In this document: one piece after another, positions 1 through 64,000 of the stretch | Numbering within the stretch: position 1 is the first letter of the stretch | Layout: each line of letters opens with the position of its first letter | Assembly (NCBI GenBank): GCA_029865385.1 | Contig: JAOUGX010000013.1 | Span: 1-64,000, forward strand | DNA: 64,000 bases | DNA from: Gammaproteobacteria bacterium | GTDB taxonomy: Bacteria; Pseudomonadota; Gammaproteobacteria; Steroidobacterales; Woeseiaceae | Direction: 5' to 3' | Position numbers and translations under genes: made by a program | Notes under the pieces: model-generated | What the model was told of the DNA's origin: nothing | The model's database searches: none | The model's input: only the letters and a program-made list of their open reading frames with translations

Positions 1-1049
1 TGGAGATATCGCTGGCCAACGACGCCGATGCGCAGCAGGTCGAGCGCATGCGCCGCTGCAATCAGCTGATAGCGCAGACAATGGAAGAAATGCGGGAAAT
101 CGCGGACATTGCAGCGATAGATTGCGACTTGATCCGAAGCGGCACTTATCGCGCCGCTGCCGGGTACAGCGGCCGGCGGGCACTCGACCAATACCAGGCT
201 TTCCTCGATGCAGCGAATCTGCCGTATGAGTTGCTCGAACGGGGCGAGCTCGAGAGAAGAATCGGCAGTCGCTTCTATCAACGCGGCCTGTATTCGCCGC
301 ACTGCTATCTGGTGCAGCCCGCCGCACTGATCCGTGGCCTCGCACGACAGCTGCCGCGATCGGTAAGGATCTGTGAACACACGCCGGTCACGCGCCTCAC
401 CCGGCAACGTGATTCCTGGTTGTTGACAACGCCGCAGGCCGAGGTTCGCGCGGTCAGAGTCATTCTTGCGAACAATGCGTTCAGCAAAGGACTCGGCGTC
501 GGTGCGTCGCGAGTAGTGGCAATGTACACCTACGCGGCACTGACCGAACCCTTGCCGCCCGAAATGCTCGCAACTCTTGGCAGCGAATCCAGCTGGGGAC
601 TGTTGCCGGCGCACCGACTGGGCAGCACGCTGCGCCGCACCCTGGATAATCGCCTGCTGATACGGTCTTTTTACGGATATGAACGCGAGGCCGACAGGCA
701 ATTGATCGAAGGCAAGCTCGCGGACAATCTTTCGCGGCGTTTTCCACAGCTCGGTCAGCCCGATTTCGCGTACGTGTGGTCGGGAGCTACCGGCTTCACT
801 TACAACGGCGCGCCCCTGTGGGGCCAGGTCGGCCCGGATCTGTACGTGTCCGCCGGGTGCAACGGTGGTGGCGTCGTCAAAGGAACGCTGTTCGGCAGGC
901 TGTTGGTCGATAGTGTTTTCGGACGGGAAATTCCGGACATGCAGGCATTGTTCGGCAGCGCCAGCTGGATGCCGCCGGAGCCGCTGCGGCGCATCGGATT
1001 TCACGCGATCGCCGCATTGGAGCGGCGCCGCGGAATGGCCGAAGTGTAA
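1..1049 (+). CDS. FAD-dependent oxidoreductase, DAO family (5' end outside window)
   Basis: The frame is open from the left edge without a stop, so the N-terminus, including the expected Rossmann GxGxxG motif, lies outside the window; the ATG at 48 is probably internal. About 349 residues are visible. The C-terminal part has the usual ending of amino-acid or amine oxidases of the DAO fold: a WSGATGFTYNGAPLWG segment followed by LYVSAGCNGGGVVKGT, which in this family contacts the flavin. The family oxidises amines or amino acids with release of peroxide. The substrate cannot be told; gamma-glutamylputrescine oxidase-like enzymes are one option. A 67-bp gap separates it from the NhaC-type antiporter, which may share its transcript. 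Confidence 0.8.
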   Translation, partial: EISLANDADAQQVERMRRCNQLIAQTMEEMREIADIAAIDCDLIRSGTYRAAAGYSGRRALDQYQAFLDAANLPYELLERGELERRIGSRFYQRGLYSPHCYLVQPAALIRGLARQLPRSVRICEHTPVTRLTRQRDSWLLTTPQAEVRAVRVILANNAFSKGLGVGASRVVAMYTYAALTEPLPPEMLATLGSESSWGLLPAHRLGSTLRRTLDNRLLIRSFYGYEREADRQLIEGKLADNLSRRFPQLGQPDFAYVWSGATGFTYNGAPLWGQVGPDLYVSAGCNGGGVVKGTLFGRLLVDSVFGREIPDMQALFGSASWMPPEPLRRIGFHAIAALERRRGMAEV

Positions 1050-1116
1050 GCTGATGTCAAATCCTGTACTTTCAGCGTGGACTGGCTGACAAAACGAAAA
1101 CATCGGGGAGCAGTCC

Positions 1117-2523
1117 GTGGCTGAAGCAGAATCGCTGGGGGTCTTGTCGCTGTTACCGGCAAGTGTGGCAATCGTGCTGGCGTTCCTTACGAGGAACACC
1201 GTGTTCGCACTGTCCGTCGCCTGCATGGTCGGCGTCTTTGCCGCCGGCCAGGGCCTGATGGGTTTTCCGAATTTGCTGAAGAATTCGCTGGGTACGACCG
1301 CCTTCTCCTGGATTTTCCTGCTCGAACTCTTTATCGGCATCACGATCGCGTTCTTTCAGCGCACCGGTGCCATTCGCAACTTCAGCGCCTGGGTTGAAAG
1401 CCTCAATATGAGCCGTGTGCGCGTGCAGCTCGCCGCCTGGATCATGGGCATGTTCGTGTTCTTCAGCGACTACTTCAGTCCGTTGTTTGTCGGCTCGACG
1501 ATGCGCGAGCTGTCGGACCGCTTCAAAGTCTCCCGCGAAAAACTTGCCTATATAGCCGATTCCACCTCCGCGCCGGTCAGTGTGCTGGTGCCGATTACCG
1601 GCTGGGCCGTATTCATCACCGGCCTGCTGATCGGCATGGGACCGATCGTCGACGATACGGCCGCGATGAAAGTATTTTTGTACGCGATTCCCTACAACGT
1701 CTATTCGATTCTCGCGGTCGTCATGGTCGGGATGATTGCCGCGAAGCTCATTCCGGAATTCGGGCCGATGAAAGCGGCCGAAGAAAGAGCACTGACCACC
1801 GGCAAAGTCCTGCGCGACGGTGCACAACCACTGATGTCTGCAGAACTGACCGGCATCCAAGCCTACGAAGGCATAAATACCAGTCTGTTCTGGAACTTCG
1901 TATTGCCTGTGTTGATCGTCATCGGCGTCGCGCTTGGCTCGTTCTTCGTGACCTCGTCTGCGCTGACGATGGAGGCGTTCCTGCTGTCGGTCATCGTCGC
2001 CGCCAGCATCATGCGCATCCAGGGCATTCCATTGTCCGACATTATGGACACGGCAATGGCCGGCGTGAAAGGCGTCATGCCTGCCATTGTGATTCTCGCT
2101 TTCGCTTATGCGCTGAACGACCTTTCGAAAGCGATGGGCACGGCGCACTACATAGTCGCGCAGACAGAAGGCTGGCTTACGCCGGGCCTGTTACCGATGC
2201 TCACGTTCCTGATAGCTGCGTCGATTGCCTTCTCGACCGGCACCTCGTGGGGCACCTTCGCAATCATGATGCCGATCGCGGTACCGATGGCGTTGACGTT
2301 CAGCGGCAATACGCTGGATACCGTGGTCTATGCGACCGTGGCCGCGGTCGCAGGCGGCGGCGTGTTCGGCGACCATTGCTCGCCGCTGTCGGATACGTCG
2401 ATTCTCGCGTCGACCGGCGCCGCATCCGACCACATCGATCACATCCGCACGCAATTACCATACGCGCTGGTGATCGGCGTCATCAGCGTCGCGGCCTACC
2501 TTTGCATCGGCCTGCTGATTTGA
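1117..2523 (+). CDS. Na+/H+ antiporter, NhaC family
   Basis: A 468-residue polytopic membrane protein with about 11-12 hydrophobic segments, the usual length for NhaC-type antiporters. Typical stretches include FFSDYFSPLFVGSTMRELSD near residue 112 and a C-terminal GGGVFGDHCSPLSDTSILAS motif, which is the strongest family signature. The start is GTG, preceded by a good Shine-Dalgarno CGGGGAG at 1104-1110. The family exchanges Na+ for H+, and some members exchange organic substrates, at the inner membrane. It may feed the sodium economy used by the Na+-NQR and the Na+ symporter in this window; that link is inference. It ends 6 bp before the convergent glutathione transferase gene. Confidence 0.88.
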   Translation: MAEAESLGVLSLLPASVAIVLAFLTRNTVFALSVACMVGVFAAGQGLMGFPNLLKNSLGTTAFSWIFLLELFIGITIAFFQRTGAIRNFSAWVESLNMSRVRVQLAAWIMGMFVFFSDYFSPLFVGSTMRELSDRFKVSREKLAYIADSTSAPVSVLVPITGWAVFITGLLIGMGPIVDDTAAMKVFLYAIPYNVYSILAVVMVGMIAAKLIPEFGPMKAAEERALTTGKVLRDGAQPLMSAELTGIQAYEGINTSLFWNFVLPVLIVIGVALGSFFVTSSALTMEAFLLSVIVAASIMRIQGIPLSDIMDTAMAGVKGVMPAIVILAFAYALNDLSKAMGTAHYIVAQTEGWLTPGLLPMLTFLIAASIAFSTGTSWGTFAIMMPIAVPMALTFSGNTLDTVVYATVAAVAGGGVFGDHCSPLSDTSILASTGAASDHIDHIRTQLPYALVIGVISVAAYLCIGLLI

Positions 2524-2529
2524 TTTGCA

Positions 2530-3150
2530 TTATTCAAACGGACAGGCGAGGAATTCCGGCAGGGCTTCTGCTTTTTCGCCGAAGCGCGCCAACCCCTCGA
2601 ATTCGTCGAGCGGCGCTGCTTCCGGCCGGATGTGCCGGACGAATCGCCACGCCACCGCCACACTGACATCGGCCTGCGTAATACGTGCGCCGGCCAGCCA
2701 GCGCTTGCCGTTGGCAACGTGTTCACTCAGCAGATGCAATGCACCGGCAAGCTGCTGGTCGACGCGCACAATCCACGGTTCGTGCTGCAGTTCGATCGGC
2801 CGCTGCTTCGTCTCGTAGATAAAAGCCACGGTTTTCTCCATTGCTATCAGTGAGATGCCGACCAGCTGCAGAACCCTTCGTCTTGCGGCCGGATCCGCCG
2901 GCATCAGGCTGCGCTCGGCCGGACCGATGCTTTCGAAGTAGTCGATGATCAGGGTCGAATCGACCAACACCACGCCGTCATCGCAAACCAGCGTCGGCAC
3001 CTTGACCAGCGGATTGATTTTGCGGATATCGTCGTAGTTGCGAAACACCGAAAGCGGCCGGTGCTCATAGGCCAGTCCGAGAAACTGCGCTGTAATGGCA
3101 GCACGCCGTACGAAAGGCGAGTCGAGCATTCCAATTAGCTGCACAAGCAT
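2530..3150 (-). CDS. glutathione S-transferase family protein
   Basis: 206 residues, typical for cytosolic glutathione transferases. The N-terminal thioredoxin-like domain (about residues 1-80) has a MLDSPFVRRAAI active-site start, the cis-proline region NPLVKVPTLVCDDG and the glutathione-contacting DSTLIIDYFE. The C-terminal helical domain carries the ITQADVSVAVAW motif. The family conjugates or reduces electrophiles with glutathione. No neighbour suggests a specific substrate. It is transcribed convergently with the NhaC gene. Confidence 0.85.
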   Translation of the reverse strand: MLVQLIGMLDSPFVRRAAITAQFLGLAYEHRPLSVFRNYDDIRKINPLVKVPTLVCDDGVVLVDSTLIIDYFESIGPAERSLMPADPAARRRVLQLVGISLIAMEKTVAFIYETKQRPIELQHEPWIVRVDQQLAGALHLLSEHVANGKRWLAGARITQADVSVAVAWRFVRHIRPEAAPLDEFEGLARFGEKAEALPEFLACPFE

Positions 3151-3196
3151 TCTCCTATTGATACGAATTTCGACCCATAACGGAACCGGCCGTTGC

Positions 3197-3282
3197 CGTC
3201 ATTGCGAGGAGCGGAGCGACGAAGCAATCGCGCGGCGCATTGGCGAGATTGTAGAGATTGCTTCGCTGCGCTCGCAATGACG
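3197..3282. repeat. REP-like palindromic intergenic repeat
   Basis: An imperfect inverted repeat. The left arm (3197-3229) starts CGTCATTGCGAGGAGCGGAG and ends GAAGCAATC. The right arm (3256-3282) is its near reverse complement, GATTGCTTCG through GCAATGACG. The arms flank about 26 bp. This CGTCATTGCGAG...GAAGCAATC design is a widespread extragenic palindrome in bacterial genomes. It lies between the glutathione transferase gene and the end of the symporter gene, both on the minus strand. Confidence 0.85.
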
Positions 3283-3298
3283 TTTGATAGCTCGTAGT

Positions 3299-4756
3299 TC
3301 ACTGAAACATCTGCAGATCTTCGTCCTTGCTGTGCTCGGTCATTAATGAGACCACGACGAGCACCGGCAAGCCGACAACCCAGCCGGCGTAGGATGCCGC
3401 GAATCCATAGGGTTCGCCCGCAATGGTCCACCCGATAGCAAGGCCGCCGCCGGCCAGCATGCTCCAGAAGGCGCCGCTCGCGGTAGTACGCGGCCAGAAG
3501 AGCAGGCCCAGCATCGGGAAGAAAATACCGGCGGCGCCGAAAGTGTATGCGTACAGAATGAGATCCAGCACGTTGGGAACCAGGTAAGCGATACCTATAG
3601 CCAGCACGCCGAGAACGATCGTCGAGGTTCGCGCTACGTTGACCAGGGACTTCTCGCTGGCATCGGGTTTCAGGTGTTTGCGGTACACATCGTTGGTGAA
3701 GATCGCGACCGGACCGATCAGGCAGGAGTCTGCCGAAGACATGACAGCGGCGATGTAGGCGGCAATGACTATACCGGTGAGCCCTGCCGGCAGCAGCTCC
3801 ATTATGACGGTCGGCGTCGCGAGCTCCGCATCGGCGAGATCCGGAAACAACATGCGCGCGATGAGTCCGATCAGTGTGCTGCCGATCGCGAACAGAGGCC
3901 ACTCGATGGGCACACCGGTCAGCAGGAATGCGCGGCGCGCGGTCTTCTCATCGCGTGCCGCGATGATGCGTTGCATGCCCGCAATCGAGATGAACCAGAT
4001 CGGGAAGATCGCGAAAAACCAGCCAACCATCTGTTTCCAGCTGACCGCCGTCCAGTCGACCAGGCTCGCCGTTTCAGGGGCCGCGCTGAAATGCGCAACG
4101 ATGCCATCCCAGCCACCGACCTTGTAAAGACCTATCGGTACCGCGATGAAAATTATGCCGATCATCAGCACGAACATCTGGAACACGTCGGTGTAGATCA
4201 CCGCCTTGAGGCCGCCAAGTGCCGTGTACGCGAGAATAATTGCGCCGGACAGCACGACCGCCAGCGTGAGGTTCATTTCGAGCGTGACCTGCAGCAGTTT
4301 GCCACCGGCGATGATCTGGCCACCGACAAAAGTGAACCATGCGAGGCCGATGACGACGGCGGCAAGCGTGCCGGTACGCCGGTCGAATCGCGACTCGAAC
4401 AGGTCACCGGTAGTCAGGCCTTTGACCTTGTCGGCCCAACGTTTGACCTTCGGCACCATCAGGAACGACACCATGACGATGCTCAGCCCCGAAACAGCGA
4501 TCAGCCATGACCCTGAAATGCCCAGCGTGAATCCCAGGCCGCCCATGGCGATGCTGAATCCGCCGCCGAGATCCGTCGCGGCGGTACTCGACGTCGTCTG
4601 GACCAGGTTCATGTCGCGGCCGGCGGCAAGAAAGGACTCGCTTTCGCCGTCGCCCTCGCTGCCAGCGGCGGTACGCGCGACGTGTACGCCTATCCAGAGC
4701 AGCACGGCGAAGTAGAGACCCATGGCAATGAAGTCAAGCAGGTGCAATGAGGTCAT
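3299..4756 (-). CDS. sodium:solute symporter family protein (SSS)
   Basis: 485 residues with about 13 transmembrane segments, the normal size for the SSS/SLC5 family. Recognisable stretches are TSSTAATDLGGGFSIAMGGL in the first third, where the family binds Na+, and IVIAAYIAAVMSSADSCLIG near residue 330, the classic SSS signature with Ser-Ser-Ala-Asp. It imports a solute by Na+ symport across the inner membrane; the substrate is not readable. The start is supported by an AAGGAG box about 10 bp upstream on the minus strand. The gene follows the peptidase and oxygenase genes at 4775-6582 with an 18-bp gap and is probably in the same operon. Confidence 0.88.
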   Translation of the reverse strand: MTSLHLLDFIAMGLYFAVLLWIGVHVARTAAGSEGDGESESFLAAGRDMNLVQTTSSTAATDLGGGFSIAMGGLGFTLGISGSWLIAVSGLSIVMVSFLMVPKVKRWADKVKGLTTGDLFESRFDRRTGTLAAVVIGLAWFTFVGGQIIAGGKLLQVTLEMNLTLAVVLSGAIILAYTALGGLKAVIYTDVFQMFVLMIGIIFIAVPIGLYKVGGWDGIVAHFSAAPETASLVDWTAVSWKQMVGWFFAIFPIWFISIAGMQRIIAARDEKTARRAFLLTGVPIEWPLFAIGSTLIGLIARMLFPDLADAELATPTVIMELLPAGLTGIVIAAYIAAVMSSADSCLIGPVAIFTNDVYRKHLKPDASEKSLVNVARTSTIVLGVLAIGIAYLVPNVLDLILYAYTFGAAGIFFPMLGLLFWPRTTASGAFWSMLAGGGLAIGWTIAGEPYGFAASYAGWVVGLPVLVVVSLMTEHSKDEDLQMFQ

Positions 4757-4774
4757 GAAACGTCGCTCCTTTTC

Positions 4775-5542
4775 TTATTGGTTGGCATTCAGTTTCGCCG
4801 TAGAGGCCTCGGGAAAGAAACGTGCGGGACTCGGCGACAATGTCAGCCAGAAATCACACTGGCTCTTGAAAGCGACGCCGGGAAAGTCCTTACCCAGACC
4901 GAGCAGGTCGACGATCAGCTGAAAATGCAGGTGCGGCGGCCAGTTGCCATTCTCCGGCGGGCTTCCGAGCAATGCCAGCGGATCACCGGCGCCGACCGCC
5001 TGTCCTTCACGCAATTCGGAAATGCTGTTCAGGTTCAGGTGCCCGTACAGCGAATAAAATACGCTCTGCCCTGCCCGATGCTTCAAAACCAGCATCGGTC
5101 CGTAATCCAGTTCCAGTTTATTGTTGGCGACGATGACGATCTCGCCATCGAGCGGCGTACAAACCCTCGTGCCCGCAACGCAGAACAGGTCGATGCCCAT
5201 GTGCACCGTACGGCTCTCGTTCGAGTCACCGCCGGCGAAATTCTCGTTATTGTAGAGCTCGCGATCCTCGCCATAGCGGCCAAAACTGTATCCCGTGCCA
5301 GCGGCCCGCATCGCATTGTCGATCAGGCTGCCAAGCTCGTTGACACTCAGTCCACGAAGCGGCTTGCCGAACATTCGGCTTTGCGCGGACAGGTCGAGCA
5401 CGATGGCTTTGCCGTCCGTTTCGATGATGGTCGCTGGATTGCACTCCGTAGACTGCAGGTAACGCATGACCTCCTGCAGTCCGTCGACCGGCACTTTTCC
5501 CTGCGAGTGCCGACGCATGCTGCGCTTTACGGGACTGTTCAT
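4775..5542 (-). CDS. M23-family metallopeptidase domain protein
   Basis: I start the gene at the ATG at 5542 (255 aa) because it overlaps the stop of the upstream oxygenase gene in an ATGA tetranucleotide; a longer frame to 5635 would run deep into that gene. The C-terminal half is a LytM/M23 peptidase fold: HMGIDLF supplies the first His and the Asp of the zinc site, and PPHLHFQ supplies the HxH motif. The family cleaves peptidoglycan cross-links. No signal peptide is visible, which is unusual for a cell-wall enzyme, so the domain may act on a small cytoplasmic substrate. Similar M23 domains occur beside or fused to aminotransferases. Confidence 0.8.
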   Translation of the reverse strand: MNSPVKRSMRRHSQGKVPVDGLQEVMRYLQSTECNPATIIETDGKAIVLDLSAQSRMFGKPLRGLSVNELGSLIDNAMRAAGTGYSFGRYGEDRELYNNENFAGGDSNESRTVHMGIDLFCVAGTRVCTPLDGEIVIVANNKLELDYGPMLVLKHRAGQSVFYSLYGHLNLNSISELREGQAVGAGDPLALLGSPPENGNWPPHLHFQLIVDLLGLGKDFPGVAFKSQCDFWLTLSPSPARFFPEASTAKLNANQ

Positions 5543-6582
5543 GCCTGGTCGCCGGTCCGGTATTGCGCGATTTGCACTTCGGCGCCGTAATCTGCGTAAT
5601 CTCCGTCGGTACGCTTGCCGCGGAATTCGCCCCATTGAATCGTTGTATACGCAGCTGGCCGAGCAGCCGAAATCGTGCAGGGCAAAGGGCTTACCCGGGT
5701 GCTTGCCGCGGGGTTGTAGAAAAACGGCAGGCTATAGCGATCCCGGTTTTGCATGGCCAGAACGCGATGCATCGCTGCACGGTAATAGTCGTTCGACCAG
5801 ACCTGCATCATGTCGCCGGTGTTGATAACAAACGCGCCTTTGGTCGGCAACACACCGTACCACTGGCCGTCCTTGTGCACCTGCAAACCGCCGACTTCGT
5901 CCTGCAGCAATACGGTCAGCGCACCGGCATCGGTATGATGATGTACGCCCCTGTCCGCAATCGGCTTGTGCACAAGGCTCGATTTCTCCAGTGGATCACG
6001 CACCGGATAGCAGTTGAGCCGCAGGAAACCCGTGTGTGTGCCGACAAAATCGTTGTGCAGGTAGTCGGGCGGCAGATCCAGGCCGACACAGAATGCTTCC
6101 AGCAGTTTCAGCGACAGTGCCGCGCAAGCCTCGAAATACGCGAGCATGATCTCTTTGAACTCCCCATCGACATGCGGCCAGCGATTCTCGCAGCCGTAGA
6201 TCGGGTCGACGCCCGGCATCGTGAAATCGAATACTTCCTTCTTGTCGCGCTGGTTCTTCGTCAGCTCGTTGTTGTAATACCCCCAGGGGTTTTCGCGGGT
6301 GCGCAGGATCGATTGCTTGGTGTCGTCCGGCAATGCAAAGAACCGGCGCGTCTGACACCAGGCGTCCTCGATAAGCTGATCGGCAACACCGTGATTGACG
6401 ACCTGGAAGAAGCCCCATTCCCGGCTCGCCCTGGCGATGGCATCGACCGCAGGACTTGCGATCGCATCACGAGCGTCGCCGGCACTCACGAGCCCGGAGA
6501 TGTCTATAACAGGGACCTGGTCATCCAGCGCGAAATCGGCAACGGGATGAAGATCAAGATCCTGGGACGAATTCGAGACCAA
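5539..6582 (-). CDS. 2-oxoglutarate/Fe(II) oxygenase, isopenicillin N synthase-like
   Basis: 347 residues. The N-terminal DIOX_N region begins VPVIDISGL and has WGFFQVVNHGV. The catalytic jelly roll has HHHTDAGALTVLLQDEVGGL, giving the HxD of the iron triad, then HRVLA with the distal His, and RYSLPFFYNP with the Arg-x-Ser pair that binds the 2-oxoglutarate carboxylate. Length and order match plant- and fungus-like 2OG oxygenases in bacteria. The substrate is unknown. The stop overlaps the start of the M23 gene (ATGA), so the two are translationally coupled and probably act together. The C-terminal 40 residues are less conserved in character. Confidence 0.85.
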   Translation of the reverse strand: MVSNSSQDLDLHPVADFALDDQVPVIDISGLVSAGDARDAIASPAVDAIARASREWGFFQVVNHGVADQLIEDAWCQTRRFFALPDDTKQSILRTRENPWGYYNNELTKNQRDKKEVFDFTMPGVDPIYGCENRWPHVDGEFKEIMLAYFEACAALSLKLLEAFCVGLDLPPDYLHNDFVGTHTGFLRLNCYPVRDPLEKSSLVHKPIADRGVHHHTDAGALTVLLQDEVGGLQVHKDGQWYGVLPTKGAFVINTGDMMQVWSNDYYRAAMHRVLAMQNRDRYSLPFFYNPAASTRVSPLPCTISAARPAAYTTIQWGEFRGKRTDGDYADYGAEVQIAQYRTGDQA

Positions 6583-6670
6583 AAGAAGCTCCGGGTTCTA
6601 TTCCAAAGGTACTGAGAGATTACAGGCAAATGCCAGTGGATTCGCATATTGTGGGCCTTGCAACTACCGT

Positions 6671-6691
6671 GGCACTCAATGCTAGAGTGCC
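6671..6691. promoter_or_regulatory. 7-7-7 dyad in a divergent promoter region
   Basis: GGCACTC, 7 bp, then GAGTGCC form a perfect dyad in the 154-bp gap between the divergent oxygenase and amidohydrolase genes, 46 bp upstream of the amidohydrolase start. Position and symmetry suit an operator, but no regulator gene is nearby and the match could be chance. Confidence 0.3.
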
Positions 6692-6736
6692 GTGCACAAT
6701 GTCTGTGCGCCATCCTCACCTATCCCGGAAAACATC

Positions 6737-8818
6737 ATGAAGACAATGGTTTACACGAAGAGTGTGTTTTCGATTTTGCTGGCCGCTATCGCGGCCGGCT
6801 GCGGAAAGAACAACACCGGCGACGAGAGCGCTCACGTAGCCAGCGGAGATCCTGTCGGCGAAATCGCCGAATACGAGTGGGTTTCCGAAGGCACGCCGGC
6901 AGGCCGGCACCGTGTCGTGCGAACCGGCGATGGCCGCATCAGTACCGACCTGTTCGTGCACTGGAACAATCGCGAATACACAGTGAAGGACGAGCTGCAG
7001 CTTGACGCGAACGGACTTACCAGGAGCCAGCGCATTACCGGTACCTCGCCTTTCGGCGCGCCTATCGACGAATCCTTCTCGATCGTTGATGGCGTGGCGA
7101 GCTGGAAGAGTGTTGGTGAAAGCGGCTCGACGAGCGCTGCTGCCGGTGGAATCTACTTGCCGAACGAGATGGGTTCGGTCGAATCCATCGGTGCACTTGT
7201 ACGCGCGGCTTTGAAAAATATCGACGGGCAACAGGAGCTGATTCCGTCCGGGACGGCAACCGTAAGGAAAGTCAAGGAACTCACTGTCGGCGGGGACCCG
7301 GGTGATGCTGTCGTATCGCTGTACAGCATTGCGGGCATCGGTTTCACGCCATCCTATGTGTGGATGGATCAGGATCTGCAGGTTTTCGCGCTCGATTTCG
7401 GCGGCTTCATGGGCATGGCCCGGAAAGGATTCGGCGAAGATGTGCTGGAACTTCTCAGCGCCGAGCAATCGAAGTCCGAAGCGACATACTTCGAGGAGAT
7501 TTCACCCGGCCTGTCGAACCGACTGGCACAGCCTCTGATTATCCGGAACGTCGACGTCGTCGACGTCGAAAACGGTTCGCTGCGGAAAAGTCAGAATGTA
7601 GTGATTGCTAACGGACACATCCGGGAATTATCGAATGCGCCGGTGGCGGCAGACAATGCGATGGTCATCGACGGCACTGGTAAGACGCTGATGCCGGGCC
7701 TGTGGGACATGCACGGTCATTTCGGCATATCCGAAGGGATTCTGAATATCGCCGGTGGTATCACCAGTGTGCGCGACGTCGGTAACGTACACGACAGGAT
7801 GATGGAAATGACGGAGAAATTTGCCTCCGGTGCGGTCATCGGCCCGCACACTTACCGCTCCGGTTTCATCGACAAGGCAAGCCCTTATGCAACCGGCGAT
7901 ACCGTAGAAACATTGCAGCAAGCGCTCGATCGGGTGGACTGGTATGCAGATCGCGGTTACATACAGATCAAATTGTACAGCTCGATCGATCCGGCCTGGG
8001 TGGAACCCATCGCCAAACGCACGCACGCGCGCAACATGCGCCTGTCCGGCCACATCCCGGCGTTCATGTCGGCGGAACAGGCAGTGCGCGCCGGCTATGA
8101 CGAAATCCAGCACATCAACATGGTGTTCCTGAATTTCCTCGCCGGCGATCGCGAAGACACACGGCAGCAGATTCGCTTTACGCTTTACGGCGACAAAGCC
8201 GGCGAGCTCGATCTCGATGGCGCGGAAGCCGAGGCATTTTTCAAATTGCTTAAGGAACGTGACGTCGTCATAGATCCGACAGCCGCTATTTTCGATACGC
8301 AACTGGTCCACAAAGCCGGCGAGCCCGATCCTACTTTCGCCGCCATTGTCGAGCACCTGCCCTTGTCCGTCAGCCGCAGTCTCTACAATCCGGAATTCGA
8401 GATCAACGAAAGCAATGAGGCTGCATGGAAGAAGTCGCAGCTCAACGCGATGAAGATGCTGAGAAAACTCTACGACAAAGGTATCCGGATCGTGCCTGGC
8501 AGCGACAGCTTGCCGGGATTCACGATCCACCGGGAGCTCGAAGTCTATGCGGAGGCCGGCATTCCGCATGCCGCGGTATTGCGTATCGCAACGCTGGATT
8601 CGGCTGCCGTGGTCGGTGCCGCGAACCGCAGCGGCTCGATAAGAGTGGGCAAGGAGGCCGACCTGGTATTGCTGGATGGCAATCCACTCGAAGACATCAG
8701 CGCGATCCGGCGGGCTGTGGCGGTGATCAAGGGCGGTTACCTGTACCGGCCGGACGAACTCTATGCCGCGGTCGGCGTGACGCCGTTCGTACAGTCGCTG
8801 CCGGCGCGCAGCAACTGA
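6737..8818 (+). CDS. amidohydrolase family lipoprotein
   Basis: The start at 6737 gives a lipoprotein signal peptide, MKTMVYTKSVF..LLAAIAAGC, with the lipobox Cys about 20 residues in; the upstream in-frame ATG at 6692 would spoil this. The mature protein of about 670 residues has an N-terminal beta-rich region of about 250 residues, then an amidohydrolase barrel starting at GLWDMHGHFG (metal-binding HxH) with GGITSVRDVGN, SGHIPAFMSAEQAV and the late metal Asp region IVPGSDSLPG. It ends with the usual VGKEADLVLLDGNPLED. It is probably a membrane-anchored periplasmic hydrolase of cyclic amides or dipeptides; substrate unknown. Confidence 0.82.
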   Translation: MKTMVYTKSVFSILLAAIAAGCGKNNTGDESAHVASGDPVGEIAEYEWVSEGTPAGRHRVVRTGDGRISTDLFVHWNNREYTVKDELQLDANGLTRSQRITGTSPFGAPIDESFSIVDGVASWKSVGESGSTSAAAGGIYLPNEMGSVESIGALVRAALKNIDGQQELIPSGTATVRKVKELTVGGDPGDAVVSLYSIAGIGFTPSYVWMDQDLQVFALDFGGFMGMARKGFGEDVLELLSAEQSKSEATYFEEISPGLSNRLAQPLIIRNVDVVDVENGSLRKSQNVVIANGHIRELSNAPVAADNAMVIDGTGKTLMPGLWDMHGHFGISEGILNIAGGITSVRDVGNVHDRMMEMTEKFASGAVIGPHTYRSGFIDKASPYATGDTVETLQQALDRVDWYADRGYIQIKLYSSIDPAWVEPIAKRTHARNMRLSGHIPAFMSAEQAVRAGYDEIQHINMVFLNFLAGDREDTRQQIRFTLYGDKAGELDLDGAEAEAFFKLLKERDVVIDPTAAIFDTQLVHKAGEPDPTFAAIVEHLPLSVSRSLYNPEFEINESNEAAWKKSQLNAMKMLRKLYDKGIRIVPGSDSLPGFTIHRELEVYAEAGIPHAAVLRIATLDSAAVVGAANRSGSIRVGKEADLVLLDGNPLEDISAIRRAVAVIKGGYLYRPDELYAAVGVTPFVQSLPARSN

Positions 8819-8837
8819 CGAACGGCAGCCTCACCGT

Positions 8838-9038
8838 TCACGACTGGCGGATGCAACGCAGCGCCAGTGTTCCGTCCGGTGCCATCACGTAGCGGTTCAG
8901 GCGCCAGTTGACCAGGAAACTGCCTGTCTCATCCGGATTGGCGTGAACCCGGATATCCTGCTCTTTCACCGGCAACCGCAGGTGCTTGCTCAAAAGACCG
9001 GCGATGCTCGGTTTTTCTGCTGCTATCACGATATCCAT
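8838..9038 (-). CDS. small protein of unknown function (66 aa)
   Basis: The ATG at 9038 is preceded by a perfect AGGAGG box 5 bp upstream on the minus strand, which decides this start over a longer frame to 9128. The product begins MDIVIAAEKPSIAGLLSKHL, has no signal peptide or Cys pairs, and ends RCIRQS. I do not recognise the family. It is convergent with the amidohydrolase gene, 19 bp away. Confidence 0.6.
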   Translation of the reverse strand: MDIVIAAEKPSIAGLLSKHLRLPVKEQDIRVHANPDETGSFLVNWRLNRYVMAPDGTLALRCIRQS

Positions 9039-9262
9039 ATTGACCTCCTGTCCTGTGCGGCAACCAGACGACTTGCATGGATTGCCGGTCACTTTCGACT
9101 GCAGGATAGCCTCAGGCCTCTTAACCAAAGCTGAAAAATAGGTGAACCGTGCCTGAATCCGGCTGCATCAATGCCTCAACGCGGCTGCGCGAAATCGTAG
9201 TAGGGGCGAAGGCCACCCTGTAAATCTTTGCGGGACACGCAGTGAATATTGAAAATATGGCC

Positions 9263-9362
9263 GGCCTGAAAATGGGGCCGGATACATTTTTTGAAAATGG
9301 GGCCGGATACATTTTTCATCAACAAAAAATGTATCCGGCCCCATTTTCAGGCCCCATTTTCA
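9263..9362. repeat. compound inverted/direct repeat with GGGGCCGGATACATTTTT units
   Basis: Two direct copies of GAAAATGGGGCCGGATACAT plus T-tract (9268-9291 and 9293-9316) are followed by an inverted copy (9324-9348) and an extra inverted fragment GGCCCCATTTTC (9351-9361). The arms can fold into a long hairpin around the loop CATCAAC. Units starting AAATGGGG are typical of REP-like sequences mobilised by REP-associated tyrosine transposases (RAYTs); no such gene is in the window. The 332-bp gap from 9039 to 9370 holds this element and otherwise no recognisable gene. Confidence 0.8.
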
Positions 9363-9370
9363 AAGGCGGG

Positions 9371-9739
9371 TCAGGACTTGCGCAGGTAGTCGTCGGTCTT
9401 GTTCAGCCAGTCGTCGCGGCGCGGCGACCATGTGTCCATCTCCTCGACATCGCCTATGGACAACGCCTCGTGCGGCACGTTCGACGGAATGACGATGACG
9501 TCGCCCGGCCCGAGCTTGACGGTTCTTTCGCGGTTCGCGCCGATGCGAAATCGCATGCTGCCCGAAATGACCTGGGTAACCTGCTCGTGCTCATGGCTGT
9601 GCAGCGGCACCAGGAAACCATCCTTGAAGTAAATGCGTGCAACGGTCAGGCGCTCCCCGGTAACGATGCGCCGCTGCATGTGCGGGTTGACGGTCTCGAG
9701 TTCTACGTCATCCCAGGAAATGTGCTGAAACTCTGCCAT
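9371..9739 (-). CDS. single-domain cupin protein
   Basis: 122 residues. Cupin motif 1 is PLHSHEHEQVTQVISGSMRF, with two His and a Glu for metal binding; motif 2 is PGDVIVIPSNVPHEAL, with the last His. The protein is one small beta barrel of the size used by ectoine synthase-like, quercetinase-like and sugar-binding cupins. A GGGGGAT box stands before the ATG. Its function cannot be narrowed down. The stop lies only 9 bp from the compound repeat at 9263-9362. Confidence 0.8.
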   Translation of the reverse strand: MAEFQHISWDDVELETVNPHMQRRIVTGERLTVARIYFKDGFLVPLHSHEHEQVTQVISGSMRFRIGANRERTVKLGPGDVIVIPSNVPHEALSIGDVEEMDTWSPRRDDWLNKTDDYLRKS

Positions 9740-9805
9740 GTTGATCCCCCGAACTGTATCGGGGAAGAGCTTAGCAGAGGATTACTCACTGCGGCGACTG
9801 CGCTG

Positions 9806-10057
9806 TCAGGTGGAGACTTCGGCGAATGAAGAAAGAAACTCGAGTCCCCTGCGCAGCTCGCGGTGGTTTATGGTTGCACGCGTGACGTTGTGGTAATCGG
9901 CGACGACCCAGCGCAACTCATGCTCGTCGCAATAACCCCAGAGCAGGCGACCGATCTGCCAGACGTTGCTCCGCGTACCGCAATGAGGACAGACGTTGAT
10001 CCGGCTGCGGCGGTTGAGCGGAAAGGCGATGATGTTGTCGAGCTGCATATTCGTCAC
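9806..10057 (-). CDS. small zinc-ribbon-like protein of unknown function
   Basis: 83 residues from a GTG start, or 80 from the ATG at 10048. It has VCPHCG near residue 22 and GYCDEH near residue 41, which together give Cys-x2-Cys and Cys-x2-His ligands suited to one zinc ion. Two tryptophans (WQIG, RWVVADYH) lie around the sites. I cannot assign a family. The strongest support that it is a real gene is the perfect CRP-type palindrome about 50 bp upstream at 10107-10122. Confidence 0.55.
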   Translation of the reverse strand: MTNMQLDNIIAFPLNRRSRINVCPHCGTRSNVWQIGRLLWGYCDEHELRWVVADYHNVTRATINHRELRRGLEFLSSFAEVST

Positions 10058-10106
10058 ACCGTCTGCGTTTGACGGTTGACAAATAGCGCAGGCAGTCGGT
10101 CACCGG

Positions 10107-10122
10107 TGTGATCAAACTCACA
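10107..10122. promoter_or_regulatory. perfect CRP-type binding site
   Basis: TGTGATCAAACTCACA matches the CRP/Vfr core consensus TGTGA-N6-TCACA at all ten core positions. Its centre lies about 57 bp upstream of the GTG start of the small zinc-ribbon gene on the minus strand. A -10-like CTATTT near 10081-10087 would put the site close to -41.5, the class II activator position. The 153-bp gap (10058-10210) holds no other feature that I see. The binding protein would be encoded elsewhere. Confidence 0.5.
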
Positions 10123-10210
10123 GCCGGTATGTGTATGGCCGGCTTCGGCACGGAACTGAGACCTGCATCAACAAAGCAGGGCGCGTAGCGCAGAGGGATC
10201 TCTGCTGCCG

Positions 10211-11407
10211 TCAGGCGTCGTCGAGGCGCTGCAGCAGGCTTTCGGCCTGCGATTTGTAGCGGCTCGACTTCGCGGCTTCCTGCAGAGCGGACCTCGCTTC
10301 AAGGGTAAGGCCGGCGCGATACGCCGATATGCCGGAGAGCAGGGAAACCCTGAGCGGCTCTTCGAGTCCGCCGATTCGCAATGCGCTCTGATAGGCGGAG
10401 TGTGCCTTGGCCCAGTCTTCATCCTCGAAGTAGATGCCACCGAGCATCTGGAAGGTCCGGCCATCTGCCGATGTGCTGGCTGCCTGCTCGAGCGCAATTT
10501 TGGCCTTGTCGCGTTCGCGCGCAAGCAGCCAGAGATTGCCGAGTTGTTTCAGCGCGTCGGCATCTTGCGGTATTTTCTTTTCGGCAAGCCATTCCTCCAT
10601 GAGCACCGCGGCTTTTTCGGGTACGTCGATAAAACCGTACAGCGAAATAATGCGCTTCAGGTCATCCGGATCCGCGACCAGTCCGTTGAAGTACGACAGC
10701 ATGATCGCGGCCAGCGCGTCGCCGCTTTCTTCCAGCTGCAGATAGTGGCTCGCCAGCAGCCGCCAATACTGTTCACTCAACGGATCCCGCGCGAGCAACT
10801 CGAACAGCAGTCTCTCCGCTTCCGGGTACTTCTTGCGATCGAAAAGAATCCTGTAGTACAGCTGAAACCACGAATCCGGTATTTCGGAACGAATGGACGC
10901 ACCGAATGTCCTTGCCATGAGTTCTTCAGCGCGCCCGAGCGAACCGCTCATGTAGTTCGCGTAGGACACGGTGAAAATCTGCTTGACCCTCGGCGCGACC
11001 GCGGCCGCCAGCCACTCTTCCAGCGCCTTCGTGGCCAACGCATATTCTTCCTGGCCCAGCAGAACTGTTCCATAAAAGAGCTTGAGATCGATGCGCATGT
11101 CTTCCGGTATTCCTTCGACACCCAGAGCGGATTCGAGCGCTTTCCGCGCCTTGACCGGCTGATCCAGAATGACGCTGGTATGCGCGAGGTACTGGTTTGC
11201 GAGTGCGTAGTCGTAAGGAATGTTCCGGGTTTCGATCACCAGCGCATCGAGCAGGACCAACGCTTCCTTGTAGCGCTCCTGTTCCATCAACTCCTGCACG
11301 TGCTCGATGGCACGAAACGTGTTCTTGGTCACCGACTGCGCCGACGCAGGCGAATTCAGGGATAACAGCAGGACTGCTAGCAATACCGGCAGGCAGCGCA
11401 TCATCAC
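10211..11407 (-). CDS. tetratricopeptide-repeat periplasmic protein of the TonB2 operon
   Basis: 398 residues with a signal peptide (MMMRCLPVLLAVLLLSLNSPASAQ) and then helical repeats throughout. TPR-like units can be seen at ERYKEALVLLDALV, QEEYALATKALEEWL, KYPEAERLLFELLARDPL and DEDWAKAHSAYQSAL. It is the last gene of a six-gene operon and its start overlaps the tonB stop (ATGA). TPR proteins in this place accompany TonB2/TtpC systems and are thought to organise the complex at the cell wall or outer membrane; a precise role is not established by sequence. Confidence 0.82.
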   Translation of the reverse strand: MMMRCLPVLLAVLLLSLNSPASAQSVTKNTFRAIEHVQELMEQERYKEALVLLDALVIETRNIPYDYALANQYLAHTSVILDQPVKARKALESALGVEGIPEDMRIDLKLFYGTVLLGQEEYALATKALEEWLAAAVAPRVKQIFTVSYANYMSGSLGRAEELMARTFGASIRSEIPDSWFQLYYRILFDRKKYPEAERLLFELLARDPLSEQYWRLLASHYLQLEESGDALAAIMLSYFNGLVADPDDLKRIISLYGFIDVPEKAAVLMEEWLAEKKIPQDADALKQLGNLWLLARERDKAKIALEQAASTSADGRTFQMLGGIYFEDEDWAKAHSAYQSALRIGGLEEPLRVSLLSGISAYRAGLTLEARSALQEAAKSSRYKSQAESLLQRLDDA

Positions 11408-12021
11408 TGGCCCTCCGCCATCTTGAAGACGATCCGCGTATAGGTGATGACGCTGACGGGGCGACCGTCGACGAGTTGCGGCTGGTATTTCCAGCGCAAC
11501 ACGGCACGTATTGCAGCGCGATCGAAATAGCCGGGTGGATCGGAGCGCATGACTTCCGGGTCGGCGACCGATCCGGTTTCAGTCACGGTAAAACGAAGCA
11601 GCACTTCGCCCTGCACCATCGAAATTCGTGCCCGTTCCGGATACTCGGGTGGAACGCGGACCAGCGGCGTCAATTCCCTCGCAATCTGAACTCCGCCGCC
11701 GACATCCACATCGATATCGATGCTCGGCAGATTGACAGCCAATCCACCGACTCCGCCACCCTTGGTTGCGCTGACGAGACGACTGATATCCTGCTGCGCT
11801 TCCATGTCGGGCTTTTCGGGTGCCTTCGGATCGCGACGCGAACGAACTTCACGGGACTGCTCCTGCATCCGAATGAAATTCGCGATGTCGAAATTGGTAG
11901 TGTCACCAAGTCGCAGATCCCGGTTGATGACCATGTATTGTATGACACCGAACATGAGCGCATTCACCAGCATCGCGACGATCACGATCGTCGGGAAACG
12001 AAGCACACGCTCCCGCTTCAC
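11404..12021 (-). CDS. tonB: TonB2-type energy transducer
   Basis: 205 residues with one N-terminal membrane anchor (FPTIVIVAMLVNALMFGVIQ), a short periplasmic linker without the long Pro-rich stretch of TonB1, and a C-terminal TonB domain. That domain runs from VPPEYPERARISMVQGEV (YP motif, then GxV) to DRAAIRAVLRWKYQPQLVDG. It carries proton-motive energy to outer-membrane receptors. The short linker is typical of TonB2, which needs TtpC. The stop and start overlaps with both neighbours show tight coupling. Confidence 0.9.
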   Translation of the reverse strand: MKRERVLRFPTIVIVAMLVNALMFGVIQYMVINRDLRLGDTTNFDIANFIRMQEQSREVRSRRDPKAPEKPDMEAQQDISRLVSATKGGGVGGLAVNLPSIDIDVDVGGGVQIARELTPLVRVPPEYPERARISMVQGEVLLRFTVTETGSVADPEVMRSDPPGYFDRAAIRAVLRWKYQPQLVDGRPVSVITYTRIVFKMAEGQ

Positions 12022-12431
12022 ATGCCGTCCGGTGTCGCCGCAACAGCGACGTTCTCGACGCCAGCCAGCCGCGCCTGATCGAGCACCTCGATTACCAGGC
12101 CGGTTTGGGATTTGTCGTCAGCAAGAATAACCACGGCGCCTTCGGGATTTTCGGCATGCAATCTTTCGACATGACCGCGTACGCTCCGCGGATCGACTCT
12201 TTGCCGGTCGACCCATACTTCGCCGTTCTCGGTTACGGCGATCATGATATTCGCCTGTTCCTGTGTTACGGCACTATTGGCGCTCGGCCGTTCTATCTCC
12301 ACGCCGGCTTCCTTGATGAACGACGCGTTGACGGCAAAGAAGATCAGCAGGATGAATACCATGTCGATCAATGGCGTGATATTCATCGCGGTCGGCCCGG
12401 CTTCGGATCTCAAATGGTCTTTGGTAGCCAA
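12018..12431 (-). CDS. exbD: ExbD-type biopolymer transport protein
   Basis: 137 residues: a short cytoplasmic N-terminus, one membrane helix in MNITPLIDMVFILLIFFAVN with the essential Asp of ExbD/TolR proteins, and a periplasmic domain (NSAVTQEQANIMIAVTENGE onwards). It forms the proton channel with ExbB. It follows exbB directly with no gap, and its stop overlaps the tonB start. Confidence 0.92.
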   Translation of the reverse strand: MATKDHLRSEAGPTAMNITPLIDMVFILLIFFAVNASFIKEAGVEIERPSANSAVTQEQANIMIAVTENGEVWVDRQRVDPRSVRGHVERLHAENPEGAVVILADDKSQTGLVIEVLDQARLAGVENVAVAATPDGM

Positions 12432-12959
12432 TCAGTGGTCCTCCACGAGTTCCGTTTCGAGATGCCTGGCGACTTCATCGCCACGACTTTCAAGATCGGA
12501 TACGAAATACAAACCGGACAGAGCAGTAAAAAGTCCGGCCATGGTAGTAACGAGAGCTTCCGAAATACCGGATGCCATGCCGCGCGTGTTGCCGGTCCCG
12601 AAGACCGTGATGACCTCGAAGACCTTGATCATTCCCGAGACCGTTCCGAGCAGACCCAGCAGCGGCAGGATGCTGATCAATGCCTGCAACGCCAGGATGT
12701 TGCGGTTGGACTCGGCGCGGATTTCACTCACCAGAGCCTCGATTCGCCGATACTTCAATGAGGGCGTAAGATCCGCCGATTGCGCGTCCCATTCGCGACG
12801 AAGTCCTGCGCGAATACCTGGCAATTGCGACCTGTGAAACCAGTAGCGCTCGATGATCAGCACCCACAGCAGGACGGATGAGAACAGAATTGCCCAAAGA
12901 ATCAGGCCACCCTGTTCGAACAGGGTAGCGAGGCCGTCGCTGTAACTAGCCCAGCTCAC
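12432..12959 (-). CDS. exbB: ExbB/TolQ-type proton channel protein
   Basis: 175 residues with three membrane helices and the MotA/TolQ/ExbB signature ISILPLLGLLGTVSGMIKVF followed by GTGNTRGMASGISEALVTT. Its short length, without a periplasmic extension, marks it as the ExbB2 partner next to the long TtpC-type gene at 12946. The start overlaps the ttpC-like stop by 14 bp. Confidence 0.92.
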   Translation of the reverse strand: MSWASYSDGLATLFEQGGLILWAILFSSVLLWVLIIERYWFHRSQLPGIRAGLRREWDAQSADLTPSLKYRRIEALVSEIRAESNRNILALQALISILPLLGLLGTVSGMIKVFEVITVFGTGNTRGMASGISEALVTTMAGLFTALSGLYFVSDLESRGDEVARHLETELVEDH

Positions 12960-14295
12960 GGCCCGTTACGAGATCGCTGCTGAACTTGCCGAGCTGCTCT
13001 ACCAGCCGGTTCGCACGGCCGGCGAGCAGGCTGTGGAACAGCACCAGTGGAATCGCGACAGAGAGTCCGAGCTGTGTCGTAATCAACGCCTCGGAAATGC
13101 CGCCGGACATCAGTTTGGGGTCACCGGTACCGAACAGGGTGATCGACTGAAATGTCTCGATCATGCCGGTCACTGTGCCGAGCAGTCCGAGCAACGGGCT
13201 GACGGCAGCAAGCACGGCTACGGTCGGCAAACCCCGGTTCAGCAAGGAACTTTCGGCTGCAAGCTGCTCGTCCATGCGCAGACCCATCGCATCGAGGTTG
13301 GTGGACTTCATCTCGGCCGCGATCTGCTTCAGACGTCCGAGCGCGTTCTTCAGATTGACGTCGCGGGCCTTCGCCTGCGCTTCGATGCCGCGCCGGGCGA
13401 ACATCAGGCCGATAGCCCGGCGTATGACGATCAGAATACCCAGTGCACCGAGCAACAGGATCAGATAACCGATTCCGCCACCCTGCTGCAGTCGTTCGGC
13501 AAGGTCCGGCGACTGGACCATCACTTTCAGAATTGCACCCTTCGACGGGTCGACTGCCATCGGTTGGTAGCCGCTGTCGGCGGCTTCGAGCCCTCGAGCG
13601 AGGCGCTGCAATCGTGCCGCGGGCTGCCTGCTGAGCTCGACCAGTTTCCCGGAATCCGGAAGATAACTCAGAAACTTTCCGTCGCTGACCGCATTGAAGA
13701 CGCCGGCGCGGGTTACCTGCTGAACGCCCTCCGAACCGGCCGGCTTAATGACAGTGGCGTTGAAACGAACGACCTTGCCCGACTCGCTGATTTCGGTCAG
13801 CACGGTCGTCCACAGCTCCTTGATGTCCTCGATCGACGGCGGTGTTTCTCCCTTACCAAGATCACTCAGAAAAGTTGAGCGGTCCTGATGCTCGGCGGCG
13901 ACCAGCGATGTATCGAGAATACCGTTCGCATTCAATGCGGCCTGCCTGACGATAGCAAACAGGTCGTTAAGGTCGCCAGCCCGTTCGCGCAGTTCGATTT
14001 CGTATTCCGTCAGTGTCTTCTCGTTATCCTCGTAGCTTTTTCTGAGCGTGTCCGCACGCTTGTTCTCGGCGGCAAGTTGAGCTTTTGCGTCTTGCAGCAG
14101 CTTCCGCTGCGCCGCCTGTTCACTGAGGAATCGCTCTACACGCTCCTGGTCGTGCGCGGCATCCATAAGGGCTTCTTCACGCACTTTTTTCACCAGAGCG
14201 TCAACCTGCTCCGGCGACGCCCACGCCTCCATTTGCAAGCCGATCGCAAGCAACGAGACGAGCAGAATTCCCGTACACCGATTTTTGAATATCAT
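12946..14295 (-). CDS. ttpC: TtpC-like MotA/TolQ/ExbB protein with periplasmic coiled-coil extension
   Basis: 449 residues with a signal peptide. An N-terminal region of about 230 residues contains a long coiled coil (AAQRKLLQDAKAQLAAENKR and onward). A membrane helix near residue 275 (GYLILLLGALGILIVIRRAI) and a C-terminal ExbB domain with VLAAVSPLLGLLGTVTGMIE and GTGDPKLMSGGISEALITT follow. This architecture matches TtpC of Vibrio TonB2 systems, an extra subunit required for siderophore uptake. It overlaps the DUF3450 stop by 4 bp. Confidence 0.88.
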   Translation of the reverse strand: MIFKNRCTGILLVSLLAIGLQMEAWASPEQVDALVKKVREEALMDAAHDQERVERFLSEQAAQRKLLQDAKAQLAAENKRADTLRKSYEDNEKTLTEYEIELRERAGDLNDLFAIVRQAALNANGILDTSLVAAEHQDRSTFLSDLGKGETPPSIEDIKELWTTVLTEISESGKVVRFNATVIKPAGSEGVQQVTRAGVFNAVSDGKFLSYLPDSGKLVELSRQPAARLQRLARGLEAADSGYQPMAVDPSKGAILKVMVQSPDLAERLQQGGGIGYLILLLGALGILIVIRRAIGLMFARRGIEAQAKARDVNLKNALGRLKQIAAEMKSTNLDAMGLRMDEQLAAESSLLNRGLPTVAVLAAVSPLLGLLGTVTGMIETFQSITLFGTGDPKLMSGGISEALITTQLGLSVAIPLVLFHSLLAGRANRLVEQLGKFSSDLVTGRELG

Positions 14296-15077
14296 GTTCG
14301 GTCCTCCGGAGCACGCACCGGCAAACGCGTCAGGTCCGGCGGTAGTTGCTTGCGTGCAATGCGCATTGCGCGATCCATGGACTGGCGATAGTCGTCATCG
14401 AGTTTCTGCCAGCTATCCGACTCTTTGTCCCATTGCCCGATCTCGATGCCGTCGAGCGTCATGTAGTAAAGACCGAGACGGCCATAGCGCAGGAATGCCA
14501 CCGTACGGGTTTCGCCGCCGATATCGATCTCTCCCTGGTAGCCTTCGATCGTATGGCCGTATTCGAGCTCGATCTGATATGCCTCGGTTACACGGCGATA
14601 CTTTTCCGACGTCGGTACATCGGGACGACCCATCAGGTTCTGCAGCTCGGAGATTCTCAGCTTGCGCTCCAGCGGGAGGAATGGCATGTCCACGGCGACG
14701 AATTCCCTTAGCACTTCAAGCATGCGAAGAATGAGCGGCAGTATCTGCCGCTTGGTCGTTTCGATGTCCGTGAACTGTCGCTCGAAATCCGCCAGCTCGA
14801 CATTCTGTGATGCGACGAGACGTTCGAGTTGCTGGTTGTACGCTTCGAGATCCGCAACTTGCGACATGGTCTGCCGGTACTCGTTGAGCATCTCGCGCGT
14901 CTGGTCGTCTAGCGCATTGATGCGCTCCTGAACTGCGGCGCTGGCTTCCTGTGCCCTGACTTGCCGCGACACGGCGTCTTTCAGTCCTTCCTGTGCCGCC
15001 GAATTTCCGGCAGCGAGTATTGCCACGGCAATTACGATTATTGACAGGAGGGACGGTCCGATTACGCTCGCCTTCAT
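14292..15077 (-). CDS. DUF3450 periplasmic coiled-coil protein of the TonB2 operon
   Basis: 261 residues with a signal peptide (cleavage near GNSAAQ) and an extended coiled coil over residues 30-120 (ALDDQTREMLNEYRQTMSQV and next heptads). A compact domain follows with LPLERKLRISELQNLMGRPD and YGHTIEGYQGEI. This is the standard first gene of the TonB2-TtpC operon in gammaproteobacteria. It probably contacts the coiled coil of TtpC in the periplasm. The start has an AGGAG box about 10 bp upstream; the 94-bp gap before it (15078-15171) must hold the operon promoter, where TAAAAT is a possible -10. Confidence 0.88.
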   Translation of the reverse strand: MKASVIGPSLLSIIVIAVAILAAGNSAAQEGLKDAVSRQVRAQEASAAVQERINALDDQTREMLNEYRQTMSQVADLEAYNQQLERLVASQNVELADFERQFTDIETTKRQILPLILRMLEVLREFVAVDMPFLPLERKLRISELQNLMGRPDVPTSEKYRRVTEAYQIELEYGHTIEGYQGEIDIGGETRTVAFLRYGRLGLYYMTLDGIEIGQWDKESDSWQKLDDDYRQSMDRAMRIARKQLPPDLTRLPVRAPEDRT

Positions 15078-15171
15078 TTATTTCTACTCCTGCAGCTGAG
15101 AGAACAGGGCTTGAAGATTTTATCTGTTTCATTGTAGACGAGCGTCCGGATGGCAACGTCGTGGAATCTAC

Positions 15172-16761
15172 TTACGCTTCCGGAGCGGTTCGCTGTGCAA
15201 GCCGGCGAACGGAGTGTGACAGCCTTTCGACCGCGTATGCGTCACGAGTATCTAGCGTGATCGAGTGCCTTCGTTCTTCATCTGTGAGTGGTTGCAGTGA
15301 CTGCAACTGATGCTCGAGCACGGCCAGGTCTGCTTCGGACGCATCGCTGCCGCGGCGCGCCCGGCTCGCGATACGCCGCCGCAGCTCGTCGTCTGGCGCG
15401 CGTGTCTGAACGATAACGGCAGAGACTCCACTCGCCCTTGCGATTTCGATCGCGTTCTCGCGATCAGCGAGGTGCAGATAGGTCGCATCGAGGATCACGT
15501 TGTGCCCTGAACACAGCACTGTTTCCGCCAGCTCCGACATGCGCCGATAGACAGCGACATCAGCCTCGGGCGCGTAGATTCCCTGCGCGACCGGCGATCC
15601 GCTTTTCTCAAGCTCGTGCATTCCGAAAAGGCTTTTCCGCTGCAGATCCGAGCGAATGCGTATCGCCGGCAGCCCGGCCATCAGGCGCTCGGAAATCCAG
15701 GTCTTCCCGGAGCCTGACAAACCGTGCATTAGGACGAGAACAGGTCTGGGCCGACTCGTCTGTCGCGCCGCCATTTCACAGTAGCGGCGAACATCCGCAA
15801 GATCCCTTTGTCCCGATTCATCGTCGTCGCGCTCACCGGCGCGAATCGCCGCTACTTTCGCCCTTACAAGGCAACGGTAGACAAAGTACAGATCGAATAG
15901 CTGTATGCCTTTGTAATCGTTACTTTTCTCCAGGTATCGATTGATGAAATGTGCGGCCAGATCGTCGCGGCCTCTCGACTCGAGGTCCATGACGAGAAAT
16001 GCAATATCGCAGGCCACGTCGATGTTTCGCAGATCGGAACTGAATTCGATGCAATCGAAAGTTGTAATGCCACCCGGCAATCGCACCAGGTTGGCGAGGT
16101 GCAAATCGCCATGGCATTCCCGATAGAAACCGCGATCGAAACGTTCGTGAATGAGGGGACGAAGCACTTGCAGCTGCATCTGCGTCCACTCTTGCAAAGA
16201 TGACAGCAATTTTTCGCCAACGACTGAATGAAGCGCGGAATAATTGTCCCACATCTGCGACTCGGTCAAATCGAGAGCGCGCTGGCGTTGATCGGGCGGA
16301 ACGGCTGCTGCCCGGGCATGCCGGTCCGCGATGTTCGCGCCGAGTTCACGCATGTCCTCTGTTTTCAGCCGGCCGTTTTCCAGCTGCCGATCCAGGCGAA
16401 GCACCTGATCGAAGCGACGCATCTGCACGGCATATTCGATCGCCTCGCCGTCCCCCCCCATTGTTGGCCGGCCTTCAACCCGCGTGATATGCACGACACC
16501 GATGTAAATTTCGGGTGCCCAGGTCCGGTTGAGTCTGATTTCCTCTTCGCAATAGAAACGGCGACTTTCGATTGTCGAAAAATCCAGGAAGCCCAGCGCC
16601 AGCGGTTTCTTGATTTTGTAGGCGTAGTCGCCAGCCAGCAGGACCCACGAGATATGGGTTTCAAGTAATTCGATGCCGTTGGTCGGATGCGAGTAAGCAT
16701 CAGACAGAAGCAGAGCGCTGATCACATTGCTATAGACTTCCTTGCAGCTCGACTTCGGCAT
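15172..16761 (-). CDS. fused phosphotransferase (APH fold) and P-loop kinase
   Basis: 529 residues in two domains. Residues 1-330 resemble the aminoglycoside-phosphotransferase/kinase fold, with GDYAYKIKKPL (ATP-binding Lys), YRECHGDLHLANLVRLPGG (catalytic HGDLHxxN) and FDCIEF (metal Asp). Residues 335-529 form a zeta-toxin-like or gluconate-kinase-like P-loop kinase with LMHGLSGSGKTWISERL (Walker A) and NVILDATYLHLADRE. Such fusions are common in proteobacteria, but their substrate is unknown. An eight-G run occurs inside the coding strand near residue 104 (plus-strand 16452-16459). It follows the antiporter gene by 16 bp. Confidence 0.85.
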   Translation of the reverse strand: MPKSSCKEVYSNVISALLLSDAYSHPTNGIELLETHISWVLLAGDYAYKIKKPLALGFLDFSTIESRRFYCEEEIRLNRTWAPEIYIGVVHITRVEGRPTMGGDGEAIEYAVQMRRFDQVLRLDRQLENGRLKTEDMRELGANIADRHARAAAVPPDQRQRALDLTESQMWDNYSALHSVVGEKLLSSLQEWTQMQLQVLRPLIHERFDRGFYRECHGDLHLANLVRLPGGITTFDCIEFSSDLRNIDVACDIAFLVMDLESRGRDDLAAHFINRYLEKSNDYKGIQLFDLYFVYRCLVRAKVAAIRAGERDDDESGQRDLADVRRYCEMAARQTSRPRPVLVLMHGLSGSGKTWISERLMAGLPAIRIRSDLQRKSLFGMHELEKSGSPVAQGIYAPEADVAVYRRMSELAETVLCSGHNVILDATYLHLADRENAIEIARASGVSAVIVQTRAPDDELRRRIASRARRGSDASEADLAVLEHQLQSLQPLTDEERRHSITLDTRDAYAVERLSHSVRRLAQRTAPEA

Positions 16762-16777
16762 CGGAGAAACTTGCTGT

Positions 16778-18190
16778 TCAGTCCGGGGCCATGCGTGAGC
16801 CGCGACGATTGATAGCAGCTTTGAGAAGCGGCGGGGAAATCAGTGTCGTGACCATAACCATAAGCACGATCGCTGAGAACAGTGCATCGTCAATCACGTC
16901 AAGTGCGCGGCCAATCGCGGCAAATACAAGGCCTACTTCGCCACGCGGAATCATTCCTATGCCGATGACCAGGCGATCCACCTGGCGGCGGGCACCCAGG
17001 CCGCTGGCGAGCTTGCCGAGAATAGCGGCGATCAACAAGCCGCCGGCAACAAAGAGCACGGGTACCGAGAGAAAGGATTCGAGCTTGACCTGTATGCCCA
17101 TAAGGATAAAAAAGATCGGCACGAGAACGACTTCGAGAGGCATGATGAGCTCACGAATGCTGACAAAGTTCTTCCTGCTTTTCTCGTATTCCTTGAAATA
17201 ACTGTCGGACAGCACGACGCCCGCCGCGAATGCGCCGACGATTGTCGCGAGTCCCGCGAGATTGGCGATCCACGCAAGCACCATGACGAAAAGGTAGGAC
17301 GTAAACATTTTTGCTTCGACGATATCCAGGCGACCCATGATTGCGGCAGAAAACTGTACGATTTTCGGGCCGAAAACCGCCGCACCGGAAACGAACAGCG
17401 CTGACATGAAGACGACCAAACCGATATGCAGCAGGTCAACACTGCCGCTTACGATGATCCCGGAAACGACGGCAAGAATGATCAGGCCCAGCACATCGTC
17501 GCAAATCGCGGCTCCCAGGATTATGTGTCCTTCGACGGAACGGTTGCGGCCCAGCTCGACCAGTACGTTCGCAGTTATGCCGACACTGGTCGCGCCCAGC
17601 GTCGCTGCGACGAACAGCATGGAGTTCAGGGACAACTCGGGCATCAGCAGTCCGGCCGCAGCAAAGCCGAATGCAAACGGCACGATTACACCGAGTACCG
17701 CTACGCGAATCGAATCTGCCCCGACGCGCCGCATTTCGGAAATTTCTGTCTCGAGGCCGACAACGAAAAGCAAAAAGATGACGCCATAGCGGGAGAATAC
17801 ATCCACCGTCTGGGCAACCTGCATGACTTCGCCGCCGTGCGGTCCGCTGATAATGCGCACAATCTCGTTACCTTTGTCGGCACCGAAAATGGCGGTCGCA
17901 ACCTCATGGACTGATATACCGGAAAGCGACGCGCTGACCAGCTCGAAAACACGCGGCCCTTCGCGAAGAACCGTAATAAGGTCGACCTCGAGATACCACG
18001 CGGCATTGCCGAGCAGAATACCCATGAACAACTCGCCGAGCACCGTGGGCTGGCCGAAGCGGCGCGCGAGAAATCGGCCGATCACGGCAAAAAAAAGAAT
18101 GCCAGTGACCCCGAGGATGACGGGAGCTATCGGATCTCCGTGAAGACCCTGCTCGGTCATTGCCAATGCATTGTTCATGCTGTTCAGCAA
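16778..18190 (-). CDS. CPA2-family cation:proton antiporter
   Basis: 470 residues with about 12-13 membrane segments and no C-terminal TrkA-N domain. Family stretches are RRFGQPTVLGELFMGILLGN, GVIFLLFVVGLETEISEMRR and LGAAICDDVLGLIILAVVSG, where the Asp-Asp pair is the ion site, and IGMIPRGEVGLVFAAIGRAL. It should exchange K+ or Na+ for H+ at the inner membrane. The first ATG at 18190 overlaps the hypE stop by 7 bp; a second ATG at 18178 is possible. Its position directly behind hypE places it in the hyp operon. Confidence 0.87.
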   Translation of the reverse strand: MLNSMNNALAMTEQGLHGDPIAPVILGVTGILFFAVIGRFLARRFGQPTVLGELFMGILLGNAAWYLEVDLITVLREGPRVFELVSASLSGISVHEVATAIFGADKGNEIVRIISGPHGGEVMQVAQTVDVFSRYGVIFLLFVVGLETEISEMRRVGADSIRVAVLGVIVPFAFGFAAAGLLMPELSLNSMLFVAATLGATSVGITANVLVELGRNRSVEGHIILGAAICDDVLGLIILAVVSGIIVSGSVDLLHIGLVVFMSALFVSGAAVFGPKIVQFSAAIMGRLDIVEAKMFTSYLFVMVLAWIANLAGLATIVGAFAAGVVLSDSYFKEYEKSRKNFVSIRELIMPLEVVLVPIFFILMGIQVKLESFLSVPVLFVAGGLLIAAILGKLASGLGARRQVDRLVIGIGMIPRGEVGLVFAAIGRALDVIDDALFSAIVLMVMVTTLISPPLLKAAINRRGSRMAPD

Positions 18191-19185
18191 ATTCTCGGCA
18201 GCGGATCGTCCTCGAGTTCCTCGATGAAACGCTCGCCGCCAAGTGCGGTTTCGAGTACAACTCGTTGCGGCGTATCAACAATACTGCCGACAAGCGCTGA
18301 CTCGCGGCCGGAAGGCAACGCACGCCATGCGGCGAGCGCCCGGTCGGCCTGCCCGCTGTCAATCACGGCAAGAACCCGCCCTTCGCAAGCGAGGTAATAG
18401 GGATCGAAACCGAGCATCTCGCAGACCGAGCGAACCGGGTCCCGAACCGGAATGGAATCGTTGAAGCGCACGCCGAGTCCGGTTGCCCGAACGATTTCGT
18501 GAGCGACCGAAGCGATTCCGCCGCGCGTCGGGTCCCGCATGAAACGCAAACCGTCGAGTTTCATCAGCTCGCGGGTCAGCGGCAGTACACTGGCTGCATC
18601 CGAGTGCAGATCGCCTCGCATGCCGAACTGCTCGCGTGCCAGCATGACTGCGGTGCCGTGATCTCCGACGCTGCCACTGATCAGGATCGCATCACCTGTC
18701 CGAATGCGTTGCATCGATGGCACGATACCCGGCAGTCGAACGCCGACGCCGGTGGTAGCCAGGTAAAGTCCGCCGCCTTCGCCCCGACGCAGAACCTTCG
18801 TGTCTCCGGCGCTGATCCTCACACCGGCAGCATCGGCGGCATTGGCCAGGCTCCGCACAATTCGATCGAGTGTCGCGATTTCCATGCCCTCTTCGATGAA
18901 CGCGTTCAAGGTCAGGTACAAAGGTTTCGCGCCTGACACAGCGAGGTCGTTTACGGTGCCGTGCACTGCCAGCGATCCAATGTCACCTCCGGGAAATTCG
19001 AGAGGCTGAACCGTAAACCCGTCGGTGGTGATAAGGACCTCGCCGCCATTCAACGCGATCGGGGCGGCGTCCGCCTGCACATCGAGACCGGTATGCCCCA
19101 GGTGCCGGAGAAATACTTCCTCGATGAGCTCGCGCATGAAACGCCCTCCGTTGCCGTGCGCGAGGCCAATGCGATCATCTTCCAT
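18184..19185 (-). CDS. hypE: hydrogenase maturation protein HypE (carbamoyl dehydratase)
   Basis: I start at the ATG at 19185 (333 aa), giving MEDDRIGLAHGNGGRFMREL, the normal HypE N-terminus; the frame is open further up to 19320 but that part lies in hypF. The protein has the PurM-like ATP-binding fold with ITTDGFTVQPLEFPGGDIGS and SAGDTKVLRRGEGGG. It ends in PRIC, the invariant C-terminal Cys that receives carbamoyl from HypF and is dehydrated to thiocyanate, the source of the cyanide ligands of the Ni-Fe centre. The start overlaps the hypF end by 11 bp. Confidence 0.96.
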   Translation of the reverse strand: MEDDRIGLAHGNGGRFMRELIEEVFLRHLGHTGLDVQADAAPIALNGGEVLITTDGFTVQPLEFPGGDIGSLAVHGTVNDLAVSGAKPLYLTLNAFIEEGMEIATLDRIVRSLANAADAAGVRISAGDTKVLRRGEGGGLYLATTGVGVRLPGIVPSMQRIRTGDAILISGSVGDHGTAVMLAREQFGMRGDLHSDAASVLPLTRELMKLDGLRFMRDPTRGGIASVAHEIVRATGLGVRFNDSIPVRDPVRSVCEMLGFDPYYLACEGRVLAVIDSGQADRALAAWRALPSGRESALVGSIVDTPQRVVLETALGGERFIEELEDDPLPRIC

Positions 19186-21511
19186 TTTTTTGACCGCCTT
19201 TGGATTGCATCGCGTAAAGCGCTGCATTCTCGGCCGCCTGACCAAAACAGAGCGCCGCATCGTTGCAGGGAAGCTTCGTCGCGAGGCGCACATCGAATCC
19301 ATCGGACCGAAGCAAGGCAAGCGCCTGGTCGGTTAGAACCCTGTTCTGGAAAACGCCGCCGGTCAGGCCGACATGATCGACGTTGTGTTGTTCGCGGACT
19401 CTGCGCGCCTGCTGCAGAACCAGGTTGGCCATCGATGAGTGAAACATCTCGGCCCTGGCGACCGGTGCCAAGGACTTGTCCGCGAGCCGTTCGAACAGCG
19501 GCTGCCAGTCGCCGCGCAGGACTCCCTGCGGGTCGGTTTCCATGGGGAACCGCAGCAATTCACCGGATTGCCGGCACAGCGATTCGAGCATCATCGGACC
19601 CTGAGCCTCGAAGCTGGCCTGCTCGATGTCGCAGACGAGACAGGCTGCAGCATCGAACAGCCGACCCGCGGCACTGCTCGCAGGACTGTTCATGCGACGC
19701 TGCCATGCAAAATAGGCGAGTCCCTGGGAGTCGGGAAATTCGCGCCATTGCTTTTGGCAGGCCCAGGACAACGCGGCCGCACTGCGCCACGGTTCGCGGC
19801 CGGCCCGTTCCCCGCCGGGCAAATGAAATGGCCGCAAGCTTGCGCACCTCTGCCACCGACCGGGCGCGCCGTGCAACGCCTCGCCGCCCCACAAAGTGCC
19901 GTCCTCGCCCAGCCCGACGCCGTCCCAGGTAAAAACCAGCCACTCGCCCGGGCCCGCGTGTTCCGCCGCCAGCGCCGACGCGTGTGCGCGATGGTGCCAA
20001 ACCCTTTCTGCGGCAAGATCCTGTCGCTGCATAGCCCAGCGGTGTGTCGTGTAAGCGGGGTGTGCATCGCAAACGACCTTTTCCGCGCGGACCTTGTAGA
20101 GACGCTGCAAGTCCTCACAGACCTGCTCGAATACGCGGACGCTTCTCGGGCTGTCCATTTCGCCGATGTGCGGGGACACGATCACCCGGTCATCCCAGCT
20201 CAGCGCAATGCTGCCTTTCATATGGCCGCCGACGGCGAGCAATGGCACCGGTTGCCGCCACGGCAACGTCAGCTCACGCGGTGCGGATCCCCGGCCGATA
20301 CGCAGCGGCCGCAATCGGCCGCCGATGCGCCTGAAAACAGGGTCGTCGGCGGGCCTTACTATCGGTCGGTCGTGATGCAGGAAAGCATCGGCAACCATTC
20401 CCAGTCGGCGCGTCGCTTCCTCGACCTCCGTCAGCACCGGTTCGCCGCTCAAATTTCCGGAGGTAGCAACGAGCGGTGCGGCGAACATGTCCAACAACAG
20501 CTGATGCAGAGGACTGTATGGCAGGAAGACGCCCAGCTCATCCAGCCCCGGAGCCAGCGATTCTGCAAGTCTTGCTCCGGCTTTCTTTCGGCAGAGAACG
20601 ATCGGTCGCATTGCGCTGGTCAGGCATTCGGCTTCGTCGACCGACGGAACCGCAATTTCACGAACGCCGGCAAGCCCGTCATCACCGGATATCGGAACCA
20701 TGATGGCTAACGGTTTATGCGGACGCTGTTTTCGTCGCCTCAATTCATCGACCGCCTGCTCATTGCCCGCATCGCACATCAGGTGATAGCCGCCGATGCC
20801 ACGCACAGCAACAATGCGTCCGGCACGCAAGGCAGTGACGGCGGCGTGCAGCGCCATCTCTTTTTGCAACTCCTGGCCGCTCGCCCTATCAACGAAGTGA
20901 AGCTGCGGCCCGCAATCGGGGCACGCGACAGGCTCGGCATGAAAACGGCGATCCAGCGGGTTCTCGTACTCGACCAGGCAGGAAGCGCACAATGGAAATT
21001 TCGCCATGCTGGTATTGGCACGATCGTAGGGCAGTTTCGTGATCAACGTGTATCGTGGCCCGCACTGAGTGCAGTTAATGAAAGGGTAACGATAACGGCG
21101 ATCGCACGGATCGTTTAGTTCCGCAAGGCACTCTTCGCACATGAAGTAATCGGGCGGCAGGAATATTCGCGCTTTGGCGTTTTCGCGGCTCTCGACGATG
21201 CGAAATCCGCCGCATGCCTGATGATCGGTCTCGGTCACGCTGTCGACAAACGGCTTGGACAGCGGCGGCGCTTTTTCGATCAGCTCGCGCCGGAAGTTTG
21301 CGAGATCTTGTGGTGTCCCGGTGACGATGATCTCCACTTCTCCGAGGCAGTTTCGCACCTGTCCGTCGAGGCCGTGTTGCTTCGCAAGGCGAAAGATGAA
21401 CGGTCGAAACCCGACGCCCTGCACCTGTCCGCTGACAATAATCCGACAGCTTCGGCGCAATCGGGCGGTGCGTGCCGGTTCTGTGACGAACTCGCGAATT
21501 GATTCAGCCAA
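19175..21511 (-). CDS. hypF: carbamoyltransferase HypF
   Basis: From a TTG at 21511 the product has 778 residues, the family's usual size. The TTG overlaps the hypD stop by 8 bp and has an AGAGG box 8 bp upstream; the frame reaches 21835 but only through hypD. Domains in order: acylphosphatase (SGQVQGVGFRPFIFRLA), two zinc fingers (CEECLAELNDPC..CTQCGP and CASC..CPDCGP), a YrdC-like domain, and the Kae1-like carbamoyltransferase domain with VWHHRAHASALAAEH. It makes carbamoyl-adenylate from carbamoyl phosphate and passes the group to HypE. The start codon is less certain than the identity. Confidence 0.95.
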   Translation of the reverse strand: MAESIREFVTEPARTARLRRSCRIIVSGQVQGVGFRPFIFRLAKQHGLDGQVRNCLGEVEIIVTGTPQDLANFRRELIEKAPPLSKPFVDSVTETDHQACGGFRIVESRENAKARIFLPPDYFMCEECLAELNDPCDRRYRYPFINCTQCGPRYTLITKLPYDRANTSMAKFPLCASCLVEYENPLDRRFHAEPVACPDCGPQLHFVDRASGQELQKEMALHAAVTALRAGRIVAVRGIGGYHLMCDAGNEQAVDELRRRKQRPHKPLAIMVPISGDDGLAGVREIAVPSVDEAECLTSAMRPIVLCRKKAGARLAESLAPGLDELGVFLPYSPLHQLLLDMFAAPLVATSGNLSGEPVLTEVEEATRRLGMVADAFLHHDRPIVRPADDPVFRRIGGRLRPLRIGRGSAPRELTLPWRQPVPLLAVGGHMKGSIALSWDDRVIVSPHIGEMDSPRSVRVFEQVCEDLQRLYKVRAEKVVCDAHPAYTTHRWAMQRQDLAAERVWHHRAHASALAAEHAGPGEWLVFTWDGVGLGEDGTLWGGEALHGAPGRWQRCASLRPFHLPGGERAGREPWRSAAALSWACQKQWREFPDSQGLAYFAWQRRMNSPASSAAGRLFDAAACLVCDIEQASFEAQGPMMLESLCRQSGELLRFPMETDPQGVLRGDWQPLFERLADKSLAPVARAEMFHSSMANLVLQQARRVREQHNVDHVGLTGGVFQNRVLTDQALALLRSDGFDVRLATKLPCNDAALCFGQAAENAALYAMQSKGGQKNGR

Positions 21512-22631
21512 CGGACTGCCTCTTGTTTCTGCCCTCCCAGAGATTGTCGCGAAAGCCCGATGACCACCAGATGCGGCAGGCACCTTCGTCGGACACCATG
21601 CACGGACCGACCGGCTTGCGCGGAGTGCAGGCGAGGCCATACAAACGGCACTGGTTTGGATAACGCTTTCCAAGAACAACGCTTGCACAATCACATCCCG
21701 GTGGCATCTCGCCGATGCGCTTTCGTGACGCATCGGCATACGATGGAAACCGTTTCCGCGCATCGCATGCAGCAAAGGCTTCCTGCAGTTTGAAGCCGGA
21801 TTTCGGAATGACGCCGATGCCGCGCCAGTTTGCATCTGCGACGGTCATTACTTCGGCAAGCTGGCGCTTCGCAACAGGGTTGCCGCCGGGCCGCACGACT
21901 TCCGGATAACAGTTATCCAGAAAGCAGCGCCCCTGTTCGAGCTGGCGCAACACCGACACCATCGCGGCCAGCAAAGTATCCGGGCGAAAGCCGGCGATCG
22001 CCGCCGGTATGCCGTGCTTCTCCGGCACGAAACGCCATTCTTCCGGTCCCATGACTGTCGATACGTGCCCGGGCGCAATCAAGCCCGCGAAACCCGGCGC
22101 GCCGGACTCCAGCAGCATCGCCACCGCCGGCCAAGTCAGACGACCGGACAACAGCAACGACAGGTTTTGCGGCACGCCTTCGGCGAGCATTGCCGCGACA
22201 GGTGCCGTCGTCGTTTCGAATCCGGCGGCGAAAAAAACGACCTGGCGTTGCGGATTATCCTCTGCAATTCGCACCACTTCGGTCGGGCTTGCAACCGGGC
22301 GGATATCGGCGCCGGCGGCGCGCGCCTGTTCGAGAGAGCGTGCTTCCTTTTTCGGCGCATTGACCGGTACACGCAACATGTCGCCGAACGCGACGAGAAT
22401 CACATCTTCGTGCAGCGCAAGCTGCATGGCTTCGTAGATGTCTTCTTCCGGACAGATGCAAACCGGGCAGCCAGGGCCCGGCACGAGTTCGATTTTTTTC
22501 GGAATGGCGCTGCGCAGCCCCGCAATCGAAATGGCGCGCTCATGGCCGCCACAGACGTTCATGATTCTCACCGTATCGGGAAGTTTCATCTCGTGAAGCT
22601 TGTTGAGCCAGTATTGAGCGTCGTGTTGCAT
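21504..22631 (-). CDS. hypD: hydrogenase maturation protein HypD
   Basis: 375 residues from the ATG at 22631. HypD motifs are all present: NVCGGHERAI near residue 23, VPGPGCPVCICPEEDI near 48, GFETTTAPVAAML near 130, and the C-terminal iron-sulfur cysteines in PPGCDCASVVLGK and CRLYGLACTP. HypD with HypC carries the Fe(CN)2CO unit. The stop overlaps the hypF TTG start. Upstream, an 10-bp gap separates it from hypB. Confidence 0.96.
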   Translation of the reverse strand: MQHDAQYWLNKLHEMKLPDTVRIMNVCGGHERAISIAGLRSAIPKKIELVPGPGCPVCICPEEDIYEAMQLALHEDVILVAFGDMLRVPVNAPKKEARSLEQARAAGADIRPVASPTEVVRIAEDNPQRQVVFFAAGFETTTAPVAAMLAEGVPQNLSLLLSGRLTWPAVAMLLESGAPGFAGLIAPGHVSTVMGPEEWRFVPEKHGIPAAIAGFRPDTLLAAMVSVLRQLEQGRCFLDNCYPEVVRPGGNPVAKRQLAEVMTVADANWRGIGVIPKSGFKLQEAFAACDARKRFPSYADASRKRIGEMPPGCDCASVVLGKRYPNQCRLYGLACTPRKPVGPCMVSDEGACRIWWSSGFRDNLWEGRNKRQSVG

Positions 22632-22641
22632 GCTCGCTCCG

Positions 22642-23445
22642 TTAGTCGTGAGTATGAGCAGCGGCGTGCACATGTCGCTGCGGTTCGACGGCACCATTCG
22701 CCCTTTGTAACTGCAGCGCCCGCTCCAGCCAGCCCGTCCAGGCCGACATGCCGTGGCCGTTGCGGCTCGACACTTCGATAAGCGGTGCTCCGTTGGCGAG
22801 CTCCCGCACATGCCTCTCGGCGCGCCGCGGATCGAAATCGCCGAGGATTGGCGTCAAATCGGATTTGCTCAACAGCACAAGGTCGGCCGCACGAAACATC
22901 ACCGGGTATTTCTGCGGTTTGTCATCGCCTTCGGGTGACGACAGCAAGGTGACGTTGCAATGCTGACCCAGGTCGAAGCTTGCAGGGCAGACCAGATTGC
23001 CAACGTTCTCGATAAAGACAATATCGATTTCCTGCAGATCGAGACCATGCAAGGCGCTATGCACCATGTGGGCATCGAGGTGACAGGCGCTGCCGGTACT
23101 GATTTGAATGGCAGGTACGCCGTGGCGACGAATGCGTTCCGCATCGTTTTCGGTTTCCAGGTCCCCGACGATGACGGCGATACGGTATCGATCGCCGAGA
23201 TCCCTGATCGTCGCCTCGAGCAACGCCGTTTTTCCGGCGCCCGGCGACGACATGAGATTCACCGCGAGCACACGATGCTCGGCAAAATGCTCGCGATTAT
23301 GCTGCGCTTCGTGATCGTTGGCGGCGAGCAAGCCTTTGAGAACCTCGATGGATTCGCTGCCATTGGACGTCTGCGCAAGTGGTGCACCGCTTTTCAGCAG
23401 ATGCTCATTGCCATGTGTCACATTGCAACCGCAGGTATCACACAT
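22642..23445 (-). CDS. hypB: hydrogenase nickel-incorporation GTPase HypB
   Basis: 267 residues from the ATG at 23445; another ATG two codons earlier (23451) is equally possible. The N-terminal MCDTCGCN is the high-affinity nickel motif. The GTPase domain has MSSPGAGKTALLE (P-loop), VGDLETENDAERIRRHG, ENVGNLVCPASFDLG and LLSKSDL. The C-terminus ends with several His residues (RHVHAAAHTHD), which may store or shuttle nickel; a His-rich stretch is more often near the N-terminus in HypB. It overlaps the hypA end by 8 bp. Confidence 0.96.
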   Translation of the reverse strand: MCDTCGCNVTHGNEHLLKSGAPLAQTSNGSESIEVLKGLLAANDHEAQHNREHFAEHRVLAVNLMSSPGAGKTALLEATIRDLGDRYRIAVIVGDLETENDAERIRRHGVPAIQISTGSACHLDAHMVHSALHGLDLQEIDIVFIENVGNLVCPASFDLGQHCNVTLLSSPEGDDKPQKYPVMFRAADLVLLSKSDLTPILGDFDPRRAERHVRELANGAPLIEVSSRNGHGMSAWTGWLERALQLQRANGAVEPQRHVHAAAHTHD

Positions 23446-23809
23446 GGGCATGGTCCTTCTCGTCAGAGCATTGCATCTCAATCCTGTCCAGCAGCAACTC
23501 GTCACCGCTGAGCAACTCTGTCCGCCAGTCTGAGCATTGGCCGCACAACAGCCGGTTCGGCGGTACCACCGTGTCTGCGTCGCAGCGACTGCAGTGGATC
23601 CGTACCGGTGTCGGGGCAACGTGCAAAGCCGCACCGGAGACCACGGTCCCCGCTGCCGCGAATGGAAAGGCATTGCGCAACAACGGCGTTTCCACCCCGG
23701 ACAGAGGTCCGACACGCAGGTAAATGTCGCTTATAGAAGTTGCGCACCTGGCTGCCGCAAGTTCCAGCACCTCGCGGACGATCGCCTGACATACGGATAG
23801 CTCATGCAT
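23438..23809 (-). CDS. hypA: nickel metallochaperone HypA
   Basis: 123 residues starting MHELSVCQAIV, where the MHE N-terminus is the nickel-binding site, so the ATG at 23809 is chosen over the longer frame to 23890. The zinc domain has CSRC and CGQC about 25 residues apart. It delivers nickel to the hydrogenase large subunit with HypB. The start overlaps the hypC stop by 8 bp. Confidence 0.95.
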   Translation of the reverse strand: MHELSVCQAIVREVLELAAARCATSISDIYLRVGPLSGVETPLLRNAFPFAAAGTVVSGAALHVAPTPVRIHCSRCDADTVVPPNRLLCGQCSDWRTELLSGDELLLDRIEMQCSDEKDHAHV

Positions 23810-24029
23810 CGGCGGCAAGTATCTCGTCGAAGAGTTCCCAGGAGCCGGCGGCATCCTGTTCCGATACTTTCTGAATTGCATAGCCGACATGCACCAGCAC
23901 GTAGTCGCCCGGTGCGAGCTCTTGATCCTGCAGCATGAACAAGCTCACCTCGCGTTCAATTCCGCGGGCTTCGCAGGTGCATTGGAAACCGGATATTTTC
24001 GAAATCTGCATGGGGACGGCGAGACACAT
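23802..24029 (-). CDS. hypC: hydrogenase maturation chaperone HypC
   Basis: 75 residues starting MCLAVPMQI, whose Cys2 is needed for binding HypD and the large subunit; the family motif GDYVLVHVGYAIQKV is also present. The start is the ATG at 24029, preceded by a run of seven G residues serving as ribosome-binding site. It is the first gene of a tightly overlapped hypCABDFE operon. Confidence 0.95.
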   Translation of the reverse strand: MCLAVPMQISKISGFQCTCEARGIEREVSLFMLQDQELAPGDYVLVHVGYAIQKVSEQDAAGSWELFDEILAADA

Positions 24030-24057
24030 ATTCCCCCCCGGGGATGCGGCGTTTTTT

Positions 24058-24076
24058 TGCACCCCAATCGGGTGCA
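24058..24076. promoter_or_regulatory. 7-5-7 dyad upstream of hypC
   Basis: TGCACCC, 5 bp, GGGTGCA form a perfect dyad 29 bp upstream of hypC in the 186-bp divergent region between the hyp operon and the hydrogenase operon. A run of seven T on the plus strand lies directly beside it (24052-24058). A second palindrome, CGTAATTACG, lies at 24134-24143. Either could be an operator or a 5'-UTR hairpin. I find no FNR-type TTGAT-N4-ATCAA site in this region. Confidence 0.35.
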
Positions 24077-24215
24077 TGACGAATAGCGCGGGCGCACGGT
24101 CATGATAGTCGTCCAGGCGCTCAAGCTACTGTACGTAATTACGCTTATTCATTAGTGCCATGTACGAGCCTATGGTGTTCGTGTGGGAAAAACCCCGATT
24201 CTTTGCAGGTGCATC

Positions 24216-24704
24216 GTGGGGAAACATACGACAACAAACAGAACGCTCGTACTCGGCGTCGGTAATACCCTGCTTGCAGACGAAGGTGCCGGAGTGCACG
24301 CGATGCGTTATCTGCAATCGCACTCGGAGTCCCTCCCGCAAACGGAGTTCTTGGACGCCGGCACACTGAGCTTCACTCTCGCCAGCGACATTGCCGAAGC
24401 GGATAACCTTATTATTTTTGATGCGGCCCAGATCAACGCTTCACCCGGAACCATAAGAGTGTTTGAAGGTGAAGAACTCGACAGTTTTCTCAATTCAGGG
24501 CGGCGCAGCGTTCATGAAGTCGGCTTCGCAGACCTGATGGACATCGCGAGATTGCAGGATTGCCTCCCCGCCAATCGCGCATTGATCGGCATTCAGCCGG
24601 AGCTGCTCGGCTGGGGCGATTCGACCGGTGAATCCGTCACGGCCGCAATCCCGCGCGCTGCGGACAGCGCAAGAGCATTGATTACCAAGTGGTTACAACA
24701 ATGA
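24216..24704 (+). CDS. hupD: hydrogenase maturation protease (HyaD/HupD family)
   Basis: 162 residues from the GTG at 24216; a GTG at 24183 would add eleven residues unlike the family. The N-terminal LVLGVGNTLLADEGAGVHAM is the protease signature with the nickel-binding Glu. The middle Asp (FLDAGTLSF) and a His (RRSVHEVGFADLM) are the other expected ligands. The enzyme removes the C-terminal peptide of the large subunit after nickel insertion. Its target should be the 15-residue tail of the product of 28202-29920. Overlaps the next gene by ATGA. Confidence 0.9.
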   Translation: MGKHTTTNRTLVLGVGNTLLADEGAGVHAMRYLQSHSESLPQTEFLDAGTLSFTLASDIAEADNLIIFDAAQINASPGTIRVFEGEELDSFLNSGRRSVHEVGFADLMDIARLQDCLPANRALIGIQPELLGWGDSTGESVTAAIPRAADSARALITKWLQQ

Positions 24705-25099
24705 GCGCATTGGACACGATCAGCGTACGGGTAGAGGCGAGCAGCGGCAATGTGCGACCGCTGCTGCACGAGATCCGGCACGCGCTGCAGCGGGTAGCCG
24801 ATGGTGGTATTGGCACGACCATCGATCTTGGCAGCCTGCCATTGGCGCCCGGCGAAGAGAAAAGAATCGAGGAACTGCTGGGCAGCGGCGAGTTGCGGGC
24901 CGAACTGGATGCACTTGGACCAACTGTGCTGCAGGAAACCCGCTATGCCGGTGTCTGGTTTGTCACGCACCGCAATACCGAGCAGGAAGTTGTCGCCCGC
25001 TTCATCGAAGTAACGCGCGTCCCCGAGTTGCTGCTGGCACAAGAAGTCGACATGCAACGCGCGGTTCATGAATTGGAGAAGCAACTCGAAGTGAACTGA
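24701..25099 (+). CDS. HupH/HyaF-like hydrogenase expression protein (C-terminal domain only)
   Basis: 132 residues from the ATG at 24701 in an ATGA overlap with the protease gene. It matches the C-terminal half of HupH/HyaF proteins: LHEIRHALQRVADGGIGTTI, LPLAPGEEKRIEELLGSGE and VLQETRYAGVWFVTHRN. Full HupH proteins are about 280 residues, so this is a short version with one domain. In other bacteria the family helps small-subunit maturation. Its position before the structural genes fits that role. Confidence 0.82.
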   Translation: MSALDTISVRVEASSGNVRPLLHEIRHALQRVADGGIGTTIDLGSLPLAPGEEKRIEELLGSGELRAELDALGPTVLQETRYAGVWFVTHRNTEQEVVARFIEVTRVPELLLAQEVDMQRAVHELEKQLEVN

Positions 25100-25125
25100 C
25101 GGAAGAATCGACAGGAGAAAAGATC

Positions 25126-26196
25126 ATGCGTAAAGACCAGACACTCGGTGCATACCTGTTCTCACAGGGGGTATCGCGTCGTGGCTTCCTGAAGTTCTGT
25201 TCGGCGACCGCGTCGCTGATGGCGTTACCGCCGACGATGGTCGGCCGGGTGGCCGCAGCACTGGAAAATGCTCGCCGGCCATCTGTCATCTGGTTATCGT
25301 TCCAGGAATGCACCGGCTGCACCGAATCACTCACCCGGTCGCACGCTCCGACCGTCGAATCGCTGATTTTTGACGCCATTTCCCTCGACTATCATCACAC
25401 GCTGCAGGCTGCAGCCGGCCACGGCGCGGAAGCGGCCCGCGAAGCGGCCATGGAAGAAAACGCCGGCGAGTACCTGCTGGTTGTCGATGGCTCGATCCCG
25501 ATCGGCAACCCGGCCTACTCGACCATTGCGGGTATCAGCAACCTCGACATGCTGAAGGAGTCTGCCGCGAATGCCGCAGCGATAATCGCAGTCGGCACCT
25601 GTGCGGCATACGGCGGCATACCACACGCCAACCCGAATCCGACCGGCGCGGTCTCCGTGTCCGACATTATCAAGGACAAGCCGATCATCAATGTCTCCGG
25701 TTGTCCGCCGATTCCGGTCGTTATCACAGGCGTGCTGGCGCATTTCCTGACTTTCGGCTCCATCCCGGAACTCGACGAGCTCGGCAGGCCGAAAGCGTTC
25801 TTCGGACAAAGTATTCACGATCGCTGCTATCGACGTCCGTTTTACGAGCGTGGCCAGTTCGCCAAGTCATTCGACGACGAAGGTGCGCGACAGGGCTGGT
25901 GCCTGTATGAGCTCGGCTGCAAGGGGCCGACGACGTACAACGCCTGCGCCACATTGAAGTGGAACGAAGGCACGAGCTTCCCGATCGGATCGGGGCATGG
26001 CTGCATCGGTTGTTCCGAACCGGATTTCTGGGACAAGGGCAGTTTCTACCGACCGATCGCAGCCGGGCTCTGGGGTTCGCGCGATGCCCTGCTGGGAGCT
26101 GCAGCGGCTGGTGCCGCTATCGGCATCGGCACGGCACTTGCCGCGCGTTCGAAAAAGAAAAGAGCCAATGCGGCAAAGGAGACAGAATCAACATGA
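25126..26196 (+). CDS. hynS: [NiFe]-hydrogenase small subunit, Isp-type (group 1e-like)
   Basis: 356 residues with a Tat signal (SRRGFLKF, residues 17-24). The proximal cluster begins with ECTGCTES at residues 61-68. O2-tolerant group 1d enzymes have CTCC there, so this one should have a standard [4Fe-4S] cluster. Later ligands are VGTCAAYGG, SGCPP, HDRCYRR, LYELGCKG and HGCIGC. A C-terminal hydrophobic segment followed by RSKKKR (about residues 320-345) anchors it on the periplasmic face. It passes electrons from the Ni-Fe site to Isp1. Overlaps isp1 by ATGA. The order hynS-isp1-isp2-hynL matches Thiocapsa and Allochromatium. Confidence 0.94.
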   Translation: MRKDQTLGAYLFSQGVSRRGFLKFCSATASLMALPPTMVGRVAAALENARRPSVIWLSFQECTGCTESLTRSHAPTVESLIFDAISLDYHHTLQAAAGHGAEAAREAAMEENAGEYLLVVDGSIPIGNPAYSTIAGISNLDMLKESAANAAAIIAVGTCAAYGGIPHANPNPTGAVSVSDIIKDKPIINVSGCPPIPVVITGVLAHFLTFGSIPELDELGRPKAFFGQSIHDRCYRRPFYERGQFAKSFDDEGARQGWCLYELGCKGPTTYNACATLKWNEGTSFPIGSGHGCIGCSEPDFWDKGSFYRPIAAGLWGSRDALLGAAAAGAAIGIGTALAARSKKKRANAAKETEST

Positions 26197-26846
26197 CGCT
26201 TCTCGACTTCGCACGCGGGCCGGCACTGCAGTGGTCCATGATCATCCTGGTTGCCGGAGTCCTGTGGCGACTTGGCGGCACCATCCTTATTAATGCGAAA
26301 AAGGACTTGTCGAAAGCGCGTAAGGAGCACGCAGTGGCAGACGGGCTGAAGACGATTGCCACGCGTTCGCTGCCGGCACACCAGTTCGAGAAAAACATTC
26401 GCTTTCAGCATTTCTCGGGCTACGCCTGGCACATCGCTTTGTTCGTATCAGTGCTGTTCTTCGCACCGCATATTCTGTTCTTCGAGTCGGTACTCGGGTT
26501 CGGCTGGCCGAGCCTGCCGAACAGCATCATCCTGATTACAGCGGCAATCGCCCTGGCGATCCTTTTTGCTCTGCTCATCCGACGGGCAACGCATCCTGTA
26601 CAACGCATCATTTCCAACGCCGATGACTACATCAGCATTCTCGTCGTCATTGCACCGTTGATCACAGGCATTCTCGCGTTTGCTCACCTCGGGGCCCGTT
26701 ACGAGACTCTGCTTGCCGTGCACCTGCTGAGCGTCGAAGCGCTGTTTGTCTGGTTTCCGTTCGGCAAACTGATGCACACAGCGCTGACTTTTCCATCGCG
26801 CTACCAGGCCGGCTCGAGCTACGGACGCAAGGGAGTGCGCGCATGA
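26193..26846 (+). CDS. isp1: Isp1-like membrane cytochrome b subunit of the hydrogenase
   Basis: 217 residues with about five hydrophobic segments and several His residues in or near them (FQHFSGYAWHIALFVSVLFF, LLAVHLLSVEALFVWFPFGK) able to bind haem b, as in NarI/DsrM-like subunits. It probably moves electrons between the hydrogenase and the quinone pool or Isp2. The start at 26193 overlaps the small-subunit stop and the stop overlaps isp2, both as ATGA. Identification rests on topology and on the conserved gene order. Confidence 0.87.
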   Translation: MTLLDFARGPALQWSMIILVAGVLWRLGGTILINAKKDLSKARKEHAVADGLKTIATRSLPAHQFEKNIRFQHFSGYAWHIALFVSVLFFAPHILFFESVLGFGWPSLPNSIILITAAIALAILFALLIRRATHPVQRIISNADDYISILVVIAPLITGILAFAHLGARYETLLAVHLLSVEALFVWFPFGKLMHTALTFPSRYQAGSSYGRKGVRA

Positions 26847-28183
26847 ACTCCAATGCCGAAAACCTGCGAAACTTTCGCTCCCGCCTCGAGGCAATCGGGG
26901 AAGGCGCGAACGGCGAAGATCCAATGTCCGACGAGGAACGCGTTCGGCGCGCGGGCAATGCTTTCCTGCGCGAAATCAACGGCCGCATGGCCGTCGATCT
27001 CGAGACCTGCATTCATTGTGGAATGTGCGCGGAAGCCTGTCATTTCTACGAGGCGACTCAGGACGAACGCTATACGCCCGCACACAAGTTCGATCCCCTG
27101 AGACGTTTTTACCGGCGGGAACTGAGCCCGATGCGCTGGCTGTTCCGTCCTTTCACCAGGAAAGTCGACGCCGCCGAACTTCGTGAGTGGCAGGAACTCG
27201 TGTACGACGCCTGCACCGGCTGCGGCCGCTGCGACATGATGTGTCCGATGGGCATCAACATATCGGAGTTGATAGTCGTAATGCGAAAGGGCATTGCGAG
27301 CGCCGGTCTTGCGCCGCCTGAAGTCCAGGCCTTGCAGAATGAGCAACTGACCGGTGGCAGCCTGTTCGGCGTCGACGCCGCCAAGCTGCGGGAGCTTGTC
27401 AGCCAGCTCAAGTCGCAACAGATCGAGGTGCCGCTCGATCAACCGAAGGCAGATATCCTGGTACTGACCACCGCGGTCGACGTGCTGGTGTTTACCGACG
27501 CGCTGGCTGCACTGGCCAGGATAATGAATCGATCAGGCGCCAGCTGGACCCTGTCGAGCAAAGCATTCGAGGCAGCCAATGTCGGGCTGATCTCCGGCAA
27601 CACATCGGCCCAGGCACTTGCCTCCGGAAGAATCATCGATCAGGCAGCGGCTATCGGTGCGAAAACCGTCCTCATCCCCGAGTCCGGGCACGCTTACCAG
27701 GCCTTGCGTTGGGAGGGAGCGGACAGTTCCGGCAACGAGCTGCCCTTCGAGGTTCTGGCTATCTCGGAATTCGTGACCAGGGAACTGGATGCAGGTCGGC
27801 TTAAATTCAAAGCGGCAGCAAACGGCCGCTCCGTCACGTACCACGATCCCTGCCGCCTCGGACGGCACGGCGGCGTTTTCGAGGAACCGCGGCGCCTGCT
27901 CGAAGCGATGGGACTGGAAAATCGTGACACCGAATCGAACCGTCGCGAAAACTATTGCTGCGGCGGCGGCTGTGGCGAATACACGATATCCCGCGCGGCA
28001 CCGCTTCGGCAGAAGGTATTCGAAATCAAGAGACGCGAGTTCGAGAATACCGGCGCCGACGCCGTGATCACGGCCTGCAGCAACTGCAGGGTCAATCTGA
28101 TGATCGGCGCGGAAAACGCCCGGTGGCAAAAGCCTATAGAAAGCCTGGTGGAAACCGTGGCGAAGAATCTAACTGATGCATAA
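26843..28183 (+). CDS. isp2: Isp2-like iron-sulfur protein (HdrD/DsrK-like)
   Basis: 446 residues, no signal peptide, so cytoplasmic. Two [4Fe-4S] motifs lie in the N-terminal third: CIHCGMCAEAC (residues 56-66) and CTGCGRCDMMCP near residue 130. The C-terminal half has one CCG-domain set: DPCRLGRHGG, ENYCCGGGCGE and ITACSNCRVN, the binding pattern of a noncubane cluster in HdrB/HdrD. Resemblance to heterodisulfide reductase suggests electron exchange with a thiol or disulfide or with the quinone pool through Isp1. The exact partner in Isp-type hydrogenases is unsettled. Confidence 0.92.
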   Translation: MNSNAENLRNFRSRLEAIGEGANGEDPMSDEERVRRAGNAFLREINGRMAVDLETCIHCGMCAEACHFYEATQDERYTPAHKFDPLRRFYRRELSPMRWLFRPFTRKVDAAELREWQELVYDACTGCGRCDMMCPMGINISELIVVMRKGIASAGLAPPEVQALQNEQLTGGSLFGVDAAKLRELVSQLKSQQIEVPLDQPKADILVLTTAVDVLVFTDALAALARIMNRSGASWTLSSKAFEAANVGLISGNTSAQALASGRIIDQAAAIGAKTVLIPESGHAYQALRWEGADSSGNELPFEVLAISEFVTRELDAGRLKFKAAANGRSVTYHDPCRLGRHGGVFEEPRRLLEAMGLENRDTESNRRENYCCGGGCGEYTISRAAPLRQKVFEIKRREFENTGADAVITACSNCRVNLMIGAENARWQKPIESLVETVAKNLTDA

Positions 28184-28201
28184 GCACGAGCAGGTGACGA
28201 A

Positions 28202-29920
28202 ATGAATGAACGAGTCGTTGTAGATCCGATAACGCGAATCGAGGGCCACCTGCGCATCGAGGCACAGATGGAGGGTGACCGGATCGCCCAGGCCTACTCA
28301 TCGGGAACGATGGTAAGAGGAATCGAGATCATACTGCGTGGCCGCGATCCCCGGGATGCATGGGCATTTGCGCAGCGCATATGCGGCGTATGCACGCTCG
28401 TGCACGGCATTGCTTCGGTCCGTGCCGTCGAAGACGCGCTGAAATACGAAATTCCGAAGAATGCACAGCTGATTCGCAACATGATGATCGGCGCGCAATA
28501 CGTGCACGACCACGTCATGCATTTCTACCACCTGCACGCGCTCGACTGGGTCGACGTCGTGTCGGCATTGCAGGCGGATCCGAAAGCGACCTCGGACCTG
28601 GCTCAAAGCATCAGCAACTATTCGAAGAGTTCGCCCGGCTATTTCCGCGATATGCAGGCCAAGCTCAAGGGCTTCGTCGAGGCCGGCCAACTGGGGATCT
28701 TTGCCAAGGCCTATTGGGGACACCCGGCCTACAAGCTGCCGCCGGAAGCCAACCTGATGGCTGTCGCACATTACCTGGAGGCGCTGACCTGGCAGCGCGA
28801 CGTTTCGAAAATGCTGACGATATTCGGCGGCAAGAACCCGCACCCGAACTTCCTGGTCGGAGGTGTTCCCTGCCCGATCGATCTCAATTCCGATTCCGCA
28901 ATCAACGCCGAAAAGCTCTCGCAAGTGCAGAACATCATCACGCAAATGCGGGAATTCGTGGATCAGGTTTACGTTCCCGATACGCTGGCGGTCGCCTCTT
29001 TTTACAAGGATTGGGGTGCACAGGGCGAAGGCGTCGGCAACTTCATGACCTACGGCGATTTTCCGGAACAGGGGATCAACGATCCGTCGACTTTCCTGTT
29101 CCCTCGCGGCGCGATCCTCAATCGCGACCTGTCAAACATTCACGATGTGGATCTCAACGACGACAGCCAGGTTCGCGAGTCGATTGCGCACTCCTGGTAT
29201 GACTACTCCGGCGGAAAGACCGAAAGCCTGCATCCTTACAAAGGCGAAACCGAGCTGAACTACGACGGTCCCACGCCGCCGTATTCACAGCTCGACGTGG
29301 AGAAAAGCTATTCCTGGCTGAAGTCGCCGCGCTGGAAAGGCCACGTCATGGAAGTCGGTCCGCTTGCCAGGGTGCTGATGATGTACGCCACGGGACATGC
29401 ACAGGCGCGCGAACTGGTCGATTACACCTTGTCGACATTGCAAATCCCGGTCGAGGCGCTGTTCTCGACTCTTGGCCGAACGGCAGCGCGCACGCTGGAG
29501 ACGAAAATTGTCGCAGACAATCTGCAAACCTGGCACAACAACCTGATTGGCAACATCAAGTCCGGCGACACGCGGACGTTCAATGAGGTTCTCTGGGAAC
29601 CGTCGTCGTGGCCAAAGAAAGCACAAGGCGTCGGCTTCATGGAAGCACCGCGCGGCGGGCTCGCGCACTGGATCGTCATCGAGAACGGCACGATCGCCAA
29701 CTACCAGGCGGTGGTACCGAGTACCTGGAATGCCGGGCCACGCGATGCCGATGGCAATCCGGGTCCCTACGAAGCGGCGCTTGCCGGCCATCAGTTGCAC
29801 GACCCGAAACAGCCGGTCGAGATACTCAGGACCATTCACAGCTTCGACCCCTGCATTGCCTGCGCAGTGCACGTAACCGATCCCGACGGCGAAGAACTCG
29901 TCAAGGTCAAAATCCTCTAG
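28202..29920 (+). CDS. hynL: [NiFe]-hydrogenase large subunit
   Basis: 572 residues. The L1 motif RICGVCTLVHG gives C61 and C64, and the L2 motif DPCIACAVH gives C551 and C554; these four Cys bind the Ni-Fe centre. Cleavage after H557 would remove a 15-residue tail ending VKVKIL, the substrate for the protease at 24216. The N-terminal VVVDPITRIEGHLRIE is typical of group 1 uptake enzymes. It is exported with the small subunit by the Tat system and oxidises H2 at the periplasmic side. An 18-bp gap follows isp2. Confidence 0.96.
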   Translation: MNERVVVDPITRIEGHLRIEAQMEGDRIAQAYSSGTMVRGIEIILRGRDPRDAWAFAQRICGVCTLVHGIASVRAVEDALKYEIPKNAQLIRNMMIGAQYVHDHVMHFYHLHALDWVDVVSALQADPKATSDLAQSISNYSKSSPGYFRDMQAKLKGFVEAGQLGIFAKAYWGHPAYKLPPEANLMAVAHYLEALTWQRDVSKMLTIFGGKNPHPNFLVGGVPCPIDLNSDSAINAEKLSQVQNIITQMREFVDQVYVPDTLAVASFYKDWGAQGEGVGNFMTYGDFPEQGINDPSTFLFPRGAILNRDLSNIHDVDLNDDSQVRESIAHSWYDYSGGKTESLHPYKGETELNYDGPTPPYSQLDVEKSYSWLKSPRWKGHVMEVGPLARVLMMYATGHAQARELVDYTLSTLQIPVEALFSTLGRTAARTLETKIVADNLQTWHNNLIGNIKSGDTRTFNEVLWEPSSWPKKAQGVGFMEAPRGGLAHWIVIENGTIANYQAVVPSTWNAGPRDADGNPGPYEAALAGHQLHDPKQPVEILRTIHSFDPCIACAVHVTDPDGEELVKVKIL

Positions 29921-29933
29921 GAGTCCGAACGAC

Positions 29934-30146
29934 ATGCGGAAACTGATTTCACTCATCCTGTTGGCAGGCGCCAGCACCGGTACCATTGCCGTTGCCCATC
30001 CGCTGCCCGGAGACCCGGCGCTCGCGGAGCAGCTGTTGCACCGGGGGCTGTCGCTGCACCACGCTCCCATGGTCATCCTGCTGTTGATCGCGGCGGCGCT
30101 GCTGGTCCTGTCCGCGAAGGCCTGGACAACCCGCAACAAGCATTAG
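29934..30146 (+). CDS. small membrane protein at the end of the hydrogenase operon
   Basis: 70 residues: a signal-like N-terminus (MRKLISLILLAGASTGTIAVA), a short periplasmic stretch with several His (HPLPGD, LLHRGLSLHHAP) and a second hydrophobic helix, ending RNKH. I do not recognise a family; it is not HupE, which has more helices. It starts 13 bp after the large-subunit stop. The three His in LLHRGLSLHH could bind metal, which would suit a nickel-related role, but this is only a guess. Confidence 0.65.
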   Translation: MRKLISLILLAGASTGTIAVAHPLPGDPALAEQLLHRGLSLHHAPMVILLLIAAALLVLSAKAWTTRNKH

Positions 30147-30169
30147 GCGCACGCGACTATCCGTAATTT

Positions 30170-30205
30170 CCGCGGCATTACAAATGCCTGCGGATTCGGT
30201 ATAAA
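30170..30205 (+). promoter_or_regulatory. hairpin and -10-like hexamer upstream of the UbiA gene
   Basis: CCGCGGCATT and AATGCC-T-GCGG pair over a 3-base loop (30170-30193) with one bulge. TATAAA follows at 30200-30205. No T-tract follows the hairpin, so it is a weak terminator at best; the TATAAA could be a -10 box giving a leader of about 60 bases for the UbiA gene. It marks a likely break between the hydrogenase and quinone/NQR transcription units. Confidence 0.35.
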
Positions 30206-30270
30206 ACACTGCCTAACGGTTTCTCGTGAATCAGCTTATGATTTGCGACGGCCTTCACGGGAGAACAACC

Positions 30271-31260
30271 ATGCCAGCAGACTCCTTACGACATGCGAGC
30301 CCGATAGCGGAAGATTTCCATGGGGGTTCGCCGGGCGCGATTGCAAAACGCCTGTTTCACGCGACACGTCCGAAATTCTTTCCGGCCTCGGTACTGCCGG
30401 TACTTGCCGGTAGCGCATGGGGCGTTGCAGCGAGCGGCGCGCCCGACCTGGGTGTGTTTGCGCTCGCATTGCTGGCCACAGTCTGCGTTCACGCCGGCAG
30501 CAACGTGCTGAATGACGTCGGAGACGACTCCGGCGGCACCGACCGCGTGAACGACGACAGGATTTATCCGTATACGGGCGGTTCGAGATTCATTCAGACC
30601 GGCATACTGAGTGCCGTTGCGATGGCAAGGCTTGGCATCAGCCTGTTGTTGATCGCCGCTGTCGCGGGCTTCGTGCTGATCGCGATCAAGGGCCCGATGA
30701 TTCTTTATTTTGGAATGGCGGGTGTAAGCCTGGGCGTCCTGTATTCACTCGGTCCGGTGCGTTTGAGTTCGATTGGACTTGGCGAAACCGCGGTGGCCAT
30801 TGCATTCGGCGTCATTCCTGTATGCGGCGCGGCCTGGCTGCAGGGTGCAGCCCTCGACATGCAGCTGCTGATATTTTCACTGCCCGTCAGCGCCTGGGTC
30901 GCCGCCATACTGCTGATCAACGAGGTACCGGATATCAAGGCCGATGGGGCAACCGGAAAGGGTACGCTGCCAGTACGATTAGGCCTTCGCGGCACGGCAA
31001 ATCTCTACCTGACTCTGCACCTTTCGGCTATCGCAGCCTGTGTCTACCTCGGCGTGGCGGGCGCGATGCCCCTGGTCGCGCCGCTGCTGCCCGCCGTGCT
31101 TCTGTTTCTGACCGTTCGCGCGGCAGTCGCGATTCGCCGCGGCATTGCCGATCGCTCCGCCATGACAAAAGCCATCGAAAGCACGCTGGCGATTCATACG
31201 CTCGGGTCGCTGTGGCTGGTTGCATGCATGCTCTACGTTTACTGGACGACAGTGGCATAA
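30271..31260 (+). CDS. UbiA-superfamily prenyltransferase (MenA-like)
   Basis: 329 residues from the ATG at 30271, which has a GGGAG box 9 bp upstream; a GTG at 30226 would add 15 residues. About eight to nine membrane helices. The first Asp-rich motif is NVLNDVGDDSGGTD and the second is NEVPDIKAD, the two Mg-diphosphate sites of the superfamily. GGSRFIQTG after the first motif resembles 1,4-dihydroxy-2-naphthoate prenyltransferases. It could make a naphthoquinone or another prenylated quinone used by the flanking respiratory complexes. The acceptor is not fixed by sequence. 38 bp separate it from nqrA. Confidence 0.85.
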   Translation: MPADSLRHASPIAEDFHGGSPGAIAKRLFHATRPKFFPASVLPVLAGSAWGVAASGAPDLGVFALALLATVCVHAGSNVLNDVGDDSGGTDRVNDDRIYPYTGGSRFIQTGILSAVAMARLGISLLLIAAVAGFVLIAIKGPMILYFGMAGVSLGVLYSLGPVRLSSIGLGETAVAIAFGVIPVCGAAWLQGAALDMQLLIFSLPVSAWVAAILLINEVPDIKADGATGKGTLPVRLGLRGTANLYLTLHLSAIAACVYLGVAGAMPLVAPLLPAVLLFLTVRAAVAIRRGIADRSAMTKAIESTLAIHTLGSLWLVACMLYVYWTTVA

Positions 31261-31298
31261 ATTCCCGCGGAGATCGGCCGACCGATAAAACACTTCAG

Positions 31299-32645
31299 AT
31301 GCTGATAAGAATAAAAAAAGGACTCGACATTCCCCTTGCCGGCGCGCCACAGCAAATAATCGCTGACGCAAATAATTGCAGCAGCGTCGCACTGCTCGGA
31401 GCCGACACCCCCGGCCTGAAACCCGCAATGGCGGTGCAGGAAGGCGAACGGGTTTCGCTGGGTGATGTTCTGTTCACCGACAAGCGTAATCCGGCCGTAA
31501 CTTTCGTATCGCCAGGCAGCGGCGTCGTCAGCGCCATCAACCGCGGCGAGAAACGCGTGTTGCAGTCCGTTGTCGTCGATCTGGACGGTACGGACGAGAA
31601 AATATTTGAATCGTTCGACGAGCAACAGATACGCAGCCTGGATGCTGTAAAGATTCGCGACATGCTTATCGCCTCCGGCCAGTGGACCGCCTTCCGTACC
31701 CGCCCTTTCAGCCATATCCCGGATCCGGCGACCTCGCCCCATTCGATTTTCGTTACGGCGATCGACAGCAATCCGCTGGCGGCAGACCCTGCCGTCATCG
31801 TCCGTGAAAACAGCGATGCATTTGTTTCCGGGCTCAGGCTTGTATCGAAACTTGCCGACAACAGGACGTTTCTTTGCACGGCAAAGGACAGTGACATCCC
31901 CTGCCCTGAAGAAGAACCGTTCGTACGGGCGGAGTTCGCGGGCCCGCACCCGGCCGGACTGGTGGGTACCCATATCCATTTTCTCGAGCCCGTGGGAGCG
32001 GCGCGTACCGTCTGGCATATCGGCTACCAGGACGTGATCGCCATTGGCAGATTGTTTCTGGAGGGGCGGCTTTTCGTCGAACGAATTGTCGCCGTGGGCG
32101 GTCCGCTGGCCCGCTGGCCGCGCCTTGTACGCACGCGTGCAGGTGCCAGCGTCCGCGACTTGTTGCAAGGCGAGACCATTGCAGGCAGTCGACGGGTGAT
32201 CTCGGGATCGGTTCTGTCCGGCCATCACGCGGCGCGGCATGCCGCCTGGCTGGGTCGTTATCACAATCAAATCAGCATCTTGCGGGAAGGAAGCCCGCGC
32301 GAATTCCTCTCCTGGATGCGCCCGGGTCTCGGCAGATATTCGTCGCTGCGGACCTATGCCGGCCATGTTTTCCGGCGCGGCACCTTCGACCTGACTACAT
32401 CGCAGAACGGAAGCCCTCGCGCGATGGTCTCGACCGGCAGCTTCGAGCGAGTCATGCCGCTGGATATTCTGCCGACGCCGTTACTGAAAGCACTGCTCGT
32501 GCGTGATACCGACAGCGCGAGCTCGCTCGGCTGCCTCGAACTCGACGAGGAAGACCTGGCGCTGTGCTCGTTCGTCTGTAACGGCAAGTACGAGTACGGG
32601 CCGCATTTGCGCATGACGCTCGACGAGATCGAGGCCAACGGCTGA
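31299..32645 (+). CDS. nqrA: Na+-translocating NADH:quinone reductase subunit A
   Basis: 448 residues from the ATG at 31299, giving [17 protein letters not shown], the normal NqrA start; the frame extends upstream to 30822 but only inside the UbiA gene. NqrA is the peripheral cytoplasmic subunit of Na+-NQR. Typical stretches are [17 protein letters not shown] and [14 protein letters not shown]. Overlaps nqrB by one base. Confidence 0.95.
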
Positions 32646-33853
32646 TGAAGCGCCTGCGAAAATTTCTGGACGGACTCGAGCCGCTGTTCCTGCGCGGCGG
32701 CCGTTTCGAAAAATTCCATGCCATCTACGAGATGGTCGACACGCTGTTCTATTCACCGCCGGACGTAACACGCGGTTCGCCGCACGTTCGCGACGCGATA
32801 GATCTCAAGCGCGTCATGATCCTGGTGGTATTCGCCGTGACGCCCTGCGCCCTGGTCGGCATGTGGAACACGGGTTACCAGGCCAACGCGGCCATCGTCA
32901 GCCTTGGCATCGGAGAGATCGGCGGCTGGCGCGAGAGTATCCTGATGCTGCTCGGCGCGGGACACGACCCGGACAGCCTCTACGACAATTTCATGCTCGG
33001 ACTGAGTTACTTCCTGCCGATCTATATCGTCACGATGGCCGCCGGCGGCTTCTGGGAAATCCTGTTCGCCGGAATCCGTAATCACGAAATCAACGAAGGA
33101 TTTTTCGTTACCTCGATGCTTTATGCCCTGATCCTGCCGGCCACCATTCCGCTGTGGCAGGTGGCGCTCGGCATCAGCTTCGGCGTAGTCATCGGCAAGG
33201 AAATTTTCGGCGGCACCGGCAAGAACTTCCTGAACCCGGCCCTGGTCGGCCGGGCGTTCCTGTATTTCGCGTATCCGGCGCAGATTTCCGGCGATGCCGT
33301 GTGGACGCCGGTCGACGGATTCAGCGGCGCAACCGCACTCGGCATCAGCGCCATCGAAGGAATGAACGGCGTGCTTGCCAGCGGGCTGACCTGGGGCCAG
33401 GCGTTTTTCGGCCAGATGCAAGGCTCGATAGGCGAGACCTCGGCCGCCGCGTGCCTGTTCGGCGCGGCATTCCTTATTTACACCGGCATCGCATCGTGGC
33501 GGATTATCGCCGGGGTGTTCGCGGGCCTGATCATTCCGGCGATCGCCGCAGGTCTTGTTGACAGCAGCAACCCGATGATGAGCATGCCGTGGCACTGGCA
33601 TATTGTGCTCGGCGGATTCGCCTTCGGCGCGGTATTCATGGCCACCGATCCGGTCAGTGCCTGCAATACCGAAACGGGAAAATGGATCTTCGGCCTGTTG
33701 ATCGGCTTCCTGACTTTCGTCATTCGCGTGATAAATCCCGCGTTTCCGGAAGGCATCATGCTCGCCATCCTGTTCGGCAATATCTTCGCGCCGATCATCG
33801 ACTACTTTGTCATCCGGTCCAACGTGCGACGGAGGTTGCAGCGCAGTGGCTGA
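32645..33853 (+). CDS. nqrB: Na+-NQR subunit B
   Basis: 402 residues, polytopic. The motif [10 protein letters not shown] places the covalent FMN on Thr230. NqrB also binds riboflavin and ubiquinone in characterised enzymes and takes part in Na+ transfer. Conserved text includes [20 protein letters not shown] and [20 protein letters not shown]. Overlaps nqrC by 8 bp. Confidence 0.96.
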
Positions 33854-34661
33854 CCCGGGCGCAAACCGCCGTTCGCGCGACAGCGTTGCCAACACGCTGA
33901 TCGTCGCCGTGAGTCTCAGCCTGGTCTGCTCGGTACTGGTTGCGGGCACTGCCGTATTCCTGAAACCGATACAACTGCAGAACGAAGCCGATTACCGGCA
34001 ACGCATTATTCTCGATGTCGCCGGACTCTATGAACCCGGAGTCGATCCCGGCGTTGCGTTTGCCGGCATCGAGGCGCGCATGGTGGAGCTTGAATCCGGC
34101 GAATACGTGGATGAACCGTCCGTCGACACGTTCGATGCGCAAACCTTCGCGAGCGACGCCGAACTCGGCATCGCGATTCCGGCCGACCTCGACATCGCCG
34201 CGATTCGCCGGCGCGCGCGCTATGCACCGGTTTACCTGGTCAGGGAGGGTAACGAGATCGAACAGATCATCCTGCCGGTGTACGGCTCGGGCCTGTGGTC
34301 GACAATGTACGGTTATCTCGCGCTGGAGAACGACGCCAGGACGGTTCGCGGCCTGCGCTTTTACAGTCATGCGGAAACTCCGGGACTCGGCGACCAGATC
34401 GACAAGCCGTCCTGGCGTTCACAATGGGCGGGCAAGAAGCTTTTCGATGACAGCGGCGAGATTCGTATCGAGGTGATCCGCGGCACGGTCGCCACAGAAG
34501 CGCCAGCAGCTTCCGCCGATACGGCATTCCAGGTCGACGGCCTCGCCGGCGCAACGCTGACCGGAAGGGGCGTTACCAATCTCGTTCACTACTGGATCGG
34601 CGAACACGGTTTCGGCCCGTATCTCGAGCAATTGCAGAATGACAAGGGATTACAGCCATGA
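33846..34661 (+). CDS. nqrC: Na+-NQR subunit C
   Basis: 271 residues from a GTG at 33846; the earlier ATG at 33807 lies inside nqrB. One N-terminal membrane helix ([20 protein letters not shown]) and a periplasmic FMN-binding domain. The flavinylation motif reads [10 protein letters not shown] with FMN expected on Thr237. The usual residue before Gly is Ser or Thr, here Ala. The flavin is attached by ApbE, encoded at 37167. Confidence 0.95.
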
Positions 34662-35317
34662 GTGAAACCAGAAAGATCCTGATCGATCCACTCATCGACA
34701 ACAACCCGGTGACGCTGCAGGTGCTTGGCATCTGCTCTGCCCTCGCCGTGACCACGTCACTGATGCCGGCGCTGCTGATGTGCCTGGCCCTTACAAGCGT
34801 CGCCGCCTTCTCGAATGCCGCTATCAGCAGCATTCGCAGGCGCATACCGAACAACATCCGCATCATCGTGCAGATGACCATCATCGCGTCGTTCGTCATT
34901 CTCGTAGACCAGTTGTTACGAGCCTACGCTTTCGAGACCAGCAAGCAATTGTCGGTTTTCGTCGGGCTGATCATCACGAACTGTATCGTACTGGGCCGCG
35001 CCGAAGCTTTCGCGATGAAGAACGGGGTCGCGCTGAGTTTTCTCGACGGCCTCGGCAACGGCCTTGGCTACAGCGCGATTCTTATTATTGTCGCGACGCT
35101 TCGCGAACTGTTCGGCGCCGGAACGTTGCTTGGCTATCGCATCCTGCCGCTTGTTTCCGATGGCGGCTGGTACGAGGCCAACGGCCTCATGCTGTTGCCG
35201 CCGAGCGCTTTCTTCATCATAGGCTTGCTGATCTGGGCCGTCCGCAGCTGGAAGCGCGAACAGGTCGAGCATCCTGAATATCAGATTCATGAAGTGCACC
35301 GGACCGGGGTACTTTGA
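34658..35317 (+). CDS. nqrD: Na+-NQR subunit D
   Basis: 219 residues with about six membrane helices. NqrD/RnfE text: [40 protein letters not shown] and [20 protein letters not shown]. With NqrE it forms the membrane half of the pump and shares an intramembrane Fe-S site with it. ATGA overlaps on both sides. Confidence 0.96.
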
Positions 35318-35925
35318 TGGCCGACTATGTCAACCTGTTCATCAAGGCGGCGTTCGTCGAAAACCTTGCGTTGTCCTTTTTCCTCGGCATGTGCACGTTC
35401 CTGGCCATCTCGAAAAAGGTCGAAACAGCACTGGGCCTCGGACTCGCGGTGCTTGTCGTTCAGGTCATCACCGTTCCGGTAAACCACCTCATCCATGTCC
35501 TGCTGCTGCAAAAAGGCGCGCTCGCCTGGGCCGGACTGCCGGACGTCGACCTGAGCTTCCTCGGCCTCGTAAGCTATATCGGCGTGATCGCCGCGCTCGT
35601 GCAGATTCTCGAGATGACACTCGATCGCTATGTGCCGAAGCTCTACAACGCACTCGGAATTTTCCTGCCGCTGATTACGGTGAATTGCGCGATTCTCGGC
35701 GGCACGCTTTTCATGGTCGAAAGGCAATACAGCTTCGGCGAAAGCGTCGTGTACGGTCTCGGCAGCGGCGGTGGCTGGGCAATCGCATTGATCGGGCTTG
35801 CCGGAATCCGTGAAAAACTGAAGTACAGCGACGTGCCGGACGGCCTGCAGGGACTGGGCATCACCTTTATCATCGTCGGGCTGATGTCACTCGGCTTCAT
35901 GGGTTTCTCGGGAATCCGGCTGTGA
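35314..35925 (+). CDS. nqrE: Na+-NQR subunit E
   Basis: 203 residues, six membrane helices, NqrE/RnfA family. Signature stretches are [20 protein letters not shown] and [20 protein letters not shown], each supplying a Cys of the intramembrane iron-sulfur centre shared with NqrD. Overlaps nqrF by 4 bp. Confidence 0.96.
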
Positions 35926-37166
35926 TAATCGACGACACCATCCTGCTGGACGTCGGCCTCGGCGTCGGCCTTTTCACGCTGATCATCCTGTTGCTGGTTT
36001 TTGTCATCCTTGCGGCCCGTGCCCGGCTCGTCAGCAGCGGCAGCGTTTCCGTGATAGTGAACGAGGACCGTGAGCTGAAGATCCCGGTTGGCGTGAAGCT
36101 GATGAACGGCCTTGCCGATGCCGACATATTCGTGCCGTCTGCCTGCGGCGGCGGCGGCACCTGCGGGCAATGCCGGGTGCGCGTTCTCGATGGCGGAGGC
36201 GCAATTCTTCCAACAGAGACCTCGCTGATCAACAAGCGCGAGGCGGCGAATCACGTGCGCCTCTCCTGCCAGGTCACCGTCAAGCAGGACATGCATATTC
36301 GCGTTGCCGATGAGGTGTTCGGCGTGCGCAAACTGAAATCCACCGTGGTATCGAATCACAATGTCGCGAGCTTCATCAAGGAACTGGTGCTGCGGTTGCC
36401 CGAAGGCGAGCTGCTGGACTACCGGGCCGGCGGCTATATCCAGATCGAATGCCCGCCGCACGACCTTTACTTCCGTAATTTCGATATCGATGAGCGATTT
36501 CGCAGCGAGTGGGACCGATACAATATGTGGCATTTCGAGTCCCACGTATCCAAGCCGGTTTCACGCGCCTATTCGATGGCAAGCTATCCGCTGGAAGGCG
36601 AGATCATCAAGCTGAACGTGCGTATCGCGACGCCACCGCCCGGTTCCGATGACAGCATTCCTCCGGGAATCATGTCGTCGTACATTTTCGGACTGAAGCC
36701 GGGCGATGTCGTGACGATCTCGGGGCCGTACGGCGATTTCTTCGCACGGGACACGCAGAATGAAATGGTCTTCATTGGCGGCGGCGCCGGGATGGCGCCG
36801 ATGCGCGCCCACATATTCGATCAGCTGAAGCGGCTGGAATCGAAGCGAAAGATGACGTTCTGGTACGGTGCCCGCAGCCGCAAGGAGTTGTTCTATGTCG
36901 AGGATTTCGACAGGCTCGCCGCCCGTAACGACAACTTCGACTGGCATGTCGCCCTGTCCGAGCCGCAACCGGAGGATAACTGGACCGGCTACGTCGGTTT
37001 CATTCACAAGGTGCTGCACGAGGAATACCTTGCAAAACATCGGGCGCCGGAAGACTGCGAGTATTACCTTTGCGGTCCGCCGATGATGAACGTTGCTGTG
37101 ATCAAGATGCTGGAAGATCTGGGCGTCACGCGCGACCACATTATGCTGGACGACTTCGGAGGCTGA
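35922..37166 (+). CDS. nqrF: Na+-NQR subunit F (NADH dehydrogenase module)
   Basis: 414 residues from a GTG start. One N-terminal membrane helix, a [2Fe-2S] domain with [20 protein letters not shown] and RLSCQ, an FAD domain with RAYSMASYP and an NADH-binding domain with [17 protein letters not shown] and [14 protein letters not shown]. It takes electrons from NADH at the cytoplasmic face. The next gene, apbE, starts immediately after its stop. Confidence 0.96.
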
Positions 37167-38189
37167 ATGGGTATTCGAACCTTCGCGATACTGATGTGTT
37201 CGGTGTCGATCCTCGCGTCCTGTGGCCAGGAGCGCCCGGAAGTACTGGAACTCAGCGGCTCGACAATGGGCACCCGGTTCAGCATCAAGCTGCCGACTTT
37301 GCCGGCAGCGGTAGACCCCGACGCGTTGCAACAGGACATTGATAACGAGCTGTTGCAGATCGAAATGCAAATGTCGACGTACCGGGTGGATTCCGACGTT
37401 TCGCAGTTCAATGTGAGTGACTCCGTCGATTGGCAATCCGTACCGGTCGAGCTGTGTAACGCGGTTGAAGAATCTCTGGTCATCAGCGAAAAAACCTCGG
37501 GCGCATTCGACATCACCGTCGGGCCGCTGGTCAATCTGTGGGGATTCGGGCCGGACGGTATCGTTCGCTCACCGCCACCCGATCGCGAAATAGAAACGGC
37601 GAAGACGCGTGTTGGATATTCGCATTTGCAGGCAGATTGTTCGAAGCCGGCGATTCGCAAGGACATTCCCCGCCTGTACCTGGATCTTTCCGCCTATGCT
37701 AAGGGTTACGCCGTGGACCGGATCAGCGAACTTCTCGACAAGATGGAAATTGCCGATTACCTGGTCGAGATAGGCGGCGAAATGAAGCTGCGTGGTTTCA
37801 ACGCCGAAAAGCAGAAATGGGCGGTCGCAATCGAGGCGCCGCTGCAGAATGAACGTCAGGTGCAGCGCATTTTTCGTATTACAAATCAATCAGTTGCAAC
37901 AAGCGGTGACTACCGGAACTTCTTCGAATCGAACGGACAAATCTTTTCCCACACGATCGATACGCGCACCGGAAGGCCAGTCAGGCACGGACTCGCGTCG
38001 GTAACCGTCGTCGCTGAAACGACCGCCATAGCCGACGCACTGGCAACCGCGCTGCTGGTTCTCGGACCGGAGGACGGCATGATGCTTGCGCAGCGAGAGG
38101 GCCTGGCCGCGTACTTCTTGATACGTACGAGCGGCGGTATCGAAGCAAAAATGTCGCCGGCTTTTGCATTGATCGGAGAGGAATCATGA
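37167..38189 (+). CDS. apbE: FAD:protein FMN transferase ApbE
   Basis: 340 residues; lipoprotein signal with SILASCGQ, Cys19 as lipidation site. Family motifs are LSGSTMGTRFSIKLP, RLYLDLSAYAKGYAVD and TIDTRTGRPVRHGLASVTVV. It transfers FMN from FAD onto Thr residues of NqrB and NqrC in the periplasm. Its place between nqrF and nqrM is standard for Na+-NQR operons. Confidence 0.95.
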   Translation: MGIRTFAILMCSVSILASCGQERPEVLELSGSTMGTRFSIKLPTLPAAVDPDALQQDIDNELLQIEMQMSTYRVDSDVSQFNVSDSVDWQSVPVELCNAVEESLVISEKTSGAFDITVGPLVNLWGFGPDGIVRSPPPDREIETAKTRVGYSHLQADCSKPAIRKDIPRLYLDLSAYAKGYAVDRISELLDKMEIADYLVEIGGEMKLRGFNAEKQKWAVAIEAPLQNERQVQRIFRITNQSVATSGDYRNFFESNGQIFSHTIDTRTGRPVRHGLASVTVVAETTAIADALATALLVLGPEDGMMLAQREGLAAYFLIRTSGGIEAKMSPAFALIGEES

Positions 38190-38359
38190 CCGTCATCGCA
38201 ACGTTCCTGCTTGCCTTTGCCATCTTGTTTGTCGTCATTGTCGGGATGGCGATAGGTGTACTGAACGGACGCAGGCCCATCAGTGGCAGTTGCGGCGGAT
38301 TGAACGGTGGTCGTTGCGACCTGTGTAGCGGAAGTTGCGTCGAGGAGACGGAACGATGA
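38186..38359 (+). CDS. nqrM: Na+-NQR maturation protein NqrM (DUF539)
   Basis: 57 residues, overlapping apbE and the CBS-domain gene by ATGA on each side. One N-terminal membrane helix (FLLAFAILFVVIVGMAIGVL), then SGSCGG and GGRCDLCSGSC, four cysteines at 36, 44, 47 and 51. NqrM is required to load the iron centre of the NqrD/NqrE pair. The protein is somewhat shorter than most homologues but keeps all Cys. Confidence 0.92.
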   Translation: MTVIATFLLAFAILFVVIVGMAIGVLNGRRPISGSCGGLNGGRCDLCSGSCVEETER

Positions 38360-38760
38360 ATCAGAAACCGGGCCTGGTCAGGGACTACATGGCAAAACAC
38401 CTCGTCTCTTTTTCGCCGGACATGGATGTGCTGGATGCAATCCACGAACTCGTTCGCCACCGCATTGCGGGCGCGCCCGTCGTCGATGAGCACGGCGACC
38501 TGGTCGGCATGCTGTCGGAACTGGATTGCATGAGGGTTGCGCTGAATGCCGGCTACTACAGTCAGCGCGGCGGCCCGGTTGCCAACTACATGAGCAAAGG
38601 CGTGGAGACAATCGATGCCGACATGAGCATCATCGATCTGGCGCAAAAATTTCTCGAATCCAGTTACCGGCGGTTTCCCGTGATGAAAAACAACCGCCTC
38701 GTAGGTCAGATCAGCCGCCGCGACGTACTGCGAGCATTACAGGCGCTCGCTGCCGGCTAG
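38356..38760 (+). CDS. two-CBS-domain protein at the end of the nqr operon
   Basis: 134 residues, two CBS motifs in tandem: VRDYMAKHLVSFSPDMDVLD to VVDEHGDLVGMLSE, and YMSKGVETIDADMSIIDLAQ to FPVMKNNRLVGQISRRDVLR. No other domain. Stand-alone CBS pairs often bind adenine nucleotides and modulate partners. Coupling to nqrM by ATGA suggests a role linked to Na+-NQR, which is inference. It is convergent with the next gene, overlapping by 4 bp. Confidence 0.85.
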   Translation: MNQKPGLVRDYMAKHLVSFSPDMDVLDAIHELVRHRIAGAPVVDEHGDLVGMLSELDCMRVALNAGYYSQRGGPVANYMSKGVETIDADMSIIDLAQKFLESSYRRFPVMKNNRLVGQISRRDVLRALQALAAG

Positions 38761-40454
38761 ATGCGTTGGAATGGTCCGGTTAGCTTGTCACGATTCAGCA
38801 ATCTCGCGACCAGCAACAAGGCGCCACCGACGAAAACGAGCGCCACGAACAGGCTGGCGGGTTGACCATTGGGGAAATCCTCGAGGAACAGCTTGATTGC
38901 CACGAGAATCAGCACCGGGTAGACCAGCCAGCGCGCTTCCGGCCAGCGTTTGAAGCGGCTCGACAGCGCCAGCGTAACTGACGATACGGAAAGGACCGCG
39001 GTGCGCAATGCAGCCAGTACGGCAAGGCTTGGCTTCGCTCCGCCTGTGTCAGCGAGTATTGGCGCCAGGTAGACGACCATGAGTCCGCCCACCTCCCAAA
39101 CGGATAATGCCAGGACGATCAGCTGCGGCATGCCGGCGAAAATGCCCCAGCGTTCAGAATGTTGCGCAACCGGCAGAAAGAGACAAACCACGGTCGTCAT
39201 TGCAATGCCCAGGTGCCAGGGTGCCGCGGCAGGCCATGCGGTGGCGACATCTCCCGCCAGGGCCTGAAATCCGGCAGCGAGGATGCCGGAGCTCACGCCT
39301 GCAGCGAGCAACAGAATCGTGCATTGCAGGCTCAACGCCACCCAGCCGGTCCGGCCGCTGAACCAGGCCATCATGAGGGCCATCAGCGACCAGACTGCGG
39401 CAGCCGTAGCCGGCCGCAGAATCAACGAGCTACCGAGGATGACGAACAGCAAGCCGAGTGTTGAATAGTAAAAAAAATTGATCCCGCGGACGCTGCGGGT
39501 AAGCGGCGAGAGTGCCAGCGCGTAAGCGCAGCCACCCAATACGGCACTCAGCAGGCCGATCAGAGTCAGGTCGAACTGGCCCGCGTCAGAAGCAACGCTG
39601 GCTGCCCAGAATGCGATCGCGGCGGCAATGACTGCCTGCACTGTTTCAAAAATACCGACGTCGCTGCCGCGAATGTGCGACCGAATAACGAAGCTCAGCA
39701 AATAGGCGATCAGTAGCACCGTAGCAAGCAACGCGGCAACGTCGGCCTCCAGCGACCATTGATCGCTGCTGCTGAAGACCACCAAGGCCACTACGCTCGC
39801 GTTGGCTCCGAGGGCACCGAGCCATTGCAGGCCCAGCCATTGCCGCTGATAAACGACCCACAGCGAGCCGAGCCCGAGCATGAGCAAAAACGCCGACACA
39901 ACAATGGCGTCGTGCGACACGATCATTACTGAAAACGCCGTGATGAGTCCGCCACCCGTCGCCAGCCACGCAAGCGTTCTCAGATTTCGTGTCGCAGCCA
40001 CCGCGAGAGCCATCGCACAATACACGGTCAGCGCGATCGTGCCCTGCTGACCCGTCAGCAGATCGAATTTGGAAATCGCCTCGACGAGCAAAGGCAACGC
40101 CAGCAAAACGGAGGTGCCGCCGTAAAACGCGGCGCTGGCTCGCTGACTTTGGGTGCTGGCTTTGCGAAAGGCGATAGCCAGCCAGAAAAACGCATAGCTC
40201 GCACCCATGAAAATACCGACGCCCGTCGGGACGAACTGAAAGTCGGTGATGGCACGCAACAGGTAGGCGCCGCCAAAAATGAGTAGCACACGCCCAATGT
40301 GGGTCGATGCGTTTGCAACAAAATCCTCACCGAGCGACGGCTCGGGTGCCCCGCGAGTGATTGCCGTCTCTGCCGATACTGCACCTTCAAGAGCGCTCAA
40401 CCGCTTTTCAACGGCGCTTACCCGGGATTCCAGTTTGGCGACGCGATCTTGCAT
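38757..40454 (-). CDS. DUF2339-like polytopic membrane protein
   Basis: 565 residues. An N-terminal coiled coil (LESRVSAVEKRLSALEGAVS) and about 16-18 hydrophobic segments follow. This layout is typical of the DUF2339 family, though the protein is shorter than the largest members. Function unknown. It stands alone on the minus strand between the nqr operon and the cytochrome operon and has no obvious redox motif. Confidence 0.7.
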   Translation of the reverse strand: MQDRVAKLESRVSAVEKRLSALEGAVSAETAITRGAPEPSLGEDFVANASTHIGRVLLIFGGAYLLRAITDFQFVPTGVGIFMGASYAFFWLAIAFRKASTQSQRASAAFYGGTSVLLALPLLVEAISKFDLLTGQQGTIALTVYCAMALAVAATRNLRTLAWLATGGGLITAFSVMIVSHDAIVVSAFLLMLGLGSLWVVYQRQWLGLQWLGALGANASVVALVVFSSSDQWSLEADVAALLATVLLIAYLLSFVIRSHIRGSDVGIFETVQAVIAAAIAFWAASVASDAGQFDLTLIGLLSAVLGGCAYALALSPLTRSVRGINFFYYSTLGLLFVILGSSLILRPATAAAVWSLMALMMAWFSGRTGWVALSLQCTILLLAAGVSSGILAAGFQALAGDVATAWPAAAPWHLGIAMTTVVCLFLPVAQHSERWGIFAGMPQLIVLALSVWEVGGLMVVYLAPILADTGGAKPSLAVLAALRTAVLSVSSVTLALSSRFKRWPEARWLVYPVLILVAIKLFLEDFPNGQPASLFVALVFVGGALLLVARLLNRDKLTGPFQRI

Positions 40455-40507
40455 TCCTGTGCCAACTTGCGACCAGGCACTGCGAGCCCGATCAATTCAC
40501 AGATAGT

Positions 40508-41764
40508 TTATCGATTCTCTCCGACATTCCTCCGCAGCGATGGTACGAACTTGTTGATGATCCAGAAAAGCACGAACGGCGTTGCGATCACCGTCAATGC
40601 TCCAAACAGGCCTTCTTTGAAAGTCTCAATGCTGTGCGGAATGATGGGTATGTGGTAGTGCATGTAGCCCGAGAAAGACAGGGAAAATGCCTGGCCGCCG
40701 ATCACGACATTCCAGCGCATCATGAAGACGCCGAACAGCACCAGCAACAGTGCCAGAACAGTTCGCTTCATCGTGCGACCCGGCAATATCAACAGAATGA
40801 ACGGCACAAGATTTCCGAGCGTGTACTGCAGCACGAATATGTTCATGAAGTCCTTTCCGTACATCACCGATCGCAGGATGTCCCAGGATTTCATTGCTGT
40901 GTAGCCGCGAAAAATCAAATCCAGTATTTCCAGGCTGATCGCCGCCACGAGGAACCCGAGCAGATATCTTGCCGACTTGGTGATGACATCCACTTCCGCA
41001 CCCTTTATGTCACGGGCCTCGATAGTCCCGCCGCCTCGTCGCTCGCGAAAGGCCCGCCATTCCATGATGATGATGTAGGTCAGCATGCATAATGCAATGC
41101 CTGATACGACAGCCGACATGATAAAAATCACTGGCATCAGCGGTGACATCCACAATGCATTGGCTTTGACGGAGCCGAATATGAAACCGGCATAGCCGTG
41201 CAGGAAGCAGGCAACCGGAATGCCGATTGCCGCCAGTATTTTGGCCGCTTTTTTGTCTATTCTGATCGCACCATCGCTGACATCGTAAGCACCTATAGTA
41301 AGGACTCGATAGACACTGCGACTCATCGCATTCGAAAGCCCGGGCTTGCCCTTCAGTGAATGAACCTGCTCGACGAAGTACTGGCGATAGACGAACCAGA
41401 TCTCGCTGAGGACGATCAGCCCATAGGTCGTAAATACGATACCAAATGCTGCTATCGCCGACGTGAAGTGCGGAGTCAGCAATGGTTCCATGGCGCGTGT
41501 CGGCTGTTGCAGATGCAGCAACAGTGGCAATGCGGCAACGGGCAGTAAAGCCAGCGAAAACACCAGGGAGAACTGTGCAATTTCCTTGAGCTCTTTTTGA
41601 CCGAATACGTGATAAAGCGATGACAGAACGAAAGCACCCGCCACAAGTCCGGTCATGTATGGATACATGACGATCTGGATACTCCAGTAGATGAATTCAT
41701 TAGGGTATACGAACAATTCCTTGACGGTCCATTCTGCTCCGTGAACGATTACGTCTGCGGACAT
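40508..41764 (-). CDS. NrfD/PsrC-family quinol-interacting membrane subunit
   Basis: 418 residues with about ten membrane helices. The C-terminal MRWNVVIGGQAFSLSFSGYM segment is characteristic of the DsrP/NrfD branch. Members exchange electrons between quinol and a periplasmic four-cluster ferredoxin, here the product of 41769-42539. It is the last gene of a five-gene cytochrome operon (46608 to 40508). Electron direction is not decided by sequence. Confidence 0.9.
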   Translation of the reverse strand: MSADVIVHGAEWTVKELFVYPNEFIYWSIQIVMYPYMTGLVAGAFVLSSLYHVFGQKELKEIAQFSLVFSLALLPVAALPLLLHLQQPTRAMEPLLTPHFTSAIAAFGIVFTTYGLIVLSEIWFVYRQYFVEQVHSLKGKPGLSNAMSRSVYRVLTIGAYDVSDGAIRIDKKAAKILAAIGIPVACFLHGYAGFIFGSVKANALWMSPLMPVIFIMSAVVSGIALCMLTYIIIMEWRAFRERRGGGTIEARDIKGAEVDVITKSARYLLGFLVAAISLEILDLIFRGYTAMKSWDILRSVMYGKDFMNIFVLQYTLGNLVPFILLILPGRTMKRTVLALLLVLFGVFMMRWNVVIGGQAFSLSFSGYMHYHIPIIPHSIETFKEGLFGALTVIATPFVLFWIINKFVPSLRRNVGENR

Positions 41765-41768
41765 GAAA

Positions 41769-42539
41769 TCACCTCACGTTGAAGTCGAGACCGAGATAAA
41801 AGACATGCGGTTTCGTGCCATATTCGTCTTTCAAGACCGCCACTCTTTCGGTCGTAATGATTTTGGTAACAGGATCGTCGGGATCCTCCAGGTTGGCCAG
41901 TCGGCGAGCGCCGAAAGAACAGCACTCGACGCAGGCCGGCTGCATGCCTTTTGTGATCCGGTGGTAACAGAAGTTGCACTTGTCGGCGACCTTTTGTTCC
42001 GGGTGAAAAAACCGGACGCCATAAGGACAGGCCATGATGCAATAGCCGCAACCGATGCACCAATTTCTATCAATCAATACGACGCCGTCATTCGTCTGGT
42101 AGGTTGCTCCAACGGGACATACCTGAACGCAGGGCGGATTGTCACACTGATTGCAAAGTTTCGGCACGAAAAATGCCTTATCGATATTCTTGGGATCGAT
42201 TTCTTCGTCGCGTATTTTGTCGTCGATGTACCCATCGCGGCCACCCAGCGGCGAGTCGATATGGGTCTCGCCGTCTTTGGTGATTACGTAGCGCTCGACC
42301 CAGGTTCGCGTTACTGGCGCATCGTAGGGAATCTCATTTTCGGTCTTGCAGGCCTTTACACATAAGCCACAGCCGGTGCATTTCTGTGTATCGACCAGAA
42401 ACGCCCATCTCACTTTTGAGCCGTCGATGGCTGCTTTGGCTTCCTCTGGACTCAGCAAGACAAATGCGCTCAGTGGCATGACAGATGCCAGCGTTCCGCC
42501 CATCGCTTCTTTTAAGAAGTCTCTCCGTGAACAACTCAT
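41769..42539 (-). CDS. periplasmic four-cluster ferredoxin (DsrO/NrfC/PsrB-like)
   Basis: 256 residues with a Tat signal (CSRRDFLKEAMGG). Four [4Fe-4S] sets: CTGCGLCVKAC, CNQCDNPPCVQVCP, CIGCGYCIMACP and CNFC..ACVECC. Spacing fits the DsrO/NrfC family, which sits on the periplasmic face of the NrfD subunit. The start overlaps the stop of the tetraheme gene (ATGA) and its stop lies 4 bp before the nrfD-like gene, so the three form one module. Confidence 0.92.
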   Translation of the reverse strand: MSCSRRDFLKEAMGGTLASVMPLSAFVLLSPEEAKAAIDGSKVRWAFLVDTQKCTGCGLCVKACKTENEIPYDAPVTRTWVERYVITKDGETHIDSPLGGRDGYIDDKIRDEEIDPKNIDKAFFVPKLCNQCDNPPCVQVCPVGATYQTNDGVVLIDRNWCIGCGYCIMACPYGVRFFHPEQKVADKCNFCYHRITKGMQPACVECCSFGARRLANLEDPDDPVTKIITTERVAVLKDEYGTKPHVFYLGLDFNVR

Positions 42540-43006
42540 GTCTCATCTCCCTGCGGTTTGTGCGGGTTATGACATTCAGAGCATTCGCGTCTGCGCTTGT
42601 GCATCCGGTTACTGATTTGCGGAGCCTGTTCCCGGGCACTGTGTGGATAGCCGAGCGATGCGTGGCAGCGAAGGCACAGCTCGCGCGTGGTATCTATCGG
42701 CAGTAACTCGACCACATCCGGATGGTTAACGCCTGGCCCATGACAGTTTTCGCACTCGACCGCCGCATGTGGCGAGTTGTTAAGTGACTGTACGTTCTCT
42801 TCGTGACATTCGACGCAGGTTTCCCGGCCCTGGTACTTGACCGGAAAATCCTTCCACTCCTGTACATTGCTGAGTCGGTAAAATCCGTAGGTGAAGTTCC
42901 GTCCGTGAATACCGAAGTCGTCCGGCACAAGGAACAGGCGCGCGACCAGGATTGCCGCAACCAGTCCGATCGCTACCCACAACGGGCGCAGTACGTGCCA
43001 CTTCAT
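42536..43006 (-). CDS. membrane-anchored tetraheme cytochrome c
   Basis: 156 residues; one N-terminal anchor (LWVAIGLVAAILVARLFLV), then four CxxCH sites: CVECH, CENCH, CLRCH, CSECH. The HNPH after the last site is typical of multiheme electron carriers. It should pass electrons between the ferredoxin/NrfD pair and other periplasmic cytochromes. Translation is coupled to the ferredoxin gene. The 169-bp gap before it (43007-43175) shows no gene. Confidence 0.88.
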   Translation of the reverse strand: MKWHVLRPLWVAIGLVAAILVARLFLVPDDFGIHGRNFTYGFYRLSNVQEWKDFPVKYQGRETCVECHEENVQSLNNSPHAAVECENCHGPGVNHPDVVELLPIDTTRELCLRCHASLGYPHSAREQAPQISNRMHKRRRECSECHNPHKPQGDET

Positions 43007-43175
43007 CTTCGTCGCTCCCGCAACACACCAAAGTCGCGAACGGTCTATGTGCTGTCGATGTCACACCGCCCCCGCGCAAAAGCCGGTTCATCGATTGCAC
43101 GATTCATTGTTCTCAGCCAGTAGGAATACGTAGCAGGACGATATCCCACAATACGTATTAGCCGTAGTGAGCGTC

Positions 43176-44579
43176 CTATGGGTGCAGATCTGAAAGTATC
43201 CGGGGATTCTCTTCTTTCTCCGCGAGCACGATGTGGCAGGTGTCGCAGTCGCGCGATATCACTTCTCGATCCTCCGTTCGCAGTTTCTTCCCATGACAAC
43301 GGAAACAGCCCGGCGATCGCTCGTGACCGACATGTTCCGGATAGGTGTTCCACCAGACCTTCATATTCGGAAATACGTTGTTCGCATAGATATCGCCGAG
43401 CGCCGCTGCTGCTGCACTAACGTCGTCCTGCCTGTCAGTGGTAATCGCGGGATAATTGGCGGCGTAGTACTGGGTCAATTGCTCAGCGACAGCCTTGCGC
43501 GCTTCGTCGTGAGACTCATACTCCGCGTCGATGATGCGCAGGCCCTCGCGCTTTACGAATGGCAGCGACTGATCGATTGCACCGGACTTGATAGCGAGAT
43601 CGATCTCGGTATCGGGTGGTTGGTATTTGTGGCTGGGCCGGTTGTGGCAGTCGACGCAGTCCATGAGCCGCCATACACCTTCATCTTCGGGCGCTTTTCG
43701 ATCCGTGAAAACTTTTGCCGTCCCGTCGGCATTCTTGTATTCCACTTCGTAGATATTCTCGCGCGTCTCGTCCGACCGGTAGCGAATACTGACGCCCGGA
43801 TCGACATGCCAGTGAATGCCGGAGGACTGCTGGCCCTCGGCGCCGCCAACCTTCAGCAGCAGCGCGGTCGTCAACTGCGTGTTTGCCTCGTCGTCGGCAT
43901 AGCGCGTCTTGATTGCGAGCTTGTCGCCAACGAAGCGATCCGGCCAGTGACACTGTTCGCAGGTTTCCCGAGCCGGGCGAAGGTCGTGAAGCGGCGTCGG
44001 AATCGGACGCGGATAAAGATCGAACGCAACAGCCACGAGCTGCCAAGCGCCGTCGAGCTTCGATTTGACGAACCAGTCGGCGCCGGGACCAATATGACAA
44101 TCGGCACAGGCAACCCGCGAATGCGACGACCGCTGATAAGCGGTATGTTCGGGCTCCATGACCGAGTGGCAAGCGAGGCCGCAGAACTCGACTGACTCCA
44201 TCACCTCGACGCCCTTGTAAGTGGCACCCGCGAGTATGACGATATTGATCATTGTTGCCCCCAGCAGCACAAACAACCAGCGGCGCGTCTTGGGGACATT
44301 CAGGTCAAACACGGGCAGCAGCAGCGTTTTCTCATCGCCATGAACACGATGTAGTTTGCGGCGATACAACAGCGCACCGACCGGAATCAGTATCAACCCG
44401 GTAACAAACAGCACGGGCAGGATGAGGTATGTGAGGATGCCGAGATACGGGCCGCCCTCGAAGCCGAGCTGTTCCATGAAAAACAGGCTGATGATGAGAA
44501 CAAGGCTCGCGATCGCGAGACCGGTTCCGGCCAGACTGATGCCGTTGCGTGTGATCGACGCAAGAAAATTTCTGAACAT
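43176..44579 (-). CDS. NapC/NirT-type multiheme cytochrome, ImcH-like
   Basis: 467 residues from the ATG at 44579 (AGAGGATAACC before it); an upstream in-frame start at 44636 is less likely. Three membrane helices in the first 140 residues, then a NapC/NirT-like region. The first site is an unusual CGLACH (CX3CH), followed by five CxxCH: CADCH, CEQCH, CVDCH, CFRCH, CDTCH. SVMEPEHTAYQRSSHSRVAC and CHIGPGADWFVKSKL are family text. Three helices plus NapC-like and extra hemes resemble Geobacter ImcH, a quinol oxidase for extracellular electron transfer, which has seven hemes. Orthology is not proven. Confidence 0.85.
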   Translation of the reverse strand: MFRNFLASITRNGISLAGTGLAIASLVLIISLFFMEQLGFEGGPYLGILTYLILPVLFVTGLILIPVGALLYRRKLHRVHGDEKTLLLPVFDLNVPKTRRWLFVLLGATMINIVILAGATYKGVEVMESVEFCGLACHSVMEPEHTAYQRSSHSRVACADCHIGPGADWFVKSKLDGAWQLVAVAFDLYPRPIPTPLHDLRPARETCEQCHWPDRFVGDKLAIKTRYADDEANTQLTTALLLKVGGAEGQQSSGIHWHVDPGVSIRYRSDETRENIYEVEYKNADGTAKVFTDRKAPEDEGVWRLMDCVDCHNRPSHKYQPPDTEIDLAIKSGAIDQSLPFVKREGLRIIDAEYESHDEARKAVAEQLTQYYAANYPAITTDRQDDVSAAAAALGDIYANNVFPNMKVWWNTYPEHVGHERSPGCFRCHGKKLRTEDREVISRDCDTCHIVLAEKEENPRILSDLHP

Positions 44580-44667
44580 GGTTATCCTCTGTGTTCCTTT
44601 GGTCCGTGCTTTATTTTTGCTTGTGTTTTCGACCAACCGGGCCGGATACTTTTGTTCCCGACCGTGA

Positions 44668-46608
44668 TCAGTGGGTCAGCAGCGCCCAGATTATCCCGAC
44701 TGCCAGAAAGACGCCAATGGTGAGGAAAACCGTTCCCCAGACATAGGCTCTTCGACGTTCCTCCGCTGTTGGAGGATCGACAAGATAGCTTTGCAGTTCG
44801 TTGTTGTCGACGAGCCGCTGATACTCGAGAGGCCGCTCGGATTTGAAGTGCTCAAGGGACATCTTGCCAGTGAAGATCACCGTATCCATCGGGAAGGTCT
44901 CCGGCCGCAGGTGCGTGTGGAAGAAGTGGAACACGAAAATAAAGCCAGTCGCGAGCAGTGCTTCGTCGCTATGAATAACGTAGGCAGCATTGATCGTCCA
45001 GCCTGGCAGGAATGTCGTGAAAACCATCGGCAACCACAACATCAGGCCCGACAGCCCGATAATCATTACGCCCCAGAAAACGGCCAGGTAATCGAACTTC
45101 TCGATATAGTTCCAGCGGTCATTGCCAGGGCGCTTTCCCAGGTACAGGAAATATCGGAAATTGGCGAGGATATCGGCAATATCCTTTGGCTGCGGCATCA
45201 TCGAATTGGGCCCCCAGAACAGGCCGCGTTCGCGCCTTACTACCCAACGGACAAACAGATTGCCGAGATGAAACAGCATGTAACCGAAGGTGCCAATCGC
45301 GGCAACGCGGTGAATGAACCCGGCCGACTCGACGCCGCCAAGCAGACTCATCAACTGTTGCGCCCAAGCGGCGTCATGAAACTTAAGCGGCAGACCCGTT
45401 AAGGCAAGCAGCAGGAAGGTAACGATAATGATCAGGTGAATTCGAATGTCCATCGTCGAAAAACGTCGGATGTACTGGCCGTTTTCCTGCGGCCCCCGGC
45501 GGAATTCGCCGCGCATCGCGCCGACGAGTGTGCGTTGCAGCCAGAACAGATCGTGCAGACCGAAGAAACTGAATACGGCAATCAGCAGGCCGGTCATGAA
45601 TATCCAGACAATGTACACGTAGTAGTTGTCGTCCGGGTTCGTCGGATCGTTATGCGGATCGAAGGTGAGAAGCGATGCGGTCACACCTTCATGGCAGGCA
45701 CCGCAGGTCTCGACCAGGTTGTCGGGATGTACGCTCGATCGCGGATCGTCCGCGCCCAGGTTCCTGTGCGGCGTATGGCAGTCGGCACAGGTTGCTCCGC
45801 GAACGAAGCCGAGCTCGTTTGCCTTGCCATGGAAACTGTCCCGGAATGTCGTCAGATATTCGGCGTGACATTCGCCGCAGACGTCGGCGGAGGCCAGGCG
45901 CGCCTCCGACCTGGTCGGATCTGCGATCTTGTGCGACGCGTGACAATCGATGCAGACCGGGCCCTCCTCGCCTGCCTGCCAGGCCAGACCATGGGCACTT
46001 TCGGATTTCCATTCCTCGAACAACAACAAGTGACAGGAACCGCATACGTCCGGGCTCTTGAAATGCGAGGTGGCCGCCTTGTCTCCGTCCGCCTCGACGA
46101 TGCCGTGGGCGCCGTGACAGTCGCTGCAACTCGGCGCATCAATCAACCCGGAGAGCAACAGTGCCTTGCCATGCTCACTCGTCAGGTAGCTGTCGATCAG
46201 CGATTCCGGCTCGTCGTGGCAGCCGCCACAGTACCTGATCTGGTTGACCGGAGAGACGGCCGAGGCGAGGTCGTCAACCTTGTGAATTTCGTGGGGAGCG
46301 CCGTGGCAGTCCAGGCAACTTGCCTTGCCGCCGTGGATGCTGCGACCGACTTCACGACTCTGGCGCCGATGGCAGTCACTGCAGCTTTGATCGCCCAGGG
46401 GTTCGAGATCCTGGCCTTTATGCTCCGCTGTCACCCCGGAATGGCAATCGCTGCAGCTCAGGTCCGGATGTGCTGATGACCTGAAAATGCCAGCATCGTG
46501 ACAGCCGGCACAGTCGATTTCCTGAGCCTCGGCGGGTGACGCAAGGATTGCCAGACCAAGCAAGAAGACAACGGGGAAACCGCCATGGACGCGAGTGATC
46601 GGAAACAT
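44668..46608 (-). CDS. 11-heme cytochrome c fused to cytochrome b, CbcL-like
   Basis: 646 residues. After a signal peptide, eleven CxxCH motifs occur at residues 33, 52, 76, 98, 127, 161, 189, 219, 244, 274 and 302. A membrane part follows from about residue 330. It holds a five-helix cytochrome b561/FdnI/HydC-like region with His residues in helices ([60 protein letters not shown]) able to hold two b hemes. The c-plus-HydC fusion matches the plan of Geobacter CbcL, an inner-membrane quinol oxidase for extracellular acceptors. It is the first gene of the five-gene operon, 88 bp before the ImcH-like gene. Confidence 0.88.
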
Positions 46609-46762
46609 CGTTAGAAACTCAGAAACAGGCCGTTGCCTCTAAGTATTGGAATCACTCACAAATCACAATGGGTGTTTTCCGAAGTCGGGTCGCCACAGCG
46701 ATTATCGGCAGGAAATTCGGCGAGCAGACGCTCAAGCCTGCTCGCCGGCATGTCGATTTTGT

Positions 46763-47368
46763 TTATTGCTGGCTGGCGTAGTAGTGCATCAGCGCCTTGA
46801 TGTCGTCGTCACTCAGGGCATCGATCTTCGTCTGCATCTTTTCCGGTTGCTCGCGCTCGCCGGCACGATACTCGGCAAAAGTCACTTTGAGATAGCCCAT
46901 CCACTGACCGGCAAGCAGACTCGCGTCGTCCTCGATGTTCGATCCTCCCTCAGTGTGGCAAATCTCGCAATCGCGCTCGTGAATTTTCTGTCCTGCGGCA
47001 GCCAGCGCCGCATCGAATTCCTGTTTCGCCGCAACAAAGGGCAGCGCCGCATAATGGGCGCCCAGCGCGTCTATCTGATCGTCGCTCAGGTCGGCTGTGA
47101 CGTTACACATGTTCGTCACCACGCCGCTGCTGGTCTTTGCGTCTTTGCAGGGTCGCTCCTTGTCACGGTAAAAATACAGCTGATCGGCCTGGTAGTAATC
47201 CGACAATCCGGCGATCGCCGGCACCTCGCTGCCCGACTTCAGGCTATCCGCACCGTGGCAGCTGTCGCAGCTCTTCACGATGCTCTCTATGTCCGCCAGG
47301 GCGGCGCCACCAAGGCAGAGCCAGGCAACGGTCGCCATGACTGCTGCACAGACGTTTCTTGTGTTCAA
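46763..47368 (-). CDS. periplasmic diheme cytochrome c, c4-like (copy 1)
   Basis: 201 residues from a TTG start with an AAGGAG box 8 bp upstream. Signal peptide ends near GGAALA. Two heme sites: CDSCH near residue 34 and CEICH near 134, in two halves as in cytochrome c4. Between them lies an extra Cys pair (RPCKDAKTSSGVVTNMC) that could form a disulfide. The C-terminus ends YYASQQ, as in the paralogue at 49283-49897. A 154-bp gap separates it from the 11-heme gene; it is likely a periplasmic shuttle for the operon. Confidence 0.87.
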   Translation of the reverse strand: MNTRNVCAAVMATVAWLCLGGAALADIESIVKSCDSCHGADSLKSGSEVPAIAGLSDYYQADQLYFYRDKERPCKDAKTSSGVVTNMCNVTADLSDDQIDALGAHYAALPFVAAKQEFDAALAAAGQKIHERDCEICHTEGGSNIEDDASLLAGQWMGYLKVTFAEYRAGEREQPEKMQTKIDALSDDDIKALMHYYASQQ

Positions 47369-47476
47369 TTTCGTACTCCTTCTACCGCATCACGCAGTAT
47401 TCCCGATTTTAGATCATTTTGTGTGACTGTAGAACCGACACTACGCCACCACGATACGTACATTCCGGGCTTCGGC

Positions 47477-48754
47477 TTACCCCGGAATGGTCGTCTCGCG
47501 CGCGATATTGTGCCTCATCTGATCGCGCAGATTGTTAACCCCGGTGAAAAATTCGCGCATCATCATTACCCACAGATAATAGCCGCTCTCTGTTAACACC
47601 AGCTGAACGCCGGTATTTCTGACGGCCCCGATCGATTGCAGCATGACCAATTCCGCCCATACGGTTCGCTGGAATCCGCCGCCGAAGCGCTGCTCCGCAA
47701 CCGCTTTGTCGAGCGAACCACTGAACAACTGCATCAAGAGGTAATAACGCATCTGTTCGCGCCGGCTCAGGCCCGACCGGCGCACGATGCCCGACTCCCC
47801 GGAATCGATCAGGCTGAGGTAGTGATTTATCGAGAAGGTGCTGGCATACAGGCTTCCGTCAAGATAGCTGAATGCTCCGCTGCCGAGGCCGAGGTATTCC
47901 TCGTGTTCGGTGATGTACTCGTCGATCATCGACGGCACGCGCGAGAAGCACCAGGCCGAGGAGCGCATGTATCCGGCGTCCTGCATGTGACCGGCAATGA
48001 GTTCGTAGAACGTCCGCTCCCGGTCGAATGTGACTTCGCCGATGTCCTTTCGCATTGCCTTGCGCGTCGTTTTCGCCGACATCAGCGGATAAAAGGAAAT
48101 CTGATCCACGCCGAGTTCTTCGGTAAGTATCTGCAGATCGGTCTTCAGCATATCCCTGGTCTGATGAGGAAAATTGAAGATCATGTCGACGTTCAGCGTA
48201 TCGAACAGACCTTTGGCCGATTTCAGGCGCGTGCGAATCCGTTCGCTACTGCCGTATTTGTCGTAACGTTGCATCTCTTTGAGCAGCTTGTCATCAAAAC
48301 TCTGCACACCGACCGAAAGCCGGTTGACGCCTGCGTCCCGCATACGCGGCAGGCTGTCATTTTCGAGATCGTCAGGATTCGTCTCCACGGAAACGCGCGC
48401 GACCGGATGCTGATCGCGGACCATCCTGACCGTGGCAATCAGCTCATCCGGCAGCACCGTGGGTGTACCGCCACCGACGTACAGTTCCGAGAAACAGAAT
48501 CCGGAGCGGCCGGCCTTCTCGATCTCGCGCCGCAAAGCCTGAAAATAGCGAGTCGCCCTGTCTTCACGAAATTCCACGCGATGAAACGAGCAGAACGGGC
48601 ACAGCACGATACAAAAAGGAATATGCAGGTAAAGCAGGTACTGCCGGTCGCTGCGAGGCATTGGCAGGTGTGTGATCCCGGCATCACCGTCGAATCGCAT
48701 GTAACGGCGACTGCTGCGACGAAAATACCAACTGAGGAGACTGGCGATACTCAT
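47477..48754 (-). CDS. HemN/HemW-like radical SAM protein
   Basis: 425 residues. The radical SAM motif is HIPFCIVLCPFCSFH (CX3CX2C), with ELYVGGGTPTVLPDELIATV and VETNPDDLENDSLPRMRDAG. These are signatures of coproporphyrinogen III dehydrogenase and the heme chaperone HemW. The family member here lacks the exact HemN N-terminal text, so it may handle heme or be a methyltransferase-like relative. Its place among genes coding for about 45 c-type hemes suggests heme supply. Confidence 0.82.
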   Translation of the reverse strand: MSIASLLSWYFRRSSRRYMRFDGDAGITHLPMPRSDRQYLLYLHIPFCIVLCPFCSFHRVEFREDRATRYFQALRREIEKAGRSGFCFSELYVGGGTPTVLPDELIATVRMVRDQHPVARVSVETNPDDLENDSLPRMRDAGVNRLSVGVQSFDDKLLKEMQRYDKYGSSERIRTRLKSAKGLFDTLNVDMIFNFPHQTRDMLKTDLQILTEELGVDQISFYPLMSAKTTRKAMRKDIGEVTFDRERTFYELIAGHMQDAGYMRSSAWCFSRVPSMIDEYITEHEEYLGLGSGAFSYLDGSLYASTFSINHYLSLIDSGESGIVRRSGLSRREQMRYYLLMQLFSGSLDKAVAEQRFGGGFQRTVWAELVMLQSIGAVRNTGVQLVLTESGYYLWVMMMREFFTGVNNLRDQMRHNIARETTIPG

Positions 48755-48819
48755 GCGGTGGCCGATTCAGGGACACTCGCCTGTGGGCACGCTGGATTAA
48801 CGCGGCCCACCACCTGTAG

Positions 48820-49194
48820 CTACTGAGCGTACAGCGGAGCGATATCGATATATATCCGGTAACCGGAGATCAGATCATCGCGAAGGTCGAAAACATCGGC
48901 GAATGGCAGCGTGATTTCACTTCCGTCGTGGCGACGGTAGGTAACTTCGCCTTCGCAAGCGAAAGTGCTGGCAGTCTCCCAGTTCTGGTGCAGCACATGC
49001 CGACATCCGGCAATACTGGAAAAAAATGCGTCAACAGCACCGGCAATGGCATTACGACCGTGAACGGCCGGCGCCGAACCAAAGCGAAAAACCGCATCGC
49101 CGGTCAGCGCGGCCACGAATTGCCGGGTATCCTTGCGATCAATCGCGGCAAACACTTCTTTCATCCGGCCGATCACAGCATTGTCGTCAGGCAT
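48820..49194 (-). CDS. SnoaL-like/NTF2-fold protein
   Basis: 124 residues forming one NTF2-like cone: MKEVFAAIDRKDTRQFVAAL at the start, RFGSAPAVHGRNAI and YRRHDGSEITLPFADVFDLR later. This fold serves as small-molecule isomerase, hydrolase or binding protein. No specific role is readable; it lies between a HemW-like gene and a diheme cytochrome gene, on the same strand. Confidence 0.75.
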   Translation of the reverse strand: MPDDNAVIGRMKEVFAAIDRKDTRQFVAALTGDAVFRFGSAPAVHGRNAIAGAVDAFFSSIAGCRHVLHQNWETASTFACEGEVTYRRHDGSEITLPFADVFDLRDDLISGYRIYIDIAPLYAQ

Positions 49195-49225
49195 TCTGTG
49201 TCGCTCCTTTGCGAAATTTGAAATG

Positions 49226-49273
49226 GGGACATTCCTGATTTAGCGTATTTATACGCTAAATCAGGAATGTCCC
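49226..49273. repeat. perfect 23-bp inverted repeat, REP-like
   Basis: GGGACATTCCTGATTTAGCG plus TAT (49226-49248) is repeated as an exact reverse complement at 49251-49273 over a 2-base loop, so the 48-bp element is almost a perfect palindrome. It is preceded by AAATG, as in the element at 9263-9362 (AAATGGGG head). It starts 10 bp past the stop of the diheme gene on the minus strand but has no T-tract, so it is more likely a mobile repeat than a classical terminator. Confidence 0.8.
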
Positions 49274-49282
49274 GATTATTCG

Positions 49283-49897
49283 CTATTGCTGGCTGGCGTA
49301 ATAGTCCAGCAGTGCTTTGACGTCGTCGGCGCTCAGGGCATCCATTTTTTCTTTCATTTTGGATGGTTGATCTCGTTTGCCGCTCGTATACTCTGCAAAC
49401 GACGATTTCAGGTAGCCCTTCCACTGCCCGGCAAGAATTCCGGCTTCGTCGTCGGGATTCGAGCCGCCATCCGAATGGCATTGCTCGCATTGTTTCTTGT
49501 GGACAGCTTCCCCGGCAGCGGCCAACGATGGGTCAAAATCCTGCTTAGCGGCGACAAACGACAGCTTGGCATAGTAGGTCGCGACGTCTGCCCTTGCCTC
49601 CTCGCTTAGATCTGCGGCTACAGCACACATCGTCGTCGCGGGACGGTTCGTATCGCCTTGGCGAAACCTGCTTTCGGCGCAGGGACGTCCCTCGTCAGCA
49701 AAAATATACAGCGCGTCCTCGTGAACGGACTCCGACACGCCGGCGATGGTCGGCACGTCCGTCCACTGGCTGACGCCGTCCTTGCCGTGGCAGTCATTGC
49801 ATGATTTGACAATGGAACTGACGTCCGCCGCCTGCGACGCGCCGGCGCCCAGGATCAACAATCCTGTAATCAGAAGGCCTTTCGATTTCTTTATCAT
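49283..49897 (-). CDS. periplasmic diheme cytochrome c, c4-like (copy 2)
   Basis: 204 residues from the ATG at 49897. Signal peptide with LILGAGASQAAD. Heme sites CNDCH (about residue 34) and CEQCH (about 138). As in the paralogue at 46763-47368, an extra Cys pair lies between them (RPCAESRFRQGD..TTMC), and the C-terminus reads LSADDVKALLDYYASQQ. Both copies share FVAAKQ and LAGQWxGYLK segments. It is divergent from mtrC across a 220-bp gap (49898-50117), where I see only a short GGACTCAGTCC palindrome at 50050-50060. Confidence 0.87.
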   Translation of the reverse strand: MIKKSKGLLITGLLILGAGASQAADVSSIVKSCNDCHGKDGVSQWTDVPTIAGVSESVHEDALYIFADEGRPCAESRFRQGDTNRPATTMCAVAADLSEEARADVATYYAKLSFVAAKQDFDPSLAAAGEAVHKKQCEQCHSDGGSNPDDEAGILAGQWKGYLKSSFAEYTSGKRDQPSKMKEKMDALSADDVKALLDYYASQQ

Positions 49898-50117
49898 GTC
49901 GGTACCTCTGTAAAGCACGGCCGCATGCCGGCAAAAAATCGCACCTGTCTTTGTGCCATGTATTGACCGCTCCTGCCAGTCGTAGTTGCGCGCCAAACTC
50001 ATAAGTACATCCCGCAATGAGAAAAGCTGGCATCATCTCGTAACATTCCGGACTCAGTCCAAAAACACTTTTTTTGCCGACTCCGGCACTTGGCACTTAA
50101 GAATCCAGGGGAGCGTT

Positions 50118-52388
50118 ATGAGTAGTCTTCGCGCCATCGGCCTTGCCACCATCGTATTCACCGCACTCGCGCTCGGAGCCTGCTCCGGTGATGACGGCGC
50201 AGCCGGCCCGCAGGGTCCGCAGGGTCCGCAGGGTCCGCAGGGCAACCCGGGCGGCAGCGGAACAGCGGGCGGTGTGCCGATTGACAGCGCCGACAGAATT
50301 AATATCGAGGTCGTCAGTTTCGGCTTTGACCCGGTAAGCAGCAAGCCGGTGGTAAATTTCAGACTGACCAACGACCTGACGCAGGGCCTGTTCGGACTGC
50401 CGGCCACGAGCATCGGTTTCATGCTGTCGCAGCTGACGCCCGCCGTACCTGGCAGCGGCGGATCGAGCGAGTGGCAAAGCTATGTGACGCGTTCCAGTGC
50501 GGGAGTCCCGAACGCCCAGGCGACAACGGAAGGCGGCACGGCAGGGGCGTTTGTAGACAACGACGATGGCACCTATCAATACACGTTTGCACAGCTGCTC
50601 GACGACTATCCGGCTGGCCCGACATACGATGCGAACAAGACCCATCGGCTCGGCATCGAGATTCGCGGCCAGGCGCCGACCTCAAACAACGGCCTTTACG
50701 ATTTCATACCGGTCACAGGCTTACCACCGGATCCGCTTTTGGATGAAGAACGCAAGATCGTCGACAACGACACCTGCAATGCCTGCCATGACCGTCTCGA
50801 ATTCCACGGCGGCGCGCGCTTCGACATCGGCTACTGCGTGACCTGCCATAACCCGTATTCGACCGACGAGGACTCGGGCAATTCGGTCGACATGAAGCGC
50901 TTGATCCACAACATTCACGTTGGTCGCGATGGCTTTTTCATCATCGGCTTCGGCGGCATCGTGCACGACTACTCGGATATCGTTTTTCCGCAAGACATCA
51001 GGAACTGCCAGACCTGCCACGAGGAAGACGACACCAATACGCCACAGGCAAGCAACTGGCGCCTCGTGCCGAACCGCATGGCCTGCGGCACCTGCCATTA
51101 CGACGATGGGCTCGCCAACGGCGAACACGAGTACGCGATCGAAAACGGCGTCCACCCGGGCGGCTTCCAGTTCAACGACGACACGCAGTGCGTCGATTGC
51201 CACGGGCCGAACGGCACGGTCACCAATTCCGAGGGCAGGCTGGTACGGGTTGCGCTCATCCACGAGATTCTCGAGGACACAGCCGCAAAAGCATTCGAAT
51301 ACGAGGTCGTCAGCGTCAGCAACAGCGGCCCAGGCCAGATTCCGACGGTCAGCATTCGCGTGCTGAATCCGCAGGATCCCAACTACGCTGCAAACCCGGC
51401 CAGCACCGCCTACGACATCAACGACCCGGCGGGTCCGTTCCAGGCCGGCAGTTCGGCTTTGCGGCTGGACATTGCCTGGAACAACACGGATCTCGGCAAC
51501 CTGGATCCGAATGACGACCTGGCACGCTCGCCAACCGCAGGTGCGCCATTTGCGCCAATCACGATCGACTTCAAGACCGGCGCAGTGAACGACGGCAGCA
51601 ACACGTTTACCAAAGCGGCACCTGCCGCCGTACCGACCGGCATTACCGGCTCCGGCATGGCGATCCTGGAAGGCCGCCCCGCGGTCGATATCAACGGCAC
51701 GCTGACCACGCTGTCGGTAGCCGCGAGCGGCATACCGTATGCCATCACCGACGCGACGGCGCGGGATCGTCGCCACGTGGTCAACATCGGCAAGTGCAAC
51801 GATTGCCACAAGAACCTGTCGCTGCACGGTAACAATCGTAGTGGCAACACCGAAGTTTGCTCGACCTGCCACAACCCGAACGCCACGGACGTCCAGCGGC
51901 GGGTCGCCGGCTCGGCATGCGATATTGCACTTGGCCTCGACGACGAAGCCATCGACATGAAACGCATGGTTCATCGCATTCATGCCGGAAACGTCGGTAT
52001 CTGCGGATTCCAGAACTCTGCGCATCCGTATTTCGACGTTGTCTATCCCGGCCACCTGAACAACTGCGAAGGCTGCCACCTTGCGGGCACCTATTACCCG
52101 GTCGACCCGGCTGTAGTTCTGGCAACGACGGTCGATGTCGGCGCCGATCGCTCGACGCTGACGGACGACGTGGCGATCTCGCCCAACACTGCGGTTTGCT
52201 CCGGTTGCCATACCGATTCGCTGGCGGCCGAACACATGAAGCAGAACGGTGGTGATTTCGCCGCCGGCAAGGACGATACCGGCGCGCTGATCTCCTCCGG
52301 CGTCGAGACCTGCAGCCTTTGCCACGGCCCCGGCCGCACGGCAGACGTTGCCGTCATGCACGGTGTCGGCGAGTTCGAGTTCAACTGA
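50118..52388 (+). CDS. mtrC: outer-membrane decaheme cytochrome, OmcA/MtrC family
   Basis: 756 residues from the ATG at 50118, preceded by AGGGGAG; the frame is open to 49986 but this start gives a clean lipoprotein signal (LALGACSG, Cys22). After a collagen-like GPQ repeat and a beta-rich domain, ten CxxCH sites occur in two groups of five, near residues 219, 241, 297, 323, 358 and 560, 582, 651, 694, 732. The two pentaheme groups separated by a beta domain match MtrC/OmcA/UndA architecture. It should face the cell exterior and exchange electrons with minerals, flavins or other cells. Confidence 0.93.
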   Translation: MSSLRAIGLATIVFTALALGACSGDDGAAGPQGPQGPQGPQGNPGGSGTAGGVPIDSADRINIEVVSFGFDPVSSKPVVNFRLTNDLTQGLFGLPATSIGFMLSQLTPAVPGSGGSSEWQSYVTRSSAGVPNAQATTEGGTAGAFVDNDDGTYQYTFAQLLDDYPAGPTYDANKTHRLGIEIRGQAPTSNNGLYDFIPVTGLPPDPLLDEERKIVDNDTCNACHDRLEFHGGARFDIGYCVTCHNPYSTDEDSGNSVDMKRLIHNIHVGRDGFFIIGFGGIVHDYSDIVFPQDIRNCQTCHEEDDTNTPQASNWRLVPNRMACGTCHYDDGLANGEHEYAIENGVHPGGFQFNDDTQCVDCHGPNGTVTNSEGRLVRVALIHEILEDTAAKAFEYEVVSVSNSGPGQIPTVSIRVLNPQDPNYAANPASTAYDINDPAGPFQAGSSALRLDIAWNNTDLGNLDPNDDLARSPTAGAPFAPITIDFKTGAVNDGSNTFTKAAPAAVPTGITGSGMAILEGRPAVDINGTLTTLSVAASGIPYAITDATARDRRHVVNIGKCNDCHKNLSLHGNNRSGNTEVCSTCHNPNATDVQRRVAGSACDIALGLDDEAIDMKRMVHRIHAGNVGICGFQNSAHPYFDVVYPGHLNNCEGCHLAGTYYPVDPAVVLATTVDVGADRSTLTDDVAISPNTAVCSGCHTDSLAAEHMKQNGGDFAAGKDDTGALISSGVETCSLCHGPGRTADVAVMHGVGEFEFN
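50205..50252 (+). repeat. 9-bp tandem repeat encoding a Gly-Pro-Gln linker
   Basis: GGTCCGCAG units are repeated four times (the first as GGCCCGCAG) in frame near the start of mtrC, coding GPQGPQGPQGPQGNPGGSG about eight residues after the lipidated Cys. It probably forms a flexible or collagen-like spacer between membrane anchor and cytochrome body. Near-identical units favour length change by slippage. Confidence 0.85.
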
Positions 52389-52397
52389 TGAGAAAGG

Positions 52398-52425
52398 GCA
52401 TCGCGATTGGGCGATGCCTTTTTTC
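52398..52425 (+). terminator. rho-independent terminator between mtrC and mtrA
   Basis: GGCATCGC pairs with GCGATGCC over a 6-base loop (GATTGG) and is followed by six T, starting 9 bp after the mtrC stop. The mtrA start lies 28 bp further on. It should reduce readthrough into mtrAB, unless mtrA has its own promoter, for which there is little room. Confidence 0.8.
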
Positions 52426-52452
52426 AGCAGCTGCTCGCCGGTTTAGCCAGGG

Positions 52453-53403
52453 ATGCCCATCAACATGAAATCGCGCAGGTTTCACAAGCTTGTCACGCTG
52501 TTGCTAGTCTGTACGCCGCTGACGATCACGGCACTGTCGGCCGACGATGCCAGTCCCGAGTACAGCCGAAAAGGCGCGGATACCTGCATCGGCTGCCATG
52601 ATGAACAGGCAACGCTTGACCTGTTCCATACCCGACACGGCGTACCCAGCGATCCGCGCAGCCCTTTTGGCCGCGGCCAGCTGCAGTGCGAGGCCTGCCA
52701 CGGGCCGGGCGGCGATCATGCCGGTCGCGTACGGCGTGGCGAGGAACGGCCGCCGGTTATTCGTTTCGGCAAGGACTCCGAGACCGACGTGCTGGTACAA
52801 AATGGCAAGTGCCTCGGCTGTCACGAAGAGAGTGCGGATTTCGCCTGGCACGGCAGCGGGCACGACGACAACCAGGTCGGATGCGCCGACTGCCACCAGG
52901 TCCACAATGCACACGACCCGGTACGGGCGACTGCCAGCCAGCCAGAGGTGTGCTTCGATTGCCATCAACAACAGCATGCGCAGTCGCTGAAGCCTTACTC
53001 GCATCCCTTCGATGAAGGCAAAATGGACTGCAGCGGCTGTCATAACCCGCACGGTACGGGAACGACCAATACGCTGTTCGTCCGCCAGACTCTGAACGAT
53101 ACTTGTTACGAATGTCATGCGGAAAAACGCGGGCCCTACCTGTGGGAACACGCGCCAGTCGTGGAAGACTGCTCCAGTTGCCATGAGCCGCACGGCTCCA
53201 ATAACCCCGGCATGGTCAGTCTGCGCGGGCCCATGCTGTGCCAGACCTGCCATTCGCAGGCCGGTCACCCGAGTATCCCGCGCGAAGCCGATGGCCTCGC
53301 CGACGCCGCGCCGTCACCGTACCTGCTGGCGCGCAACTGCCTGAACTGTCATACCCAGGTGCACGGGTCGAACCATCCGTCCGGCTCGAAGTTAATGCGG
53401 TGA
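52453..53403 (+). CDS. mtrA: periplasmic decaheme cytochrome MtrA/DmsE family
   Basis: 316 residues, signal peptide in the first 30. Ten CxxCH motifs: CIGCH, CEACH, CLGCH, CADCH, CFDCH, CSGCH, CYECH, CSSCH, CQTCH, CLNCH. MtrA-type text includes CHGPGGDHAG, CSGCHNPHG and CHEPHGSNNPGM. Length matches MtrA, which sits inside the MtrB barrel and wires the periplasm to MtrC. An in-frame ATG at 52465 is an alternative start. Its stop overlaps a possible GTG start of mtrB. Confidence 0.94.
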   Translation: MPINMKSRRFHKLVTLLLVCTPLTITALSADDASPEYSRKGADTCIGCHDEQATLDLFHTRHGVPSDPRSPFGRGQLQCEACHGPGGDHAGRVRRGEERPPVIRFGKDSETDVLVQNGKCLGCHEESADFAWHGSGHDDNQVGCADCHQVHNAHDPVRATASQPEVCFDCHQQQHAQSLKPYSHPFDEGKMDCSGCHNPHGTGTTNTLFVRQTLNDTCYECHAEKRGPYLWEHAPVVEDCSSCHEPHGSNNPGMVSLRGPMLCQTCHSQAGHPSIPREADGLADAAPSPYLLARNCLNCHTQVHGSNHPSGSKLMR

Positions 53404-53408
53404 AGACC

Positions 53409-55550
53409 ATGCAATTGCCGTTACGGCCAATAATCGATTCGAAGATCCTTTCATCACTGTTTGTGGCCGCCACGCTGGCCCTCTCTTACATGCCAGCCGC
53501 GAACGCGCAGGTCGACCCGGGTGAATGGAAGTGCGAATTTTGTCCTTTTACGAGCGGCTACGATGCCGAAGTGGATGTCGGCGCCGCCTACGTCAGTGAC
53601 GATGCCGCGAGATTCGGCAATGCGAATGGCTATGATGAGGCCGGCGCCTATGTCGATCTCGGTGGCGAAGGTCATTACGCGAATGACGGTTACCAGCTGA
53701 ACTGGTTTGCCGAGGATCTGGGCCTGGCGTCGCGTGTCTTCGAGATCGACGGCGGGCACCAGGGCAGCTACGGCTTTTACCTCGGATACAGCGAGCTGCC
53801 TTACCGTCTCTTCGATACGACCAGCACCGTATATACCGCATCGGCTCCGGATTCCCTCACGCTGCCCTCCGGCTGGGTCCGCGCCAATCAGACATCAGGA
53901 TTCACGAACCTCGCGAGTTCGCTTGTGCCGCAGAATATCGAAAGTGACCGCAAGAATTTCACAGCCGGCGGTCATTTCCTTGCCTCTTCGAACTTTCGTT
54001 TCTACGCCGACTACCGGCACCTGGAACGCGATGGCGTCGACATGGTATCCGGTGCCAATTTCACCCAGGCGAGCATTTTGCCGCGCGTGCTCGACAACGA
54101 AACTGACCTGATCGACCTCGGCGTCGGCTATTCGAACGGCCCGCTGAATTTGTCCCTTGCCTGGTTGGGTTCGTTCTTCACCAACAACGTGACGTCCCTG
54201 ACCTGGGAAAACGCCTTTACAGCACCGGCGGGTGAGGAACTACGGCGTATGGCGCAGGAACCGGACAATGATTTCCAGCAACTTTCGCTGTCCGGCAGTT
54301 ATCGCTTCAACGCTTATGCAACGGTGATCGCATTTTCTGCGTCCATGGGTCAGGGTGGCCAGAACGACAGCTTGCTGCCCTACACGATCAACCCGAACAT
54401 TGCCGCCGCTGCGCTGCCGAAAACGAGCCTCGACGGCAAAGTGGACACCAGCAACTACGCAGTCACTCTCACTGCAAATCCGCTGCCAAAGACCAGGATA
54501 AAACTGGCCTACCGCTACGACGAGCGTGACAACCAGACAGCACAGGTCCCTTGGTCGCGCGTAATCGTCGACAGTTTCGCATCCGGCGAGACTGAACTGA
54601 ATACGCCCTACAGCTTCAAGCGAATGCAGCTGAACGCCAGCGGTAGTTACGATCTTTTCGACGACCTGAGGGTGTCTGCGGGCTACGACCGGACCGATCT
54701 CGATCGCAGTTTCCAGGAAGTTGCATCGCAAACCGAAGACAGCGGCTGGGCCCGCGTCAAATGGCAAACAACCGAATGGCTTTCCGTCAATGCGAAAGGC
54801 GGCGCCTCCAGCCGCGACATCGATCGATACGACACGACAGTCGCGGCCGGTCTCGGACAAAATCCGCTCATGCGAAAATACAATCTCGCCTACCGCTACC
54901 GCGAATTCGGCGAGCTGATGGCCAGTATTTCGCCGATGAATCTGCCGGTAAGCGTTTCCCTGTCTGCGCTTTGGGCGGACGACAGCTACACGCGGTCGAC
55001 ACTCGGCATGACAGGCAGCACGACCACGCACTGGAACCTCGAGCTGAACTGGGCCGTATCCGCACGTGCCTCCGTTTACGTCTTCGGTGGCGAGGAGACG
55101 ATCGAAGCGGATCAGGCCGGTAGCGAAGCTTTCGCAGGCCCGGACTGGTTTGCCAATCACGAAGATGATTTCCTGATTCTCGGAGGCGGCTTGCAGCTCG
55201 CGAAACTCTGGGACAACACTGATCTGCGGCTGGACTATACGCACACCGAAGGCGACACCAGGATCGCGATGACAACCAGCGCCTCAGGTCGGAGCCAATT
55301 CCCGAGCATCGACACGACGCTCGAGTCCCTGCGCGTGACCGTGAACCACAAACGCTCGGAGAAACTTGAGCTGGATTTGTCACTCCGCTACGAAAGTTTC
55401 GATTCGAATGACTGGGCCATCGCCGGTGTCGAACCCGACACCATCCCCACAGTACTTTCACTCGGCGCGAATCCGTATGATTACGACGTCTGGGTGCTGG
55501 GTCTGAGCATCCGCTACCGGATCGGTGCAGCCAAACCCGCCACGCCGTAG
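53409..55550 (+). CDS. mtrB: outer-membrane beta-barrel MtrB/PioB family
   Basis: 713 residues from the ATG at 53409; a GTG at 53400 overlapping the mtrA stop is an alternative. Signal peptide to about ANAQ, then CEFC at residues 42-45, the same position as the CxxC of Shewanella MtrB. The rest alternates short amphipathic strands with aromatic girdles, expected for a 26-strand barrel, and ends in strand VWVLGLSIRYRIGA. It forms the sheath holding MtrA across the outer membrane. With mtrC and mtrA it completes the conduit. Confidence 0.92.
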   Translation: MQLPLRPIIDSKILSSLFVAATLALSYMPAANAQVDPGEWKCEFCPFTSGYDAEVDVGAAYVSDDAARFGNANGYDEAGAYVDLGGEGHYANDGYQLNWFAEDLGLASRVFEIDGGHQGSYGFYLGYSELPYRLFDTTSTVYTASAPDSLTLPSGWVRANQTSGFTNLASSLVPQNIESDRKNFTAGGHFLASSNFRFYADYRHLERDGVDMVSGANFTQASILPRVLDNETDLIDLGVGYSNGPLNLSLAWLGSFFTNNVTSLTWENAFTAPAGEELRRMAQEPDNDFQQLSLSGSYRFNAYATVIAFSASMGQGGQNDSLLPYTINPNIAAAALPKTSLDGKVDTSNYAVTLTANPLPKTRIKLAYRYDERDNQTAQVPWSRVIVDSFASGETELNTPYSFKRMQLNASGSYDLFDDLRVSAGYDRTDLDRSFQEVASQTEDSGWARVKWQTTEWLSVNAKGGASSRDIDRYDTTVAAGLGQNPLMRKYNLAYRYREFGELMASISPMNLPVSVSLSALWADDSYTRSTLGMTGSTTTHWNLELNWAVSARASVYVFGGEETIEADQAGSEAFAGPDWFANHEDDFLILGGGLQLAKLWDNTDLRLDYTHTEGDTRIAMTTSASGRSQFPSIDTTLESLRVTVNHKRSEKLELDLSLRYESFDSNDWAIAGVEPDTIPTVLSLGANPYDYDVWVLGLSIRYRIGAAKPATP

Positions 55551-55591
55551 CGGACCGGATCCCGGGTCACCTGCATAACGGGGGAAGATCG

Positions 55592-56413
55592 ATGGCTGAG
55601 GAACCCGCGCAGAAAATCGACCGCGACACCATGCCCTTCGTCGCGCCCTGCCGAATGCTGTCGCCGTTCGCTCCCTTCCGCTGGCTTCGCCTGGGCATCG
55701 CCGATTACCGGCGTGCAGCTCAACTCAGCTTCGCTTACGGCATTTTCATGGCGACCATCATTGCGGTTGTCGTGGTGCTCGCGTGGACCTATGGAAGTTA
55801 CTGGTTCATGCTGGCGATGCTGGGCGGCTTCGTTTTCCTGGCGCCGCTCACCTGCATCGGCTTGTACGCGATCAGCGCGCAGATCGAACGCGATCAGGAG
55901 CCATCGATTGCGCAAAGCCTCGGCGAGGCCCTGCGTCGGCATTTCGGCAACGAACTCGTGTTCGCGCTGGTCCTGCTCATTATCTTCATGGTCTGGGCGA
56001 GGGCCGGCATCATGGTCAGCATCTTCTTCCCGGCAGACGCCAACCCAACGCTTCGAGAACTGATCGGTTACCTGACGATCGGCAGCGTCGTCGGCGCCAT
56101 GTTTGCTGTCGTTACCTTCTCCGCAAGTGCATTTTCGCTGCCGATGATCATGCACCGTGACGTCGACAGCGTGACCGCCATCGTTACATCCATCAACGCG
56201 GTATTGCGCAACAAACTGGCAATGCTGATCTGGCTCGCGCTTATCATGCTCGGTCTGCTGATTGGAACAGCAACGCTGTTTGTCGGCCTGATCGTCATCC
56301 TGCCGGTCATCGGCTACGCCGCCTGGCATGGCTACCTCGAGACGATCGATGCTTCGGCGTTTCCTCGTCACAGCGGCGGCATCATGTCCACACCAAGGAA
56401 GCGCACAGAATAA
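55592..56413 (+). CDS. DUF2189 integral membrane protein
   Basis: 273 residues with about six membrane helices. Family text: LGIADYRRAAQLSFAYGIFM, FVFLAPLTCIGLYAISAQIE and SLPMIMHRDVDSVTAIVTSI. DUF2189 proteins are often found beside cbb3 oxidase genes in proteobacteria, as here. Function unknown. It stands 41 bp after mtrB and 292 bp before ccoN. Confidence 0.85.
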   Translation: MAEEPAQKIDRDTMPFVAPCRMLSPFAPFRWLRLGIADYRRAAQLSFAYGIFMATIIAVVVVLAWTYGSYWFMLAMLGGFVFLAPLTCIGLYAISAQIERDQEPSIAQSLGEALRRHFGNELVFALVLLIIFMVWARAGIMVSIFFPADANPTLRELIGYLTIGSVVGAMFAVVTFSASAFSLPMIMHRDVDSVTAIVTSINAVLRNKLAMLIWLALIMLGLLIGTATLFVGLIVILPVIGYAAWHGYLETIDASAFPRHSGGIMSTPRKRTE

Positions 56414-56478
56414 GTCGCCTGCAATGCAGGCTCCTGCAGGGCACGACAGAAATTGTAGGAGCCTGCATTGCAGGCGAC
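56414..56478. repeat. 25-bp inverted repeat, REP-like
   Basis: GTCGCCTGCAATGCAGGCTC plus CTGCA (56414-56438) faces its reverse complement at 56454-56478 with one mismatch over a 15-bp loop; each arm also holds the internal palindrome CCTGCAATGCAGG (imperfect). No T-tract follows. The rest of the 292-bp gap (56479-56705) must hold the cco promoter. I find no FNR consensus there. Confidence 0.82.
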
Positions 56479-56705
56479 AGCCCGGCCGGTGCTGCATATT
56501 CCGACCGGCGACACGGCGTTATGCCCAACCGAGCGAGTTCTCCTTAGTCCGGGCGAATTGGGTATACCGGTGGGGCGCAGCTGCTGCGTTGAAGATCGGA
56601 ATCGTCGCGGTTTACCCTTATGGTGCCGTTTAAGCCGATCTGTCATGGTCGCGCCCGGCGAGATATGCTCGAACAGGCAAAATAAATTAATCAGGGCAGA
56701 GACTT

Positions 56706-58121
56706 ATGGATTTGCAATCAACTTACAACGACAAGGTGGTGCGCCAGTTTGCCATCATGACCGTCGTCTGGGGCGTGGTCGGCATGCTGGTAGGCGTGAT
56801 CATCGCCGCACAGCTGATCTGGCCGGGGCTCAGCCTGGATCTGCCGTGGCTATCCTACGGCCGGCTGCGGCCATTGCACACAAATGCCGTGATCTTCGCG
56901 TTCGGCGGCTCCGCACTCTTCGCCACGGCGTACTATGTCGTGCAGCGCACCTGCCACGTAAGACTCGCCTTCGACAAGCTGGCCGCCTTCACATTCTGGG
57001 GCTGGCAGGCGGTCATCGTGCTGGCCGCCATCACCTTGCCGCTCGGCATTACCCAGAGCAAGGAGTACGCGGAACTCGAATGGCCCATCGACCTGCTGAT
57101 TGCCGTTGTCTGGGTTTCCTACGCCGTCGTGTTCCTGACAACGATCGGCAGGCGCCGCGTCAAACACATCTACGTTGCCAACTGGTTCTATGCTGCGTTC
57201 ATCATCACGGTCGCCGTGCTGCACATCTTCAACAACCTCTCGATTCCGGTATCGATGTGGAAGTCCTATCCCGTCTATTCCGGCGTCGTCGATGCGATGA
57301 TGCAGTGGTGGTACGGGCACAACGCCGTCGGCTTCTTCCTGACCGCCGGCTTCCTCGGCATGATGTACTACTTCGTACCGAAGCAGGCGCAACGACCCGT
57401 TTATTCCTATCGGCTGTCGGTCGTGCATTTCTGGGCGCTCATTGCGATCTACATGTGGGCCGGCCCGCATCACCTGCACTACACCTCGCTGCCAAACTGG
57501 GCTCAATCCATCGGAATGGTGTTTTCCATCATTCTGCTCGCGCCCTCCTGGGGCGGCATGATCAACGGCATCATGACGCTCTCGGGTGCCTGGCATAAGC
57601 TCAGAACGGATCCGATTCTCAAGTTCATGATCGTTTCACTGTCCTTTTACGGCATGTCGACCTTCGAAGGACCGATGATGTCGATCAAGACCGTCAACGC
57701 GCTGTCGCACTACACCGACTGGACCATCGGCCATGTGCATTCCGGCGCGCTCGGCTGGGTCGCAATGATGACCATCGGCGCCTTGTATTGCCTGATTCCG
57801 CGGCTGTTCAACAAGGAGAGCATGCACTCGACAAAACTGATCGACGTGCATTTCTGGACCTCGACGATCGGTGTCGTTCTGTATGCCGTTTCGATGTGGA
57901 TATCCGGTATTACCCAGGGACTGATGTGGCGCGCGCTGAACGACGACGGAACCCTGACCTACTCTTTCATCGAAACAGTCAAATTCAACTATCCGTACTA
58001 CGGCCTGCGGCTGCTCGGTGGAGTTATCTTCCTCAGCGGCATGCTGATAATGGTCTACAACGTGTGGATGACGATCCGGCAGGTGAAACCGCAAGCTGTC
58101 GCCGTTATCCAGCCGGCATGA
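56706..58121 (+). CDS. ccoN: cbb3-type cytochrome c oxidase subunit I
   Basis: 471 residues, 12 membrane helices. Heme-copper oxidase text: [20 protein letters not shown] with a low-spin heme His, [20 protein letters not shown] with a CuB His, [16 protein letters not shown] with the His-His pair, and [17 protein letters not shown] with the heme ligands. It reduces O2 with high affinity and pumps protons. First gene of ccoNOQP. Confidence 0.96.
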
Positions 58122-58131
58122 GGTGCATAGC

Positions 58132-58737
58132 ATGAGTCACGACAAAATCGAAAAGAACATCAATCTCATGTCGATCCTCATCGTCGTCGTCATCAGTATC
58201 GGTGGCCTGATCGAAATCATTCCGCTGATGGCCAGCTCGGCGGCGACCGAACCCTACGAAGGCATAAAACCCTATCCGGCGTTACAACTTGCCGGGCGCG
58301 ATATTTACATCAGGGAAGGTTGCTATGGCTGCCACTCGCAGCAGATCCGTCCGTTTCGCAGCGAAACGGAACGTTACGGACCGTATTCGGTGGCCGGGGA
58401 ATTCGTCTACGACCGTCCGTTCCAGTTCGGCTCGAAACGCACGGGACCGGATCTCGCGCGGGTCGGCAAGCGCTACAGCGACGAGTGGCATCGCCTTCAC
58501 CTGATGCAACCGAAAGAACTGGTACCGGACTCCAATATGCCGGCCTATCCGTGGCTCGCGTATGCAACGGTCGACGGCGAACTCGTCGCCAGAAAAATGC
58601 GTGCACTGCGCGTTCTGGGCGACCCCTACTCCGACGATGACATCGCAGCGGCGGCCGATGTCGTCAGTGGCAAGACCGAACTCGATGCGCTGGTCGCGTA
58701 CCTGCAGAATCTCGGCACCGTTCGATCGGCGCGCTAG
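58132..58737 (+). CDS. ccoO: cbb3-type cytochrome c oxidase subunit II
   Basis: 201 residues from the ATG at 58132. One membrane anchor ([20 protein letters not shown]) and one heme site in [17 protein letters not shown]. Family text [20 protein letters not shown] and [16 protein letters not shown] is clear. It passes electrons from CcoP to CcoN. Confidence 0.96.
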
Positions 58738-58749
58738 GGAGTCCGGACT

Positions 58750-58929
58750 ATGGATATCGGAATTGTACGCGGACTGATTACGGCGGCACTGCTCGTGCTG
58801 TTCCTCGGAATCTGGGCCTGGACCTGGAGTCGCAAGCGCAAAGTGGAATTCGACGAGGCGGCGCAGCTACCGCTGCAAGACGACAGGCAGCCGAAAAACA
58901 GAAAAGAAGGTAAGGAGCAAGCAACATGA
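58750..58929 (+). CDS. ccoQ: cbb3-type oxidase subunit CcoQ
   Basis: 59 residues: one membrane helix (LITAALLVLFLGIWAWTW) and a charged tail (EFDEAAQLPL, then a Lys/Arg-rich end). Position between ccoO and ccoP, size and the FDEAAxLPL-type motif identify it. It stabilises the complex. Stop overlaps the ccoP start (ATGA). Confidence 0.9.
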   Translation: MDIGIVRGLITAALLVLFLGIWAWTWSRKRKVEFDEAAQLPLQDDRQPKNRKEGKEQAT

Positions 58930-59807
58930 GCAGTGCGTTCAGCTGGTACATCATTATTGGCACGGTCGGCAGCATGCTCGCCTGTTTCTGGCTTGTGGTC
59001 TGGACCAACCGGCAGCGCGCATCGTCCGAGGAAATCAAGGAATCCGAATCGCATGTCTGGGACGAGGATGTTCGCGAATTGAACAATCCGCTGCCGATGT
59101 GGTGGCTATGGCTATTCATCCTGACGCTGATCTGGGGTGGCGGGTACTTTCTGTACTATCCCGGACTCGGATCTTTCGGCGGGCTCGGGTCCTGGTCGCA
59201 GGAGGAACAATACCTCAAGGAGGTCGCTGCGGCGGAATCCAGGTACGGACCGATGTTCGCTCAATACGGGTCGATGGATGCCGAGCAACTGGTGAACGAT
59301 CCGACGGCACTGAATATCGGCAAGAGCCTGTACTCGAATTACTGTGCACAATGCCACGGCTCGTCGGCACTCGGCGGACGAGGCTTCCCGAACCTGACAG
59401 ATGACGCCTGGCTCTACGGCGGCGAGCCCGCGCAGATCGAGCACAGTATCGTCAGCGGGCGCAACGGCATCATGCCGCCGCTGGCAGCCGTATTTGCAGA
59501 CGAAGCCGAGATCGATGCGATGGTTACCTACGTGCAGAACATGCCGGAAGGTATGGATGCGACCTCACCCGCGCACAGCAAGTACATGATGCTGTGTATT
59601 GCCTGTCATGGACCGGACGGAAAAGGCAACCAGGCGCTCGGCGCTCCAAGCCTCGTTGACAACGACTGGTTGTACGGCAGCTCTGCAGCAGAAATCCGCA
59701 AGAGTATCGTCGAGGGCCGCAATGGCGTCATGCCGGCGCATGGAAACCTGATCGGCGCCGACCGCGCAAGAATTCTCACTGCTTACGTGTACAAACTGTC
59801 CCGGTAA
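58926..59807 (+). CDS. ccoP: cbb3-type cytochrome c oxidase subunit III (diheme)
   Basis: 293 residues with two N-terminal membrane helices, the usual two-helix form (SWYIIIGTVGSMLACFWLVV and WWLWLFILTLIWGGGYFLYY). Heme sites CAQCH and CIACH with RGFPNLTDDAWLYGGEPAQI and PSLVDNDWLYGSSAAEIRKS. It accepts electrons from soluble cytochromes or the bc1 complex. Confidence 0.95.
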   Translation: MSSAFSWYIIIGTVGSMLACFWLVVWTNRQRASSEEIKESESHVWDEDVRELNNPLPMWWLWLFILTLIWGGGYFLYYPGLGSFGGLGSWSQEEQYLKEVAAAESRYGPMFAQYGSMDAEQLVNDPTALNIGKSLYSNYCAQCHGSSALGGRGFPNLTDDAWLYGGEPAQIEHSIVSGRNGIMPPLAAVFADEAEIDAMVTYVQNMPEGMDATSPAHSKYMMLCIACHGPDGKGNQALGAPSLVDNDWLYGSSAAEIRKSIVEGRNGVMPAHGNLIGADRARILTAYVYKLSR

Positions 59808-59815
59808 AGCGAACG

Positions 59816-60124
59816 ATGGCCAACAACGAGAACAACGGGACAACAGGACATGATTCTGTGCCCGGGTGGACACGCGATACACAGAAACTCGCTGTACTGT
59901 CCTGGATCTCGTTTCTGACTGCCTGCGTTTTCACGATGCTGTTTTTTGCATTCGTCGATCCGCTGGTGCTGGTTGACGCGCTGAACGTCAATGCCATCGA
60001 AAGCCGCAACGCCGGCTACGCCGTCGGCTTCTTTTTCTTCTGGGCGAACGGCTGGATCGCGGGCTGGTACACGCTGCGGCTGGTGCGTCGCAAACGCAGG
60101 GGCCCGGGCGCGGCCCGACGCTGA
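59816..60124 (+). CDS. small two-helix membrane protein between ccoP and ccoG
   Basis: 102 residues: a polar N-terminus, two helices (LSWISFLTACVFTMLFFAFV and YAVGFFFFWANGWIAGWYTL) and a basic tail (RRKRRGPGAARR). No heme or metal motif. I do not recognise the family. It lies 8 bp after ccoP and 8 bp before ccoG, so it belongs to the operon and may assist assembly. Confidence 0.7.
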   Translation: MANNENNGTTGHDSVPGWTRDTQKLAVLSWISFLTACVFTMLFFAFVDPLVLVDALNVNAIESRNAGYAVGFFFFWANGWIAGWYTLRLVRRKRRGPGAARR

Positions 60125-60132
60125 GTTCTGCC

Positions 60133-61524
60133 ATGAATGACAAAGCAGCCGGTGCCTACGAGTACGGCAATCTCTACCGCAGCGAAGAAAAGATCTACCC
60201 GCGGGAAATCAAGGGCCGGTTTGCTCGTCTGCGCCACATCGCGATGTTCCTGCTGCTCGGCATTTTTTACGTCGGACCGTGGATTCAATGGGACGGGCGA
60301 CAGGCCGTGCTGTTTGACCTTCCGGCGCGCAAGTTTTACATCTTCGGCCTGACGCTATGGCCGCAGGATTTTATTTACCTTGCGCTGCTGCTGATCATTG
60401 CGGCTATCAGCCTGTTTTTCTTCACAGCCCTTGCAGGCCGCATCTGGTGCGGGTTTGCCTGCCCGCAAACCGTCTGGACCGAAGCGTTTACGTGGATCGA
60501 ACGAGCGATCGAGGGCGACCGTGCCAAGCGCATCAAGCTCGACAAAGGCCCGTGGACCTTCGAAAAAGTTCGCAAGAAATTCAGCAAGCAATTTCTCTGG
60601 ATCGCGCTGGGCCTGTTCACCGGATATACCTTCGTCGGCTATTTCTCGCCGATTCAGGTATTGACAGCGGACCTGCTGTCATTTTCGGCGGGACCCTGGG
60701 AGATATTCTGGGTACTCTTTTACGGCTTCGCGACTTACGGCAATGCCGGCTTCATGCGCGAGCAGGTGTGCAAGTACATGTGCCCGTACGCGCGCTTTCA
60801 GAGCGCAATGTTCGATCACGACACACTGATCGTCGGCTATGACGCCGAACGCGGAGAGCCGCGCGGAGCTCGGCGTCGCGGTTCCGACCCCAAAGAGAAA
60901 GGACTGGGCGACTGCATCGATTGCACGATGTGCGTGCAGGTCTGCCCGACAGGCATCGACATTCGCAAGGGATTGCAATACGAGTGCATCGCTTGTGCAG
61001 CCTGCATCGACGCCTGCGATCAGGTCATGGACAAGATGGAGTACCCGCGCGGGTTGATCCGCTACAGCACGGAGCGTTCCCTGGAACATAAACAGTACCG
61101 CCTGTTGCGTCCCAGAACGCTGGTATACAGCGGAATACTGGCGACGTTGTGCATCGCACTGGTCAGCACATTGGCGCTGTCGAAACCGGTCATTCTCGAT
61201 GTGCTCCGCGACCGCAACACGCTCTATCGCGATGTCGGCAGCCGGGGCATACAGAACAACTACACGATCCGCGTCGTGAACAAGCATAATGTGCCGCACA
61301 AATACGCGCTGAGCGTCAGTGGCATAGATGGCATCCAGATCGAGACAGAGACCGAATTCCTGGTTGCCGGGGAATCCGTATTCACGCTGCCGGTTTCCGT
61401 TATCGCGCCGCACCAGAACGCGGGCGGCGGAAAGGTTATCGAGTTCCGCTTGAGCAGCCAGGACAGCAGCAACATCGTCATTGTCGAGGAAAGCCGCTTT
61501 CGCGGCCCGACAGAGGACTATTGA
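60133..61524 (+). CDS. ccoG: cbb3 oxidase assembly protein CcoG (RdxA/FixG)
   Basis: 463 residues; several membrane helices, two ferredoxin-like sites (CIDCTMCVQVCPTG and CIACAACIDACDQV), plus RIWCGFACPQTVWTE and EQVCKYMCPYARFQ. A C-terminal Ig-like FixG domain follows. CcoG acts in copper delivery to CcoN, reducing Cu(II) in the cytoplasmic membrane. Confidence 0.95.
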   Translation: MNDKAAGAYEYGNLYRSEEKIYPREIKGRFARLRHIAMFLLLGIFYVGPWIQWDGRQAVLFDLPARKFYIFGLTLWPQDFIYLALLLIIAAISLFFFTALAGRIWCGFACPQTVWTEAFTWIERAIEGDRAKRIKLDKGPWTFEKVRKKFSKQFLWIALGLFTGYTFVGYFSPIQVLTADLLSFSAGPWEIFWVLFYGFATYGNAGFMREQVCKYMCPYARFQSAMFDHDTLIVGYDAERGEPRGARRRGSDPKEKGLGDCIDCTMCVQVCPTGIDIRKGLQYECIACAACIDACDQVMDKMEYPRGLIRYSTERSLEHKQYRLLRPRTLVYSGILATLCIALVSTLALSKPVILDVLRDRNTLYRDVGSRGIQNNYTIRVVNKHNVPHKYALSVSGIDGIQIETETEFLVAGESVFTLPVSVIAPHQNAGGGKVIEFRLSSQDSSNIVIVEESRFRGPTEDY

Positions 61525-61525
61525 T

Positions 61526-61726
61526 ATGCAACACAGAATAGCCGAACAAGCGGAACCCTGGCATCGCAACCCCTGGGTCTGGCTGTTGATTGCAATCCCG
61601 GCTCTGACGGTTGCCGGATGCATGCTGACAATTTATCTCGCCATCGCCAATCCCGACTACCTGGTGCAGGACAACGCCGTGGAATCCCTGACGCCGGAGA
61701 ACGCGGCGCGCGACGCAATTCCCTGA
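61526..61726 (+). CDS. ccoH: short FixH/CcoH-like protein
   Basis: 66 residues from the ATG at 61526, one base after the ccoG stop. One helix in WHRNPWVWLLIAIPALTVAG and DYLVQDN, the start of the FixH family. FixH proteins are usually about 150 residues, with a periplasmic domain that is absent here, so this is a short form. No frameshift is seen: the next gene starts 2 bp later. Confidence 0.78.
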   Translation: MQHRIAEQAEPWHRNPWVWLLIAIPALTVAGCMLTIYLAIANPDYLVQDNAVESLTPENAARDAIP

Positions 61727-61728
61727 AC

Positions 61729-64000
61729 ATGTCGCAAGCGCTTGACTGCTTCCATTGCGGCGAGCCGGTCATCGATGCCGTGCCCGTTCTCGCGCGTGTC
61801 GGCAACCAGCAGAGACCGGTGTGTTGCGTCGGCTGCCAGGCCGTCGCCGAGTTCATCGACGCCAGCAAGCTCGGCGCGTTCTACCGATTTCGCAGCCGTC
61901 CGGATCCGGCGCTGGAACTCAAGCCGGAGCCAGCGGACTGGAAGCGTTACGATTCCGCCGATTTGCAATCGCGCTACGTGCACCAGCTCGGCGACTCGGC
62001 CGAATCGACGCTCGAGATCGGCGGTATATATTGCTCCGCCTGCGTCTGGCTGCTCGAAAACGCGCTGAAAGAACTGCACGGTGTTTTCACTCTCGAGATA
62101 AATCCGGCGACCCGTCGCGCGGTGATTCGCTGGTCGCCGTCGTTGATGCCATTCAGCGAGTTGCTCGCGTCCATTGCAAGAATCGGATTTCGGCCGAGAC
62201 CACTCGACCTTGGACACGCGGAAGATACTCAGGACAGGGAATACCGGACGGCGCTGAAGCGGCTGATCGTCGCGGCAGCAGCCGGTATGCAGGTCATGAT
62301 GTTTGCTGTCGCCCTGTATGCCGGTGAGTATTTTGGCATCGAAGGCAATATCGAGAAATTTCTGCGCCTGATAAGCCTGCTGGTCACGATTCCGGTCATC
62401 TTCTACTCGGCCCGACCGTTTTATGCCGCAGCCTGGCGTGGAGTTCGTGCGCGTGCTCCCGGCATGGACCTGCCGGTCGCCATCGCGATCTCTGCGGCAT
62501 TCCTCGCATCCGTCCGGGCGATCTGGATAGACCAGGGCGACATCTATTTCGATTCGGTCGCGATGTTTGTTCTGTTCCTCAGCGCGACGCGTTTTCTCGA
62601 AATGAAAGCGCGGCATCGTTCCGATGACTTCGCCCTGGCGCTGGCGAGGCTGCTGCCGGACACCGCCACGCGAGTAACCGACGGCAGGCAGGAAACGGTC
62701 GCGCTGGACCGGCTGCGCGTCAACGACGTCATCCTGATTCGCAGCGGCGACGTCGTGCCGGTCGATGGCGAAATGCGAAGCGGCAACTTGTCGATAGACG
62801 AATCCATCCTGAGCGGAGAATCGATGCCGGTCAGTCGTTCGGCCGGCATGGCGGTCCTCGCGGGTAGCATTAACCGCGGCGGCAGCGCCGAAGTCGTCGT
62901 GACGCAGACCGGCGCCAGCACCAACCTTGCGGAAATCAGCCGCTTGCTCGAGAGGGCCAGGGCCGACCGGCCACCCATAGCGCAGCTTGCCGATCGAATC
63001 GCCGGCTATTTTGTTGTCGGCGTCCTGGTCATCGCGACGATTGCCGGTCTTTCGTGGCTTGCCTGGCAGCCGGCACGAGCCTTCGAGGTCGTGCTGGCCA
63101 CGCTTGTCGTCACCTGCCCCTGCGCACTCGCGCTTGCGACGCCCGCCGCACTTGCTGCCGCGGCATCGACACTGGCGGGGCGCGGATTCCTGCTGGTGCG
63201 ATCGCGACTGCTTGAAGTTCTGGCCGGGAAACCGGTGATCGTCTTCGACAAGACCGGGACACTGACCGCCGGAAAACCGGAAATTGCGCAGACAACACTG
63301 TTGTCGGGAAATTATTCGATGTCCGAGTGCCTCGCCATAGCGGCGGCCCTTGAAACGGCATCCGAACACATACTGGCACGCGCGTTTGCCGCGCACTTTC
63401 GCCCGCAAGAAGTGGCCATCGACGCTGTGCGAATCGAGGCAGGACGGGGTGTCGAGGGACGCATCGACGGCATCCGCTGGCGTATCGGCAGCGAGGAATT
63501 CGTATCCGAACTGAGTGGCATGACGGCGTCGGACACGCCATTGGCGCAAGACGGTACGCTCGTCCTGCTCGGGAACGAACGTCAGGCTGTCGCGCGTTTT
63601 GACATAGGCGACGAACTTCGCGCCGATGCACCCGATGCGATTGCCAGCCTGGTGTCCGCAGGGTTCCGTGTCATGATCGCGAGCGGCGACCGCGTGGCGC
63701 CTGTGCGTCGGGTTGCAGAAAAGCTGGGAGTGAAGGAATGGCACGCGTCGTTGCGTCCGGAGGCCAAGGTTGCCCTGGTAGAAGCCATGAGGGAGCGGGG
63801 CGAGCTCGTCGTCATGATCGGTGACGGTATCAACGATACGCCGGTGCTGGCCGCGGCCGACGCTTCCATAGCGCTCGATGCGGGCACGGCCCTGGCGCGA
63901 GCCAGCGCCGATGCCGTTGTCCTCGGCAAACGCCTTTTCAGTATTGTCGACGCCGCTTCGATGGCCCTCGCCGCACGCCGTATCGTCCGGCAGAACATAT
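61729..64000 (+). CDS. ccoI: copper P1B-type ATPase CcoI/FixI (3' end outside window)
   Basis: 757 residues are visible and the frame runs off the right edge. N-terminal Cys sites CFHC and CCVGC, a metal-binding domain with IYCSACVW, then membrane helices. P-type motifs: TCPCALALATP near residue 463, phosphorylation site DKTGTLT near 507 and GDGINDTP near 700. It exports copper to the periplasm for cbb3 oxidase assembly. A ccoS gene is expected just past the edge. Confidence 0.94.
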   Translation, partial: MSQALDCFHCGEPVIDAVPVLARVGNQQRPVCCVGCQAVAEFIDASKLGAFYRFRSRPDPALELKPEPADWKRYDSADLQSRYVHQLGDSAESTLEIGGIYCSACVWLLENALKELHGVFTLEINPATRRAVIRWSPSLMPFSELLASIARIGFRPRPLDLGHAEDTQDREYRTALKRLIVAAAAGMQVMMFAVALYAGEYFGIEGNIEKFLRLISLLVTIPVIFYSARPFYAAAWRGVRARAPGMDLPVAIAISAAFLASVRAIWIDQGDIYFDSVAMFVLFLSATRFLEMKARHRSDDFALALARLLPDTATRVTDGRQETVALDRLRVNDVILIRSGDVVPVDGEMRSGNLSIDESILSGESMPVSRSAGMAVLAGSINRGGSAEVVVTQTGASTNLAEISRLLERARADRPPIAQLADRIAGYFVVGVLVIATIAGLSWLAWQPARAFEVVLATLVVTCPCALALATPAALAAAASTLAGRGFLLVRSRLLEVLAGKPVIVFDKTGTLTAGKPEIAQTTLLSGNYSMSECLAIAAALETASEHILARAFAAHFRPQEVAIDAVRIEAGRGVEGRIDGIRWRIGSEEFVSELSGMTASDTPLAQDGTLVLLGNERQAVARFDIGDELRADAPDAIASLVSAGFRVMIASGDRVAPVRRVAEKLGVKEWHASLRPEAKVALVEAMRERGELVVMIGDGINDTPVLAAADASIALDAGTALARASADAVVLGKRLFSIVDAASMALAARRIVRQNI

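Follow-up and report, generated by a model that had tools for sequence, protein, structure and literature searches.

The locus lies in a metagenome-assembled genome of a member of the Woeseiaceae (198 contigs, 3.4% contamination), within a stretch of 64,000 nucleotides that was analysed as a whole and is called the window here. The genes from the NrfD-family subunit to the PdsA-like protein ending at 49897 are all on the minus strand, and mtrCAB diverges from them on the plus strand (Table 1). All genes named in an earlier, sequence-only reading of positions 40508-55550 are present, but that reading omitted the HemN-like and SnoaL-like genes, and several start sites are internal to the longest ORFs (44579 for ImcH, 49897 for the PdsA-like gene and 50118 for MtrC). 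The start of MtrB is a GTG at 53400 that overlaps the mtrA stop. The HemN-like gene sits between the two PdsA-like genes together with the SnoaL-like gene, all on the minus strand. A cbb3 oxidase operon is located 1.2 kb downstream.

Table 1. Features of the locus, with positions in the window and supporting evidence.
Feature	Position	Strand	Evidence
NrfD/PsrC-family membrane subunit, ~8 TM (NetD-like)	40508..41764	-	Pfam NrfD 123.9 bits; TM scan
Four-cluster ferredoxin, Tat-exported (NrfC/TtrB-like, NetC-like)	41769..42539	-	Fer4_11 85.5 bits; RRDFL Tat motif
Tetraheme cytochrome, membrane-anchored, NetB position	42536..43006	-	4 CXXCH; single N-terminal TM
ImcH-family cytochrome	43176..44579	-	3 TM, CX3CH, 5 CXXCH; tree
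CbcL/MtrH/MtoC-family protein	44668..46608	-	11 CXXCH + cytochrome b membrane domain; tree
PdsA-like diheme periplasmic cytochrome c, copy 1	46763..47368	-	2 CXXCH; Cytochrom_C/CBB3 domains
Radical SAM HemN-like (coproporphyrinogen III oxidase family, PRK08629)	47477..48754	-	NF006385 474 bits, cut-off 355
SnoaL-like small protein	48820..49194	-	Pfam SnoaL_2 54.5 bits
PdsA-like diheme periplasmic cytochrome c, copy 2	49283..49897	-	2 CXXCH; NF049874 188.6 bits
pdsA-like/mtrC divergent intergenic region, presumed promoter region	49898..50117	.	
MtrC, outer-membrane decaheme lipoprotein	50118..52388	+	TIGR03507; lipobox LGAC; 10 CXXCH
MtrA, periplasmic decaheme cytochrome	52453..53403	+	TIGR03508; 10 CXXCH
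MtrB, outer-membrane beta-barrel, N-terminal CXXC	53400..55550	+	TIGR03509

Recounting the heme motifs gene by gene gave the same 44 CXXCH and one CX3CH in 15 kb as the sequence-only reading: four in the tetraheme cytochrome, five plus the CX3CH in the ImcH-like protein, 11 in the CbcL-like protein, two in each diheme cytochrome, and 10 each in MtrC and MtrA. Translated in all six frames, the region contains 45 CXXCH motifs. As a baseline, shuffled sequence yielded a mean of 0.93 (maximum 5), and three other 15-kb stretches of the same window yielded one each. Judged by profile and structure matches, MtrCAB here is a genuine outer-membrane conduit. MtrC, MtrA and MtrB each exceeded the curated cut-offs (TIGR03507, 480.8 bits against 209.3; TIGR03508, 286.1 against 192.2; TIGR03509, 413.5 against 240.05, respectively). 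Among solved Shewanella structures, MtrC matched MtrF (E=8e-49), MtrA and MtrB matched chains A and B of 6R2Q (E=1.6e-81 and E=4e-65, respectively), and the conduit matches included 3PMQ.

The ImcH family is characterized by three N-terminal TM helices, a CX3CH motif beside the third and five to nine CX2CH motifs (PMC6295460). All these hallmarks are found in the protein of the locus, with helices at residues 12-41, 42-74 and 99-121, CGLACH at 133 and five CX2CH. In a tree with Geothrix and Anaeromyxobacter homologues and no Geobacter sequence, its neighbors are gamma- and betaproteobacterial proteins, followed by Myxococcota and Acidobacteriota proteins; Geobacter was absent among the best 80 matches of the named ImcH scan. 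The adjacent gene codes for a member of the CbcL/MtrH/MtoC family, which combines an N-terminal multiheme domain of 3 to 23 CX2CH motifs with about six C-terminal TM helices and conserved His residues for b hemes (PMC6295460). It has 11 CX2CH motifs in residues 33-306, more than the nine hemes of Geobacter CbcL proper, and invariant His residues at H352, H391, H433, H447, H546 and H561. Its low-confidence model contains six long helices (329-365, 385-409, 426-457, 501-525, 548-566 and 615-645), and hydropathy resolves four TM helices. In a tree devoid of reference MtrH/MtoC and Geobacter sequences, it groups with Pseudomonadota homologues. As its Burkholderiales homologues are 52-56% identical to it, membership of the MtrH/MtoC branch is plausible. 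Thus, the description of both cytochromes as "Geobacter-like" holds at the family level only. The AlphaFold models have mean pLDDT values of 51 for ImcH and 50 for the CbcL-like protein, which is insufficient for fold comparison, and quinone binding by either is a tentative prediction at such confidence.

The third inner-membrane module, composed of the tetraheme, FeS and NrfD proteins, resembles Aeromonas NetBCD. The NetB model NF049875 did not match the tetraheme cytochrome, and the FeS subunit, with its four Cys clusters, and the NrfD subunit agree with NetBCD in architecture only. The ferredoxin and NrfD are 89% and 91% identical to their counterparts in a relative (L070). CymA is absent, as previously noted: a PF03264 (NapC/NirT) profile search of the whole genome found only ImcH above the cut-off. 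The PdsA model NF049874 aligned over its full length with the second diheme cytochrome, at a score below the curated cut-off of 330 bits, and copy 1 is 71% identical to its counterpart in L033. The HemN-like gene is likewise part of the locus in L033, L034, L050, L053 and L055, and the SnoaL-like gene is kept beside PdsA in most relatives.

The expected linkage with mtrCAB in related genomes was borne out. MtrB is present in 34 of the 41 ImcH-positive Woeseiaceae genomes, versus 20 of the 66 ImcH-negative ones (p=1e-7). In 19 of the 34 genomes with both, the pair is on one contig within 20 kb, and 19 further Woeseiaceae loci have ImcH and Mtr genes in one neighborhood. In all genes tested dN is far below dS; the locus genes are under purifying selection. 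Given the origin of the genome, with its many contigs and detectable contamination, the join might have been an assembly or binning artefact attaching a foreign contig. However, many named Woeseiaceae MAGs that were assembled independently share the gene order, and the mtrB-DUF2189-ccoN junction recurs in the same-genus genome L223. We therefore reject an artefact, which is refuted for practical purposes. Plasmids searched for named comparators of CbcL, MtrB or NrfD gave no useful match.

Another explanation is that only part of the left-hand genes serves MtrCAB, with ImcH, CbcL or the NrfD module feeding other periplasmic reductases in a general anaerobic-respiration island. Some Woeseiaceae (L221, L224-L228) carry mtrCAB-pdsA without CbcL-ImcH, and MtrB was not found in seven ImcH-positive genomes; the modules are therefore separable, and CbcL-ImcH looks like a removable cassette. 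In relatives, fumarate reductase is found in the same island. We nevertheless hold this explanation to be quite improbable, because of the close linkage of ImcH and MtrB in 19 genomes and the absence of a terminal periplasmic reductase gene from the 15 kb.

ImcH, CbcL and NrfD-type complexes are known from menaquinol chemistry. MenD and MqnC had no matches in this genome, which is one of 19 lacking both among the 20 ImcH-bearing genomes of good quality. Of the futalosine pathway, this genome yielded no more than CofG/CofH-like radical SAM proteins scoring below the cut-off. The feeders therefore probably use ubiquinol or rhodoquinol, and because the genome apparently encodes no menaquinone synthesis, the quinol chemistry of Geobacter and Shewanella does not transfer directly to this host. 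At +100 mV (PMC6529003), ubiquinol would donate poorly to most Fe(III) oxides and would fit electron uptake better. Uptake is the main rival: MtrCAB would draw electrons inward from other cells, Fe(II) or Mn(II), for the CbcL- and NrfD-type modules to pass on to ubiquinone, in line with proposals for MtoAB/PioAB iron oxidizers. The occurrence of the CbcL/MtrH/MtoC family in Fe(II) oxidizers (PMC6295460) and the nearby cbb3 operon are also in its favor. In contrast, RuBisCO had no match in the genome, ImcH was previously known only from metal reducers (PMC6295460), and the annotated locus genes include no MtoD-like or Cyc2-like gene. Furthermore, frdCAB, a Wolinella-type fumarate reductase, points to anaerobic quinol oxidation; relatives have it within the locus, whereas in this genome it lies elsewhere. 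We thus consider uptake unlikely and favor export to Mn(IV)/Fe(III) over uptake from Fe(II). The earlier proposal of extracellular electron transfer or metal oxidation is retained for its first part, whereas metal oxidation is disfavored by the lack of RuBisCO and the presence of fumarate reductase.

The locus is therefore best described as an extracellular-electron-transfer locus that sets ImcH- and CbcL-family cytochromes beside MtrCAB, as first read. It is probably the Woeseiaceae form of such a system, exporting electrons to Mn(IV), Fe(III) or humics through three parallel gates. The sequence data establish gene content, protein families, conserved linkage, purifying selection and the lack of matches to CymA/NapC, MenD, MqnC and RuBisCO; from these we infer in what order the electrons move, that they move outward, that the gates alternate and which quinone feeds them. 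Electrons would leave the quinol pool via any of the ImcH-family, CbcL-family or tetraheme-FeS-NrfD oxidoreductases, PdsA-like cytochromes would ferry them over the periplasm, and MtrA, MtrB and MtrC would pass them to extracellular acceptors at low oxygen. By analogy with Geobacter ImcH and CbcL, alternate use of the gates probably lets the cell choose a quinol oxidase that suits the potential of the acceptor. Export is supported by the family and structure matches of the conduit, the ImcH and CbcL hallmarks, the lack of CymA/NapC and RuBisCO, frdCAB, the ImcH-MtrB association, and purifying selection. Apart from the poor fit of ubiquinol, the lack of an FNR-type site counts against export: no FNR/CRP-type site was found in the pdsA-mtrC intergenic region of the window, and a scan of 37 loci allowing one mismatch gave one site against 0.28 expected.

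Woeseiaceae occur widely in marine sediments. In a common member of that habitat, the predicted protein wire would conduct electrons across the cell envelope; its unusual features are three different inner-membrane entry points and a genome without the usual menaquinone genes. A bolder version, in which ImcH, CbcL and the NrfD-type complex form an exchangeable cassette on MtrCAB fed by ubiquinol or rhodoquinol, is tentative and rather doubtful; if true, a family that ranks among the most widespread in marine sediments would have menaquinone-free, three-gate extracellular respiration. The apparent lack of menaquinone genes opens to testing the long-standing question of whether ImcH/CbcL gating is set by menaquinol or by acceptor potential. 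An earlier report that sediment Woeseiaceae carry mtrCAB, with a link to iron reduction (PMC12175321), is consistent with export. That link rested only on the presence of mtrCAB, and the locus now names probable inner-membrane feeders.

MtrC, MtrA and MtrB are shared with the MtrCAB-CymA system of Shewanella, 6R2Q being matched nearly end to end, but this genome has no CymA and the carriers are PdsA-like rather than CctA/FccA. The family architecture of ImcH and CbcL is like that in Geobacter sulfurreducens (PMC9129911, PMC6295460), with six versus seven heme motifs in ImcH and 11 versus nine in CbcL. G. sulfurreducens uses porin-cytochrome conduits and PpcA, whereas this locus has MtrCAB, likely without menaquinone. 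Desulfuromonas acetexigens, not a gammaproteobacterium, unites both designs in one genome, with ImcH, CbcL, CymA and Mtr homologues (PMC12133095). Its ImcH and CbcL accessions are consecutive but those of Mtr are distant, and they therefore probably do not form one locus. Rhodoferax ferrireducens reduces Fe(III) and produces RQ, and its CbcL-family MtrH adjoins mtrABC (PMC6295460, PMC6529003), which also argues for export. A CbcL/MtrH/MtoC-family protein beside mtrABC is common to this locus and the R. ferrireducens cluster, with its MtrH and two CymA, as well as mtoABCD (PMC6295460); here, ImcH and the NrfD module stand in for CymA.

For the third module and the carrier, the closest design is that of the Aeromonas/Vibrio mtrCAB-pdsA-netBCD (or cymA) and Group 3 mtrCAB clusters, which share MtrCAB, a diheme PdsA-type carrier and an FeS-NrfD module; a HemN gene close to mtr is also reported for these clusters (PMC8805035). 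The Woeseiaceae locus adds ImcH and CbcL, its second diheme cytochrome falls below the PdsA cut-off, and its tetraheme cytochrome is outside the NetB model. Because of this resemblance to NetBCD-PdsA-MtrCAB, the "Geobacter plus Shewanella" label is too narrow, although it captures the placement of ImcH/CbcL beside MtrCAB. ImcH-CbcL adjacency and PdsA/Net-MtrCAB clusters were already known, but a 2018 survey contained no mtrAB adjoining imcH, and the arrangement in Woeseiaceae is therefore new. The locus thus joins known parts in a new way but does not amount to a new type of machine.

Positions 40508 to 55550 were read correctly by the sequence-only reading, both in gene list and in heme count: 44 CXXCH motifs and one CX3CH are distributed over seven cytochromes. 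Counted in six frames, CXXCH occurs 45 times in the locus, versus about once in shuffled sequence and once in comparable stretches. The left arm, which also holds a SnoaL-like gene and a HemN-like radical SAM gene scoring above its curated cut-off, diverges from mtrCAB across a 220-bp gap, and mtrA and mtrB overlap by GTGA.

Features of the window and of related loci (L numbers)
Feature	Location	Remark
Left arm, PdsA-like to NrfD gene	49897 to 40508	- strand
mtrCAB	start 50118	+ strand
[NiFe] hydrogenase cluster	18184-29920	includes HypC, HypE
[NiFe] hydrogenase small subunit	25126-26196	
HdrD/DsrK-like FeS protein	26843-28183	within hydrogenase cluster
[NiFe] hydrogenase large subunit	28202-29920	
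Na+-translocating NADH:quinone reductase operon	30822-38189	last gene ApbE
CBS-domain gene	38356-38760	recurs near related loci
ccoNOP (cbb3 oxidase)	56706-59807	immediately follows mtrB and a DUF2189 gene
~950-residue CbcL-like protein	L059:5426-8287	also L057, L058, L061, L062
Crp/Fnr-family regulator	L072:790-1575	N-terminal cysteines
imcH and cbcL adjoining mtrA/mtrB or mtrC homologues	L101, L139, L140	Acidobacteriota

The 467-residue cytochrome shows all the hallmarks of ImcH defined by Zhong and Shi (PMC6295460), i.e., three N-terminal transmembrane helices, five CX2CH motifs, and a CX3CH that follows the third helix. The 646-residue protein is built like CbcL/MtrH/MtoC, with 11 hemes plus a cytochrome b domain, and shows four membrane helices by hydropathy alone and six in a low-confidence model. 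In layout, the NrfD subunit, the four-cluster ferredoxin and the tetraheme protein are similar to NetBCD. As the NetB model did not match the tetraheme protein and the diheme protein scored 188.6 bits with the full PdsA model, below its 330-bit cut-off, we call these proteins NetBCD-like and PdsA-like. No CymA/NapC was found in the whole genome.

MtrC, MtrA and MtrB exceed their curated NCBIfam cut-offs. MtrA and MtrB match, nearly full length, two chains of 6R2Q, the solved MtrCAB complex of Shewanella baltica, and MtrC matches structures of MtrF, OmcA and MtrC. MtrC carries a lipobox, and the N-terminus of MtrB a CXXC motif. The family membership of MtrCAB is not in doubt, and conduit activity is predicted. 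The mtrB-DUF2189-ccoNOP junction recurs in a genome of the same genus.

In a named scan, the nearest ImcH carriers among the matches listed were Woeseiaceae MAGs, e.g., JAHEFF010000008.1. Because the genomes of this GTDB family are mutually related, the following figures are descriptive: ImcH occurs in 41 of 107, a clear MtrB match in 54 and both in 34 (odds ratio 11, p=1e-7), and in 19 of these 34, counting the window's genome, the two lie on one contig at most 20 kb apart (chance expectation, about 1 in 100 per genome). CbcL is also present in 38 of the 41 ImcH carriers, and dN is far below dS throughout. A class-wide sample yielded ImcH in four genomes, two from Woeseiaceae and two with distant proteins. 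At the non-Woeseiaceae mtrB loci examined, some on short contigs, no ImcH was found beside mtrB.

In an ImcH tree built without Geobacter sequences, the Woeseiaceae proteins cluster together with support. Their sister lineage consists of two Thioalkalivibrio MAGs, in at least one of which mtrCAB adjoins ImcH; more distant are further gamma- and betaproteobacterial proteins, followed by those of Myxococcota and Acidobacteriota. The ImcH in one Woeseiaceae genome (locus L082) differs from these, pointing to an independent acquisition. Window-type CbcL groups with Pseudomonadota in a tree likewise lacking Geobacter.

In relatives, imcH and the tetraheme gene are separated by frdCAB, which encodes a complete quinol:fumarate reductase (FrdA scores above its curated cut-off); in the window's genome frdCAB is on a different contig from the locus. 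Two Woeseiaceae loci (L226, L227) have the order mtrBAC-pdsA-SnoaL-frdCAB without cbcL-imcH between, so that cbcL-imcH looks like a cassette that can be inserted or removed, and these loci like its empty site. In a second form of the locus, the 646-residue CbcL is replaced by a ~950-residue CbcL-like protein with up to 19 CXXCH, another 11-heme CbcL-like protein is present, and ImcH still adjoins. The Crp/Fnr-family regulator is part of a gene cluster present in 13 related loci and not observed in that of the window.

The most economical reading is that quinol would be oxidized by the ImcH, CbcL or NrfD module, which would pass electrons to the PdsA-like cytochromes and these, through MtrA/MtrB/MtrC, to an extracellular acceptor. 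The feeders may be gated by potential, by analogy with Geobacter (PMC9129911). We infer the outward direction from frdCAB, the lack of a detectable RuBisCO in the window's genome, the fact that ImcH has so far been seen only in metal reducers (PMC6295460), and the reported link of iron reduction to sediment Woeseiaceae (PMC12175321). The [NiFe] hydrogenase is a possible H2 input into the same quinone pool.

According to Baker et al., a transferred cluster equips its recipient if menaquinone synthesis genes are already there (PMC8805035); such genes seem to be missing from the window's genome (99.96% complete), where neither MenD nor MqnC was found. Both are missing in 19 of the 20 ImcH carriers that passed the quality filter. 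MqnC was above cut-off in none of the 107 Woeseiaceae genomes, and MenD in two, both ImcH carriers (G097:C3 and G034:C117; loci L219, L220). By the potentials given in PMC6529003, rhodoquinone (-63 mV) would be an adequate stand-in for menaquinone (-80 mV), and ubiquinone (+100 mV) would not with most iron oxides.

We found no description of this locus in the open-access literature, most subscription papers being outside our scope. The separate parts and pairings are known: PdsA/NetBCD alongside mtrCAB (PMC8805035), both MtrH/MtoC alongside mtrAB and the presence of ImcH and CbcL in a single organism (PMC6295460), and a genome that combines ImcH, CbcL, CymA and Mtr (PMC12133095). What differs from the 2018 survey of Zhong and Shi, who reported no mtrAB adjoining imcH (PMC6295460), is the imcH-mtrAB linkage, which is conserved within Woeseiaceae, contrary to that statement. 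Outside the family, one Thioalkalivibrio MAG shows the adjacency, as do a few Acidobacteriota, whose three tabulated loci are a further exception to the statement.
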